A stretch of 64,000 bases of DNA from Pseudisothecium myosuroides (taxonomy: Eukaryota; Streptophyta; Bryopsida; Hypnales; Lembophyllaceae): NCBI GenBank assembly GCA_951799445.1, contig OX637297.1:8742001-8806000 (forward strand), written 5' to 3'. The notes beneath the pieces were generated by a model that was not told where the DNA came from, searched no databases, and was given only the letters and a program-made list of their open reading frames with translations. This document shows, piece after piece, positions 1 through 64,000 of this stretch. Made by a program: the position numbers and the translations under genes. Position 1 is the stretch's first letter. Each line of letters begins with the position of its first letter.

Positions 1-1040
1 ACAGTTTGAGAAGCCATAAATTGATAGGGGTTCTACATATTAGGCCTTGTAGACTAAAACTTTCTTGGAGACCAATTTTTTGAATGTAACATGTGAATAG
101 AGGATTGAGAGGCTTAAAATCACTTCCTCTTTTTTTAACACCCGTGTAATCAAACACTATAATCTTTCAATCCATTAGTGATATTGTTGTGTTCTCTTTT
201 TCCATTTGTGTTTCCATTTGATCTCAAACATGTCTAGTTTGAATTTGTAAGGAGAGAATTTAAAAAAAAATACTCCCTCCATTCAAAACTGATCTTCCTG
301 TTGGCCTTCATGTTTTGTTCCAAAAGGATCTTTCTATTGCACATTGGAACGTTGTAAATTGCTTAATTTGGCTTCTAATTGCTATTTGGAACCAACAAAA
401 CAACAGCAAATAGTAGGTCCCCTCCATCTATATAATCAACAATCAAAAGAGAAATGAAACACTGAACCCCTAAAAGAACATTGTCTTTTTCGAAGACAAA
501 TGCGTTTTTGGGCATGTACCTACGGATAGAAATTTACTCTTGATTTTTTGAAACCTTTTTGGAGGTACAAAAGCTGATTAGCTCAATGAAAATATAATGT
601 TTTTACAATCGATGCCCGGGAACAACAGTTTTGACCAAATATGCTCAAAACAGGGGATGGGGCAGTCCAGTCAGCAAAAAAAGAATAGAAAAAAGTTGAT
701 TTATTTTTTTAATATTTTTTTCTCATAGATTATATTTTTGTCTATTTGAAGAGCTTTGATTCATTTCATTTGGATTTGTTATGAGAAATTTATGGACATT
801 CTTGTTTTTGGGGCTGTTAGAGCATCTTCTTGGGAAAAATAAAATGTAGGATTCATTTTTGAATGTAATTTTTCACGTTTTTCAAGTTTTTTTTGCATGG
901 TTTAGTTTACTTGCTCTATCAATCTCACCATTAGGCTTAATACGGCCAATCAACAGAATTTGTTCTTAATTTTGGCATTTCTTTGAATATTGTCCAATTG
1001 AAAGGCGAAACAAAAGGCCACGTGTACATGGGCTTGGACA
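1..1040. other. AT-rich gene-free stretch
   Basis: I see no reading frame or RNA gene that can be supported here. The only recognisable motif is at 271-290, TACTCCCTCCATTCAAAA, which resembles the terminal sequence of plant Stowaway-type MITEs; a matching inverted end was not found nearby. Confidence 0.5.
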
Positions 1041-2590
1041 TACAGTGACTCCAAAAACCGAGTCTATGTTAAGTTCCGTTCCACTCCGTACACCATATGT
1101 TGAAAACAAGTAGATAAAATCCAAATGAGCAAACATGAATGTTATAGTACCCTCTGTGTACTACAATCCTAAAACAATTTGAAGCAAAAAGCAATTACAG
1201 TTTGGAAGTAAATCAATTCCGAAGCTACCCCCCCCATTGACTCAGTTGTTGAGGCAGGTTTCATAATCACTCCAAAAATCGCCTATGCTTCTTTTTTGAG
1301 CCCTCATGACTTGAATATTTTATTGCATGTTAATGTACACCATTTAGTACCCACCCCCATTGGTAATGTGAAAAGTTGACATACGAGTGCTTCCAAAAAA
1401 TTATATATAGTAAGAAATGTAGATGATTGGAATTTGAATGGAATTTGAAGATTTTCAATGAATCAAAGCCTTGAGATTTTGTTTACTATTACATGTGGTC
1501 TATGGGTTGCAATTTGAACCGTTGTTGCATCTATTTTGAGTACATTTGAAAATATTTGTCTTAATACACAATTAATATAAATTCATTATAATTTATATTT
1601 AGCAATCAAAACAATTATTTTCACTGCAATCTTTTTGAATCCGACATATTAGTTTGTAAGGGTTGTATATAGTACATTTGTTTGGATTGTAGGTGACCTA
1701 TTATGATATATGACAACAACAAAGTAATACCAAAATTTTGAATTATTTGCAATAAATATATTTTTTTGAAACCCATTAATTTACTAATGCATTAAATAAA
1801 TATATATTCAGTATGTTATAGAATTAAAATACTATATATGATAAAATATTAACAAACCCATTTTATAAAAATAGAAATAAGATATATTGTCTAAATTTTG
1901 TTACTATTTTGTTGTTGTCATATATCATAATAGGTCACCTACAATCCAAACAAATGTACTATATACAACCCTTACAAACTAATATGTCGGATTCAAAAAG
2001 ATTGCAGTGAAAATAATTGTTTTGGTTGCTAAATATAAATTATAATGAATTTATATTAATTGTGTATTAAGACAAATATTTTCAAATGTACTCAAAATAG
2101 ATGCAACAACGGTTCAAATTGCAACCCATAGACCACATGTGATAGTAAACAAAATCTCAAGGCTTTGATTCATTGAAAATCTTCAAATTCCATTCAAATT
2201 CCAAGTATCTACATTTCTTACTATATATAATTTTTTGGAAGCACTCGTATGTCAACTTTTCACATTACCAATGGGGGTGGGTACTAAATGGTGTACATTA
2301 ACATGCAATAAAATATTCAAGTCATGAGGGCTCAAAAAAGAAGCATAGGCGATTTTTGGAGTGATTATGAAACCCACCTCAACAACTGAGTCAATGGGGG
2401 GGGTAGCTTCGGAATTGATTTACTTCCAAACTGTAATTGCTTTTTGCTTCAAATTTTTTTAGGATTGTAGTACACAAAGGATACTACAACATTCATGTTT
2501 GCTCATTTGGATTTTATCTACTTGTTTTCAACATATGGTGCACGGTGTGAAACGGAATTTAACATAGACTCGGCTTTTGGAGTCACTGTA
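1041..2590. mobile_element. 1.55 kb foldback (Tc1/mariner-like MITE) with TA flanks
   Basis: A near-perfect inverted repeat. The left arm (about 1043-1738) reappears in reverse complement at about 1896-2588, around a 157 bp AT-rich spacer. The ends read CAGTGACTCC...GGAGTCACTG and are flanked on both sides by TA (1041-1042 and 2589-2590), the target dinucleotide of the Tc1/mariner/Stowaway group. No transposase frame is present, so the element is non-autonomous. The arms differ at only scattered positions, so it is either young or homogenised by gene conversion. A transcript would fold into a long hairpin. Confidence 0.85.
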
Positions 2591-2745
2591 TACTGAATGC
2601 CTGCAATATGATCATCTTACACTCAACAATTAGTGGACTACTGCTGATCTTTAAAAAAGCCCAGAAAACTATATTTTCTAATATAATAGAAATTAACTTT
2701 GAAAAGGGCTTTTAAACTCAAAGTTTTTAGAATGCTAGGATTACA

Positions 2746-2862
2746 TTGAATTCTACTTATAGCGTGACACAAGTTTCTATTATGTTGTCTTTAGCCTTAC
2801 TATAGAAGTAAGGCTAAAGACAACATAATAGAAACCTGTTTCACGCTATAAGTGAAATTCAC
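2746..2862. repeat. Short foldback hairpin
   Basis: 45 bp arms at 2756-2800 and 2808-2852 pair around a 7 nt loop with a few mismatches, and weaker pairing extends to 2746 and 2862. Size and structure fit a tiny MITE or a MIRNA-like hairpin. No target duplication could be fixed. Confidence 0.7.
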
Positions 2863-5800
2863 ATTTTGTCCAAGTGGAAGATCATTTCGGGACGGAGGTT
2901 GTACAACTTATGAAAATGTGTAGTTCTGCTTCAACTTAGAGCAAATTCCTAAAAGTTCAGTAAAAGGCCTTGGTCATTTAGGCGTTCAGTTACTTCAATT
3001 GGAAAATGGCAAGAAACAAGGTGAGGCGACCAGCCAACCAGCGACTGCTAAAGTTTTCGTCCTTCCAGGGTCTATATTCAATGGAGCAGTCAACTGTGCG
3101 CAGTGTTTGCTCTTCTGCTAGTCTTCCCCAACGATTGTGTCCATAATACCCTCAATTATTGCTGAGTGTTTTCTCGAAATCGAAGTTGAAGGATGAAAAC
3201 AGTGACCTTGTAGCCAGTTCTGCTGATGACGCATGCGCTGGAAGCCAGGACGCGTGCAATTGCGGAAAACTGTTTAGAGAATTGCTATTGATGTTGCTGC
3301 CATAGCGTGCTTTGAGATTTTGATAGCAAAATTCTGGTACAAACCAGCGTGCTTGATCAAAGAGGCAGAAAATTGTGCGCTTCTTTCTATTGCATTGGAG
3401 GCTTGCATCTTTGTTTGGTGGACCTGCCGTCCAAGGCGACAATGGTCTGTGAGCGATGGCAGGAGCTTTATGAGCTACGGCTGGAGGTTGAGTTCCTTAA
3501 GGCAGGTTCACCGCATCCCTCTGCTTTTGAAGGGTTTCATTTTTTGCATTCTCTATGAAGATGTTGACCTTCATGTGGCTGAATTCCTTGCTTGACTTGT
3601 GTTACGCAGAGGCCCAGAACATAGAGGAGTAGCCGGCCGTGGTCCAAAAAACCCAGAGGGAAGTTGTTCCGAAGCTATGGCGAGAATTGCAGTACTGCAC
3701 CGTGGAGGTCTAAGGCGGATTTGGAAGGCATCACCAACAGCTCTCGCATAAAACGGGAATTATCATTAGCTATTTTCTATTGTTGTTGGAGACATTGTTC
3801 AAGCTATGCTTTAGTATTTACGAACATCAGTGTATTTGGAGGTTGTGCAAGGCACTCTCTGGCGATAAGAACAAGTTCAAGGTACAGCCCTGTCTGCTGA
3901 AATTGAGGAGGAGCTTTTGAATTAATGTGCTGAGACTCTATTTCGTACAGTTTTTCTACATTTGAAAGACCTTCAATATGATTAAAGTAGTAGGTAACGC
4001 TTTCATTCTATGAAGTTGGAGAATGTAGTTGTTCATGGCAAGCAATGGGGGCAGATTGGTATGAGGAAAGTCTTCCCAAGAAAATGAGTGTGAACACGGT
4101 GCAAGAAGTTGTATTGATGATTAGGAATTGCTTCAATTAGTTGTGCCACCAATAATAAGAGCAAAGAGAGTAGTAAAGTTCATAGATGCCCATTATTGCG
4201 AGTTGGACATGGGCACTTCACGAGTGGGAGTAGTATGAATAGCATCTTGTGAGCCATAGCTTTAATAGCAAAGACAGTGCCATGGCTAAGTGTTGGGCCG
4301 CAACGTAGTTATAGGAAGTTTCATTCTGGAATGGTGACGTGCATAGGGCATTTGATGTAATTGTATGTTTTAAAGAATGGGTTTGATATGTTCAACCAAA
4401 ACAGGGAGTGAATTTCCTCCTAGGATGACACTAAGGAATATTAGCAGTCTACTAAATGTCTAGCGAACCTCACACGCCTCAGCTACACTGTGTAGGAAAA
4501 GTTTTCCGGGGGCTTCTGCCAAGTACGGTACGTTTGATAGTATAGTAGGTACTGTACACTTCGAAAGTGGACCAGGTTGAAGGAAGTTGGAGCTCCGACT
4601 CCAGCTGGAAGTGAAGAGTCTGCAGGCAGGTAAGAAAACTGTCATGTTTTTGTTCGTTACAGAATAGGACAGATTATTTTATAGTAGTAGCTAGGAAAGC
4701 TATTGAGATGTATATGACGTGATTACGAGGGCAAGGAATGTTACTGGTGTGGTGGAAGGTCAACCAAGTTTATTAAAATTGTTTGTTCAGCATTTTGTTG
4801 CTGAGGGCTTATGAGAGTGGCTTTGTGCCGACGATTTTCATGATCATGTTTGCCACGAAGATGGTGTTTTCTTCATTCTCAAATTGCTCAAGTGTATCCA
4901 TGGTCAACATGTCAAACTTCATTGTTGATATCACGAAAAAAGTAGACGCAAACGCAGCACACTTGTTTCGCTTAGACTTTGCAGAGGTCGAATTTGTCAT
5001 CCGTCAGTTATTTATATGCACTACAACGGCATTTTTCTTTCTCTAAGTCAGACAAACTTGGACTTTTGACCATGGCCTTGGAGTACATGTGATGGATCAT
5101 TTTGAAATAAGTGTGACCTGCCCTGGCGTAAGAGGAGTTCTGTTTGGTATAGGATTTGCACATATATTTGTTTTGAAGAGTGGGATGAAATGACATGTTT
5201 TTAGCTTGATTGCAGGCTTGAACATCAATTCCACAAAAGCAATGAAATTGGTGGTTGAGATTGAACGTCGAAGGACTATGGAAGCCAACGCAAGTGGCGA
5301 CAGTATGCTCAATTTGTTTTTTGGTGTATGCTCCATTGTCTACCAAGATTTTTGTTTGTTATGGTGAGCAATAACAAAAACTTTGAGACTCTTTATTTTA
5401 TTCGGTCCCCTTCTTTGTGACCTCTTTACAGAGTATTTCATGTTACAGAAAAAGTTGATACTCTGGTTGTTTTTCTCTCCTGGTGTTGCGCACATGGAGC
5501 TTCCTAAGTTTTGTCTTGGCACTGGCGCTTGCTTTTGTGTTGCTACATTTGCTTTTGTGTTTGCAAAATTTAGTGAAGTCAAACAGCAAGAGTTTGATAG
5601 CACTGGAATCTCAATAGTGATTTTCGGAGACTTTGTTTCTAGGATCGATGTTGGAGTTGCAGATAGTCCGTACCAATATAATATGTTGATGTCGTGGAAC
5701 CATTTATAGATTGGCATCTTAGATATGATTTCAAAGAGAGGTGGTAATCGGAATCCATTGCAGGCTTCAGTGGATTTTTCAAATCCCTTGTACCTGTCAT

Positions 5801-6060
5801 AACACATAAAAAGAGAATCAAGATTTGCATGTTGTAGACGAAATCCCCGCTGAATTTTCTTGATTTTCAATATGTTACGTGATCTTATGGTATATTACAG
5901 TCCTTGTGTCTTGTGTGCATATCTGAGGTGGAAGTAGCGTGTAGGTATGCCGAGTGTTACAAGCTTATCAGCAGGCGGCTTTATCAGACACGGCTCATCC
6001 ATGTGCAACTGCAGAAAGCTATAGACTAGTGGAGAAGCGAATTGCGCGGCAACTGTTCAT
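2863..6060. other. No recognisable gene; possibly decayed 5' part of the THO2 copy
   Basis: Only short frames broken by stops occur. The stretch lies upstream of recognisable THO2-like exons on the same strand and could hold their eroded 5' exons, but I could not match any segment to THO2 with confidence. Confidence 0.4.
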
Positions 6061-6063
6061 TGA

Positions 6064-9000
6064 GGCCTAGATGCTTGCAGAAGAGGTCTTAGCTAGGGCT
6101 TTGCTCCTACCATTAGTGTAGTGATTACCTGCTAATCTAGCGATTGGGCTTGCCATATGGGAAGCTTTGTACCTCTCCTAGTACGAGGTACATTTTGAGG
6201 GTCGATTTTACAAGTGTGTCACATGTGTGCAGGACATTTAAATATTTATTCATGACGTTGGGCTGGTAAGATGAGGAACCTCTAGTCAACGTGTCTTATG
6301 TCCATTGAATTCACTCGGATGCTTTGTGTAGGTGACTGAGCGACTTCATAGTGAGTGGCATAAACAGGACGACTGCATTCCAATGCTCTTGTCTGCTCGC
6401 CAAACTGCGAAGGTATGAGCAGTTTGGCTCCCTTATCATCAATGTGTGTTTATTTGGTTTGGACTTTCTTTGAATTTGTTGCCTTACTCGTTTGCTTTTT
6501 ACTAGTGTTGCAAAAGTCGTTAGCTTTGGAGTAAAAAGCATTGAAGAGTAGGATTCATTGGTACTGCTCGCTTGTCTTTGGTTTCTCATGGTGTTCTGCA
6601 TTACCGTTGCTCCGAAGGTGTGTTGGAAGCGTCAGTCGGTTGTATTTTCATAATCCTCAGAACATGCTAATTAGTAAATTTTTTTCTTTGAACAGTTGGA
6701 TACAAGGTGTATATAGAAACAACTAACCAAAAAGAACCTGAAGTAGTTGGGTCGGATGGTTGTTGAGATAGTCCATGCCAATCCCATGACTGTATAGCGT
6801 GATATTGTCCATCAGGGATGTGAGTAGACTTTATGCTTATTCTGCACAGCTTCCACTATATATTTAAAGAGAGAGCAGAGACCCAGAAGTTCACTGAAGT
6901 GAGAATTAATGGGACTGTAACATATGAGTGTTCATCTGTTTTTTGTAATTTATCCAGATGTTTGATTTGAGAATTATTGGCATTACATGTGATCCAATAT
7001 ATTACCATCAAGCTATAGTCTCTGTTGTTTCTGCTAATTCTATTGCAATTTATCTGTTTTGGTAAATTATTTGTGCATGGAGAGTGTTAGATCATTTCAT
7101 TTCACTATTATGCTCGTATTGTTGGTCATGAGCTTTCTTGGCGTTGCTGAATTATTCTTTTCTATCAATGGTGTGCGGGACAGCTGGAGGCTTACAAGGA
7201 CCTCATAGCGTTGCTTGTCGACCCTTTTATATACCTCATACAAGTATGTATCGATACATGAATTGACGATGAGTTTACTTACAGCACTTGCATTCCGGCA
7301 TCTTGTAGTAACATCAGTCAGTGTTAAGAGCGCAAGAAAATTGTTCAACTCTAACTTATTTTAGGAGTATTGAAAAGTCTCATTTGATTCTCAACATGGA
7401 TATCTGGGTTAGGGGTGAAGAAGCCCTGACATTAAGAGTGCCTACAGTTTGATATTCCTTCCCATTTATATATTTTGTTGCAAGATAATTGGAGGAATAC
7501 TAAAATAGTCTTTTGTTCATCTGATATTATAGTAGAATGATGATTCAAGTTGGAGGGTATGCAAAACTAATTTGCGGTACTCGTTCATTGTGCACCTGAT
7601 TGTGCAGGTGCAATATGACTTCTTTGAGTATTTGGTGCTTGAGCGGTTGGCACGAAGTTGTCGTGACAGACTTCAAGAAGATGGACTGAATGTGTCAGAT
7701 TGGTTGCAGTCGCTTGCTTCCTAGTGGGGCCATCAGTAAGTTTGTCAATGCTAGTTTCAGTCAATTTCGCGAAATTTGCTATGCATCTATGTTTCGTAGT
7801 AGCTATATATTGCTATTTAATAGATTTGCCTGCGTAACTGACAGAGGAACTTGTCATAAGAGAATATGAGATGTTTTCCACTATTTTGACTTCAAACTAG
7901 GGGGTAAGAGGTATTATGAGATTGATCCTTACATGTATGTGTTCGAAATCTTGGATGTTTTAACCTGCCCTTGTGCACGTTCCATCAACTGTTTTTGTTG
8001 GCTTGTACTAGGTGTAAGAAGTATGCATTGCTCGAGTGATGAGGGCTTCTTCAGTACCTTGTACATCAGATTAAACAAGGAAAAGGAATTGAGTTCGTCA
8101 TGCTGCAGGTGATTCTGTAATATATTGCTTCTATGTGTAGATGCTTTGAAAATTTGACAAAAAGAAATATTGGATTCATTACCATTGCTGTAAACTATGT
8201 CTGTGGATGGAATCATAATAGTTGTAATAGTTTGTCTAGAAAGTAAAGACATGTTAAATGCAATTGTCAGGAATTTGATGGCCAAAGAAGTAAATGCGTG
8301 AGCACAGTATTATGCATTGGCTATCTAAATTTACATTAGCCTACTTTTATTGCAATAGCAACTAGTAGAAAGTGTTCATACTCCTCAGGCTCTTTTCTTG
8401 GAGTAGCTACCAGGAATTGATCCAGCAAATGGCTACTGCGGAGTATATAGACAATGAGAGTGACGACCACTTGATAGCCTTGGTTGCTGTTGAGGCTGTA
8501 CGTGATGAAGTGTCGTCATCTTGTGTTTTGAAGAACTACTAGGTGAAGACAGTCTGGGCTACTGTTTTAGGTTTTGAGTGACTGCAAAACAATCACATTT
8601 CGAAGTGAGGTCATAGGTTCAAAAATATTTATCACTTTAAAATTCATAATTCAGCAGGTGCTCATGAAGTTCAGGAGCAGTCTTCTGGATTCCTTGCTTT
8701 GAAAGGATGATCCCGAGGTGGCTAGACCCTTGCACATATTTATTGGTGAGCAAATATCGTATTCCGTCTTGGAAAAAAACGTATGATATCAAATATCTCT
8801 ATTTTGGCCACTCCCATGCTCTCTGTGAATTTTGTGACTTTGTTTCACAATTGTATTTGTGACTAAAAACATCACGTCTTTTTCTTTGTGAAGGGGAGGT
8901 ATTGTGCAGAAATTGCAATAATATGTATCGTATAGTGTTTATGGCACTTAGTTAGTCAGCTGAATTGCTTCTAGCACTGTGTTGGTCAATGCAGAAGCAT

Positions 9001-9420
9001 CCTACATGGAAGTGGTTACTGAAAATTTTGATAGATGTCACGGCACATTTCAGCAGCATGTGCCGATTTTATTTAGTGATATTACTCTAGTCACCGCCAA
9101 TGCACAATTTGTTCCTTCTGTTGAGGACCTTGTTAAAAAATGTCATCGGAGCTTGAAGTATCTCATTTTCCATGTTAGTCCTTTTTTTCTTTTTGATTTC
9201 TGTCTTCGAACAAGAGATTTCACTCATTCTTGAGGCATAAGCTCCTTTTCCATGGTTGTGGCCACAAGTGGCATTCCATATTTGTAGACCTGTTATGAGC
9301 ACAAAAGTGTTCTTCGTTGGGTTGGCCTGCTGATCTGATGAAGGTGAAGGATGATGTAACCTCGTTGTCATTGGAGCTGACAGTGGACCTTGGTTCTAAT
9401 CAGAAGCACGTCAAGTAAGC
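6064..9420 (+). pseudogene. THO2: THO complex subunit 2 (THO2/THOC2) pseudogene, introns retained
   Basis: Plus-strand segments translate, in THO2 order, into diverged THO2-like peptides. About 6070-6210 includes IWEALYLS then YEVHF. Segment 7181-7243 has QLEAYKDLIALLVD and ends at donor GTATGT. Segment 7608-7735 has VQYDFFEYLVLERLA and ends at GTAAG. About 8012-8107 has LLQYLVHQIKQGKGIEFVMLQ-type sequence. About 8414-8512 starts ELIQQMA. About 8657-8742 has SLLDSLL and KDDPEVA. About 8975-9180 has TENFDRCHGTFQQHV. About 9330-9420 has ELTVDLGSNQKHV. In the family, THO2 is the scaffold of the nuclear THO/TREX mRNA export complex. Retained GT-AG borders show this is not a processed copy. In-frame stops (for example in 7608-7735) and missing stretches make it non-functional. 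Assignment is by memory of the family, but eight collinear segments make it strong. Confidence 0.8.
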
Positions 9421-12400
9421 TCTTAACGAAGTTGTGATGAAAGTGTACAAGACAATGATGGGTGTGAGCTTCTTTCAAGGGATATCTTCTTTGTGTGCTC
9501 ACGTTGGTGCTGACATGGGCAGCGGGTTGTTAGCAAAGTCCATGTAAGGAATCATATGGGATTCTGTTTACATTGCAAGAACTCATCTTGTTTCTAATCT
9601 CATTATTGTAGGTATGTAGTTATTAGCATATATAAACATTTGATTGTAACAATCTTTAGTATTTGTGAGAACTCGTCCTTCCCCATAGGAGATTGGTGCC
9701 ACACAACAAAGTGTACACTCTGATATTCTTCGCTGAGAGCGTGGGTGGCACAGACAAAGTGTTGGGGATCTACTTTCTTTTTTAGATTTGGTACGTGCTA
9801 TGCACCTTCAAAGTATTTGAAAGACTTTAAAGGATGCACGCTCTGATGGGACAGGCATTGCTGCATTGGAGGATATTCTTGTGTGTGCTATTGATGTATA
9901 CGCGTTTGGCCCCATGGAAGATCGGGACCGCGATCATGTGAAGAATAACACATATGATTTTTGTTATAGTGAGAGTTCATTTCCTATGGGTGGATGTAAA
10001 TTATCTTTCTTCCATGTCTTGCAAGTTTAGTTTCTTCTATCAGTTGAAGGATATAAGCTTCTGTATGTAGGCCTGTGAGCAGATAGAGAAGATGCCAGGA
10101 ATGTATCGATTGGAAAGTGCCAGTGCAGGTTCTGGCAAGAAGAGGTATTGAATATTTGTTGCGTGAAGTAATTAAGGTTCTTAAGCGGAACCCGTGAGTG
10201 TTGTGCGGTTGTTGTACACTCATAATGCTAACATGTAGTCATGTGTGTGCCTTCCAGGTTTACTGTGGTGACGAGTAAAGAACACAGCAGGTTGCCTAGT
10301 GGTCCTCACAAGTATCGACTTGCCACAGTAAACCCTCAATTGCCTCATGTTTTTGTCACCCTCATTTTGAGGATTTGCAGAAGAAAATAAAATGTATACT
10401 AAAAACGATAATTGCAGTAATCAATCTTCAGAGATGTGTTTTTGACGAGTCTTGTATTCTGAACACTCCATAATGAGGATGATGGGATAGAATTTTACAG
10501 AGTATTATTCTAGTGAGGTACCGTATTTCCAGTTCTTAACGGGCTTGTACCTATTTGTCTTGTAGTTCCTCTGCCTGATTGCAGTCGCTATCTTGTTGAT
10601 GTACCATTTCTGATGCTTGTATTTGGTTCAGTGCTCTCAGTTTGATCTACTACATGGTATGCTATTTATAGGCAAGGATAGTTGTATGGCCAAGAAGTAT
10701 AAAAATGCAGCTCGACAGGCTTTCCTAAGCATGCAGACCCCAACTCCAAAGAAGAATGGTAAGAGAAATCAGAGGATTATGCGAAGTGAAGGATTTATGT
10801 GTAAGAAGCATTCATGAGGTGCAAGAAGCATTCTTGAGGTATAAGAATATCATTTTTTTGTTTAATTGTCTGCCACTGCTAACCAAGTATATGCGATGTA
10901 GCTAGCTTTTTGACCGACATATTATGGACTTGGCTCAATCGGGATCCTTGTCTATGGAATTGGTCATTTAAATTTTGGCAGAAGTTAGAGCAGCCGTCAA
11001 TGTTTTTTTGAAGGGTGCTGAGATGGATCTCCAATTAATATGTTATAAAGCATCCCCTTATTGTTTGTCACTTACAAAGTTTGAGGGAAATATATAGCAT
11101 GGCCAGTATCCTGTCTTCTCATGCACCCTTTTGTTTGAGATGAGGATAATAAATAGCATTGCCATAGCTATTTCATTAGGTTGATAATTTAATTTTGCCG
11201 CGGCAAACTTATTTTTCTCCCTGATGAATAGCATACTTGCAAGTGGTAGCAGGGTGAGCTGATGTGATGCATCCGCGTGCGTCCTCATCATGGAGGCCTT
11301 CACGGGCGTGTTGACCATGAATAACATGGGAGCGGCCATCTCAAAAGTTTTGAACAATGGTCATCGCAAAAGCGGTGAAGAGCAAGGGAGGTGCCCGGCA
11401 AGAACATATTGTTACTAAAATGTTGTTGTACTATCCAATGAGAGCTTCTTGATTGAAATTTACAGGTGGTGCATTTAGCGAAGGTCCACTAGACAATCCT
11501 TGTATGTGCACTTTCATATTACACAAGTGAGGTGTGCAAAGATTGGTTTATGATGAATATGTTCTTTTCAGGGAAAACTGACTACAAGAATGTGTGTGAC
11601 TGAGGGAGGTGAAGATACCATAGTCACGCAATGTGGACGTACTGTGGACAAGCTGAGTGGCACAAAAAATTAGAGTGTGAGAATGTGGCTAACCGTTCTG
11701 CCATGTCATTTTGCAGAGACGGACAGATAGAGTGAAGGTGACTGACCGCTATGTGATTCAAGTGACTGAATGGTCACTTTGGCCAGCGCTTGTGCAATTT
11801 AGAGGTAGGATTTCTTCCTGTAATCCAGAGGTATGGAGCACTTAAGGGAGTTTTGTCTTTGGTTTTATATTTTCCTAACACAATGTTTTGAATGTCCCAA
11901 GTCTAAAGCTTGTCGAAGGCTTTGCATCCTAATAAACGTTTCGCGTCTCCAATGGTTGTTGTATTTTGGGTTCTGTCATTTGTAGATGTCAGTGGAACTA
12001 ATAGGAGTCATGCGGATGCTGGCATGGCAGTCTACAGAATTGTGAGTTAGTTCAACTGATTCAACATGTGTCATTGCTGCCGCATAGTTTGCTTTCGTCT
12101 AAAGTAATGGCGGATTCCTCGTGATTTTGTGTCGTCAGTGGAGGCCGCCCTTCCTTATGGGCATGTCATGAAGACCAACATTGGGAGGCATCACTTTGAA
12201 AGCATTGCACACGCATCCATGTGGACAAGCAGTATACTACAAAGGACTTCAATTTGGGCTAGTGTCTGCTGCATGAGAGCGAGGGGAACGCGTTGGTTGC
12301 GGACTAGCATATGAAGATTGCGCAAGTGGTGTGGCTGAGTTGTTGCAGTGGAGGAGTTGCACCTCCGTTGATGCTGGCAATGTCTTCTTCTGAAGAAGCG

Positions 12401-12757
12401 TCGGTGAGTATATCTGTCGCTTCTTTGTTGACCTGCAGTCATGAGCATTGCGATAGTCTTTCAATGGAGTACTACCATAGAGGTTGGCTGTAACGTCACA
12501 TGCAGGTAGAGTAGGTCAAACGTGGCGCTATACTTGAGAACCCTTTGTCCCCAACGGTGAAGTAGGTATGCTGTTGCTTTGCTTAGGAATGTGAAACAGG
12601 CCAAAAATGAAGCATTTGTAGTCGCTGTATTGTCTTAAGAATGAATTGGAGGTTCAAGGGTTTCATGTAGTGTTACATCACTTATTGGAAGCGCCATCAT
12701 TGCAATGATCACGTAGTATTTGTTGTGCTTCTACATCGCCAGTCATTACTGAACCCA
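9421..12757. other. No confident gene; possible eroded THO2 tail and unknown fragments
   Basis: Short coding-looking pieces occur, for example around 9690-9780 and 10617-10817, but none could be assigned. A 12 bp inverted pair (GGTTTACTGTGG and its complement) lies at about 10258-10333. I see no complete gene. Confidence 0.35.
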
Positions 12758-13086
12758 CTATAACAAAACTTGGTAAAAAAAAACCGCGCAGAGATTTGAC
12801 TACGGTTTTTTTATCCACGCTTTTGTGCGCGTGCGCGTAGTGGACAAATAGTGTTTTTTGTAGTTTTCCACTGCAATTTTTGGAATTTGGAAGCATGTAA
12901 TATACCATTGGAAAGGTATTTTTAAGACCTTTCCAATGGTATATTACATGCTTCCAAATTCCAAAAATTTTAGCGGGAAACTGCAAAAAACACTATTTGT
13001 CCACTACGCGCACGCGCACAAAAGCGTGGATAAAAAAACCGTAGTCAAATCTCTGCGTGGTTATTTTTTATCAAGTTTTGTTATAG
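12758..13086. mobile_element. 329 bp palindromic MITE
   Basis: The ends are CTATAACAAAACTTG and CAAGTTTTGTTATAG. The two arms, roughly 160 bp each, are almost perfectly complementary around a 9 nt loop (12918-12926). TA next to both ends is compatible with Stowaway/Tc1-mariner insertion. Frames on both strands encode nearly the same peptide, which is an artefact of the palindrome, so no protein is annotated. Confidence 0.85.
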
Positions 13087-13476
13087 GTACCCTTGTACAA
13101 ACATCTGATAGGAAGGCAATTGGTGTCTTCTTGAGGCACCGTACATATAAATTACTCTGTGAAACCGTGAAGTCACGGTTGGTGAAACCGCTTGATGACG
13201 GAAGATTCACAACATGAATTTGGTTAGAAGGGTACCAATGGACGTGTTCCCAGTGTGTGACTGTGATTTTTGTGGACTGCCTACTTCCATGTCGGGCATT
13301 GCCAGCAGCATCTTTGAAGAATGTGTTGACGATGGCAAGGAAGGTCATGTACTTAGACATTACAGAAGTTGTCATGTAGGACATATGGTAGTGCATTACC
13401 TTGTGCTGCTGTACAGGGATATGAATATTTTCTTTAGGTTTACATCCTCGGGTGTGGCCATGTAATATTAAATCTG

Positions 13477-14217
13477 ATGATGACATTGTGGTTTGTTGGC
13501 AGAGGTGAGAATGTTATTTGTGCTACCATTGCAATGAAGAAGTCTACAACGCAGCAGGGGAAGTCTAACAGTAGAGTCGGGTCTTCCCTGGATGCAGAGG
13601 TCCACGCTGCGGTTGTACATGAGGAGGCAACGATGCAAACACCCATGAGTGTTGGAAATGCAAGACTGACCTCCTCTTTTGCAGATGAGCATGGTGCAAT
13701 TCGGGAGAGTGTCCACCACATACAGGCGTTGCAGTCGGCACACCGTGAGGATGGCGCTTGGAGAGGACGGCAAGGACGCTATCATGGAGGAGACCTAGAA
13801 AACGCTTCTTCTTTTGCAGATGAACGTGGTCTAATTCCAAAGAATGTCCAACACATTCAAGCGTTGCACCCGGCACATCGTGAGGATGGCGCATGGAGAG
13901 GATGCCACGGAGGATATCACGGCGGAGAGGTTGAAATGCCTCCTCCTTTTGCAGATGACCATGCAGCAATTCCAGAGAATATTCACCACATGCAGGTGTC
14001 TCACCCGGCGCACCATGACGATGGCGCATGGAGAGGGCAGCAAGGACGCTATCATGCAGAAGAGGCCGAAATGAGGAGTATGACTGAGTGGGGGGGGGAA
14101 TATGTTCCCGCACCTCCCAATCGTATGCAGAGGAATCCAAGTTCTTATGTGGGTGGGAGAGAGTACCATGCGAGGGGGTCTCAATATAGGAGCCCTGCGA
14201 GCACTTACGGTGGCTGA
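13477..14217 (+). CDS. Unrecognised tandem-repeat protein
   Basis: An open frame of 246 codons. From about residue 66 it contains three copies of a 45-residue unit (135 bp period; the shared TTTTGCAGATGA begins at 13677, 13812 and 13947). Each unit has a FADE/FADD start, a central H-I/M-Q stretch and a DGAWRG..GRYH ending. The C-terminal part is Arg/Gly/Tyr-rich. No domain or catalytic motif is recognised and no family is proposed. The ATG at 13477 is simply the first in the frame, and a start at 13534 (MKKSTTQQ) is equally possible. The sequence before each unit reads TCTTTTGCAG, which also resembles a 3' splice site, so part of this could be exon rather than a single-exon gene. It may belong with the frames at 14562-16921. 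Confidence 0.4.
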   Translation: MMTLWFVGRGENVICATIAMKKSTTQQGKSNSRVGSSLDAEVHAAVVHEEATMQTPMSVGNARLTSSFADEHGAIRESVHHIQALQSAHREDGAWRGRQGRYHGGDLENASSFADERGLIPKNVQHIQALHPAHREDGAWRGCHGGYHGGEVEMPPPFADDHAAIPENIHHMQVSHPAHHDDGAWRGQQGRYHAEEAEMRSMTEWGGEYVPAPPNRMQRNPSSYVGGREYHARGSQYRSPASTYGG

Positions 14218-14561
14218 GGAGAGCTGCGTCATCACACAAGTACAATCCTCTTCCTTGTGAGTATCACGGGGCTCAATAGAGATGTAGCACACTTAATGCT
14301 TTGTCATTTCCGAGTTGTTGTAAAGTTCTGCACTTTGGGATGTGTGATGTTGTGGAGGACGTTTCTAATACTGCGTCTGCAGTAGAGTCCAATGGATACT
14401 ACCATGGCCGTGGTGGATCCTATGGTGGACGTGGCATTCAATTTGATGGAAGACGGGGCCCCTACGATGATGCAAAATTGCATGACTAGCAATATGAAAG
14501 TGGTCAGTGGCCCACTACCCATGCTTATGGCCCTGGATACCATCCTGATGACAATGAGGAA

Positions 14562-14873
14562 TTGGCACGTAGTATCGTGCATCCTAGCATCCCCCCTCCG
14601 TTGTCGTCCACACACCTTGGACGGAGTGGCGTGCATTCCAGCGGCCCTCCTCCGTCGACATCCACACAACAGACATTGAGTAGCGTGCATCCCGGCAGCC
14701 CTATACCGTCCTCATCCACACAGCTAGTACAGACTAACGTGCATCCAAGCAGCCCTCAGCCATCATCATGCACGGACTTGGCGAAATCAGTGCAGGAAAC
14801 GAAGGAATTGAAAGTGTGCCAGAAAAATGAAGCAGAAGTGCGACAGAAGGACGAACCAGAGGTGCAGCTGTAG
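14562..14873 (+). CDS. Pro/Ser-rich 18-residue repeat frame
   Basis: The frame carries four copies of an 18-residue unit with core V-H-(P/S)-x-x-P-x-P-S-S-(S/T)-T. DNA period is 54 bp, with CGTGCAT at 14576, 14630, 14684 and 14738. A charged Lys/Glu tail follows. It is preceded in another frame by a Gly/Arg-rich stretch (about 14380-14490). Probably one exon of a larger unrecognised gene, and its true start is not resolved. Confidence 0.35.
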   Translation: MARSIVHPSIPPPLSSTHLGRSGVHSSGPPPSTSTQQTLSSVHPGSPIPSSSTQLVQTNVHPSSPQPSSCTDLAKSVQETKELKVCQKNEAEVRQKDEPEVQL

Positions 14874-14909
14874 GACGGTGAGGGTGTACGGCAGAAGGAC
14901 GACGAGCAA

Positions 14910-15389
14910 GTGCAGCAGAAAGACGGAAGAGTGCATGCTAGGCTTCCCTTGCAGCTTGATAAGTCTAGGATTCCCACGGGGAAAATGGCCCCCTTATTTC
15001 ATGCCGACATTGTATCCTTCTCGAAAGACATGAATCCAAATGAAGGGTGGGATGGCCAGACTTTGCAAGCAAAGCAGACAATCATAGCACGCCTTATGGA
15101 GAAGTATGAGATCCAAGGCAATTGTACGCAGTTGAATGCAAGGTATTTGAAGAAAGAGGTGGGCAGTGCACTCATTAACTTCAGATACTACATAAATCAA
15201 GTTATAGACAAGGGTGGTGCAAAGCCAAAGGAGGTGAGTGACGTGTTCTGGGAGGCGTTGAAGGACAAGCGCCGCAGCAAAGAGTCCAAAGAAATATCAA
15301 AGAAAATGGCGGCCGTAGCCAAAAGTCGGGTCAACAAACAGAGTACGAAGAAAACCCTCGAGCACGCGGCTATTGTACGCCTGGTATGA
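14910..15389 (+). CDS. Possible plant transposase-associated domain (Transposase_24-like)
   Basis: An open frame of 159 codons with coding-like composition. Residues about 30-100 form a charged helical stretch including FHADIVSF and RYLKKEVGSALINFRYYI. The C-terminal third is a Lys/Arg-rich segment with SRVNKQSTKKT. That pattern resembles the S-x-x-N-x-x-N-R-x-K region of plant Transposase_24 (Ptta/En-Spm-associated) proteins, but the likeness is weak. The ATG at 14910 is the first after an in-frame stop. The frames at 14562, 15729 and 16646 on the same strand may be other exons. Function not established. Confidence 0.3.
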   Translation: MQQKDGRVHARLPLQLDKSRIPTGKMAPLFHADIVSFSKDMNPNEGWDGQTLQAKQTIIARLMEKYEIQGNCTQLNARYLKKEVGSALINFRYYINQVIDKGGAKPKEVSDVFWEALKDKRRSKESKEISKKMAAVAKSRVNKQSTKKTLEHAAIVRLV

Positions 15390-15728
15390 CTCAAATGAAG
15401 TCATTGAATTGCATGGATTGCATTTTCAATGAGTTACTGATGTCTTGGCAGTCATGGAGCAGTGTTGTCTGGGCTTAGAGTTCATTGGGACAGATGTTAG
15501 GCTTTGATAATTCCATTGTGATGGAAGTATATACCGTAGCAGTTGTATTGTAACTCTGGGTCAGTGCATTCAATGAACAATTGCACGCTACAAGAGACGT
15601 TTTTAATGGCGTCACTTTTTGAAAAACAAAATTGGTTACGGAGTTTCACCATGTCCTGGAATGTGTAGACGTTGGAATTGGAGTAGGAACCGGACAATGC
15701 CGAGATCGAAGCGGCTGTAAAGCAAGAT

Positions 15729-16235
15729 ATGTTGAATTTGAAGGAAAAAACTGCGGAGAAGAGAAGAGGGAAGGTGGCACACAATCCAAGCTCAGTGATG
15801 GTGCAAGCAAAGGAGACGCTAGAGAAACGTGTGGAGTTGTTAGAGGGATTCATGTCAAAGTGGATAGTCAAATTTGAAATGTGGGATACAATGACAAGTG
15901 GACAGTCTTTGCTTATATGTGTTGAGCCCAAAACAAGTCACAAGGATGTCCACGACGACTTGCTGCAGCAGTGTCTTGCAGCCAGCAGTGCTCATGAACA
16001 AGTTGAAAAAGGTGACCCAATGCACAGTGATGATGAGGCCTTTGATAGTGAGGAATCCAAGGACAGTGTTGCAAACGGAATTGAATCGGAGGATGTTGAA
16101 GGAGAAGCAGGAGATGAGCAGACGATGTCAGAGATTGAGGTGGTTGACGGAGTAGTGGATTTGAGGAGTGGTGGACGTCCAACAACCGGAGCGTCCAATT
16201 GCAATGTTGCTGTTGACAAAGCACCAGCCCTATAG
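15729..16235 (+). CDS. Unrecognised acidic protein segment
   Basis: A frame of 168 codons. Residues 1-60 are Lys-rich and predicted helical (VMVQAKETLEKRVELLEGF looks coiled-coil like). Residues about 100-145 are strongly acidic (repeated SDDE, SEE, ESEDVEGEAGDE). Composition is far from random, so it is probably real coding sequence or a recent remnant. Likely an exon of the same unknown gene as its neighbours. No family recognised. Confidence 0.35.
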   Translation: MLNLKEKTAEKRRGKVAHNPSSVMVQAKETLEKRVELLEGFMSKWIVKFEMWDTMTSGQSLLICVEPKTSHKDVHDDLLQQCLAASSAHEQVEKGDPMHSDDEAFDSEESKDSVANGIESEDVEGEAGDEQTMSEIEVVDGVVDLRSGGRPTTGASNCNVAVDKAPAL

Positions 16236-16645
16236 CGACCACCACCAAAGCAAGTGATGCTGGGAAGTGGAGCACAGTTTTGGCAGCAGGAGAAGCTTCC
16301 AAGAGCCGCACCAAAGAGAAGCAGGTAAAACGATGTCATTTTGGATGCAATCACATCTGACTGCACTGGTGGCCTGGTAGGCAAAAAGGATTCTCTTCAT
16401 TGCTTGCATGTGCTCATGACATGTCTTGTGGAATGTTGTGCACGAGAAAGGTGACAGCGTTGAGGACTTCCGCACGGACCGCCGACAAGAGTGGGAAGGC
16501 CGCTGTACAGTCCGACGTAAGTTCCGGGGACTTTGGATGTGGGAAGTGCAAGAGAAAGCAAACTTTAGAGACAGATTCTGTTGTTGCTTGTGATTTTGCA
16601 TGATTTGTGGACGTTGTGTAGTTGTCCACATTCTGATTAGTATGC

Positions 16646-16921
16646 TTGGCGGATTTGGTGTCTGCGTATGAGCAGGCTGTCGGACCGGAATCTAGGCCCC
16701 CAAAGCGAGTGAAGTTGAATGTGAATTTAAAGAATAATTCGATGGAGATAGATGAAGATAGTGCAGAAGAGATTGCAAAACAGCAAGCCAGTGCTCCAAA
16801 GAGTGGTAGAGCTCCTCGGCCGTGTATGGCCAATTTACAAGGCAAAAAGGAAGCCACAACTGGGAAGGTAAGAATGTGCTCTATTTCAAATACTGCAGTT
16901 GTTGAAGACAAAGAATTGTGA
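16646..16921 (+). CDS. Unrecognised short frame, possible last exon
   Basis: 91 codons with a basic patch (PPKRVKLNVNL) that could be a nuclear localisation signal, followed by an acidic stretch (MEIDEDSAEE). The end of the upstream intron-like sequence is not clear. Part of the unassigned 13.4-16.9 kb gene-like region. Confidence 0.3.
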   Translation: MADLVSAYEQAVGPESRPPKRVKLNVNLKNNSMEIDEDSAEEIAKQQASAPKSGRAPRPCMANLQGKKEATTGKVRMCSISNTAVVEDKEL

Positions 16922-19198
16922 GCATGTGAGTTTGTCATCATCATTGCAATTGAAGTGAATCGAGCGTGTTGAGAAAAGAGGAATGAACTGCTGCAGATCT
17001 GGAACTAGTTGTCTATGGAGGATAGGAAGAACAACAACATCTAACATGTAGGCCCATGTATTGTCTCGCTAGCAATGTGAACCTTTAGTTTTTGCGATGT
17101 TGGAGTCATGTTTAGTAGAGGTGCGGCTGCTGTAGTATTGTTCATAGGTCCTTGACGTGCCGTATGTGGTCGTCATTATGCATGCTTTCATGAGGGTGTA
17201 CTAGTAGAGGTGTAGGGGGTTCACAGACAGTATCAAACCATACAAGCCAAAGCTTTTGTACATGCCATGACAGTTTGTTTCACATGTGGCAGAGGGATAA
17301 AGGAAGTGGGGTCAAATAGTAATGGCGCACCGCTAGAGTGTTTGTTGAAACTCTTGCGTACTAGACATGCATGTAAGTTGTAGATGATTTTGTTCATGTT
17401 TGGCCAAGGATTCCCTGTCATTCTTTTGCCAACGTTGATGGAATAACTCATTCCAATGGTATTGTCATCAGTCGACATTGAAAATTCCGTATTCCTCATT
17501 TTTTGGGTCTTGACAATGTTACGTTGTGCATGGCAGGAAAGCTACTGTGGTGAGACATTTTAGTCAAACAAGGATTTTGTGAACTATTCGTTTTGTGTTG
17601 TAGTCAGAGAATGGGGTTCAATTTTTGAAGCCGGAGTTTACGTGTAAGTCATTTAGAAGTTCTCGCCTTCTCAGTTAGAAGGAGTGTCTTTTTTTGTGGA
17701 AGAAGAGATGCAGGCAAGTGTACGTTGTGCTTCCTCAGAATTTGAGTAATCATGGTTGTAGACAGTGTAATTTCTTCCCTTTTGTGAACACGACGTTGCA
17801 TGTCGGCGGCCAAACCATGCCAATGTACTCAAGATTTCCCGGATTATGTAAAGTGCATTGAAGTTAGGATGTACTCTTTGCGGTCATGAACAAGGCAGGT
17901 GCGGCAAATGGCACATTTTTAACAGTACTGTTCTGTTTCTGACGAAGCATGCTTCCGCACTGCACTGCGGCCAAGGATTGTGACGTCGGACGCATAGGCG
18001 CCTTGTTCAATGACATGCATGACATTGTGGTTCTGCTGATGGAAAAGTTGTATGCTGGTGGCCATCTTATGTTGGACCAAATGAATCGCACCTTTGACTA
18101 CCTTTAGGTTACACAACTGATGTGGACACAGGGATAGAGCATCGGACGGTGAGGCAGAGTTAGAGAACTCTATAGAGCCGGAAGTGCGGACGTACTAGAA
18201 GTGACTCATAGATCGTGCATAGGCTAATGAGAAAAAGTTGAAGCGTGAATGGTACGAGAGTGCATGCAAGTTGGACACTTTTATGATGGCAGTTGCTGGA
18301 AGTTGTAGTGTGAGGTTTTCTAAACATTGGAGTAGCGTTTAGAGAAGTGCAAACAAATTTTGTTTTGGGCGGAAAAAGTCTATGCAAGAGGTCCACTATT
18401 GGAGCTTCATATGTGTCTGCAGTGTGCGCTTCTTCCATTCCTGTAATTGGTCTGAGGTTCTGTAGTTCCTTGTCCATATGAAGTGGTTCTAGGAGGCGGA
18501 TGCACGTCTGGATGTTTGGAACCCAAAATTGTTTAGACAGATGTTGGGGCGTTGGAGATTGCCTAATGAGGTTGTACTTTGTCAGCAAGCTTCTCGGTGC
18601 TCTTCTAAAAGAGTGGCATAGTTTTAGTCGGAAGCAAGTTGGGATCTTAGACATTGCTGCAGACACGGAACTGAAGAAGACGGAGGTCTTTATTTGCTAT
18701 GTCCATGAATTCAACGAAGCGGATAGTTGTAAGCAGTATTAGGATTTTTGTTGTGCATCAAGTTGGTGACAAGGCCGTAGTACTTGTAGCTCCATAGCAT
18801 TTAGGTAGATAGTATTAGACAAGTCAAAGATGTGTGGAAGGAATTATTACAGTGTTTATAGTCTGCACAGTGTGTGGCATTGTTAGTATGTTGTGTCCAA
18901 ATGTGGGCATGTGGAACTCAAAGTGTTGAATACGTAGAACAGATGAAAATTCCATTGACGACATGAAGGTTTGGAGATTTATAGCGATGTGAAGGCCATC
19001 GACAACACGGGTGGAACAAACAACTTCATGCAATAACATATTCGACAAAAAATTTCTGTAATCTATCAGACGTACTGCTGTTAATTTGTTTATATCTAGA
19101 GCTCGCCGAATCTTCATGAATTCTATGCTTCTGATTTTGTATTGTTGTTGCAACATTGCATAATTACTTTTGAATGAATTTTGGTTCGGCTTTGCCAG
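16922..19198. other. No recognised gene; scattered coding-like fragments
   Basis: Plus-strand fragments with coding character occur at about 17700-17860, 17870-18110 (ending in HDIVVLLMEKLYAGGHLMLD) and 18500-18742 (SKLLGALLKEWHSF, then a charged tail). All are short or interrupted. I could not name a family. Confidence 0.3.
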
Positions 19199-19328
19199 GT
19201 TCTAGGTCACCCCAATAAGCGAGTATGCTTGTTTATGAAGCATACAATTATCTTCAGGTCAAAATCCAATGGAGAGGAGTTACAAGGATCTACTGGCGCC
19301 GGTCTTGATGCCAAGTTTGTTTATGACA
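19199..19328 (+). pseudogene. GWD: GWD (alpha-glucan water dikinase) fragment, most C-terminal block
   Basis: The plus strand translates to sequence matching the segment of GWD that includes the F-R-S-x-S-N-G-E-(D/E)-L motif: VLGHPNKRVCLFM, then IIFRSKSNGEELQG and TGAGL. In the family this lies in the C-terminal nucleotide-binding domain of the enzyme that phosphorylates starch in plastids. This block should follow the block at 19955-20916 but sits upstream of it. Isolated and non-functional. Confidence 0.75.
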
Positions 19329-19529
19329 GGTCTTCATTCAAGGGTTCTTGAGAGATTGTTATCCCCTTGCAATTGTTAAGCATTCAAATTTTTTTTATTG
19401 GTACGTCAAGAAATTCTTAGAAAGCAATTCCAAGTGGGAGATTGATCAATCGATACTTGACAAAATGGATACATGGTCTGGAAGTATCAAATCCGGATTC
19501 TAATCATGTCACTAGTTCTAACGACTTTG

Positions 19530-19833
19530 TTTTTGGATGTTTTGTACTGTCCTTCGAACAATTTTGTATGGAGAACCCAAAGCTTGGGAAAGGTGAAGGT
19601 CCTATTTGTGTTAGTAGTGCACTGACCCGTCTGCTTGCTCAACAAATGTACTCAGAGTCCAAAAAGTTTGCGAAAGTGTTTGGTATCACAATCTCTCAGG
19701 CTTATATAGAGGGATGTCAAAGTTTCAACAGTTCAAAGAGTGGAAGGCCGGATGTGAGGTAGTAGTTGGCAGCCCCGGGCACTTGATAGACATGATGAAG
19801 ATGAAAGCACTAACAATGCAGCGAGCAACCTAG
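19530..19833 (+). pseudogene. DEAD-box RNA helicase fragment (RH24/DDX42-like)
   Basis: The fragment covers helicase motif Ia to motif Ib. It reads ...GEGPICV, then LTRLLAQQMYSESKKFAKVFG (motif Ia should read PTRELAQQ). After a frameshift near 19700 it continues GMSKFQQFKEWKAGCEVVV, then a SPGHLIDM motif Ib (normally TPGRLID), MKALTMQRAT and a stop at 19831-19833. The K-A-L-T-M-Q-R-A-T signature is typical of plant RH24. No intron interrupts it, so it may come from one exon or a processed copy. Motif I and the DEAD box are absent. It separates two GWD fragments. Confidence 0.75.
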
Positions 19834-19954
19834 GCCCACAATTTCAAAGGGACACATGCCTAATTACAAACCTTCCAAATGCTGTTGTTTGTAAGAGCTT
19901 CAGGTCTGTACAAACTACCTTGTTTTTAAGATTGCGCATGTGTCTCATATTCAG

Positions 19955-20916
19955 TGTGTTGCCATGGAAATGACAAACCTAAGCAAACACCTTACTGCTG
20001 CTGATTTCAACAAGCTTGAGGATGCTCATGCAACTGTCTTGGGTTTGAAGGCACCCCCACTGTTGGTAAGCTCCTCATGTTATTGACTTCTTAAATTCTT
20101 TCATACAATTGGATATCTTGTTCTCCCCTTGTGTGCCCTAAGGACATGGGTTATGTCCTGAATTGTTGTATATGTGATCCAATATCATAGCGGTTTTTTT
20201 AAGTATGGGAGATGATTGTTGTAGGCTCAGATTATGAAAGTTGGACCGATCTTTATTATTTGAGGTTATAATTATGCATTGAATACTTGTGTGCGTGCAG
20301 GTTGAGCAATTGAAAAGAACTTTGAAAGGCTCAGGGATGCCATGGCCTGGAGATGAAACCAAGTGAAAATGGACTGAAGCTTGCATTGCAAATAAAAGGG
20401 TATGTCAGCTTCTGCCAATTATGTGTACTGATCATCTAGTGGACATTGTTCAATTAGCATAGTTTTTCTTAATCAAAATGGAAGATGTAAAAACCCGGAA
20501 AATTCTTATCAATTTCTTTGTTCCAAGTGTGGGCCTCAAAATGGAATGAAAGGGCTTACTTCAGTATTTACAAGGTTAACATAGATCATAGTGACTTATA
20601 TATAGCAGTGTAGGTACAAGAGATAATGCTAGTAGACTATGCCTTTGTCATGTATACCATTAATCCATGTACTGGAAAGGAGACAAAAATTTATGCAGAG
20701 GTGCGCTAAAGATCTTCAAGTGTCATTCCAGATCCTTCGAGTGTTATTTTCTGGATTTTTGAATGTGGTCACAATCATTTAAATTAGCATTCATCCATTG
20801 AACAGACCTGTGATTTCAATGCAGGTTGTGAAAGGCCTTGGTGAAATACTTGCCGGAGCCTACTAGGGCCGTGCCTTGAGTTTTATAGCCAGAAGTCTGA
20901 CATTAAGAACCCCGAG
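19955..20916 (+). pseudogene. GWD: GWD fragment, middle block, four exons with introns
   Basis: Four exon-like pieces with recognisable splice borders. The first, about 19955-20065 (LTAADFNKLEDA, LGLKAPPLLV), has donor GTAAGC. The second, 20301-20399 (GSGMPWPGDE), has donor GTATGT. The third is about 20529-20700 (VWASKWNERAYFS, DYAFVMYTINP, IYAE). The fourth, 20825-20916, starts after GCAG (VVKGLGEILAGAY, stop, GRALSF). These are collinear with GWD. In-frame stops (TGA after DETK, TAG in place of Pro before GRALSF) show decay. Introns are short and AT-rich, so it is a genomic rather than retrocopied fragment. Confidence 0.8.
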
Positions 20917-21100
20917 GTTTGTTCTTTTCAGTTGTAACTTGTGAACGCTTCAGCCATTACGCTTCTTCTGATGTTTGTGGTAATCAATGAAGACTGACAC
21001 CAAGCATTGCCTATGCTTCTGATTGGTAGTCCAGAGACATTGTGTATCCAATTCTCTAACTATATGTTATGAGGTTAGGATTTTTGTCTGCAGTTGGCAG

Positions 21101-22302
21101 GTCATCAAGTCGATCAACGTGAAGGGTTTCATTGAAGTTGAGATGAGTAGGAGGACGTTAAAGAGAAGGTGTATGATTGCCTTACAATTCTGGTGTCAGG
21201 GCAAGTTAAAGGAGAACAAGAAATCGTTCATGCTATTGTCGCAGTATTGGCACCTGACATGCCCAGCACACTATGTCATGTCTTAGTTTGGGCCCGTGAT
21301 GGCAAGGTCTGTAGTGGCAAACGGAATTCAAACTTAGGATCTGTATATTAGTGTTTCTGGCAATACCAATTTCGACAAGGTTGTCATTCTGTTGTATTGT
21401 GAAGTGCTTTGTTCGTTATTTCTTTTTGAATTTATAAATCTTCTACTCAAAGAATAGGTGGATGGTGTAACTGTCGATTTGTTTATTCAAATATGCTTTG
21501 CAACTTCCTTTGATCCAAATGTTATTGCTGATTTTCGGTGAAGAAATAAAAAGCCGATCTCTGTTCAGATTACGCCCATTGTTGACTTGTCATAGAGGTC
21601 CGGAATTACATTTTTCATATTTAAGCTCGAAATTTCAACAATGAGTACGTACTCAACTTCTGGATGTCAGTGGACGGTCATGAAAAGATGGTGTAATATA
21701 ACTGCAGTTGACGTTGATTTCAACTGCCCTTCTCATTTCTGACCATCTCTTACAGTGACAATGGGGCTGCCGAGGTGGCGAGTGCGACTGCAACAAATGA
21801 GGATCAGGCACCTCCTCCAAAAATCATCTTGGAAAAGAAGAAATATGTTGAGAAGTATGCTATTTCAACCGACGAATTCACGCCCAAGTTGGTATGAATC
21901 AAAAACCAGCTTCACTATGTTCCATGTGTCAAGGACTTACTTGTTAAGATGTAGTAGAAGTTTTTCATCTGTAGAATGCTGAACAGAAATTTAGAAGACT
22001 GCATTGAGTAGTCAGGAATCTTTGGCTTGAGCTCCATGTTGTATGATCATAAATCCTTGTCATTCCCTTACATCACAGAGTTTACTCTGCTTTACTCAGA
22101 AGTGCACTGAGGAGATGGAAAGTTAAGTGTACCTCATGTTGCAGTAGGTTTAAACTTGTGCCCTTCTTGAAATCTAGATTGTTGCCAAGTCCCGCAGCAT
22201 AGCCAATTTGAGAGGCCTCCACCTTCATGGATTCCTGTGGCAACTACAGCGGCATTGCCATCTGAATTTTTTGAGAAGGTCGTAGCAGAGCTCGTGAAGA
22301 AG
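21101..22302 (+). pseudogene. GWD: GWD fragment, more N-terminal block placed downstream
   Basis: Three exon-like pieces. About 21101-21306 has VIKSINVKGFIEV, then SGQVKGEQEIVHAIVAVLAPD and ARDGK. About 21755-21891 has ILEKKKYVEKYAISTDEFT and ends at GTATGA. Segment 22178-22302 has IVAKSRSIANL, then PPPSWIPV and FFEKVVAELVKK, with donor GTGAGC. In a normal GWD all three precede the block that here lies at 19955-20916, so the exon order is permuted on one strand. Frameshifts (near 21160 and 22210) make it non-coding. Confidence 0.78.
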
Positions 22303-25300
22303 GTGAGCAACTTCATATGCTGACATTAGTGGTTCCTTCTGACATTTGTATGGATGTATGGATGTATTCGAAAAGTAACTGATGCAAGAGCTGTCATGTC
22401 TTGTTGGCGTAGACTGCAATATGCATTATTCCTCTGGATTTGGTAAGTTTTGGTGCCTAGTTGAATTACGCTGTCCGTTTAAAACCCTCAACCGTGAAGA
22501 ATATGGAACTGCAGTCCCCGTAATTGTTCCCATGAATGAGCGGCAACAACATTTTCTTAGCGAGGTCAGCAATAAATAGAACCTCATGACAAGAATACAC
22601 TGCAATATTTGAAATTTTATACAAATTCAGCTAGTTTATGACAAGAAGCTATTACCTCGTCGCAAAGTAGACATTGGGGTTGCCGAGCAAGTTATCTGTG
22701 TTTGTAGTCCACTAATCTGTCGTGCAATGGGGTCCTCTTTTTTCATTGAAGTTGTCATGAACATGTACAATTCAATTGCATGACAACCTAGAATACGGAA
22801 GCTTTTATTATGAACGCTTTGTTGGATCATTTGACCCAGTTTGTTCACAGGCGTGGTTACACGCAGTCTGCAGCTTTAGTGCAGAGAATTGTAAAAGTGG
22901 TTCTACTTGCAAATGTTGGACTGTTATTTTATTCTTGGTGACTACCCAAACAGCACGCGTTGGCTTCAATCTCGTTGCAGGTGATATGATGACTTCTGTT
23001 GCTGCTTCAAAGGTTTTATTCCCGTAAGATCAGTAAGAAGTGGTATTCTCAAATCAAAGGGGACATTTCGTAAGCCTTGTCATAGCAAGTGCTTCATTCA
23101 ATATGCAATCACTCAATGGACATGACATTGTGACACAGGTAATCTTCTAGGATGAACTTTGGAATTGTGAAGCTTACAAGCATGCATTAGGAAGAGAACA
23201 TAAAATGGGGCTAATCCCGGCATGTTGTGCCTACTAATCTTAATATGTCTGGCAATATCGAAGAGGTCAGAGATCTTGACAGTAGGGCTTTTAAACAAAT
23301 GAGGATTAATTAACTAATTGTAGATTATCTGAATGACAGTGTCATTTGCGGACAATCTGTGATTTCTGTACAGAAGCGGAGGGTATGGTGGCCATCAATG
23401 GATGATTTCAATCTCTTCACCGATTCAAAATTAAGCTGTTTGTAAGTCCTGCATGGATGTCATACCTAAAGAGGTACAGCCCTCATGCTCCATCATTGAA
23501 CTCAACCTTTTATGTTTGTCCTAGAAGGGGGGAAATGTGTCATTCTCAAATTTACGCTTTCTTTCAGTTGGTGCTTCAAGTTATGCATTCTGATTATGAT
23601 ATCTAGTGTTTCCTCCTTTGAGGTCAAAGATGTGCAATAGCTTGGCATATATGAATGATAGAAGCAGAAGCAATTGGTCTTTTTTGATAGAAGCAAGTAG
23701 GTACTTCACGTTGAAAATGATGCTCCATATAGACTACATCAGTCAGTCCGCGTGAAGGTTAAGAGCAGACTGGATATTGGCAGTGTGCAGGTTGTTGACA
23801 TGCAATTTTGTCGGCATGTATGAGGACGCTCAAGGTGCTTCTATTCTATGGAGACAAAATGCTTCCAACCTTCTACGTCGCATGCCACAATACACGTAAC
23901 GTGTTTGTCAAGAATCCACGCTTGTAGAAGGTTCCTTCCCATCTATTGTGACGAAGTCATTGGTATTTGAGAAGCTATGCTCACTTTTAGCAAAATTGCC
24001 ATTTCCTTGAAGCCCAGACGGTAGGGAAGCAAGAAGGCAATCAATGATTCTGAAGATGGTGTGCTTATATATTGAGAAGGCATGGTTTTTCTGCAGCTCA
24101 ACATCCGTATTCAGTGCACAAATTAGTCATCACATGCTCCACCTTAATTTCATTGAAGGTGGATATGTATCTGTAGTGAGAAAGACTTTGAAAAAGGGTT
24201 GCCAATCTTATTATGAGGACGAAAATAATTAAGTAGAGGGGCACGTGCGTTCCATGCAGAAATTTTCACTGTGGCTAGAGGCCTTGTTCAGAGAGCCTTG
24301 AGAATGCTCTCATTTGTAAGTCTTTTTTGTGGGGGATATTGAATCAAGTGAAACACAATACTATTTACCATGTCCAATGTCTGGAAGCGTCAATCACAGC
24401 TTGTTTCTTGTGTGTTACACTTCTGAAATCATGTTTGCAGAACGCGTTTCTATAAATAACCATGTGCCATGTGCTGTTTGTTTCAATACAGGACGGACAG
24501 AGAAAGCACGTCTCGAACATGTTCAATTGTTGAATCATGAACGCGTTTCCTTTCACAGCTACGTGCCCAGCGTCGTTCACTTCAATACAAAACAAGCACA
24601 GAATGCATATTGCTGTCACGTTGAACTGTTGAATCAATAACATGTTTCCGTGATGACAACAAGAACGTCATCGCCAACATGTAAAATATGTCGCTCCTTT
24701 GCCAGTCCTAATGGAAGTCTACTTCACTGAGAGCCTGACCATCCACGTCAGCAACATTTTCTTGGAAAATTTCTCTGCAGTTGTCCTTCCCTTGTCTTTT
24801 TATCGTGCGGTCTGGGTTTCACATGACTCCACAGTAAGTTTTAGACAGTTACCCATGGTAAAAGGTAAACCCCTTGCCAATGTGGCAAGGTCATGTTGAA
24901 TGCGATGTTGTATGCAAACAAGCCCATCGTATTTAGGACATACTGTAAAACATCATTGTTCATTCCGACAGGACCTTGTTATGCTACTGACATGCACATG
25001 CTAGCCCACGTAGTCCACAGAATTGAAGCTGTAGACATCTTACAGTTTTTGACATGCTGATGTCATTGGCAGCATGCCCTGTTTTTCTCTTGCGTCCAAC
25101 AAAACGCCAGTTTCTTATAGTGACATCCCGCGCTTCTGCTATCAAGTCATTGACCCCGTGCCGCACGCAAAGAATAGAAATCATAAACATATTAATATAT
25201 TCATAAAGATTTATTTTACATATACATGTCACAAAAAGCAGTTCTGAAAAATTAATCGAAGAACAGTCATACTGACTCAGCGGACTGTACTTTGAAACCC

Positions 25301-25335
25301 TCACTTGCGACTGCGCTTAATGGATGTAGAATGCG
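22303..25335. other. Unassigned; coding-like fragments, no named gene
   Basis: Plus-strand fragments with exon-like borders occur at about 22479-22565 (REEYGTAVPVIVPMNERQQHF, ending before GTCAGC), 22630-22690 (LVYDKKLLPRRKVDIGVAE), 22835-22920 and 23377-23440 (KRRVWWPSMDDFNLF after a CAG). They could belong to one further decayed gene. I do not recognise it. Confidence 0.3.
24442..24640 (+). repeat. Two diverged copies of a ~98 bp tandem repeat
   Basis: Both copies begin AACGCGTTTC (24442 and 24540). They share a CAATACA(GG/AA) centre and an end reading GTTCAATTGTTGAATCA or GTTGAACTGTTGAATCA. A partial third copy (AACATGTTTCCGTG) follows at about 24640. Confidence 0.6.
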
Positions 25336-25433
25336 TCGTGCGATATCACGATGGCAGTCGCGCCCCGCAGAATGCATCGTGACATCTCAGGATTGCTGCG
25401 ACGACAAACACAGTGCGTCGGGAGTTCCCACGA
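25336..25433. repeat. Palindrome cluster A, 3' end of element 1
   Basis: Three 16 bp sites related to TCGTGGGATCCCACGA lie at 25336-25351 (TCGTGCGATATCACGA), 25377-25392 (diverged) and 25418-25433 (TCGGGAGTTCCCACGA), exactly 41 bp apart. They lie 67-164 bp beyond the stop codon of the DUF7869-like gene. A companion motif CGATGGCAGT(C/A)GCG follows the first and third. Confidence 0.7.
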
Positions 25434-25499
25434 TGGCAGTAGCGACCCCAGACTAAACACTCAATCATGGGTCCACCACATTTGCCCGATTCAAATTCA

Positions 25500-26373
25500 C
25501 TAAGGCAGCCTCCCTACTCTTCTGAGGAATCGTCCGTGATTATTGATCCACTCTCCTGGACCAATTTGCATACACTGCAGCACCGCATCCACCCAGGTAG
25601 GGGGACTATTTTCAACAACCCATTTATTGTACCAGCAATTCCGATAAATCAATTCCAGCCTCATTTCGGAGTTATTGGGTCGCCAGTACTGAAGCAAGAA
25701 CTTCCCGTTATTCACATCTCCTTCCACTCTGCATACAATAGACAATGCTCTTCCCTGCCAAACAACACATGATTCTGGGACTTCCGGTCTGAGAAGTACC
25801 CAACAGCCTGGTCGTATGTCTAGCCATGGATTAAAGCTTTCCCTTGGCGCTTCATTTGCAGGGCCGCAGTAAGGCTCCGGCTCCTCTTCTTCCTCCGGAA
25901 TCACATCCATGGGATTGACTGTCGATCGTGGGCGAGGGACTCCACTACGCGCCACCCTCCAATCGTGTTGTGGCCAAGAGCCTTCTACCAACTCTGGAGG
26001 ACACTCGGGTAGTGGTTCCTTCAACTCATCAAGAACACACTTCCAATAATCCACGTATGGACCGAACTCAGTAGCAAATCCCTCGCATTTAGAAATACCG
26101 TATTGCCAGTACTGAATGTATTTCTCGATTCCTACCAGCATGAAACCCTTGTTCAAGGTAGCTTTCCGCACCACTTCCCTTGCCTTCTTTTGATTTCCAT
26201 TCGGTATCGGAACCTCGCTGCCCCACATGGGCTTAAACGGAATAGGATTTGGACAGTCGTGAGGGAGTATGGGCTAACCATTGCTATCTGTCTTCCAAAT
26301 GCATTTAGAAGGTTTCTTCGACGACAACCAGTTCGAATCAACTGCTGACCTTTTGAAGTTCATGATGGGGACC
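25500..26373 (-). pseudogene. DUF7869-like gene of element 1, C-terminal part
   Basis: The minus strand encodes the C-terminal third of the protein seen at 61991-64000. Shared landmarks are IEKYIQYW (IKYWEN in the other copy), VDYWKCVLDELKEPLPE (VHYWRGVKVALEEPLPD), an acidic hinge with a CGP or IGP motif, and a tail domain with ALSI(V) and QYWRPNN (QYFRPTA). The frame is open from 26273 down to the stop at 25500 and carries one TAG at 26274-26276. It continues to 26373, where the LTR retrotransposon begins; the codon frame resumes exactly at 45432-45436 if the element and one copy of GGACC are ignored. Function is inferred only: a candidate mobile-element protein. Confidence 0.75.
26369..26373. 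repeat. Target-site duplication GGACC (left)
   Basis: GGACC at 26369-26373 and again at 45432-45436 flanks the two LTRs. Five base pairs is the usual duplication for Ty3/gypsy integrases. Confidence 0.95.
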
Positions 26374-27629
26374 TGTGAGCTCCCTGTTTGTCACTTGGGA
26401 CTCACAATCATCTTTTTTCTGTTTTTAATTATTTTGAGTGTAGTTTTATATACAAAAAACCCAAAAAAGAGTGTAAAACCAAAATATGTATGTCACATGC
26501 TATTATAGGTATTTGGTCTTAAATAGAGTATTTCCCTAAATTTAACTAATTATCACATGTAAATAGGATAGAAACCTGTGAATTGTACAAATTGTAGATA
26601 TTTAGTAGAAAAGGCCAATTTACCTGAGAATACCATGCATGTGACAAAATTTGGCTAAAATTGGTCCGAGAGAACTTGGTGAGAAACCTAGAAGCCAGTT
26701 CACGGATAGGTTTCAAGTTCCAATCAATTTTCACTTTCCGTAGAAACTCCAATTGTTAGCTTGCAGGTTGAAGAAACGCAGCACAACCTGATGAAGGAGG
26801 TTTTATATTCAAAGACGATATTTTAGGGATAAATTACATTGGAAGCTTGATGGCAAAGTTGCTTTGCCGAGAGTTCTTTCTATGTAAAAGACTCCCTTAA
26901 ATTGACAATTAAAGGAGATTGTAAAATTTAATTCTCCCTTGACCATTGTGTAAGTCAAGAGATGGACTTACACACCTTTTGTAGAATTCAATGAGAGATT
27001 CTGCAAGAAGTTTCGGAATTTTTTGATCCTCAGAAGATGCTTTTCCGAACGGTCAACCGCCAAAACCTAAGATGGGAAATTCTTGGAAATTACCCAGGTT
27101 GCGGTAAAATCTCACTAAAAATTAGAATAGCTTCTTTTATGTTAATAAGACGCTCCAACAAGTTTCAAGGTATTCCGATTGCCAGAAGTACCCGAATTGA
27201 CAAGATTCTCCTTGTACCGGCAAAATTGAAGATTACGGTGGGAGTTGACCGGCATCCCGGGAGCATACGAATTCGGAATAGGGTCAAAATTAGGTCTTTC
27301 CTTACTCCCTCAAACCTACTAAAGAGCCTAGGCTAGTTACTTTTCTCAGAAAAGTCAAACTCCAGGAACTGGGTTTTTTAACCCATTTTGGTGTTTAGTT
27401 AGCGCTAAGTTTTATTGAGTTTTTGACGTCAAATTAGGGGGTAGAGGGACCCTTGGACTAAAAATGGCCTTCTGAAGCTAATGGCGCAATCCGTTTGTGA
27501 TTTGGAGTTAATCTCCAAAAGTTAGAAAATGGTCCAGTGTAGAAAGTCAAAATTGGTAATTTGAGATTAAAATCTCAAAAGATAGGTTTACCGCAAAGAA
27601 ATGAGAGAAGGTGGGTGCCCTTGGAAGAG

Positions 27630-27638
27630 TATTTAAGG
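27630..27638 (+). promoter_or_regulatory. Candidate TATA box of the LTR promoter
   Basis: TATTTAAGG is followed within about 25 bp by CTCTTCTCCTCTCAACTC, a pyrimidine-rich tract typical of plant transcription starts. If used, R would begin near 27660. The 3' LTR equivalent is 42230-42238. Confidence 0.45.
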
Positions 27639-28104
27639 GGCACCTCTTCTCCTCTCAACTCACCCCTTTAGGTTCATTTTGAACCTCTTTTCAAGTTTTG
27701 GGTCCATTTAGTTGGATTTTGGCCATTTTAGGCCACGTTGCCAAACTCTTGTGTTTTTGGAGCATTTTTAGCTCCATTGTCACTCTTTTTCAAGCTCTCT
27801 TGAAGGACATTGGGGTCCCTTCAAAAGCTTGCCTTGATTTTCTTGTGTTCTTGTGTTTTGTTGAGTTGTTTGAAACATTTTGTTGAGGTTTGAGAAGTTG
27901 TACTAATCCTAGTGGATTCCTCCTTATGTCCGGCTTGCCGCTTGAGGAACCTCTAGTGTCTAACCTTGAGTTTTTCTTTGGTGGATTAGAGAGTGACTAA
28001 CTTGTGTTTGGAATACTATCGTACTAACCGCTACTAACACATGTAAGTAGGTGTGTTTTGTGGAAACTAACCCTTGTTGCCTTTGTCCCCGTATTTCCTT
28101 TTGC

Positions 28105-28356
28105 ACGGCGAAGCTTTGACTTCACATGTTGTGAGTCTATAGAATTTAGATGTGTTTTTCCAAGCACGGCGGAGCTTTGAACCCCCTTTGTTTTAATTTG
28201 TGTCAGTTTGGAGAGAACGGCGAAGCTTTGACTTAGATGTTTAGAAGTCATTAGTATTTTTAGAGAAACCAAAACTACGGCGAAGCTTTGACTTTAGACG
28301 GTTAGGAGTTATTAGTATTTTTGAAGAAATCCAAAAACACGGCGAAGCTTTGGCCT
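28105..28356 (+). repeat. Five dispersed 18 bp repeats in the LTR
   Basis: ACGGCGAAGCTTTGACTT and close variants start at 28105, 28166, 28217, 28277 and 28339, with spacing of 51-62 bp. The copies differ mainly in their last bases; intervening DNA is unrelated. The same array is at 42705-42956. They lie shortly downstream of the probable transcription start, so they could be bound as DNA or act in the RNA leader. Confidence 0.75.
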
Positions 28357-29352
28357 TACTACCCCCAAAACAATTAAGAGTTTCTTTGAACAAAGGTCTC
28401 CTAGGAATTTGAGAGAAAATTCCCACCAAGGTGTATTTTTAAATACATTAAGTTTAGTCTCCTAACACGTGTTTGGAGAATTCAAGTTTAGCCTCCAAAG
28501 TTAGAATTTAAGCCTCCCTAGTTGAATTTGGAAGAAATTGTGAAAGGGTGTCAATCTTATAATTTAGAATGTAAGCATTTAGGAGAAGAAAATTGAGTCC
28601 AAAAGTCGAGAAACCGCATTTGGAAGTCCCAACATTTCCCCCAAAGGGCCTGGATCGACCTGGAGACCAGAATCGAGAGCCCCTAGATCGGAAGCCCAAC
28701 TGAAACGAGGCAAGGGAGCCCCCGAGGTCTGGCCAGTCACGGCATGCCACGTGTCAATGCCACCCCAGCAAGCCAGGGACGGGAAGGGTCCCAGCGAATG
28801 CCGAAGCGCCACGTGGCGACGGGGAAGGAGAGCGCTCCGCCTTGTGCTGCTTGCTCGTGTGGTCTGATCGTTCTGGATTGTCGTTCTGGCCTACCGGTCT
28901 GGCCTTGTGTTGGTCTCTGTATGCTGGCCTATTGGCTTCCGAACTAAAAAAAATTGAGTATCCAGGCATACTTTGGACTCAGGAAAAAAATTGATATTTT
29001 CCCTTGAAAGGAAAACAAAACCTCAAAAAACAAGTAGGATTTAGGAGAAGAGACAAGTAGAATTAAGGAAGATAGGGGGGTGAAGAGGTAGGATAGAAAA
29101 ATTAGAATATCTTAGAGGTAGCGTTTCCATTACCAAAAAGAGCCCAAAAAACATCATAGAAGAAGAAAACCTCTTAGAATTCTCGTAGGACTCTTCAAGC
29201 TCTTGAGCACCACAATTGCAAGTGAGTTGAGAATGGAGAAGGTAGGAGGTTGAAGGAAAATTAGAATTAGGAGGATTTGCTAAGAAATCTTGAAGAGCCA
29301 CTTTGGACCATTAGTTTTTAGATAAAATAATAATTGACTTAGAAGGAGATAG

Positions 29353-29414
29353 GAGTCAATTATTACTTAGAAGTCAAGAGTCAATTATTACTTAGAAGTC
29401 AAGAGTCAATTATT
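29353..29414 (+). repeat. 25 bp tandem repeat in LTR
   Basis: About 2.5 copies of GAGTCAATTATTACTTAGAA plus five more bases, period 25 bp (starts 29353, 29378, 29403). Duplicated in the 3' LTR at 43953. Confidence 0.8.
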
Positions 29415-29574
29415 TATTCCAACTAGTCAACCTTGGGAATAACTAAATAATTGAGTTAGAATAGTGTGAGAAGAAAAAGAAGGAGTAGAGTTAGAAAGAA
29501 AAAGAGAAGTAGGAAAACTTGTATTAGACTACAACCTTTAAGCGGTGAGCAAAATTACCAAGGCACTTTCAAAG

Positions 29575-31935
29575 ATGGCGGACCAAGAATATTTGGATGA
29601 GCTCATCTACAACACGGCGGATGAAGCTCAACTTGAGGTAAATTACTAACTTTTACCTTTCCTTTGCAATTGTTTAGATTAGCAATTAAAACACTTAGCC
29701 GAAACTTCAATGTCGATTCAGAGCGTTTAGATTAGGATCTTTCCCAAGTTTATCCATTGAAATTGGTAGATTAGGATTAGAGCTCTCCGAAAACATCTTA
29801 AACTTGGAATTCCGACTTAAAACAAAGGAGTTAGCCTAGGATGAAGTTTAGAGTAAAACTCGGATGAAGAATATTTAGAAGTGTCCAAGTAGAGGTTAAT
29901 TAGAGAATTAGCAAGTAGAAGTAATTTGGGTCATAGGAGCAAAATTAAAAGTGGATTTCATAATTAGGATTAGTAGTAATTGACGGATGAAGTTTGAAGT
30001 ACCGATTAGCGGTCAAACTTCATCCATCAACAACTTTTGCTAGGAAAGGTTTCAAATCAAGTTAGGGACCATTTTGGAAAGCTCAAATTAGCCTCTTCAA
30101 GGAACAAACTTCAAAATACTAAAAATAGTAACTGACCGGAACTCGTTTCAAACTTCAAAGAACAAGGGAAGGTAGAATTAGGGCATCTACACGTGAGTAA
30201 GGAAGGAATTTAGCATTAGAATGTTAGAGTAGTAACTTCAAGGGTTCCGCTCGTAGTTCAAACTTCGGGAAATACCCATTTAGTTAGAAGGAATGGAAGG
30301 ATGAAGTTCGGGTTAGGAAACGGATGAAGTCAACTTAGATTAGATTAATCAAGACCAAACTTAGGATTTAGATAGTGTCTAACCACTCTACTTTAGTGTT
30401 CAAATTTTGTGATTAATTGAAATAGGGAACAAGTCTAATTGAATGGATGAAGTTTAATTAGCCCTAAGAAGGCTAAACTTCATCCACCCATATCTTTTGC
30501 TAGGAAAAGGGGATAGAGTCGAGTTTTATGTTTTTAGAAATGGCATGAAATTCTCTACAACTTCGGGGTGCTAAATTTAGACTGTAGCAAGGTTGTTTAA
30601 AAACCACCGTGGCTTGTTTCACTTGAAGTAGCTTAGGTAGAAACTGGAATAGTTGCATTTTGCTTGAGTTTAATTCCAATTGTGGGTATTTAGGAACTTT
30701 AGAAAAGATCCATTGCTTGGAAGGCACAATGGACCGACATTAGACACCCGTAGGACCACAAAATCCCACTCTAATGCTAGAACCTGGTTGTGCTCGACTA
30801 TTTACCAAGGGTGGGTAAATAGGCGCTCACATATTGGTGTGTCTGCCGGGAGTTAGGAATGTATGTATGCAAAAATTTCTACTAACTAAGTGTGAGTTTA
30901 TAGGAATCCTACATTGCTTCTGAGGACGAAGAGTTTGAAGCGTGGTTTGAGGAAGTTTTTGAAGAAAATGTTCCAATTGCCCCTTTGTACACTGAGTTTG
31001 ATGTTTGGCGGAGCACTCACCGAGAGATACCAATCAAGAACTACTTTGATGATGAGTTAGGCTTTAGTGACGACGAAGACAACGATGTGCTTCCATTAGA
31101 AGATCTTGTCTTGGGTCTACAAGAGTTGAATGTATCATTTGAGTTTTGGGCACATTTGGCTAGACAATTCCTGTTAGAGCCAAATAAACACTTTGGCCCA
31201 ATAGCAAGTGCTCTTAATGGCGGTGAGTTTGGAGTGCCCGAATAAGTGTTTAACCCGTGTATGCTTTTCTATTGGAGAGTTGTGTTAGCTTATTGGAGAT
31301 TTGAAAATATATATGTACGAGAGTGTTTTGAAGCCCAACACCCAGTCGACGGTAGAAACGAGGTTCTTACCGAGCGTCCCTTCTTCAACATCAGATATGC
31401 TGCACCGCTTGCGCTCCGTAGTATCAATCTTTTCCGAATTGATGAACGAAGTTGTGGTGAAACTCGAGATCATGACAATTCCTACATCGAACCAGAGCAG
31501 TTTCGAGTGTGGCACAACGGTATTAGCCACTTAACTGTCCAGTGTTGTCAGGGTATTTTGACTCGCCTTGTGCCCTCTACGTTGATCACAGAACAACAGC
31601 TCAAGTACATCATCGAATACGCCTCAGCTTGCGAACCTTGCCAAGATGCCGAAGATTACAGAGTCTCGCTTTATACCGCTCCAGGACGCGAAAATTTGCA
31701 TCAACCTCGGTTCCATCCACTGTACTACTCATATCCAAGTCATGGTAAGAGGTCTCGGGAAAATCGAATTCTGAATGCAACCTTCTTCACAAACGCCGAG
31801 ACGTGGAAACGTCATCTTCCGTCCATTGAACGAATCGAAGAATCACAAGCACCATACTTCTTCGAGTATCGACCAACATTAGTAGAGATCATGAGTACTT
31901 TGATCTGCGATGATGAGATAATAGCACCAGCTTAG
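29575..31935 (+). CDS. Extra ORF upstream of gag, predicted spliced from an LTR exon
   Basis: Predicted exon 1 lies wholly in the LTR (29575-29637, starting MADQEYLDEL and ending in LE) and stops at donor GAG|GTAAAT. Exon 2 starts at 30904 after TACTAAC...TTATAG, a branch-point and acceptor pair. The junction is phase 0 and joins two acidic stretches (...EAQLE then ESYIASEDEEF). The 1266 bp intron would cover the LTR end and primer site. Exon 2 runs to TAG at 31933-31935. One in-frame TAA at 31243-31245 interrupts it, but a strong donor (G|GTGAGT at 31223) with in-frame acceptors at 31287-31288 or 31332-31333 could remove it. There is no ATG early in exon 2, which supports the splice. The protein has no recognised domain. 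Ogre elements also carry an ORF before gag; homology to it is not shown. Confidence 0.55.
29985..30486 (+). repeat. Two related hairpins in the LTR
   Basis: The first has arms GGATGAAGTTTGA at 29985-29997 and its exact complement at 30013-30025. The second has TGGATGAAGTTTA at 30444-30456 and its complement at 30474-30486. Each is followed by nearly the same tag, CTTTTGCTAGGAAA, at about 30033 and 30494. Further single GGATGAAGTT copies lie between them. All of this falls inside the predicted leader intron. It also occurs in the 3' LTR (+14600). Confidence 0.7.
30835..30852 (+). promoter_or_regulatory. Probable tRNA primer-binding site
   Basis: TGGTGTGTCTGCCGGGAG begins three bases after the LTR end. 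It starts with TGG and shares the TGCCGGG core with the site complementary to plant tRNA-Asp (TGGCGCCGTTGCCGGGGA), but several middle bases differ. The primer tRNA is therefore uncertain. Confidence 0.55.
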
Positions 31936-32041
31936 AGCAGCTAGCTCAGTAGTTTTTGTGTGGAATGGTTTTTATACTTGTATATATATTTTTGGATTTG
32001 TTTGGTGTGAATTGAGACTCATCTACTAACAATAACTTTAA

Positions 32042-34036
32042 ATGCCACCAAAATCTACTAATACACCCAAGTCAGATAGAGTTCTAAGACCTAAAACAGG
32101 TGGAGGAAGTTCTACTCAACCACATCCGCCAGCTACAACTGTTGAAGAAAGAGTTGGTTCCCCTGAACCTTGGATAGAAAGGGTTGCTGCCCTTAGACCC
32201 TTTGAAGAGGAGATGGAGATCGGGCGAGATGCCCCACCTAGATCGGCAAGACCGCCGGCACCGGATGGAAGACCACCTGAGGCAGCTATAGATCCGGCTA
32301 TTGACCCTATGATGTTACCTAGGGGGTTGCCAATCTTAGTGCCTCAAGGATTGCGGGAAATACCAGTTCCCCACAATCTTCCTCGTTTCTTTGGATCTCA
32401 AGATGATGATCCGGCAGCACATGTTGAGAGATTTGAAGAAATTCTTATTTCTAATCTTGTAACTGACCAAAGATACTATCTTATATGGTTTCCTAACACT
32501 TTGGCAGGAACTGCTTATTCATGGTATCGGTCGCATGAGGCGAAATTTTTTACCACGTGGTTACAATTGCAAGCAGCCTTCTTACGATATTTTCGACCAG
32601 AGACAGGACAACAACAAGCTTTGACGGCATTGACCAACATTCGAAGAGGATCAACTGAAGATATCACATCTTATGTCCGTCGCTTCAACATGGTTTGTAT
32701 CCGTTATGTAGGAAATCTACTAAATAACGGGACCATCCGCCATTACTTCATCCAAGGTATCGACTCATCTTCAACCATTCGAGAGATTCTGTCAAGGAGG
32801 CCTGCAACATTGGAAGATGCAATTCAAGCGGCCCTTGAAATTGAACAAATTGACAAGGAAAACGAGCGCATGGTAAGGAGGGTAGAAGAACCTATTCCTG
32901 CATTTATTCCTGTTCATCCATCCCCATCAAATGCTGGGACTTATCCATATTCTCCACCTAAAGCAGTACCTGTACCATTAGCTAGTAGGGAACCAATGCT
33001 TATGCTAACAGCACCTAACAGTGGACTGGACCAACTCCGTACAGAAATGAGACAGGTCACTAACGAAATGACCAGGTCAGTACAAGAGTTAACAGAGCAG
33101 ATGGCAGGTCTAATTCGAGGTTCAAACCGTCAAGCTCCACCAACCTATCATGAATCGGGATCGCACTCAACCGGAGTTTGGTGCAACAATTGTGGTCAAC
33201 CCAACCACACACCACCATTTTGCCCACTCTTGAAGGACAATCCTCAATCATCTCAGCAAAGGACAAGGGGTCCTTCACAGCAACAACCCTATCGGCATTC
33301 GAACACTCCAAGCCAGGTAAGGCCTACCAATTCTTATGATAGACCAACAAATCCACCTTGCCTGACTTGCAAAGGTAGACATGCTCCTGGACAATGCTGG
33401 GTAGAAAATAATGTGATTTGCGAGCGTTGCGGGGATCATCATCCCACTAATCGATGTAGGGTTCCAGATAAAGTCATACCTCTAGAACCACCTCCTGGGA
33501 ATTATCCTAAGCAAGCTCAAGAGAATCAGAGAGGTGTCCGAATCGTAGAACCGAGAGAAGCAATGGATCCACCAAACATGTATTATGACCATGCTAACCA
33601 CAGGCAAACCCAAAATTCGCCTACTGCTTTACAAACTAATCAAGGAATTATTCCTTTACCATCTACACAGAGTACGCAAGATGCTAGGCTTGTAGAAAGC
33701 AGTGTTATAGGAATTTCTGGAAATAATAACGTCCAGAATTCCATGCTAGTCCAAGTCGATTTTTCAGAAGATGAAAAAGTCCAGGCGTCTCTACCTGCAT
33801 TAGTAGTAACTAGAGGAGGTGCAAAAACCACTTCACCTCAGATAGCTCAGCCAGATGAAGCAGAATACGCAGAGTCTAACTCGTCTAGTGACACGCACTT
33901 ATCATCATCGGATGAATCACCTCACCTCTCTGATTTACAAAACACATTAAAAGACACAGCCAAAGAGGTGAAGTTTGATGAAAATCTACCAAAACGGACC
34001 AAACTTGATGATGATGAGTATCAATTTGTTCAATAG
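32042..34036 (+). CDS. gag: Retrotransposon Gag polyprotein
   Basis: 664 codons from ATG at 32042 to TAG at 34034-34036. A Pro-rich N-terminus is followed by a retrotrans_gag domain at residues about 120-285 (RFFGSQDDDPAAHVERFEEI, FRPETGQQQALTAL, GSTEDITSYVRRF). A CCHC knuckle lies near residue 385 (C-x2-C-x4-H-x4-C), with two shorter C-x2-C-x3-H-x4-C knuckles near residues 440 and 460. The acidic C-terminal tail ends before an amber codon. The pol frame is the same as gag, with a second TAG at 34169-34171, so pol would need suppression, splicing or repair. It forms the particle and binds RNA. The preceding ORF is in a different frame. Confidence 0.92.
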   Translation: MPPKSTNTPKSDRVLRPKTGGGSSTQPHPPATTVEERVGSPEPWIERVAALRPFEEEMEIGRDAPPRSARPPAPDGRPPEAAIDPAIDPMMLPRGLPILVPQGLREIPVPHNLPRFFGSQDDDPAAHVERFEEILISNLVTDQRYYLIWFPNTLAGTAYSWYRSHEAKFFTTWLQLQAAFLRYFRPETGQQQALTALTNIRRGSTEDITSYVRRFNMVCIRYVGNLLNNGTIRHYFIQGIDSSSTIREILSRRPATLEDAIQAALEIEQIDKENERMVRRVEEPIPAFIPVHPSPSNAGTYPYSPPKAVPVPLASREPMLMLTAPNSGLDQLRTEMRQVTNEMTRSVQELTEQMAGLIRGSNRQAPPTYHESGSHSTGVWCNNCGQPNHTPPFCPLLKDNPQSSQQRTRGPSQQQPYRHSNTPSQVRPTNSYDRPTNPPCLTCKGRHAPGQCWVENNVICERCGDHHPTNRCRVPDKVIPLEPPPGNYPKQAQENQRGVRIVEPREAMDPPNMYYDHANHRQTQNSPTALQTNQGIIPLPSTQSTQDARLVESSVIGISGNNNVQNSMLVQVDFSEDEKVQASLPALVVTRGGAKTTSPQIAQPDEAEYAESNSSSDTHLSSSDESPHLSDLQNTLKDTAKEVKFDENLPKRTKLDDDEYQFVQ

Positions 34037-34195
34037 GATACCCCCTATCCTCTTCCAATTCCTAGGGTCAAGTCCAAAAAACGCAAAAGTAGCAATCTTT
34101 CCGTCCCATATAATTTATGGGAAGATCTAGCTAGAGCTAAGGCTGATATTTCTTTTGGACAACTGATCTAGTTAGCTCCTAGTCTACGCAAGCAA

Positions 34196-37156
34196 ATGAA
34201 AGAGGGGGCTACGGTTCACCAAACTTCTAAGAGCGCAACCCAAGTCAATAAAATAGAACCGTTACCTGAACATATACGAGCCAAAGAATCATTTGATGCA
34301 GTAGAAATCGACGTTGAAATTGTTGATAAGATTATAACAGGGGCACTAGTAGATGACGGAAGTGGTGTCAATATCATGCCAGCTTTTACTATGGAAAAGC
34401 TAGGCCTAAAAATCACTCATCCATCATACATAACACTTAAATGCGCAGATCAAAGCTCAGTCAAGACTTTAGGCCGAATTAAAGATCTCCGCATACAGAC
34501 TGGGGGGGTAGATTATCTGGTCACGTTTGAGGTTGTCCAATTGAAAGGAGAAGCTAACGGAGGGTATCCACTACTTCTGGGACGTGGATTCCTCCGCCAA
34601 TGTGGTGGAGTAGTAAATTGGGCTGAAAAACGACCCACATTTACCTATGGACCTGAAAATGCCAGAACTATGGTAGGAAGCATTTCTAAAGGACCAGTAT
34701 TGGAAAAAATCCATGAACTACCTTCTGTTCAATCGATTAGGGCAGAAGCTTTGACTGATTTAAGAACCATTAAAGATCTTGGTCCAGGTCTATATGGTTA
34801 CAAAGATGATGGCGCATTTACGCAATGGCTACAAGATCATCCTTGCTCAAGTGACGATGCTTACGTCATTATTGAAGGAGAACCTTCAGGTCCACTTGAT
34901 AAGGAAGAACCAAGAGAAATGCCTCATAGTATTGAAGTGTCTAATAACGATAACACTTTCTTCCTTGAAATGCTATCTGTCCATAGTCCTGACTCAAGTG
35001 AAGAAACTACATTGGCTAAACCTCAAGAAAAAAATAAAGCATGTAGTTTTTGTACCAACCCTTATTCCGGACAACCTTGTGAAACTAACAAGCAATTGCA
35101 GGAAAATGTTAGCAAGCTAAAACTATCAGGTCAATCACCATCTCTAGTTCACAAGGACTCGGAAAAGAGACGGGTTGTTCGACGTCACAAACAAAGGGAA
35201 AATCATAGTCCATATCAATTGACAACCTCTAACGATATGTCCGATGGCCCTATTGCCATTAGGGATTTTCCTTCGGGAACTAGGCCTCCGATTGGTTGGA
35301 TTGCAGGGATTCACGGAGAATATGGGAATGGACCAGGCAACAAAGAAGAATCCCAAGAAGAAACCTCTGTCTTATTGATTACAGGAATTGAAATTGTCCT
35401 AGATGCTGAGCAAGAATTGGAGGATACAACATACAATGTCATTCCATACGGGATTCACAACTCTTCCATATTATACCAACAAACTCTTCAAGTGAATTCA
35501 CTTGAAGAATCGGAGGATACAAAAAAAGACGTATTTTGGGAAGTTGAAACCATGGAGAAAATTCCAAGCTCTTACGGCATACAACAGCTAAGCCCTGTTC
35601 TAAACTCCCTCCTTTGTACCACTCAATCAGATTCAAACGACACATGTACTATTGGTCTAGATCTGTCACGGTTGTCTCCAAGTGAAAGCATTTGCACTAA
35701 GCAACAATTAAATGAATGTGAGGACATAGAGATAATCCAAGATAAAAATGAGTCAGGCTTGGTACCATTGTTAGATGATCTTTCTGTTCAAGATTGTTAT
35801 CTATTAGAGGTTGATGGTACTCAAACCACGGATTGGGAATCTCTCATGTCTGAAGAGACTCTTTTACCTCCTCTCCATGTCCGCAAAACCTCAGAGGGCT
35901 TACAAATAGGGTCAGATATAGCCACATATCCTCCTGTCCCTAATGATTGGTACCATGGACCAAGCGATCCGGTTCACGTACAAGATTCTGACTGGAAAGA
36001 GATTGATGTTTCTTTTCCAGAAGAAGGACCTAAGATGATCAAAATAGGATCGCATCTAGAGGGAGATGAACTTGAGAGCTATAGGTCTTTGATCATGGAA
36101 TACAGAGATGTATTTGCATGGTCTTATCTTGACCTACGAGGAGTCCCTGCACACATTACGCAACATACTATACCTGTACTTCCAGGTGTTGTACCCGTTA
36201 GACAGAGACAACGGCGAATGAATCCATCATTGCAACTTATAGTCAAAGCAGAAATTGAGCGATTATTGCAGGCTAGGTTCATTAAACCCGTGGAAATTAC
36301 GGAATGGGTTTCACCCATGGTCTTAGTCAAGAAGAAAAATGGTAAGCTTCGAGTATGCGTAGACTATCGCCAACTAAACAAACATACCCGAAAAGATCAT
36401 TTTCCTCTTCCTTTCATCAATACTATTGTAGATGAAGTAGCTGGCAATGAATTGTTTACCTTCATGGATGGATATTCCGGCTATAATCAAATCTCGATAG
36501 CACCTGAGGACTGGTTAAAAACAGCCTTCATTACCCCATGGGGCACCTTTATCTATGTTGTGATGCCTTTCGGTCTCTGCAATGCTCCATCGGCATTCCA
36601 GAGAGTGATGTCTTTCGCATTCTCAGACCTACTGCATAAATCGATGACAGTTTATATCGATGATTTTAGTACCCAGTCTACCAACAAAGACCATCTATTA
36701 TGGGTACGAGAATGCCTTGACCGATGCAGAACTACAGGCATTGCTTTAAACCCTTCTAAACTGTTCTTAGCAGTTAAGAGAGGGATCCTACTCGGATATG
36801 TAGTATCTAAGGAAGGAAAAATGGCCGACCCTGAAAAGGTGGAAGTTATAATAAACCTTCCTCCGCCAACAAATGTTAAAGGGGTGCAACGAGTCTTAGG
36901 ACATACGGGATACTATCGCGATGTTATAGAGGATTATGCTACTCAAGCATTACCTCTAACAAATTTGATTAGGAAATCTGTTAGATTTGATTGGACTCCT
37001 GAGTGCCAGCAACACTATGATGAGCTTAAAAGAAGACTCTCAACTGCGCCGATCTTAAAAGCTCCTGACTGGAACCGTCCGTTCCATGTATATTGTGACG
37101 CCTCTGCAGTAGCAGTAGGCGCCGCACTATGCCAAGTTGCAGAAGATACGGGTTGA
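34196..37156 (+). pseudogene. pol: Pol: protease and reverse transcriptase, ends at a premature TGA
   Basis: Open from just after the TAG at 34169 to a TGA at 37154-37156. Residues are counted from 34196. The protease shows ALVDDGSGVNIMP near residue 50. A long weakly conserved linker spans about 200-640. Reverse transcriptase starts near residue 655, with KLRVCVDYRQLN, FMDGYSGYNQI, MPFGLCNAPSAFQRVM and the catalytic YIDDF at about 820-824 (YVDD in most relatives). The thumb/connection shows LGHTGYYRDVI. RNase H begins with FHVYCDASAVAVGAALC just before the stop. The stop falls between RNase H strands where an Arg or Lys codon is usual. The lineage is non-chromoviral Ty3/gypsy, with Athila/Tat-like traits (DDFS, LGHTGYYR). 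Confidence 0.9.
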
Positions 37157-38068
37157 GAACACCCAATTGCTTATGCTAGTCGCCAATTAACACAAGCAGA
37201 GCGCAATTACAGTACCACTGAGAGAGAATGTCTTGCTATGATATTTTCAGTCAAAAATTACCGACATTATCTCCTCATGAACCAAATAGTCTTCTTTGTG
37301 GATCATATGGCAATCAAATATCTGGTCAACAAACCAGAGCTTAGTGGTAGACTAGCTCGATGGGTTTTGTTGCTCTCAGAATTTGATTATACGGTGGAAT
37401 ACAAGCCCGGCAAAAAACATTTGAGAGCAGATCATCTATCTCGATTGTCCATGGATCTTGGGATTGAAAACATTGATGATGAATTTCCTGATGATCGCCT
37501 CTTTATGGTGAGAGCTGTGCCAATTTGGTATGAACATCTTGCACAGTTTCTAAACTCCCAACAATATCCTGAGGGTTTAGACAAAAATGAACGTCGAAAA
37601 ATCCGGGTTAATAGTACTCACTTCGCCCTAGTGGCAGGTAGGCTATGTCGGCGTGGTATTGATGGGATCCTTCGACGTTGTGTGTCCTATGATGAAGTGG
37701 CATCTATTCTTGAAGCATGTCATGATAGTGCATGTGGTGGCCATTTCTCTGGCCGGCTAACTGCTCAAAAGATACTTCGAGCAGGTTATTTTTGGCCAAC
37801 CTTGTTTGCAGATGCGGAAGCCCATACAAAAGGTTGCGATGCTTGTCAAAGGTACGCACACAATGATACGCGCCTTGACCTTCCACTGCATCCCTTTCTA
37901 CCCATCTCTCTTTTGGAAAAATGGGGTATTGATTATATTGGTCCCTTTGCTCCAATTTCATTGCAAAGAAATCAATATATCATTGTAGCCACTGAATACT
38001 TGACCAAATGGGCAGAAGCTAAGGCAGTAAAGAAAGCGGATGGAAAACAAACTGCCATTTTTCTATGA
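37157..38068 (+). pseudogene. pol: Pol continuation: RNase H and integrase N-terminal half
   Basis: Continues in the same frame as 34196-37156 immediately after the TGA. RNase H is recognised by HPIAYASRQLTQAERNYST and TERECLAMIFSVKNYRHYL, then DHLSRL near 37431-37448. The integrase zinc finger is H-x6-H (HDSACGGHF) and C-x2-C (CDACQ), followed by the first catalytic Asp in IDYIGPF (codon at 37931). A one-base deletion in the T/C-rich stretch at about 38055-38066 moves the rest of integrase to the next frame, and this frame stops at 38066-38068. Confidence 0.88.
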
Positions 38069-38771
38069 AAATATCATATCCCGCTTCGGTTGTCCAAAAA
38101 TCTTGGTCAGTGATCGAGGTACCCACTTCCTCAATGAGACTATCGAACTCATGACTGAGATGTTTCGCATCAATCACCGGAAGACCACACCTTACCATCC
38201 TCAAACTAATGGACATACGGAAAGGGTTAATCAAACCTTGGTTTGCATTCTTCGGAAAACCGCCACTGACAGCAAACGAGATTGGGATATCAAGTTGATT
38301 CCGGCTTTATGGGCGTACCGCACAACCTATAAGGTAACAACACGAACCACGCCCTTTGCATTAATGTATGGAATTGAAGCTATACTACCGATCGAGTTTG
38401 AGGTGCAATCCTTGCGCATCGCCATTGACGAACGTTTAGACGATACTGACTCACTACGAGACCGCCTTGAGCAACTGGAAGCATTGAGTGAGTCTCGAAG
38501 ATTGGCATCTCAACATGTAGAAGCCATCCAGCGTCGAAGAAAGGTAGCATTTGATAAACAAAATAAGGTCCGTACTCTTCAACCGGGCATGTGGGTTATG
38601 GTGCAAGATGCTAGAAAAATGGAATTTCCGGGAAAATTTGATGCTTTGTGGACTGGCCCTTACATTGTAAAGGATGTGTTCCCTAACAATTCCTTGCAAT
38701 TAAAAAACTTGGATGGTTCAGAATTTCCAACTCGAACCAATGGCAGCCGTTGCAAGGAATATAAAGTGTGA
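38040..38771 (+). pseudogene. pol: Integrase C-terminal half, shifted frame
   Basis: Overlaps the previous frame by 29 bp. It carries the second catalytic Asp in LVSDRGTHF (codon at 38112) and the Glu in TERVNQTL (codon at 38220), giving the D-x35-E spacing of integrases. A coiled segment rich in Leu, Arg and Glu follows. The C-terminal GPY/F module reads WTGPYIVKDVFPNNSLQLKN. No chromodomain follows; the frame ends at 38769-38771. The Pol terminus is therefore complete apart from the frameshift. Confidence 0.88.
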
Positions 38772-39519
38772 AAGATAAAATCAGTCTTCAATTATTCATG
38801 GTTGCAATCTTCTTACACATGTCAAAATTAGCAAGATGGTAGATCAAAAGCTTCAATGTGAAGCTACCTAAAACCACCTACTATTGTTAGAAGATTAGCG
38901 TAAAAAGGAAGGCTCATAAAACCTAATCCATGAATCTCTCACCAAATGCCAATCTGTCAAACTACTGGCGCTTCTTTTCTATGAACCGCCAAAATGACAA
39001 CTGGCTAGAGAAGTGTTTAAATTTGCCAACTGATCTAGTATAAAAGCAAGAGGAAACTCTTGTTTTGAATACTAGCAGTTGGCTTGTTGCAGGTATAGTA
39101 GATAGAACGAATGGACCACGGGAGGTATCGTCCGCCATTAGTCTTTCCAGCGGGAGCATTTAGCGTTAGAATTTGTTGTATAGAGAAGCACAACTTCACG
39201 CAGTATCTTATTTCTCATTTTGGGGTTAGATTTCTTAGACAGATTATGCAGCACCCTTGGCCTATATTAGTTCTGGTAGTTACGTACGAGGAAACATGGG
39301 ATTGTGTGATTTATGTATTATACTAGGTCATTTTGAGAGAAACGAGAGGGCTTGGCCAACAAAACCCAGTATATATTTCTATCTGACTGTTTCTATCTCT
39401 CTTTAGTCCAAACTTGCTCCGTCGAGGGAGGAAGGCCGGTTTGAAATCTTTTTTGTCTATAGGTCCAAGCCAACTCCATTTGGGGCGGACAACTAAAGGT
39501 TTAGAAGAGTATAGGGAAG
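38772..39519 (+). other. Retrotransposon 3' untranslated segment
   Basis: No coding support. It contains two units of the TCCAA...GGCGGA-type repeat (39404 and 39460), which recurs at 40471-40680. Confidence 0.5.
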
Positions 39520-40134
39520 ATGGGCCAACCAGACCAAGCCCAGAGGGCATCACCCTCGACATCACAACCTGAGGAGCCTACTCCTATAACACTAACATTG
39601 ATACAGACCACACCTGACAATGCTCTAGAAGCATTGCCTTTGACACCAGTCTTTGAGGAACCAGCACCCGAATCTTCGGAAGAGGTAACATCACGACCTC
39701 TAAAAGAACCAGCATCAGAGCCTCTACATGAACCAATCGCCCAACCAACAGACGAAGAGATTCCGGAGGAGATTTTGGCTCTGTCTCAGTTGCCAAATAT
39801 ACGACGTCGACCACGTGAAGAAGCAGAGCAGCCCGGACGTGAAAACCCCTTGGAGCGAATCCCTCTGGATCAAGAGGTCCAGGGGCCTTGGCCACCAACC
39901 AGAAGATCCTTGATGATCTATTTGGAAAATGGAGTAGATGCTGTAACCGGGTTGGAGGTTATGCTTGAAGGCCAATTTGCAAACATGGATGATTTTTCCA
40001 CCATCACTCGAAATCCAATTGTGGATGGTCAAGAATTCACTGTGTTGGGTACCCTTAACATTTTATCACGAGAACGGCGGGCTATTTATATTTTGGAAGC
40101 AATGCTTCAACTCTTAGCATTCTTCGGAATGTAA
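39520..40134 (+). CDS. Additional 3' ORF of the retrotransposon, unknown function
   Basis: 204 codons, same strand as gag-pol, between integrase and the 3' LTR. Residues 1-95 are Pro/Glu/Ser/Thr-rich with a short PEST-like repeat pattern (EEPTP, EEPAPE, KEPASEP, HEPIAQP). Residues about 125-204 look globular (RRSLMIYLENGVDAVTGLEVM, then an Ile/Leu-rich end, LEAMLQLLAFFGM). No zinc finger, transmembrane helix or envelope feature is seen. Extra 3' frames occur in Tat and Athila elements but I cannot show homology. It is flanked by copies of a ~58 bp repeat, so it could have been acquired as a cassette. No damage is visible in the frame. Confidence 0.5.
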   Translation: MGQPDQAQRASPSTSQPEEPTPITLTLIQTTPDNALEALPLTPVFEEPAPESSEEVTSRPLKEPASEPLHEPIAQPTDEEIPEEILALSQLPNIRRRPREEAEQPGRENPLERIPLDQEVQGPWPPTRRSLMIYLENGVDAVTGLEVMLEGQFANMDDFSTITRNPIVDGQEFTVLGTLNILSRERRAIYILEAMLQLLAFFGM

Positions 40135-40147
40135 ATTGTATGTTGTT

Positions 40148-40155
<8 letters not shown>

Positions 40156-40187
<32 letters not shown>
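40156..40187 (+). repeat. 32-base A tract
   Basis: An uninterrupted run of 32 A residues 21 bp after the 3' ORF stop codon and immediately before the GC-rich Pol III-like unit. It may be a fossil poly(A) tail or a SINE/retroposon junction. Confidence 0.9.
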
Positions 40188-40189
<2 letters not shown>

Positions 40190-40400
40190 GTCGGGAGGGG
40201 CGTCGGTATATAAGCCGCCGCAGCAGTTCGACGGACATCTTCAGCTGCGGCAGCTCGGTGGCGTGTAGAACACAGGCCCTCAATTACCATCCCGACGACG
40301 AGGGTTCGAACTTTGGACCGTCGTCGGGGGCGCCACCCCCTGAGCTAGTGACAAGACGGCAGGAAGCTACTGACTACCACGGCTGGAGACACCTTTTTGA
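40188..40400 (+). mobile_element. Candidate tRNA-related SINE / Pol III unit
   Basis: A sharply bounded GC-rich segment in an AT-rich 3' UTR. A-box-like CGGCAGCTCGGTGG lies at 40248-40261 and a strong B box GGGTTCGAACTTTGG starts at 40302, about 41 bp apart as in tRNA-type promoters. A TATA-like TATATAAG lies upstream (40207), and a T5 run at 40394-40398 could terminate Pol III. No clover-leaf tRNA could be folded with confidence. It could alternatively be part of the element's own UTR. Confidence 0.4.
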
Positions 40401-40973
40401 AGGAAGCTCCTGAACATTTGAGGTCTTAGACCCTCTTCCTTTTGTTTTTTCTTTTTCTTTTTTCTTCTTTTAGTCCAAACTCACTCCGTTGAGGGCGGAA
40501 GGCGGGTTTTGAAATATTTTTTGGCTTTAGGTCCAAATTTGTTCCATCAAAGGCGGACAGGGAACTTTCTTCTATCTTCTACCTCCCCCTTTAGTTCCAA
40601 ACTCACTCCGTTGAGGGCGGAAGGATGGATTTTTACCAGTTATTCTCTATAGATCCAAATCAACTCTGATTGAGGAGGATGGGAAAAGACAGGAAAATTA
40701 AAAACTAGAAACAACATAGAAAATTAAAACAAAAAAACAAAAAAACAAAAAAAACAAAAAACCTTGGATCTTCATCAAAATCTTTTCCAGTTACTAGTCA
40801 ATGTCTTCTATCCTTATCACTCCTTAGAAAACAACTAAAAACTAGATATATCAAAAACAAAGCAAAAAATTGTCTACAATTTTATTAAGCTTGTACATTG
40901 AAAATAGGTGACCGTGTGCCCAATTCTAGATAACAACAAGAGACTCTAGCTTCCTCCGCAGACGGCCGCCATA
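40401..40973 (+). other. 3' UTR of the retrotransposon with repeat units
   Basis: Four further copies of a ~58-61 bp unit (TAG(G)TCCAAA...CTCCGTTGAGGGCGGA) start at 40471, 40529, 40592 and 40650. A CA-rich low-complexity stretch (A5C repeats) lies at about 40728-40762. No clear polypurine tract directly abuts the 3' LTR; the nearest purine-rich runs are the GAGGGCGGAAGG repeats. Confidence 0.55.
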
Positions 40974-43900
40974 TGTGAGCTCCCTGTTTGTCACTTGGGA
41001 CTCACAATCATCTTTTTTCTGTTTTTAATTATTTTGAGTGTAGTTTTATATACAAAAAACCCAAAAAAGAGTGTAAAACCAAAATATGTATGTCACATGC
41101 TATTATAGGTATTTGGTCTTAAATAGAGTATTTCCCTAAATTTAACTAATTATCACATGTAAATAGGATAGAAACCTGTGAATTGTACAAATTGTAGATA
41201 TTTAGTAGAAAAGGCCAATTTACCTGAGAATACCATGCATGTGACAAAATTTGGCTAAAATTGGTCCGAGAGAACTTGGTGAGAAACCTAGAAGCCAGTT
41301 CACGGATAGGTTTCAAGTTCCAATCAATTTTCACTTTCCGTAGAAACTCCAATTGTTAGCTTGCAGGTTGAAGAAACGCAGCACAACCTGATGAAGGAGG
41401 TTTTATATTCAAAGACGATATTTTAGGGATAAATTACATTGGAAGCTTGATGGCAAAGTTGCTTTGCCGAGAGTTCTTTCTATGTAAAAGACTCCCTTAA
41501 ATTGACAATTAAAGGAGATTGTAAAATTTAATTCTCCCTTGACCATTGTGTAAGTCAAGAGATGGACTTACACACCTTTTGTAGAATTCAATGAGAGATT
41601 CTGCAAGAAGTTTCGGAATTTTTTGATCCTCAGAAGATGCTTTTCCGAACGGTCAACCGCCAAAACCTAAGATGGGAAATTCTTGGAAATTACCCAGGTT
41701 GCGGTAAAATCTCACTAAAAATTAGAATAGCTTCTTTTATGTTAATAAGACGCTCCAACAAGTTTCAAGGTATTCCGATTGCCAGAAGTACCCGAATTGA
41801 CAAGATTCTCCTTGTACCGGCAAAATTGAAGATTACGGTGGGAGTTGACCGGCATCCCGGGAGCATACGAATTCGGAATAGGGTCAAAATTAGGTCTTTC
41901 CTTACTCCCTCAAACCTACTAAAGAGCCTAGGCTAGTTACTTTTCTCAGAAAAGTCAAACTCCAGGAACTGGGTTTTTTAACCCATTTTGGTGTTTAGTT
42001 AGCGCTAAGTTTTATTGAGTTTTTGACGTCAAATTAGGGGGTAGAGGGACCCTTGGACTAAAAATGGCCTTCTGAAGCTAATGGCGCAATCCGTTTGTGA
42101 TTTGGAGTTAATCTCCAAAAGTTAGAAAATGGTCCAGTGTAGAAAGTCAAAATTGGTAATTTGAGATTAAAATCTCAAAAGATAGGTTTACCGCAAAGAA
42201 ATGAGAGAAGGTGGGTGCCCTTGGAAGAGTATTTAAGGGGCACCTCTTCTCCTCTCAACTCACCCCTTTAGGTTCATTTTGAACCTCTTTTCAAGTTTTG
42301 GGTCCATTTAGTTGGATTTTGGCCATTTTAGGCCACGTTGCCAAACTCTTGTGTTTTTGGAGCATTTTTAGCTCCATTGTCACTCTTTTTCAAGCTCTCT
42401 TGAAGGACATTGGGGTCCCTTCAAAAGCTTGCCTTGATTTTCTTGTGTTCTTGTGTTTTGTTGAGTTGTTTGAAACATTTTGTTGAGGTTTGAGAAGTTG
42501 TACTAATCCTAGTGGATTCCTCCTTATGTCCGGCTTGCCGCTTGAGGAACCTCTAGTGTCTAACCTTGAGTTTTTCTTTGGTGGATTAGAGAGTGACTAA
42601 CTTGTGTTTGGAATACTATCGTACTAACCGCTACTAACACATGTAAGTAGGTGTGTTTTGTGGAAACTAACCCTTGTTGCCTTTGTCCCCGTATTTCCTT
42701 TTGCACGGCGAAGCTTTGACTTCACATGTTGTGAGTCTATAGAATTTAGATGTGTTTTTCCAAGCACGGCGGAGCTTTGAACCCCCTTTGTTTTAATTTG
42801 TGTCAGTTTGGAGAGAACGGCGAAGCTTTGACTTAGATGTTTAGAAGTCATTAGTATTTTTAGAGAAACCAAAACTACGGCGAAGCTTTGACTTTAGACG
42901 GTTAGGAGTTATTAGTATTTTTGAAGAAATCCAAAAACACGGCGAAGCTTTGGCCTTACTACCCCCAAAACAATTAAGAGTTTCTTTGAACAAAGGTCTC
43001 CTAGGAATTTGAGAGAAAATTCCCACCAAGGTGTATTTTTAAATACATCAAGTTTAGTCTCCTAACACGTGTTTGGAGAATTCAAGTTTAGCCTCCAAAG
43101 TTAGAATTTAAGCCTCCCTAGTTGAATTTGGAAGAAATTGTGAAAGGGTGTCAATCTTATAATTTAGAATGTAAGCATTTAGGAGAAGAAAATTGAGTCC
43201 AAAAGTCGAGAAACCGCATTTGGAAGTCCCAACATTTCCCCCAAAGGGCCTGGATCGACCTGGAGACCAGAATCGAGAGCCCCTAGATCGGAAGCCCAAC
43301 TGAAACGAGGCAAGGGAGCCCCCGAGGTCTGGCCAGTCACGGCATGCCACGTGTCAATGCCACCCCAGCAAGCCAGGGACGGGAAGGGTCCCAGCGAATG
43401 CCGAAGCGCCACGTGGCGACGGGGAAGGAGAGCGCTCCGCCTTGTGCTGCTTGCTCGTGTGGTCTGATCGTTCTGGATTGTCGTTCTGGCCTACCGGTCT
43501 GGCCTTGTGTTGGTCTCTGTATGCTGGCCTATTGGCTTCCGAACTAAAAAAAATTGAGTATCCAGGCATACTTTGGACTCAGGAAAAAAATTGATATTTT
43601 CCCTTGAAAGGAAAACAAAACCTCAAAAAACAAGTAGGATTTAGGAGAAGAGACAAGTAGAATTAAGGAAGATAGGGGGGTGAAGAGGTAGGATAGAAAA
43701 ATTAGAATATCTTAGAGGTAGCGTTTCCATTACCAAAAAGAGCCCAAAAAACATCATAGAAGAAGAAAACCTCTTAGAATTCTCGTAGGACTCTTCAAGC
43801 TCTTGAGCACCACAATTGCAAGTGAGTTGAGAATGGAGAAGGTAGGAGGTTGAAGGAAAATTAGAATTAGGAGGATTTGCTAAGAAATCTTGAAGAGCCA

Positions 43901-45431
43901 CTTTGGACCATTAGTTTTTAGATAAAATAATAATTGACTTAGAAGGAGATAGGAGTCAATTATTACTTAGAAGTCAAGAGTCAATTATTACTTAGAAGTC
44001 AAGAGTCAATTATTTATTCCAACTAGTCAACCTTGGGAATAACTAAATAATTGAGTTAGAATAGTGTGAGAAGAAAAAGAAGGAGTAGAGTTAGAAAGAA
44101 AAAGAGAAGTAGGAAAACTTGTATTAGACTACAACCTTTAAGCGGTGAGCAAAATTACCAAGGCACTTTCAAAGATGGCGGACCAAGAATATTTGGATGA
44201 GCTCATCTACAACACGGCGGATGAAGCTCAACTTGAGGTAAATTACTAACTTTTACCTTTCCTTTGCAATTGTTTAGATTAGCAATTAAAACACTTAGCC
44301 GAAACTTCAATGTCGATTCAGAGCGTTTAGATTAGGATCTTTCCCAAGTTTATCCATTGAAATTGGTAGATTAGGATTAGAGCTCTCCGAAAACATCTTA
44401 AACTTGGAATTCCGACTTAAAACAAAGGAGTTAGCCTAGGATGAAGTTTAGAGTAAAACTCGGATGAAGAATATTTAGAAGTGTCCAAGTAGAGGTTAAT
44501 TAGAGAATTAGCAAGTAGAAGTAATTTGGGTCATAGGAGCAAAATTAAAAGTGGATTTCATAATTAGGATTAGTAGTAATTGACGGATGAAGTTTGAAGT
44601 ACCGATTAGCGGTCAAACTTCATCCATCAACAACTTTTGCTAGGAAAGGTTTCAAATCAAGTTAGGGACCATTTTGGAAAGCTCAAATTAGCCTCTTCAA
44701 GGAACAAACTTCAAAATACTAAAAATAGTAACTGACCGGAACTCGTTTCAAACTTCAAAGAACAAGGGAAGGTAGAATTAGGGCATCTACACGTGAGTAA
44801 GGAAGGAATTTAGCATTAGAATGTTAGAGTAGTAACTTCAAGGGTTCCGCTCGTAGTTCAAACTTCGGGAAATACCCATTTAGTTAGAAGGAATGGAAGG
44901 ATGAAGTTCGGGTTAGGAAACGGATGAAGTCAACTTAGATTAGATTAATCAAGACCAAACTTAGGATTTAGATAGTGTCTAACCACTCTACTTTAGTGTT
45001 CAAATTTTGTGATTAATTGAAATAGGGAACAAGTCTAATTGAATGGATGAAGTTTAATTAGCCCTAAGAAGGCTAAACTTCATCCACCCATATCTTTTGC
45101 TAGGAAAAGGGGATAGAGTCGAGTTTTATGTTTTTAGAAATGGCATGAAATTCTCTACAACTTCGGGGTGCTAAATTTAGACTGTAGCAAGGTTGTTTAA
45201 AAACCACCGTGGCTTGTTTCACTTGAAGTAGCTTAGGTAGAAACTGGAATAGTTGCATTTTGCTTGAGTTTAATTCCAATTGTGGGTATTTAGGAACTTT
45301 AGAAAAGATCCATTGCTTGGAAGGCACAATGGACCGACATTAGACACCCGTAGGACCACAAAATCCCACTCTAATGCTAGAACCTGGTTGTGCTCGACTA
45401 TTTACCAAGGGTGGGTAAATAGGCGCTCACA
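40974..45431 (+). mobile_element. 3' LTR of the retrotransposon (4458 bp)
   Basis: Same length and ends (TGTGAG...CTCACA) as the 5' LTR, with every internal feature displaced by exactly 14,600 bp. The only difference noticed is C at 43049 against T at 28449. Near-identity implies very recent insertion. Confidence 0.95.
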
Positions 45432-45436
45432 GGACC
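45432..45436. repeat. Target-site duplication GGACC (right)
   Basis: Second copy of the 5 bp duplication at 26369-26373. Joining the flanks with one copy restores a continuous codon series of the minus-strand DUF7869-like gene. Confidence 0.95.
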
Positions 45437-46907
45437 CCATCAGTGTCCACGTAGAACTTGAATAGGTGCATCTCCCCAATCCAATTAATTTTCCCTGCGA
45501 TCGCATTGGTAACCCTCCACAAATGACTTGAAATCCCCACCGGGTCAAAACGAAGTAATAGGAGCCACTGACGACATGCTTTGTAGTGCTTATTGGGCTG
45601 CTTTGGTTGAAATTTGAATTTTTATTTTTATTCATTTAGCTCTTGGAATGCCTAAACATTCATGTATAGCTTCATTTATCTATTTATTGTCCATGAACGT
45701 CATTAAAGTGGTTATTTTACATCAAATTGAGTATGATTTTCATCTTTTATATTTTCATTAAGCACTGGTTACATGCTTAATTTGGAGGGATTTTGTACTT
45801 AATTTAGATGAAATAATGATATCAAAGACTATACATAATTCAAATGTGTCACTATAACAATTATGATTATTGAGGTATGTTTTTTTTGGACAAATCCAAA
45901 CAAAATTGAGCTACACAATCAATAATAACTTCAAAAAAGCAGTGGTTACGTCAAAGTTGGCTTCTATTACCTCGTTTTGACCCCACCTCCTATATGAACT
46001 CTGGCATAATTGATAGTTCTTGGGACTGCATGAAGGCTTTTATGAGGTCAGCGATGACAAAAGTGTTCTTGGTCTTCAAGGCCTTGGAAAGGTGGCTGAA
46101 ATATGCATCGATGTCCTCATGAGTGTGTCCGATTAGTAGAAACCCAACCTGAATTTCCTTGAAGACACCTCGTGCAGTGAGCAAGGATAAGAACGCCATC
46201 AGATATTTGTTCTTGTTACCCTTGGCAGAGTTGTCAAGCTGAAGATATAAATTTTCAGGAAGGGGGGTACTTCCGACCCGAGCTCCAGGTTCGGTGAGGG
46301 TTAGGTTGTCCATACATCTAGACTTTCCTCTAAGCAGTGCCTCGAACAATGAGTTAGCCGGCAGATATGGAAAGAGGTCGCCTGCCTCTCGAATAGATGG
46401 ACCCTCCAGTCGGCGCAACAACCTCGCCAAAGACGAAATGGTGAAGTTGGAGTCCGCTGGCCAGCAAGATGGAGCATAATGGGCGTAAGCACCGTCACCA
46501 TGGCCATGAGCTACCATTCCAGTAACACTCATCGGAAGCTGCCCCAAACCGGCCATGGCCTTTGTTGTCACCCGCAGTCTGGGTCGAGCCGTCTTAAATG
46601 TATCCATCTTGTCGTGAATTATACATAAAATTCTTCGAGGATCTCGTTTGGATTCCTCACGCCAAGACACATACAAACGACGGCAAGAAGCTTGGTGATT
46701 GAAATGATGAGTCCGCTACTTCACGAACTCCACGTACTTGGGGCTTCCTTTCGGAGACTTCAGAATAAACTGCTGTAGATCGTTGCACGTAGTACATTTC
46801 GCAAACAAACTTCCAACAGGCTTAATGGAGACGTTGTTGAAGTGCTCCCGCTTGAGTCTACTAGTAGTCGACTAGCTCACGGGCGGCAGACCGTAGTCGG
46901 CATTCAA
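45437..46907 (-). pseudogene. DUF7869-like gene of element 1, central part
   Basis: The minus-strand frame from 46907 matches the copy at 61991-64000 over its core. It has a zinc-ribbon-like CTTC pair, IIHDKMDTFKTA, VTGMVAHGHGDGAYAHY, LQLDNSAKGNKNKY and LLIGHTHEDIDAYF. Conserved acidic residues in HDKMD, QLDN and HEDID make an RNase H-fold (DDE-like) active site plausible; that is inference. Premature TAG codons lie at 46872-46874, 46716-46718 and 45990-45992. The MITE at 45542-45983 interrupts the frame. A frameshift follows before the IAGK motif and the LTR insertion point. Clearly inactive. Confidence 0.8.
45542..45983. mobile_element. 442 bp MITE inside the DUF7869-like gene
   Basis: Terminal inverted repeats read GGGTCAAAACGAAGTAATAG on the left and the complement of GGGTCAAAACGAGGTAATAG on the right, about 26 bp with two or three mismatches. 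CACC flanks both sides (45538-45541 and 45984-45987), suggesting a 4 bp duplication. The interior is AT-rich and non-coding. Homology to the intact copy (LIEEVPDFKAF) resumes across the insertion. Confidence 0.75.
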
Positions 46908-47072
46908 CTGCACATCCAAAACTGGTATGCTTAAGTATTGGTACGAGCGAAGGGGAAGGAATGCAAATGACAAGCAATGCTCCAGAACAATGATCGTGAT
47001 ATCTTACGATCATTGATCTCGTCGGGAGATTGCACGATCAATAAAGCAGTGACAGGAGATTAGGGGCACTAC
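46908..47072 (-). other. Predicted 165 bp intron or insert in element 1, absent from element 2
   Basis: Bounded on the minus strand by GAG|GTAGTG and TGCAG|TTG, phase 0. The exons on either side join where the other copy reads INEVNAAFGLP without interruption. It contains two palindromic sites of the array family, 46994-47009 (TCGTGATATCTTACGA) and 47022-47037 (TCGGGAGATTGCACGA). Confidence 0.55.
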
Positions 47073-48350
47073 CTCGTTGGCGTCTGCTTGGACTCGTTTC
47101 CAATTTCTTCCGGGAGGAAGGAATTTTAGAGTGTCCGTTCGCCTGTTCCCGATGCCGCGCATTTGGTGGGGCATTTGATCAGCATTCTCGTCAATAATGG
47201 CTTTCACAGTCATAGTGACCTGAACAGTCCGAGTCCGCGGGCGCTTAATCCCTTTGTTTTTGTGTGTCCCTGATACGCCGTCGTTGTACATCTCGATGTA
47301 ATTGTGGTAAGTGGACTTTGGAATGCCGTGAATTATGTACCACGCCTTGCCACAAACATCAACTCCCTATAGCGTGATGTATTTCCGCTTCCCCTCCCTG
47401 TACCTTTCGTGTAGTTGTCCTCCCACTCCAATCCCATATTCACGGTGTTCGTCAAACGACTTCAAGTAGTACTTCTGCTTTACTAACAGCGTGAACTCCT
47501 GGTTATAATGCTGACAACACAGACTTCTGCAGCACTTCTCCGAGCTGACTTTCCGAATTTCCTCATCTGCCGTTTTCCGGGAATACTGCGATTCCTTCAG
47601 TTCCAGATTGGGTTTGCAAACTATAAACCGGTATGGTGCTTTCATTCTACCTCCGAGGTAAGCGAGAGGGTCGTTGATATCGGGAATGGCGGCAAAATGA
47701 TCCACTGTCTCCTTCAACGAACGAACGTTGGAAAACCAGCACTCCAAAATTGGCCACTTGTCGTGAGACATTATGGCTTCGGTGTCACACACAAAAACAT
47801 CGAGGACTGTCACACCTACGAAACCTTCACCAAGTGTTTTGTCTTGGAAATGATCCTCCGGCCTCCAACAAATGATACGATCCGAGGAAACAAGGAGTTC
47901 GTCGGTGTCCTTCCGATGCACATCAAGTCCAAACCAGGCTCCTTGACGAATATACGGACATGGATCCATCGGGGGATCCCTTGACGCTCTAACAACGTCG
48001 GCGGCTCTCCACAACACTACATTCTCTTGAACATCCTCTAATGTGTTCATACCCCTCTGACAGGGAAAGCATTTCAAATCCTGGAATTCTAATTTGATAG
48101 AATGAGGTTGCACCAGAATATAAATCCAAGGCTCAACAGGTATGGGCACACCCAGCCACTCGCCCTGGGGATGAACCTCTTTAACAATCCCTGATCCAAC
48201 TTCACTGAATCTAGGCACAAACAGCTTAACCCAATCACCATTCACAAACGCTTCACATCCACCAATGGAATCTTGTGATTCACCCTCTACATGCGTTCCG
48301 TCCACATACGGAACTATCGCGTCAGCAGCAGACTCACAGAATGAATCCAT
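47073..48350 (-). pseudogene. DUF7869-like gene of element 1, N-terminal part
   Basis: ATG at 48350 opens 327 codons to a TAG at 47367-47369. The same frame then continues (GVDVCGKAWYIIHGIPKSTY, then a basic GIKRPRTRTVQV) to the splice-like border at 47073, joining the element 2 homology at ADQMPHQM / ADHMPHRT. The first 300 residues have no recognised fold. They include FVNGDWVKLFVPRF, QDLKCFPCQRGM and a Cys-rich EKCCRSLCCQHYNQEF near residues 272-287, which could bind zinc. The single TAG replaces a probable Gln codon. The start is chosen because stops lie just upstream and because palindrome cluster C begins 162 bp upstream. Confidence 0.65.
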
Positions 48351-48511
48351 TGTCAGAGTGAATTCTATCGAATCCCTTGGACGAGATTAAAACGATCTAT
48401 AAAACCTATACATCATAGATTCAAGGAGTTAGGCATGTCTACAGAAGAGCGCTGCATTCATGTCCTTGCAACCTCACGACATGAAGGACAAAAGCATCAA
48501 CGTCTGTACAG

Positions 48512-49188
48512 TCGTGGGATCTCACGATCACACGGCAACACAACATGAACAAGTGAATCTAGTTATTGTCATCAAGAAGTTCGAAAGCCCAGACGTGATA
48601 GTGCGATCTCACGAGGGCCGTTACAGAACCACTGGCAAGAAGCCAAGGCATCCAGAAAAACGTCACAAACTTTAGAAGACATTAACCAAAGAACGTTCAG
48701 TACGTCGTGGGATCCCACGACACTCCTGGCGCTCAATCATTTAAACCAGAGATCGCAGTATCCCAAGATCCTCCTCAAGAATCATAGAGACCGCTACAGA
48801 AATACAAATGAAGTAGTGGGTCAAATTGAATCACTCTGACGAGTCTCCGACACATTATCAATCAATCGTGGGGTCCCACGAGAACGGCATCGTGTAATTT
48901 CCGATAGAGTGTTTGTGAACCCCCCTGAGTAGGAGAACCTAGTGCCAACCGAAAACGTGATCATGAGATCCCACGATGCTTATACAAGATCGACGAGGAG
49001 TATGACGATCACCAAAAAGTGAGGCGCCTATAAGTACACAAGAAAGGCCACAACCAAGGTTTAATCAATTGTGGGATCCCACGACGAAATGATAGGAGAT
49101 CCCCCGATTACCAAACCGCGATATCTCTATACTCTAAGATTGAGAGGTCTCGCCACGCTCTATACGCAGAGATCGTGGGACCCCACGA
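48512..49188. repeat. Palindrome cluster C upstream of the element 1 gene
   Basis: Sixteen-bp sites of consensus TCGTGGGATCCCACGA start at 48512, 48599, 48705 (perfect), 48753, 48866 (one central change), 48961, 49069, 49092 and 49173. Main spacing is about 87-113 bp. Most variants change the centre yet keep the outer CGTGG/CCACG. Intervening DNA is unrelated. They occupy the 5' flank of the minus-strand gene, where subterminal transposase-binding repeats or regulatory operators would lie. Confidence 0.85.
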
Positions 49189-50380
49189 TGATTACGTATG
49201 TTGGATATATACACGTATTCTACTATTGTAGACCAACGTATCTACAGAAGATATTGAAATTAGGGTTCCTGTCACTGGTTTTATGACATTCGACACTCTA
49301 TAATTATTCTCAGTTATTGTACAAAAATTCTCTACTTTTAAAGTGGATTTTGCTGTAATTGAGACTCCTGAACCTCCATGTGTACAATAGGAAACATTTT
49401 TAGAAGTAGTTGAATTTCATGGCTGGATTTTCCTCATGTAAGTTCCCCTAATTTCTAACGCAACCTAATTTCACTATTTTGTGAAGATGTTCTGACCAGT
49501 TGTCATCCACGTACAAGGTTCTCATATCAACTTGCCCTCAGAGCAGTGCCGTCCTGCAATTCAAAAGGAACCTCAATGTCACCACAGCATGGTGATCCCT
49601 TAAGCACGTGAGTTTTTTGCAAAATGAGACCAATGCGCGAAGAAAATTATCACAGTCAGACTCTGTTTCACTCTCAATCTACGACATCCTCAATTTGTGA
49701 CAGAGTGCAGTGGCGTCAATTCGACTACAAAATCCTCGACATGTGGAATCGCATAAAACTTGCAAGGGATATATGCTTACCTTGCAGCAATTGGCTCGGT
49801 CAGAACTTCATGCACCTCCACGCCCACTCTGTCGCCAACGCCAGTAGACACCTACTCACCACTCCGTAGCTTGCTCCGCCTGTTCACGTGTGCAAACGAA
49901 AAGAGCAAGCTCCAGGTTCTTTTCGGGTTATGAACCAGGTGGCTGGTTGGAATTCTTCAGCTCTGAATTCCCACTACAAATTTTGAAATCACCAAGCATA
50001 TCCTTGATTTTGAATGTTGGATGCATTCTTGAATGCCGTGCCACAATCAACAACGAATGGGGGGTACGTGCGGTCCTTCACTTCGGAAGTTGATTGCATT
50101 CTCGAATTCTGCGCATCTTCAACTACAAGGAGGGAGGGCGTGGGGCTCTTGACTTTCTGACTAGAACTTCGCAAATCCAGGCTTCACTGAAATTCCGATT
50201 CTTCACTAACATTTTGAAATTTGTTGCATTCAAGGATGGTATCGTTGCACCGTTTTCTAGGAGTCAATGATGCTTTGACCAAAGCGGATCAAACTCTGAA
50301 GACTTTCACTTCATAGAATGTCACACGCTTCCCAAATCAATACTCGGAATTCTTCCCCTACACGACCTAATTATACGTGT
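49189..50380. other. No supported gene
   Basis: An isolated 81-codon plus-strand frame at 49624-49869 and AT-rich sequence with repeated GAATTC are present. Neither has independent support. The right boundary of element 1 probably lies in the first part of this stretch, but no terminal repeat was identified. Confidence 0.35.
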
Positions 50381-50817
50381 GGGAGTACGTAACATCCGGA
50401 AACTCAAAAATAGCAAACAAGTAGAGATAAAAGTAGCAGAACTTTTTCGATTTTTGCATTAGAATACGGAATTAGGACCTTGATACTAGAATTAGAAATT
50501 AGTCCTTTCCTAGAAAAGATAAAACTCTATTTAGGTTACGCAGTCGTCCGGAATCCGTAGCCGCAAAGCCGGAAAGTTCCGGATCGTAGGGACCTACAGC
50601 CTAGGTTCCGGCTAGGGAACTTACGGGAACTTCAGATTGGTCGGGAACTTAGGGTTCCGACAGGTACTTAAACCCTACCGCCAGCTTCATTCGGTCTCTT
50701 TTCCCTGTGCTTCTCCACAGTGCGTTAGAAGAGAGAAAGAGTAATGAGTTAGGGCGTGATAGGGAGAGAAAGGGAGGAAGGTGCCGATTGCATTGGATTG
50801 TCTTAGCCGTCGGTGAG

Positions 50818-52754
50818 ATGGCGGAAGCGAGTGAAGTCCGGAGACCGTTAGTGTCAGCCCGGGGTGTACGCCCGGTTATTCCTTCTGATCCGGGGCACCT
50901 CAAGGAGTTAGAGAAGGACCTAGAGATCATGGGGTGCTTAGGGTTCATTAGAAGGCCGTAGAACGTCCGGAGTGAAGGGATGATTGACGAACTCGTTTCC
51001 GGAGTTGGCAATCAGTTTGATTTGACTCTTAAGGGTCGTTCTAGGGCGTGGACTCCGGAGTTGTGGGCAAAGGCGTACTTTACGCCAACTAGAGGATCCG
51101 GAATAGCTGGCCGGACATATAGGTACGCGGCTAACGTATTCCGGAACCATGCGGATTCCAAGGAAGGGAACGCCGCAAGTGACTGTAGGAGTTCCCGGGA
51201 TGGGCAGCTGTTGGCATTTCTCATCCCGATTCTGTATCCGGAAATACCCACCAGGATAACAATGACTGTGGCAAATACGATTTTCGGAGAGCTAGGAGAT
51301 AGGGAGAATCCGGCTCCTAGACCGGTCAATTGGGGAGTGATCATTCACTCCGTAGTGGAAAAGTTAGCCGTCAACATCGCTAATAAGAAGTTTAGCCCAA
51401 TCAGCCCCTACCTTTTCCATCTATATCACTTAGAGGATGCGCTGACCGGACCGGAAATGACTGTGTACCGGAAAGGAGAAAATCTTCTGAAGTACGGACT
51501 CCCCGCAAAAGATGAACCGGACGAGCCCGATCCGGAAGAAGACGAACCAAAAACAGAGCATGCGTCACCCAATGTTGCAGAGACGCGCCGGAAGTCTACT
51601 AATCCGGGTTCTCAAGGGAAACAAGAGGCCAAAGAGGTGGAGCAGCCCCGTGAACCACTTCCAAAAACGGATCAGTTTGAGGCCACCATCAACTGGCTGA
51701 GAACCACCAAGGGGCAGAACAAGAGGATGTCGGCCTTGATCCGGAACGTGTGCGGGAAGTTAGGTGTGACGGAAGAAGCTCAGATCCTGGGTTTTTTGAT
51801 GGAAAGGCCGGATTCGGAAGTAGTAAAGCAGTTGGAAGACCGGATCCTGACCTTGGAGCAGGATCGGGACCGGTTCCAAGAGTGAGCTGCATGGGCGGAG
51901 AGATAGAAGACCGCCGCCCAAGCAAAGGAAGGAGAAGCCATCGATCTGGTCCGGAATGTCCAAAATCTATTTGACAATCCGCAGATGTACTTACCAAAGC
52001 CACGCTTTGGAATTCCAAGATGGTGAAAGACGGTCACGTGGTCGGATCGAAGGTGGTCAGTATCCTGGTGGACTTTGAAGTCTGGATTGAGGAGATATTG
52101 AAGGACGTCCGGTAGTTATTGGAAAATCTCGATCCGTTTGAGGAATTAGACCAGGGTCTTTTTGACCTAGGTCAGGATCTCCAAGAAGGAGGAGCACAAA
52201 AGCAACCTTCCCCAGCCAAGAGCAGGTCAGTTGCCGGAACATCAGTGGCCGGAACACCATCGGCCATGAAGACGCGTTCGTTGGTCAAACAGTTTACGGG
52301 ATCTCGACCGGATCCGGAAACTTCCCCTAGTACGACTCCGGTGAAGAACGTGGTTCCAGTCGTACCAGCCGGAAGGACTGCATCAGTGGCCAAACTCTTT
52401 CCGGATCGACCGATTTCTTCCACTTTTGGGGAACCAGCCTTAGCCGGAACGGTGCTGAATCCGGCACGGACGAATCCGGTGAGTTTTACTCACATGCTCC
52501 AGCCCATGCTCTAGACACCAGCACCATCCCAGCTCATCAATCTTACTGTTCCAAAACCAAGGGGAGGGCGGCTACTAAACGAGACGGACCCGGAATCGGA
52601 AGGAGAAGAGGACGAGGAAACTACTCAATTGGAGGAAGAGGAGTTGCATCATCCCCGGACCCGATCGAAGACGAAGACCACCCCACCCAAGAAGTCAGGT
52701 GGATCGCCATCTTAGGGTGGCACTTCAATGAAGAAAGCCAGGAGGGCGAGGTGA
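50818..52754 (+). pseudogene. CCGGA-rich retroelement-like ORF, multiply interrupted
   Basis: A reading frame that starts MAEASEVRRPL at 50818 continues across a TAG (50959-50961) into a 301-codon stretch to TGA at 51883, then further stops (TAG 51904, TGA 52024). After a frameshift near 52020 it runs to 52754 with more TAGs (52113, 52512). Features are a helical N-terminal domain (LWAKAYFTP, ILYPEIPTRITMTVANTIFG, SPYLFHLYHLEDAL), an acidic Pro/Glu linker near residues 175-200, a coiled segment (EVVKQLEDRILTLEQDRDRF) and a Ser/Thr/Pro-rich basic tail. It could be a gag-like or plant transposon protein; no family is recognised. Codon use is GC-richer than the neighbourhood, with repeated CCGGA. 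Confidence 0.45.
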
Positions 52755-54040
52755 CTAGTTAGGGCAGTAGTAGTAATAATTAGGATTTTAACCGGATAGC
52801 TAGTTCCGGAACCGGGTTGCCCGGATGTGGGGCCCGTAGTTCCGGACTTTTAGGAGGTTTAACGGTTTCCCGATATTCCCGGAACGGTCCTCAGGGCCGT
52901 TGCCTTTTTGCTTTTTGCTTTTTGTTTGGCCATAGGCCGGTTTTTCTGGTGGCCGTTTGGGTCGCCTTTTGTGGGTTTTTAAGGGCAGGCCGGCTTGTTG
53001 GCCTATCATTCCTTTTCCTTGTATATTTAATCTGAGGCATTCAAGAAAGCACTTGTGGATTATTCTCTTGTGTATCGCGTCTATAGTCACTTGTGTGGAT
53101 GTGTAAGTGAGAGTGTACAAGGGGAGGAGTCCGGATTCTTGGGCTGCCGGATTAGGCTAAGTACGTTTTGTAGATGAGTTTTAGATTTGTGCAGTGAGAA
53201 AGTGGCGCCTTTAAATTGCTGGTACGGTAATCCGGTGGAGACCAAGTAGTGGTCTGGAAGCTAGTCCGGAATTCGCAGGGGTGGTTCTGTGCCGAGATCG
53301 GCAATCGCCAGAGGAACATTTCCACCCACCGGAAGGCTAATCAACCTCATGAGCGGTCGATAGCTTGGAAGCCATTCCCTTAGTTCCGGAAGTCTGGTAT
53401 CCGTCGTTGTAGTAAGGAGGACCTAACGCTACCCTGTGTGACCAGCTTTCCGGATAGGCCATCCGGAATCTTGTGAGGATGCCACCCTGTTTACTCACCT
53501 AGATCTATTCTTGGGTTGTGTTTTTGTTTATTGTTTATAGAGTTTAGGTCAGATTCAGAGTGGTGCAGTTCCCTATCCCTCGGAAAGAGCAAGTGAGGAA
53601 CCCTCTGAGGGTGAAACAGAGGTATAGAAAACCAATTTATCAGAGAGAGAGAAACCGGAAAATCGAATAAAATTGGATCCGGGAAGTGAATCCAGAAAGA
53701 AAGTAGTTCCAGAAGAGAATTTGTGATTTGAACGGACCCTTCTTGAGGTGGTCAAAATCCGGAAACTTAGAGGTCTAGAAACACTAATTTTGAGATAATG
53801 TCTGGAATCTCCTGGGACGATAACTTGTGTCATCTTAGCACGTTTTGCTGTTAAGAATCCTTATGCCTAGATTATGCGTACGACAATACGTATCCTACAG
53901 AAACAAACTGTACAAAATCTCGTGAACCCAAAAACTTGAGCACCTGAAACATGTGGAACACCTCACTTACAAAAAGAATCAACAAAAAATTTGAACTCTG
54001 CAATGTTCATATTTGTTATTTTCTATTCCAATGAATGCAA
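52755..54040. other. CCGGA-rich non-coding remnant
   Basis: GT-rich leader-like DNA with a TATATTTA motif near 53020. The segment around 53560-53640 (GAACCCTCTGAG, AGAGG) is partly similar to 57310-57350, suggesting two relics of one retroelement family. I could not pair LTRs. Confidence 0.35.
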
Positions 54041-54044
54041 TCTT

Positions 54045-54262
54045 AGGTCCAGGGTCCATAGTCATAGGGTCTACAGTCCACGGTCATAGGGTTTAGGGTA
54101 CATGTTGTAGTGTAGTGTTCACGGTTTCAAGGTCATAGTTCTTGGTTTCAGGGTTCAAGGTTTCAGGGTTTAATAGGGTGTAGGGTATACAATGGCAGCG
54201 CTTTATATTAACGCTTTCAGGGTTTGCAGTTCATGGTTTACGGGTTTTAGGGTTTAGGGTAT
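54045..54262 (+). repeat. Degenerate interstitial telomere-like repeat
   Basis: A run of variants of the plant telomere unit TTTAGGG (GGGTTTAGGG, GGGTTTCAGGG, CGGGTTTTAGGGTTTAGGGT) with many substitutions such as CATAGGG and TTCAGGG. Perfect adjacent units occur only near 54241-54260. Confidence 0.75.
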
Positions 54263-54518
54263 TCTGAAAAATGAAAATGATGTTGATTATTTGTTTCCAG
54301 TTTTTTCCTCAATTAAGTTTACGTCATCTCAGACTGGGAACATATAAACTTAAAATCCAATCTAACTCAATATTGCTAATTAAAAATGTCAGTGAACAGA
54401 TTGATTTCATATATAATTCTTGTTATGTAGTACAACATCCAATGGTTTCATATGGGACTTTACGGATTAAACAATGATTGACACAATTTTTATTTCATCT
54501 AGGAATTTTTAAATAAAG

Positions 54519-54679
54519 CACCTAGGGCTTTTTTGCCTTTCCCTCTCTCATTTTTCCCTACGTAAACGGCAATCCATGACTTCTCCTTGTGTCACAATTA
54601 GTTGACACAAGGAAAAGTCATAAGATTGCGGTTTATAAAGGGGAAAGTGAGAGAGGGAAACGCAAAAAAGCCCCTTGTG
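54519..54679. mobile_element. 161 bp foldback MITE
   Basis: Arms of about 75 bp (CACCTAGGGCTTTTTTGCCT... and its complement ending ...AAAAAAGCCCCTTGTG) fold with about ten mismatches around a short loop near 54600. No protein; target duplication not resolved. Confidence 0.7.
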
Positions 54680-54960
54680 AAGGACTTTGGATGTACAATC
54701 ATGATGGAACAAAGAACAAATTGAACCATTATTTATTTTGTATTTTAAATCTCAGTCTGAATGATTTAATGAATTAAATGCTTTCAAATTTGTTAATGCA
54801 CTTTGACGGGTGATGAATGCTTAAACCTAGAATCATGTCATTCATGAGAATATAATTGTAGGTCATGCAATCTTCATCTGGATTTTTGAAATGATCGAAC
54901 GTGGTATACATCTACATCATTATTTGACAACGATGTACGTAATATTGTTATTTGTTATTG

Positions 54961-55990
54961 TTATTTGAACAATCTCCACCAATGTGAAACAAAAAATCAG
55001 GAATGAAATGCGTGATGGCTTGAAACGGCTTAAATAATATTTAGAAAGTCATGAAATTTCATATATGCATGCATAAAATTTGATTTAGAAAAATGTAATT
55101 GCTTTAGCTTTAGATTCCACCACTATTTTCTAGTCTTGCCCGTTGAAAAATTCTAATTCACATGAAATTAAAAAAATTGGGAATGAAATGGACCCTGCCA
55201 TTGAACTATGGCTTCACTTTTAAAATGTCATGGAATTTTACACGTGCATGCATAAAATTCTACTGTGGAAGACTGGAAGTTGTAATTGCTCTTAGGATTT
55301 CGATTCCACTACTATTTTCACTTTGTGCCCGTTGAAAAATCCAACTTCACGTGAATTAAAAAAAAATGGGGAATGAAATGGGCCCTGCCATGGAATGGCT
55401 TCATTTTTAAAATGTCATGGAATTTCATACATGCATGCATAAAATTCTATTGTGGAAGTTGTAATTGCTCTTAGGATTTCAATTCCACCACTATTTTTAC
55501 TTCTTGCCCGTTGGAAAATCCAACTTCACGTGAATTAAAAAAAATGGGGAATGAAATGGGCCCTGCCATGGAATGGCTTCATTTTTAAAATGTCATGGAA
55601 TTTCATACATGCATGCATAAAATTCTATTGTGGAAGTTGTAATTGCTCTTAGGATTTCAATTCCACCACTATTTTTACTTCTTGCCCGTTGGAAAATCCA
55701 ACTTCACATGAATTAAAAAAAATGGGGAATGAAATGGGCCCTGCCATGGAATGGCTTCATTTTTAAAATGTCAGGGACTTTCATACATGCATGCATAAAA
55801 TTCTATTGTGGAAGTTGTAATTGCTCTTAGGGTTTAGATTCCACCACTATTTTTACTTCTTGCTCGTTGGAAAATCCAACTTCACGTGAATTAAAAAAAA
55901 TGGGGAATGAAATGGGCCTTGCCATGGAATGGCTTCATTTTAAAAATGTCTGGCAATTTCATACATAAGATAGTACATGTTGGTATGGAA
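54961..55990. repeat. ~178 bp tandem satellite, about 5-6 copies
   Basis: The marker GAATGAAATG recurs at 55001, 55181, 55371, 55549, 55727 and 55905. The last four are exactly 178 bp apart; the first two intervals are 180 and 190 bp. Each unit carries ATGCATGCATAAAATTCTA, TTGCCCGTTG and CAACTTCACGTGAATTAAAA. The right-hand copies are nearly identical and the left-hand ones diverged. The length is in the range of plant centromeric satellites. Confidence 0.9.
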
Positions 55991-57720
55991 AAAAAAGGTA
56001 CAAGTTCAAAATACTCCGCTCATGAAGTGAAGGGGCATGAGCGGGAAATTAAAATCCATGCTACATTTTTTCAAACTTACCACATAACCTAAAAAGGTCC
56101 TCCTCCGCCTGCGGTTCATTCAAAGAACTCTCATTCCATAAATCATACATAAAACAGTACATGTCGGTATCAAAAAAGGAATGTATAAGTTCTTAATCTT
56201 TCGCTCATGAAGTCATGAGCGGGAAAAGTCCATGGTACGTTTTCCAAAATTGCGATACATATTACATGTCGATTTAAAAACAAAAAATTGAAGTTGTAAC
56301 TTAATATTATTTTTTTCATAAATTGAAGATCATTTTTGAACGTCCTTTGTTTGACATTGTTTTTTTTAATTTCCATTTTTTGCAAGTAATTCCAAGATCA
56401 TGGGCTGCTGGGCTTGGTCACGTACTTTGGAGAATTGTCTCCAAATATGCTCCAAAACACAAGTAAATTAAATAGATTAATACCTAGTACGCCCAAAAAA
56501 CCACGGGCAATCACTCCGGTTTTTGTAGTTCGAAAGTAAAAGTAGACTTCAGTTTAGTTCAGTTTTGGAAAGTTAAAGATAGGAGGAGTTCAATTTCGGA
56601 AAGTTAAAGATAGTTGGAGTTCAGTTAAGTAGAGGAAAGTAAAAGAAAGTCATTGTTAGTTACTTTCCGGCTGCATGTACTTGGATAGCAGTATCTAGGA
56701 AAAGGACCGGTTGTTAGGCAGTTAACACTTAGAGTTAGGATTTTGAAGGTTAGGTGAATGACGCGTGTCATTCTCTGACCTGTAGTTAGGATTTCCAGGG
56801 GGTCCTTTTTGGATTTCCCTTGGTTTGGTATTTAGGGGGTGGAAGTTAGTTTCATCCCGGGCTTTGATAGGATAATTTTGTCCTACACTTGTGTTCTTTT
56901 TCATTTTTCATTGCGAAGCGTATTGATTTCCACATCCCAAGTGTTGGTCTAAAAAGTCTTGATGCTAGGTTGGTATGCCGGTAATGCTATAACCATTATT
57001 TGTGTGGGTAGTTATGTTTGCAGGTTTTGGAAGAAGATGAGTGCCCCCGGATGTTTCCTGTATCCGGTTTCCGGTCCGAGTAGCGACTCCGCCTAGGAAC
57101 TTGGGTTGGGAAAGTCTGTCATTGTAGTATTGTGAGGACAGTAGGGGTTTCCTGAGTGACCTACTGATCCGGATTAAGCTTCCGGGTTAGTTGTGAGGAG
57201 AAACCAAGATCCTAATTCTTTTTGTGTTTTATTATTTTTCTTCTTTTTAGTGAAACTTCAGTCACTCTAAAATATCGAAGGGTAGGAATTCACGCCGCCT
57301 TCTTTAACTAAAATATGTGGAACCCTCTGACATAGAGGCTAAACTTCAAACCGGTTACTTGTTTTGAGGATCCAGGAGCGGAAATAGGAAGAGGCACAGG
57401 GTAATGACACTCCTTCCGGTTCCGGTTTTGAAATCCTAGAGTCAGAAGTTATATTTGTGAATAAGGGAGTGGTATATTGTAGAGACACTTCCCTGTTGTT
57501 GTTGAGCGGATTAGGACTGAATTGAGATAGTCCAACCGGATGGAAAGAAATCATTGGTATATTTTTAGCTTTCCATCTTAGAATCCAGTTCGCTTGTGGT
57601 TGTTGTGACTTCCGCATCTGGTTTCGGTCATCACTATAGAAGTTCGATACAAATCTCTGAGGAAACGATACAAAAGTCACCCAAAAGATGGTTTTAAATG
57701 CTTTAGAACGTCTACTGGAG
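55991..57720. other. No supported gene; CCGG-rich retroelement-like remnant from ~56500
   Basis: Partial inverted copies of a CATACATAA(G/A)A...GTACATGT motif occur at 55960 and 56148. From 56500 there is leader-like sequence with AAAGTTAAAGATAG repeats and a block resembling 53100-53800. No intact frame is supported. Confidence 0.35.
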
Positions 57721-57759
57721 GGATTTTACTTTCTTGTGCTACGACAGGAGGTTCTCTGC

Positions 57760-57978
57760 TTGTTTCAACATTTGTGCACGGAGCTAAGTGCGTCGGGGGA
57801 CATCCAAGGAGCGAGTTCAAATTTCGCTGACGGAGTCTGTGTGGACGTGCGCGGAGAACGATAGTGCTATCTCGTAGTGGAGTGTGCAGAGCATTTCCTG
57901 GCGGAGGCGGTGCGCAAGCTTCCGGATCCAGTGCGCGAGAATGACAGGGTGTTGGATTTCACCCGGCTCATCCAACAG
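57760..57978 (+). other. Possible exon of an unrecognised gene
   Basis: The plus strand reads as a coding-like segment with one stop (HLCTELSASGDIQG..., then VECAEHFLAEAVRKLPD and VLDFTRLIQQ) ending at donor CAG|GTTAGT near 57979. A second candidate exon at about 58651-58770 starts QSFEEREGIFIVAEN. No family recognised. Confidence 0.3.
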
Positions 57979-59042
57979 GTTAGTTTGTCGTAGTCAAACC
58001 TCCAAAGCGGCATTTTGATTTTGTAGTTCTGACTCCATCTGTGAGGTTGATTTACTTCTTCGTTGTGGATTTCTGATTGCATGGAGCTGCGCATTTGCTC
58101 TGGAGTTCAGCTTCTAGGCTTGGAAAGAATTGATGATCCCATTCAAGCTTGTAGATTGCATCATTCTAGTACATGGATACAATGACTGTTTAGCACTTGC
58201 CTTCCTTGTAGCTATAGGCTCTCCTCACGCATCGTAGTTCTCGGTTCATATTAACTGTAGACCCTAAAAGTCTAAGTAACCTTGATGTAGTTCACGAACT
58301 AGAGTTCAATGTGTATGGACTGATGTGAGTGTTTGAATTGAAGCAAAGTGAAGTAAGGAACGGGAATGTTGCTTCCAAAGAAGAATGGAGCAAAGAGTTC
58401 ATTATATATTATTTAGTTAGACAATACTCTTTTGTGAATGATATTAGGAACATGGTTTGTGCAGGGATTTTATGACTATGATGAGACACGCTTGTTTTCT
58501 GTGCGATAGGCTACTTAGTCCGTCACTTTAGAATGAAGTTTACCTTCTCTTCAATTAAGTTCACTTGGCTAGTCATGAAGAAACAAGTTAGGAGTTTGTG
58601 ATTCTTAGTGAATGATTGAAGTTACAATTTCTTCTGCATTTGAATTTCATGCAGCAGTCTTTCGAAGAGCGAGAGGGAATTTTTATAGTAGCTGAAAACA
58701 AGGCTGGACCCGTGCAAGCAGAAGCTACGATGGCAGCAAGTCCATCCCAGCGTACAGCAAACCTCCCAATTTAGAAGGACCCGTAAGTTACTTTGAACTA
58801 TATTCTCATTACTTTCCATTTCTTACTTTCATTGTCTAGGTTATAAACATTGCTAATAATTAGGGTATGGCTGTTTGCAATTGCATTGGTATGCACTTTG
58901 CTAAAAACGAGGGTAGAAGAGCCTCTGTCATAGTCACTCTTATAAACCTGGCTAAGAAATACGGTAGTACATATGCCGAGAAGAACACACGGTAATGAGT
59001 ACGTGACCCTGTTATCGCGGATAGTGACCCTGAAACCGTGCA

Positions 59043-59721
59043 TCGTGAGATCCTACAACAGGGCAATCCTTGTATAGATTCGAGTATTGTAGGACCCCTG
59101 ATTTGAAACCCTAGCCGCCGACCACTGCGCCGCCACCCGATTTTTAGGGTTTGTAGCCCATCGTGGGATCCCCCGATGAGGTGGTGTGGAGACGCAAACT
59201 ATACCCAGACCACATATTAGGCACAGACTAGGCAGCGGATTAGTAACCCATCGTGGGATCCCCCGATGGAGGATAGTAAAGACCGCACCTGACCCAGACT
59301 TAACAATTAGTAAACCACCTACTTAGAGCATTCAAGTACTAAACCGTTGTGGAAAATCACGACGAGAAAGTCTAGCGTGGGTAGAAAAATTGAGATGCAG
59401 GCGCGTTAATAAATAGCGCTGATTATGTGAACAATCAATCGTGGGATCCCACGACAGACAATAGTTTCACAGATCATCACCGATCTACTTCTAAGATATT
59501 CCAATCTCTATTCTATGTTCATTAGTGCCGTCGTCCTATACCAGGACGCCTTCAGTAAGTGAATTGAGAAGCAGTAACCTCCTGCCCACTACTGTCCGTG
59601 AATGTAACCGATCGTGATATTCCACGACAACGGTAGTTTGTAAAACCTGATCATCAAAATGATCACAAAACCATTCCTTCTCTTCCAAGATCTAAATAAT
59701 GGCTATCGTGGGATCCCACGA
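59043..59721. repeat. Palindrome cluster D, left of the ParB-like gene
   Basis: Sites start at 59043, 59161, 59251, 59347, 59439 (perfect), 59612 and 59706 (perfect), with a degenerate candidate at 59531. Excluding the first interval of 118, intervals are 90, 96, 92, 92, 81 and 94 bp, so the array is close to a 90 bp period. Two members read TCGTGGGATCCCCCGA. The last site lies 36 bp before the ATG at 59757. Confidence 0.9.
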
Positions 59722-59824
59722 CTAAGGATGAAATTTAAAGTTGAAACGGGAATAATATGGAGGAACCATCTGCTCTATCGAACAATGTCGAAACTAACAT
59801 CTCCTTCTACCATGCTGCAATGAA

Positions 59825-61165
59825 ATGCAAGTGGACGAAGGTCCAGAAGAACTGACACCAAGGAAGCTTGGTACCTTCATTGACTACTACATTACTTCTA
59901 TGGAGTATACAGGTTCACACCCACCAGCAGACCTTTTTCGGTGCGACAAGCAGATTATACATTGGGGTGTCGCCTGGAAAGCAGAGAGTGACGGCTCCGC
60001 CATTATTCTTCCCACGCTGATGAATGGAACGATGGGGCACCCGACTGCCGGACTTAGGGTACTTGAAATGAAGGGGCTTGACGACAACACAACGCTCCTA
60101 GTTGTAGAGGAGAAGGTTCCCCTTTCCGGGGAGATCATAACGTTTGGGCTGATCCTTGACTACGCGAAGTTCAGCCTCACTCTGTGTGAGTCTCTGACTG
60201 CAAGGGCACATCTGATGTGCAAAGACACGTCTAAGCCTCGGTGGAAGCCTAAGGAGCTGAAGAACCAGTGAGACATAATCATGGAAGACTTACGAGAGAC
60301 GAACGCTCCTCCCTAAGCCGTCACAGTGGTTGCTTCCACGCCGTCCCCCAAAAAGAAGACCAAGAAGAGGAAGTCTACAATTGGTGCTCCCGGGGACGAA
60401 GATGATGCCGCAGCAAGGACATCTGGAAAGAAGAAAAAAACGGAGACCCCGCTTCCGCTTCACAGGGCTGTGGCTCTAGGGGACGCAAACGTGAAGAAGA
60501 TGACACCGAAAGAGATGAATGCGATGAGGACCTTGTATGAGAACTCCTTAGGTGGCCTGTACAAATGGGGTAGGAAACCAATCTGTGACAGCAAAGGAGA
60601 GCTCATCCGCGTGCACTATGATTATCTGCACCATGCACCAGTAGCACTGCTCGTGTACAGGGGAATTCAGGCAGAGCGGCTTGATGCGCTGATGAGGAAG
60701 GCACAAATCACACCTGATTATGACTCGGAGAACAGAGTCATAACAGTGCTTCCTCTTAAAGCGGGACCCTACAGCCTGGCGCAGGTAGTGTCGTACTATG
60801 AGAAGCAAGCACCAAAGAAAGAGATCTTTGAAAACCCCAAGACGCACTACTACGTAATAAGTGGCCAGCACACTGTCCAGGCATTCAAAGACCTGATTAG
60901 GCTTGGTGTGATTCCCGAGAAAGACAAGAAGCAAGCCTCCACCTTTAATATTTTACCTGTGTGGACCGACAAAGATCACCACGGAGACCTACTACACTTC
61001 TCGCAGGCACTGAACCAGGATGTCGTTGGCGAACAGAAGGAGCAGAACTTCATGAAGCAGTTGCTGAACGCGAGAATCAAATGGCGGAGTATAGGAAGTC
61101 CACAGCCAGCACTATTGGGCAGACCACACTCAGTAGAGTACAATGTAAGAATGCCGCCGGAGTAG
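59825..61165 (+). pseudogene. ParB/sulfiredoxin-like protein of element 2, broken by two stops
   Basis: One frame from ATG 59825 to TAG at 61163-61165, interrupted by TGA at 60269-60271 and TAA at 60314-60316. Both are one C-to-T change from a sense codon. Part 1 (148 codons) has HWGVAWKAES and LVVEEKVPLSGEIITFGLIL and no known domain. Part 2 has a Lys-rich probable nuclear signal (PKKKTKKRKS), then a region resembling a ParB/Srx fold: a substrate-loop-like THYYVISGQHTVQAFKDLI (compare G-x-x-R/H-x-x-A) near residues 173-191 counted from 60326, and HFSQALNQDVVGEQKEQNF. An alternative upstream ATG at 59757 (MEEPSALSNN) lies in another frame and may be the original start before a frameshift. It converges on the gene at 61991. 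The fold call is tentative. Confidence 0.5.
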
Positions 61166-61211
61166 ACATATTTACTATTTGTAGGTCATCAGAGGGTGCC
61201 CAACCTAACCA

Positions 61212-61356
61212 TCGTGGGATCTTCCGATCGTCCTACACTACACCTCAGACCTTCATTACGTTAGAACCTCGTCATCCTGGGATCCCACGACGAAGTCCTA
61301 GCTTTGCGATACGGGGTAGTTCTACGTTAGAATGTGGCGATCGTGATATCCCACGA
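61212..61356. repeat. Palindrome cluster E, between the two genes of element 2
   Basis: Sites at 61212-61227 (TCGTGGGATCTTCCGA), 61275-61290 (TCCTGGGATCCCACGA) and 61341-61356 (TCGTGATATCCCACGA), spaced 63 and 66 bp, just 3' of the ParB-like frame. Confidence 0.85.
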
Positions 61357-61990
61357 CGTTAACAAATGAAATATCAAATAGCGCTAGTTTAGTTATTTGT
61401 GTTGTGGGTTCAGTACGTGGTGTTTTCAAATTGTGTATGTAGGAGATAACATTATATTCATTAAAATGGAGGGTGGCCGCCCTCTCAAAATAGTCTTAGG
61501 TATTTGAAGGCACAACTAGTGAATTGCATGGGCTCTACTTTAGTTCGGCAATCTCTCAATTAATTGGTCTAAAGTAGCAATTTCCATTAAAATGAGAGTC
61601 ATGCAAACAATGAACGCCTTCCAACAAATGTTGTTATGTTCCATGTCAAACATTCCACGTGTTCAAGAAACAAATCAAAAATAAAACACAATAGCAAATA
61701 CTTTAATATGATATTTAAATTGCACTTCCAATATGAATACGGGAAATGCGTCACCAAAACATGTATTATCCACTAGAAATCTATATTTATGAGTTCTATT
61801 TTATGAAAATGAACTGTAAACCGTTAAAGAAAACAAAATCCAGATGCCCACATTCATGAGAACACAAAATGATGTCTTCTACGTATACGCAAAAGCATAT
61901 TCTAGGCATAGAAATGACAAATAATACACTATCATATAGACCTAAGAACATAATAAGGGAGCTTCCTTCCTGCAACCGTTGTACTTAAGA
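61357..61990. other. AT-rich intergenic region between convergent genes
   Basis: No frame is supported. Two small hairpins (GAGGGTGGCCGCCCTC at about 61469-61484; CTACTTTAG...CTAAAGTAG at about 61535-61577) could assist transcript ends. Confidence 0.4.
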
Positions 61991-64000
61991 CTAACGATTT
62001 GCAGCCAAACTTTGCTTGATGATTTCAATTTGAGCAGGAGGAATCTTGATCTTGCAGTGTGCAGTATCTTTCTTGGTCCTACACTTCCACGCTGTCATAA
62101 CAGCATCCGTGTGCTGCCAAAGTGGTAGTTCCTTTGCATCAATCTCCCAACGTAGACCTCTGCCGTTGTCCCATCCAGTGTAGAATTTTTGAATATCGTC
62201 ATCTATAGCTGTTGGACGGAAGTACTGAATGCGCACAGAATTTGGATGTAGTGGATCAACAAAAGGATCAGACAACGCCCTTGCAATCCACACTGGGTTC
62301 AACTCATTTTCCGCGGGAGTAATCGCAACAAAATAGCCTTCGAAGAGATCTCGAGCCACCCTGAAGGACGGTTGTGGGCGACCACTCAATGGCCCGATGT
62401 ACACATCATCTTCCCCAAACTCTTCACGATCCTCTCCATCGCTGTCTAATTGATCAACCCGAGTCGCCTGAACACGAGTAGTCGGCCAGAAGCCATCCTT
62501 CAAAACAGTAGAGTCAGGTAGTGGTTCTTCAAGTGCTACCTTCACACCACGCCAATAGTGCACTATATGCTCCAGTCGTCTTCGGCATTCCCCGGTGCGG
62601 TCTTGGTTGCACAAGTTCTCCCAGTACTTAATAAACGCGGATATACCCTTCACAATGTCTGCCTCAGCTTTCATTGGGACTGGCAGAACTGCCTGTGGTA
62701 CTCCACGGGGCCATAAACTTTGCCCCTCCGAATCCTCATGCCATAATTTAATTCCGCCACCTGCGCCTGAGGGCAACCAATCTAGGTCAGTGCACAACAA
62801 TTTGTACTTCATGACAGGACAACCCGTTGAATCAAGGTAGAACTTCACTTGCTGGGGCTTTGTGTGCCCAATCATGATATGACTGCCGGCCAAAAATTTG
62901 CCTGCAATGAAAGCCTTGAAATCAGGCACTTCTTCTATAAGATGGGGGATAGTAGGAATGGTTTCTACATCCATGAACGACTTCATAAGCGCAGGAATTG
63001 TCAGGAAATTTTCCTTCTTCAACAACATGCTCCATCTTCCAAAGAGCGCATCAATGTCGTCATGAGTATGACCCACAATCATGAAGTTCACATACACTTC
63101 ACGAAAAATCTTGTTTGCAACCAGTAGAGACCAGTAGCAAAAAACGTATCTGTTCTTGTTGTCCCTAGCGGCATTGTCCATTTGCACATTCAAAATGGGC
63201 AGCAAAGGCGTTGCTGGAACTAAGGTCTCCGGTGGCGGGGGGAGTGAGGCTTCACACATTTCCGCGCCCTTCAGAAGCGCCTTTGACAAATTTGTCGACC
63301 TTGCCCCCACAAACAATTGTCGAGAAGAAGACTTTGGCGGCAATTCCAAATCTCGCAATAACTTTGCCATGGAGCCAACGGTGTAGTTCGAATCTTTAGG
63401 AAACATTTCCAAGCCATAATGCGCGTACCGAACATCACCATGACCATGCGCAATCATGCCGGTGACAGCAACAGGCAATTTCGTGAGCCCGTCCAGTTCT
63501 TTAGTCTTGTGAGAGAAGACCGGGGATGCAGTTTTAGATTGGTCCATCTTGTCATGCATGATTGTCAAACACTCATGTGGAAAACTGTGCAACTGGTAAC
63601 GGTTTGCATAATACAGCTCCCTATGCGCCTGAGCAATAGCCAAGTGTCTATCTAGCCTCCTTGTCCATTTAAGAGCGCTTTCAGATCCGACAAAACAACT
63701 CTTCCGTATCTCTTGTAATCTGTCACACTCCAAACACCGAGCAAAGTTATCTCCAGGCTTCTTAACCTTGTACTCCGGGAACTTTGAGGACCTAATCTTG
63801 CTCAAGTTTGAAGTTGAAACGTCCGGCAATCCGAAGGCCGCATTTACTTCGTTGATTTCTTTCATTTTACCCTTCCATTGAAAGGTAGTGGGGAGACACA
63901 TGGAGACGACTTTGTCCCCTGACTTCAGAGTTCGGGTACGATGTGGCATGTGATCCGCCTCCTTGTCGAGGATGCACTTCAATGTTGCCGTGGCTTGTTC
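61991..64000 (-). CDS. DUF7869-like protein of element 2, open, 5' end beyond window
   Basis: An uninterrupted minus-strand frame of over 660 codons from the window edge to 61991. Residues are counted from 63982, which is an internal codon; the frame stays open to 64000 with no start seen. A Cys pair CLEC lies near 83-86. The conserved core runs from IMHDKMDQSKTASP (Asp144/147), through GMIAHGHGD and the QMDNAARDNKN motif (Asp269), to MIVGHTHDDIDALF (His305-Asp311). Acidic residues on three successive blocks suggest an RNase H-fold DDE-type enzyme. That is inference; the family is, from memory, the one labelled DUF7869. The C-terminal third has IKYWENL, an acidic hinge and a tail domain shared with 25500-26228. 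Absence of stops contrasts with element 1 and suggests recent activity or selection. Confidence 0.7.
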   Translation of the reverse strand, partial: EQATATLKCILDKEADHMPHRTRTLKSGDKVVSMCLPTTFQWKGKMKEINEVNAAFGLPDVSTSNLSKIRSSKFPEYKVKKPGDNFARCLECDRLQEIRKSCFVGSESALKWTRRLDRHLAIAQAHRELYYANRYQLHSFPHECLTIMHDKMDQSKTASPVFSHKTKELDGLTKLPVAVTGMIAHGHGDVRYAHYGLEMFPKDSNYTVGSMAKLLRDLELPPKSSSRQLFVGARSTNLSKALLKGAEMCEASLPPPPETLVPATPLLPILNVQMDNAARDNKNRYVFCYWSLLVANKIFREVYVNFMIVGHTHDDIDALFGRWSMLLKKENFLTIPALMKSFMDVETIPTIPHLIEEVPDFKAFIAGKFLAGSHIMIGHTKPQQVKFYLDSTGCPVMKYKLLCTDLDWLPSGAGGGIKLWHEDSEGQSLWPRGVPQAVLPVPMKAEADIVKGISAFIKYWENLCNQDRTGECRRRLEHIVHYWRGVKVALEEPLPDSTVLKDGFWPTTRVQATRVDQLDSDGEDREEFGEDDVYIGPLSGRPQPSFRVARDLFEGYFVAITPAENELNPVWIARALSDPFVDPLHPNSVRIQYFRPTAIDDDIQKFYTGWDNGRGLRWEIDAKELPLWQHTDAVMTAWKCRTKKDTAHCKIKIPPAQIEIIKQSLAANR

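Follow-up and report, generated by a model that had tools for sequence, protein, structure and literature searches.

Why would a short palindrome recur in ordered arrays around a broken gene in a moss genome? The stretch analysed here, 64,000 nucleotides of Pseudisothecium myosuroides (hereafter the window), carries such arrays on both sides of a decayed gene with a ParB-like product, and the question is to what the arrays belong and which protein would recognise them. Our preferred reading, to which we give a probability of roughly 0.62, is that the palindromes are binding-site arrays for a protein encoded by the elements that carry them, a family of moss DNA transposons encoding a DUF7869 protein. 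In at least one copy, the family is predicted to carry an accessory protein with a ParB fold as well. This reading draws on two elements only, both of them damaged and one, element C, incomplete.

Nine sites with at most three mismatches to TCGTGGGATCCCACGA lie within 59043-61356. A preliminary description of this interval had reported ten good sites in two clusters; the clusters stand, and the count becomes nine good sites plus two weak ones, 59347 and 59531, with five mismatches each. Both weak sites fit the ladder of about 90 bp in array L, and once they are included the spacings given earlier are correct, at 90, 96, 92, 92, 81 and 94 bp on the left and 63 and 66 bp in array R. Two variants, 59161 and 61212, have one arm altered and the other intact. 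Further sites lie beyond the interval first described, in three groups that belong to element AB (see the table) and at 47969; those at 25336, 25377 and 25418 are separated by exact 41-bp intervals.

Across the whole window there are 19 sites with up to three mismatches against 0.08 expected from shuffled sequence, and none of 100 shuffles attains that number. No site at this threshold was found in 250,000 further bases of the genome, taken as 25 stretches and small beside the large whole, where five scattered sites have exactly four mismatches. None of the 145 DUF7869 and ParB-like proteins has a match there at E 1e-4, so these stretches serve as a background control only. A symmetrised matrix built from 18 sites reads R-TCGTGGGATCCCACGA-Y and picks up further weak sites, 25377 among them, with 27 scores of 8 or more in the window against 3.4 in shuffles. 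Taken singly, 25377 (15.4), 46994 (18.1), 47022 (17.2) and 47969 (16.4) are not above chance, since their scores fall under the random maximum of 20.4 (top score per random sequence 6.7-20.4, n=20); the case for them is where they sit, not how they score. Site 47969, a palindrome with three mismatches, falls within the frame that encodes element AB's DUF7869 protein and may be a chance occurrence. The exact 16-mer has no match in viral contigs.

The arrangement of these sites around genes becomes clear when later insertions are set aside. On the minus strand of the window, translated searches (tblastn) pick up DUF7869 coding matches in three places, 25593-26381, 45969-47843 and 62000-64000. 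We considered and rejected three separate copies; the left two matches are one gene, broken by an LTR retrotransposon and a MITE-like insert. The very young retrotransposon has 4,458-bp LTRs with 99.98% identity and is flanked by a 5-bp target-site duplication, GGACC; the MITE-like insert has 26-bp terminal inverted repeats that are 92% complementary. When the retrotransposon flanks were joined in a script, the match to P0070 spanned the joint, covering residues 644-891 instead of 659-891 and rising from 65.9 to 75.1 bits. With the nested retrotransposon recognised, it is evident that arrays flank the DUF7869 gene of element AB on both sides, in the order three-site array, gene, seven-site array. 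The 3' array lies 67 bp past the end of the reading frame, and the 5' array starts 162 bp upstream of its first ATG. The pair 46994 and 47022 sits where the coding matches to P0065 are interrupted, from 46982 to 47097, possibly by an intron of the gene. By eye, the retrotransposon's reading frames at 31246-40134 resemble those of Ty3 elements.

Table. Features of the two DUF7869 elements and of the insertions nested in one of them (window positions).
Feature	Position	Strand	Remarks
Element AB	25.3-49.2 kb		DUF7869 element interrupted by nested LTR retrotransposon
3' array, element AB	25336-25433		sites 25336, 25377 (weak), 25418
DUF7869 gene, 3' part, element AB	25500-26373	-	left of LTR retrotransposon
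LTR retrotransposon	26374-45431		length 19,058 bp; splits the DUF7869 gene of element AB; outside the system
DUF7869 gene, 5' and middle parts, element AB	45432-48350	-	right of LTR retrotransposon
MITE-like insert	45542-45983		442 bp; inside DUF7869 gene of element AB
Palindrome pair, element AB	46994-47037		sites 46994, 47022; four mismatches each
5' array, element AB	48512-49188		seven sites (48512, 48599, 48705, 48866, 48961, 49069, 49173) and weak 48753
Element C	59.0 kb to window end		runs off window
Array L, element C	59043-59721	n/a	upstream of ParB-like gene; sites 59043, 59161, 59251, 59439, 59612, 59706; weak, in register: 59347, 59531
ParB-like gene (decayed), element C	59825-61144	+	one reading frame with two in-frame stops
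Array R, element C	61212-61356		between 3' ends of ParB-like and DUF7869 genes; sites 61212, 61275, 61341
DUF7869 gene, element C	61991-64000	-	3' two thirds; 669 aa open to window edge

Element C is laid out as array L, ParB-like gene, array R and, on the opposite strand, a DUF7869 gene. The placement of a gene between the two clusters, as first described, holds, but the gene is a single frame spanning 59825-61165 and broken by in-frame stops at 60269-60271 and 60314-60316. Its product would consist of an N-terminal part, a lysine-rich linker that resembles a nuclear localisation signal by eye, and a ParB/Srx-like domain. The sequence GTAAGA at 61145 is likely a splice donor. Of 25 homologues, 13 extend to this point, and these lose similarity there, so the C-terminal part of the gene is probably missing. 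No downstream exon could be recognised by eye in the three frames of 61100-62000. ParB-like matches in the window (tblastn) are confined to element C, with none in element AB.

Membership in the DUF7869 family is clear for both elements. Against a PF25273 cut-off of 26 bits, the protein of element C scores 142.3 bits (E 1.8e-41; 80% identical to P0026) and the ORF at 45990-46676 of element AB scores 133 bits (E 1.2e-38), and all 27 aligned DUF7869 members match the model. The two elements' proteins are only distantly alike, with 40% identity in one alignment of 309 positions and 26% in another of 283. Among the 120 DUF7869 matches listed, the organisms named are the mosses Physcomitrium patens and Ceratodon purpureus, and the moss-named matches have 48-68% identity over 65-100% of the query. 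The suggestion that the locus is a plant mobile element is supported by this gene and by the many moss members of its family. Neither element has convincing terminal inverted repeats in the ranges tried, and element C exceeds the window; with the element ends undefined, the argument for mobility rests on the size of the DUF7869 family in mosses, from which we infer that the elements move. No other significant Pfam family, and no TNP2-type transposase, appears among the proteins scanned. P0029, a DUF7869 protein, has no pattern match in viral contigs in a scan that reaches close relatives, and we found no literature under the name DUF7869.

Transposases of the DDE/RNase H-like kind combine an RNase H-like fold with three catalytic acidic residues. 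In the DUF7869 protein three aspartates, D427, D552 and D594 in P0026 numbering, are invariant, as are other acidic residues; in the structural model, D427 and D552 follow strands and D594 lies in a helix, in a region that is partly poorly modelled, and no transposase fold is listed for this model. A stretch resembling CPxAWxxIxGVSxATFYRY is reached by 26 of the 27 aligned rows, by one of these 26 in part. The model gives it two short helices (235-242 and 246-257, pLDDT 73-87); element C's own copy stops short of it. Helix-turn-helix (HTH) models run against the 27 rows gave one resolvase HTH_7 match (E 0.23) and one Xre-like match (E 0.12), their places within the rows not being shown. The protein may contain an HTH-like stretch, though the case for it is weak.

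The sites are kept where their surroundings are not. Over 22 sites (a set that omits the weak 48753, 59347 and 59531), mean pairwise identity is 0.80 within clusters and 0.78 between them, figures inflated by the choice of sites for their likeness to the consensus; the 30-base flanks on each side, which are unaffected by that choice, are 0.25-0.27 identical, as random sequence would be. When the DNA of 44500-50500 was compared with that of 58000-64000 at low stringency, 24 matches were listed at E <1, of which 21 contain the palindrome, two are DUF7869 coding DNA (59% and 62% identical) and one, at 49967-49998 (E 0.8), is neither. Where short symmetric words persist in DNA that is otherwise unrelated, they characterise protein-binding sites rather than a satellite. 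An origin by chance, or from the remnants of a duplicated satellite, is refuted by these random flanks over the 22 sites together and by the excess of sites over shuffled expectation, even if local duplication may account for 59161 and 59251, whose flanks are alike. The observed/expected CpG ratio is 0.95-1.4 within the arrays, compared with 0.67 for the window, an increase due in part to the two CpGs of the consensus itself.

As arrays of binding sites, the palindromes would each offer a two-fold symmetric target to a dimer of an element-encoded DNA-binding protein. Lying in non-coding gene flanks, including just upstream of coding frames, the arrays would bring the element's own promoters under the control of the bound protein, which would also mark the element for transposition and could prevent its silencing, as TNPA and VANC do for theirs, and ordered arrays near promoters and gene borders would favour cooperative binding, whether for autoregulation or for assembly or protection of the element. 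The likeliest binder, at somewhat under even odds, is the DUF7869 protein, which we put ahead because both elements combine arrays with a gene for it and because of its HTH-like stretch; it stands slightly ahead of the ParB-fold protein in particular because element AB has arrays with no ParB-like gene in view. The next candidate, a doubtful one, is the ParB-fold protein, which would either bind the arrays itself or load onto them.

That the decayed gene belongs to a family with the ParB/sulfiredoxin fold is nonetheless supported by modelling. The preliminary description had likened its product to ParB/Srx domains on the strength of a GQH motif, and the predicted structure of the family agrees, having the fold of the superfamily, as do sub-threshold profile matches on the GGQH motif; the only such matches are to DUF6551 and to PHROGs 1033. 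No ParB-named Pfam or NCBIfam model matched any of 24 family members at E up to 10, in searches where the HMMER filters drop most matches above E 0.1. ParB proteins bind nucleotide through the motifs GExR and ENxxR. At these places the moss family shows GGQHT and LNQNxxG, and the nucleotide-contacting arginines are absent from both GGQHT and LNQNVAG. Neither an HTH nor a dimerisation domain was recognised in the exons at hand, the downstream ones being missing. Sulfiredoxin carries its catalytic cysteine in a GGCHR motif; in the moss family none of the 21 rows that cover this column has a cysteine (Q in 19, M in one, Y in one), so that the two have in common the predicted superfamily fold in a eukaryote but not the catalytic residue. 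P0002 has no match in phages, and P0006 has no confirmed match in viral contigs (eight pattern matches) or GTDB genomes (23), all in scans that reach close relatives; in plasmids P0006 gave two chance-level matches (E 4).

The further idea of a centromere-like repeat system finds no support, the arrays having no match to the parS consensus. With three mismatches this consensus matches four places in the window, where 0.45 would be expected; two of these correspond to each other in the two LTRs, and one is a single site at 61637, in element C and outside the arrays. No ParA was found among eight ORFs scanned with Pfam. The moss locus resembles bacterial ParABS in its predicted ParB/Srx fold and in having 16-bp palindromic sites near the gene, and differs from it in site sequence, in its nuclear host, in the lack of a recognised HTH or dimerisation domain and in arrays that also occur without the gene.

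These comparisons weigh on the alternative, put forward in the preliminary description as a pairing of protein and palindrome, in which the ParB-fold protein is the specific binder, a clamp that loads at the palindromes and coats the element for transposition, for escape from silencing or for inheritance. We consider it unlikely, if less so than the alternatives that follow, given that element AB has the same arrays and the window has no ParB-like match outside element C, that no HTH is recognisable in the available exons, that the nucleotide-contacting arginines are missing, and that the arrays are unlike parS. DUF7869 elements without a ParB-like gene might possibly be served in trans. Less probable still is the stronger version, in which a sequence-specific ParB-fold clamp in the plant nucleus would load on its own family's palindromes and spread over the element, either to keep it active or to mark it for transposition, while a single ParB-fold copy would support in trans a network of diverged DUF7869 elements without the gene. 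Were the ParB-fold protein the binder, a bacterial-type DNA clamp would be at work on plant chromatin, and the clamp reading, if true, would mean that a moss mobile element had inherited, or invented anew, a bacterial-type operator or loading system.

Alternatively, the ParB-fold protein could be an accessory to DNA modification, with missing exons that would encode a DNA methyltransferase, as the algal ParB-methylase transposon proteins do, and arrays that would target methylation to the element. The probable loss of the C-terminal part, indicated by the likely splice donor and by the point at which homologues diverge, leaves room for such a domain, but no methyltransferase is found among the eight ORFs and no downstream exon is recognisable by eye in 61100-62000, and we judge the idea improbable. 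It seems just as improbable that the sites bind a host transcription factor and are exploited by the elements as promoters. A conserved host factor would explain why the word is retained across diverged elements, and arrays do sit upstream of coding frames; against this, some arrays are also 3' of genes, and the 250 kb of host DNA, a small sample, contains no site with three or fewer mismatches. Very improbable is a role as replication or hairpin signals, in which single-stranded palindromes act as an origin or as the target of a nicking enzyme. Perfect two-fold symmetry and many ordered copies would suit it, yet an uninterrupted palindrome has no loop, the eight ORFs include no replication protein, and the one-arm variants 59161 and 61212 break a hairpin while not necessarily breaking a half-site.

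Known transposon systems offer close parallels to element-encoded binding. In Arabidopsis, VANC21 binds the motif YAGTATTAY, which is dense only in VANDAL21, in upstream regions and introns, and its binding leads to loss of methylation (PMC5735166, in part). The moss arrays are similar in being an element-specific short motif with many non-coding copies, dense only there, and an element-encoded binder, as VANC is, is proposed for them too. The VANC motif, by the same partial account, is 9 bp long, is arrayed in a single orientation and has multiplied through tandem repeats, with another protein in another host (PMC5735166), whereas the moss word is a 16-bp palindrome in unrelated flanks, common to elements whose proteins are 26-40% alike. 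In En/Spm, TNPA binds subterminal repeats, and transposition needs TNPA together with TNPD; such CACTA elements resemble ours in pairing a transposase gene with a second protein and in having repeated sites in the element flanks (PMC2613891, in part). They differ in that the proteins scanned here have no TNP2-type match and in that the moss site is a symmetric 16-mer. ParB-like accessory proteins are reported in transposons of brown, green and red algae, and Ectocarpus Sola1-1 is likewise a DNA transposon of a eukaryote that encodes a ParB-like domain, with the main gene on the other strand (PMC12477816, in part). The algal proteins join ParB to a DNA methyltransferase; here the host is a moss, the main gene is DUF7869, no methyltransferase is seen and palindrome arrays are present, a subject on which the main text of PMC12477816, searched for "palindrom", is silent.

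To call it new that a plant element should carry operator-like repeats of its own is therefore too strong, since the VANC21 and TNPA precedents make this a known kind, and the algal proteins also came earlier (PMC5735166, PMC2613891 and PMC12477816, each in part). We found in print no ParB-fold gene in a moss or in a DUF7869 element, and no palindrome arrays beside such a gene. A 2025 survey of the ParB-CTPase fold names sulfiredoxin as its commonest eukaryotic form, and the words "plant", "moss" and "transpos" are absent from its main text (PMC12704722, in part). In the TNPA and VANC precedents, the motifs diverge with their protein (PMC5735166 and PMC2613891, in part), and the repeat motifs of CACTA elements are said to vary widely from one element to another (PMC2613891, in part). 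A single 16-bp word common to elements whose main proteins are 26-40% identical points instead to a conserved binder, which should be easy to find, and the arrays offer a way into DUF7869, a protein family of mosses.

Other features of the window lie between the two DUF7869 elements. Two ORFs of 301 and 131 aa occupy 50980-52514; the longer has no significant Pfam match, and the pair is perhaps a retrotransposon remnant. At 54525-54673 there is a long, MITE-like hairpin with 50-nt arms that are 86% complementary and a second inverted repeat inside. A tandem array at 54990-55966 comprises five to six copies of a unit of about 178 bp, its last three 252-nt windows being 96-100% identical.
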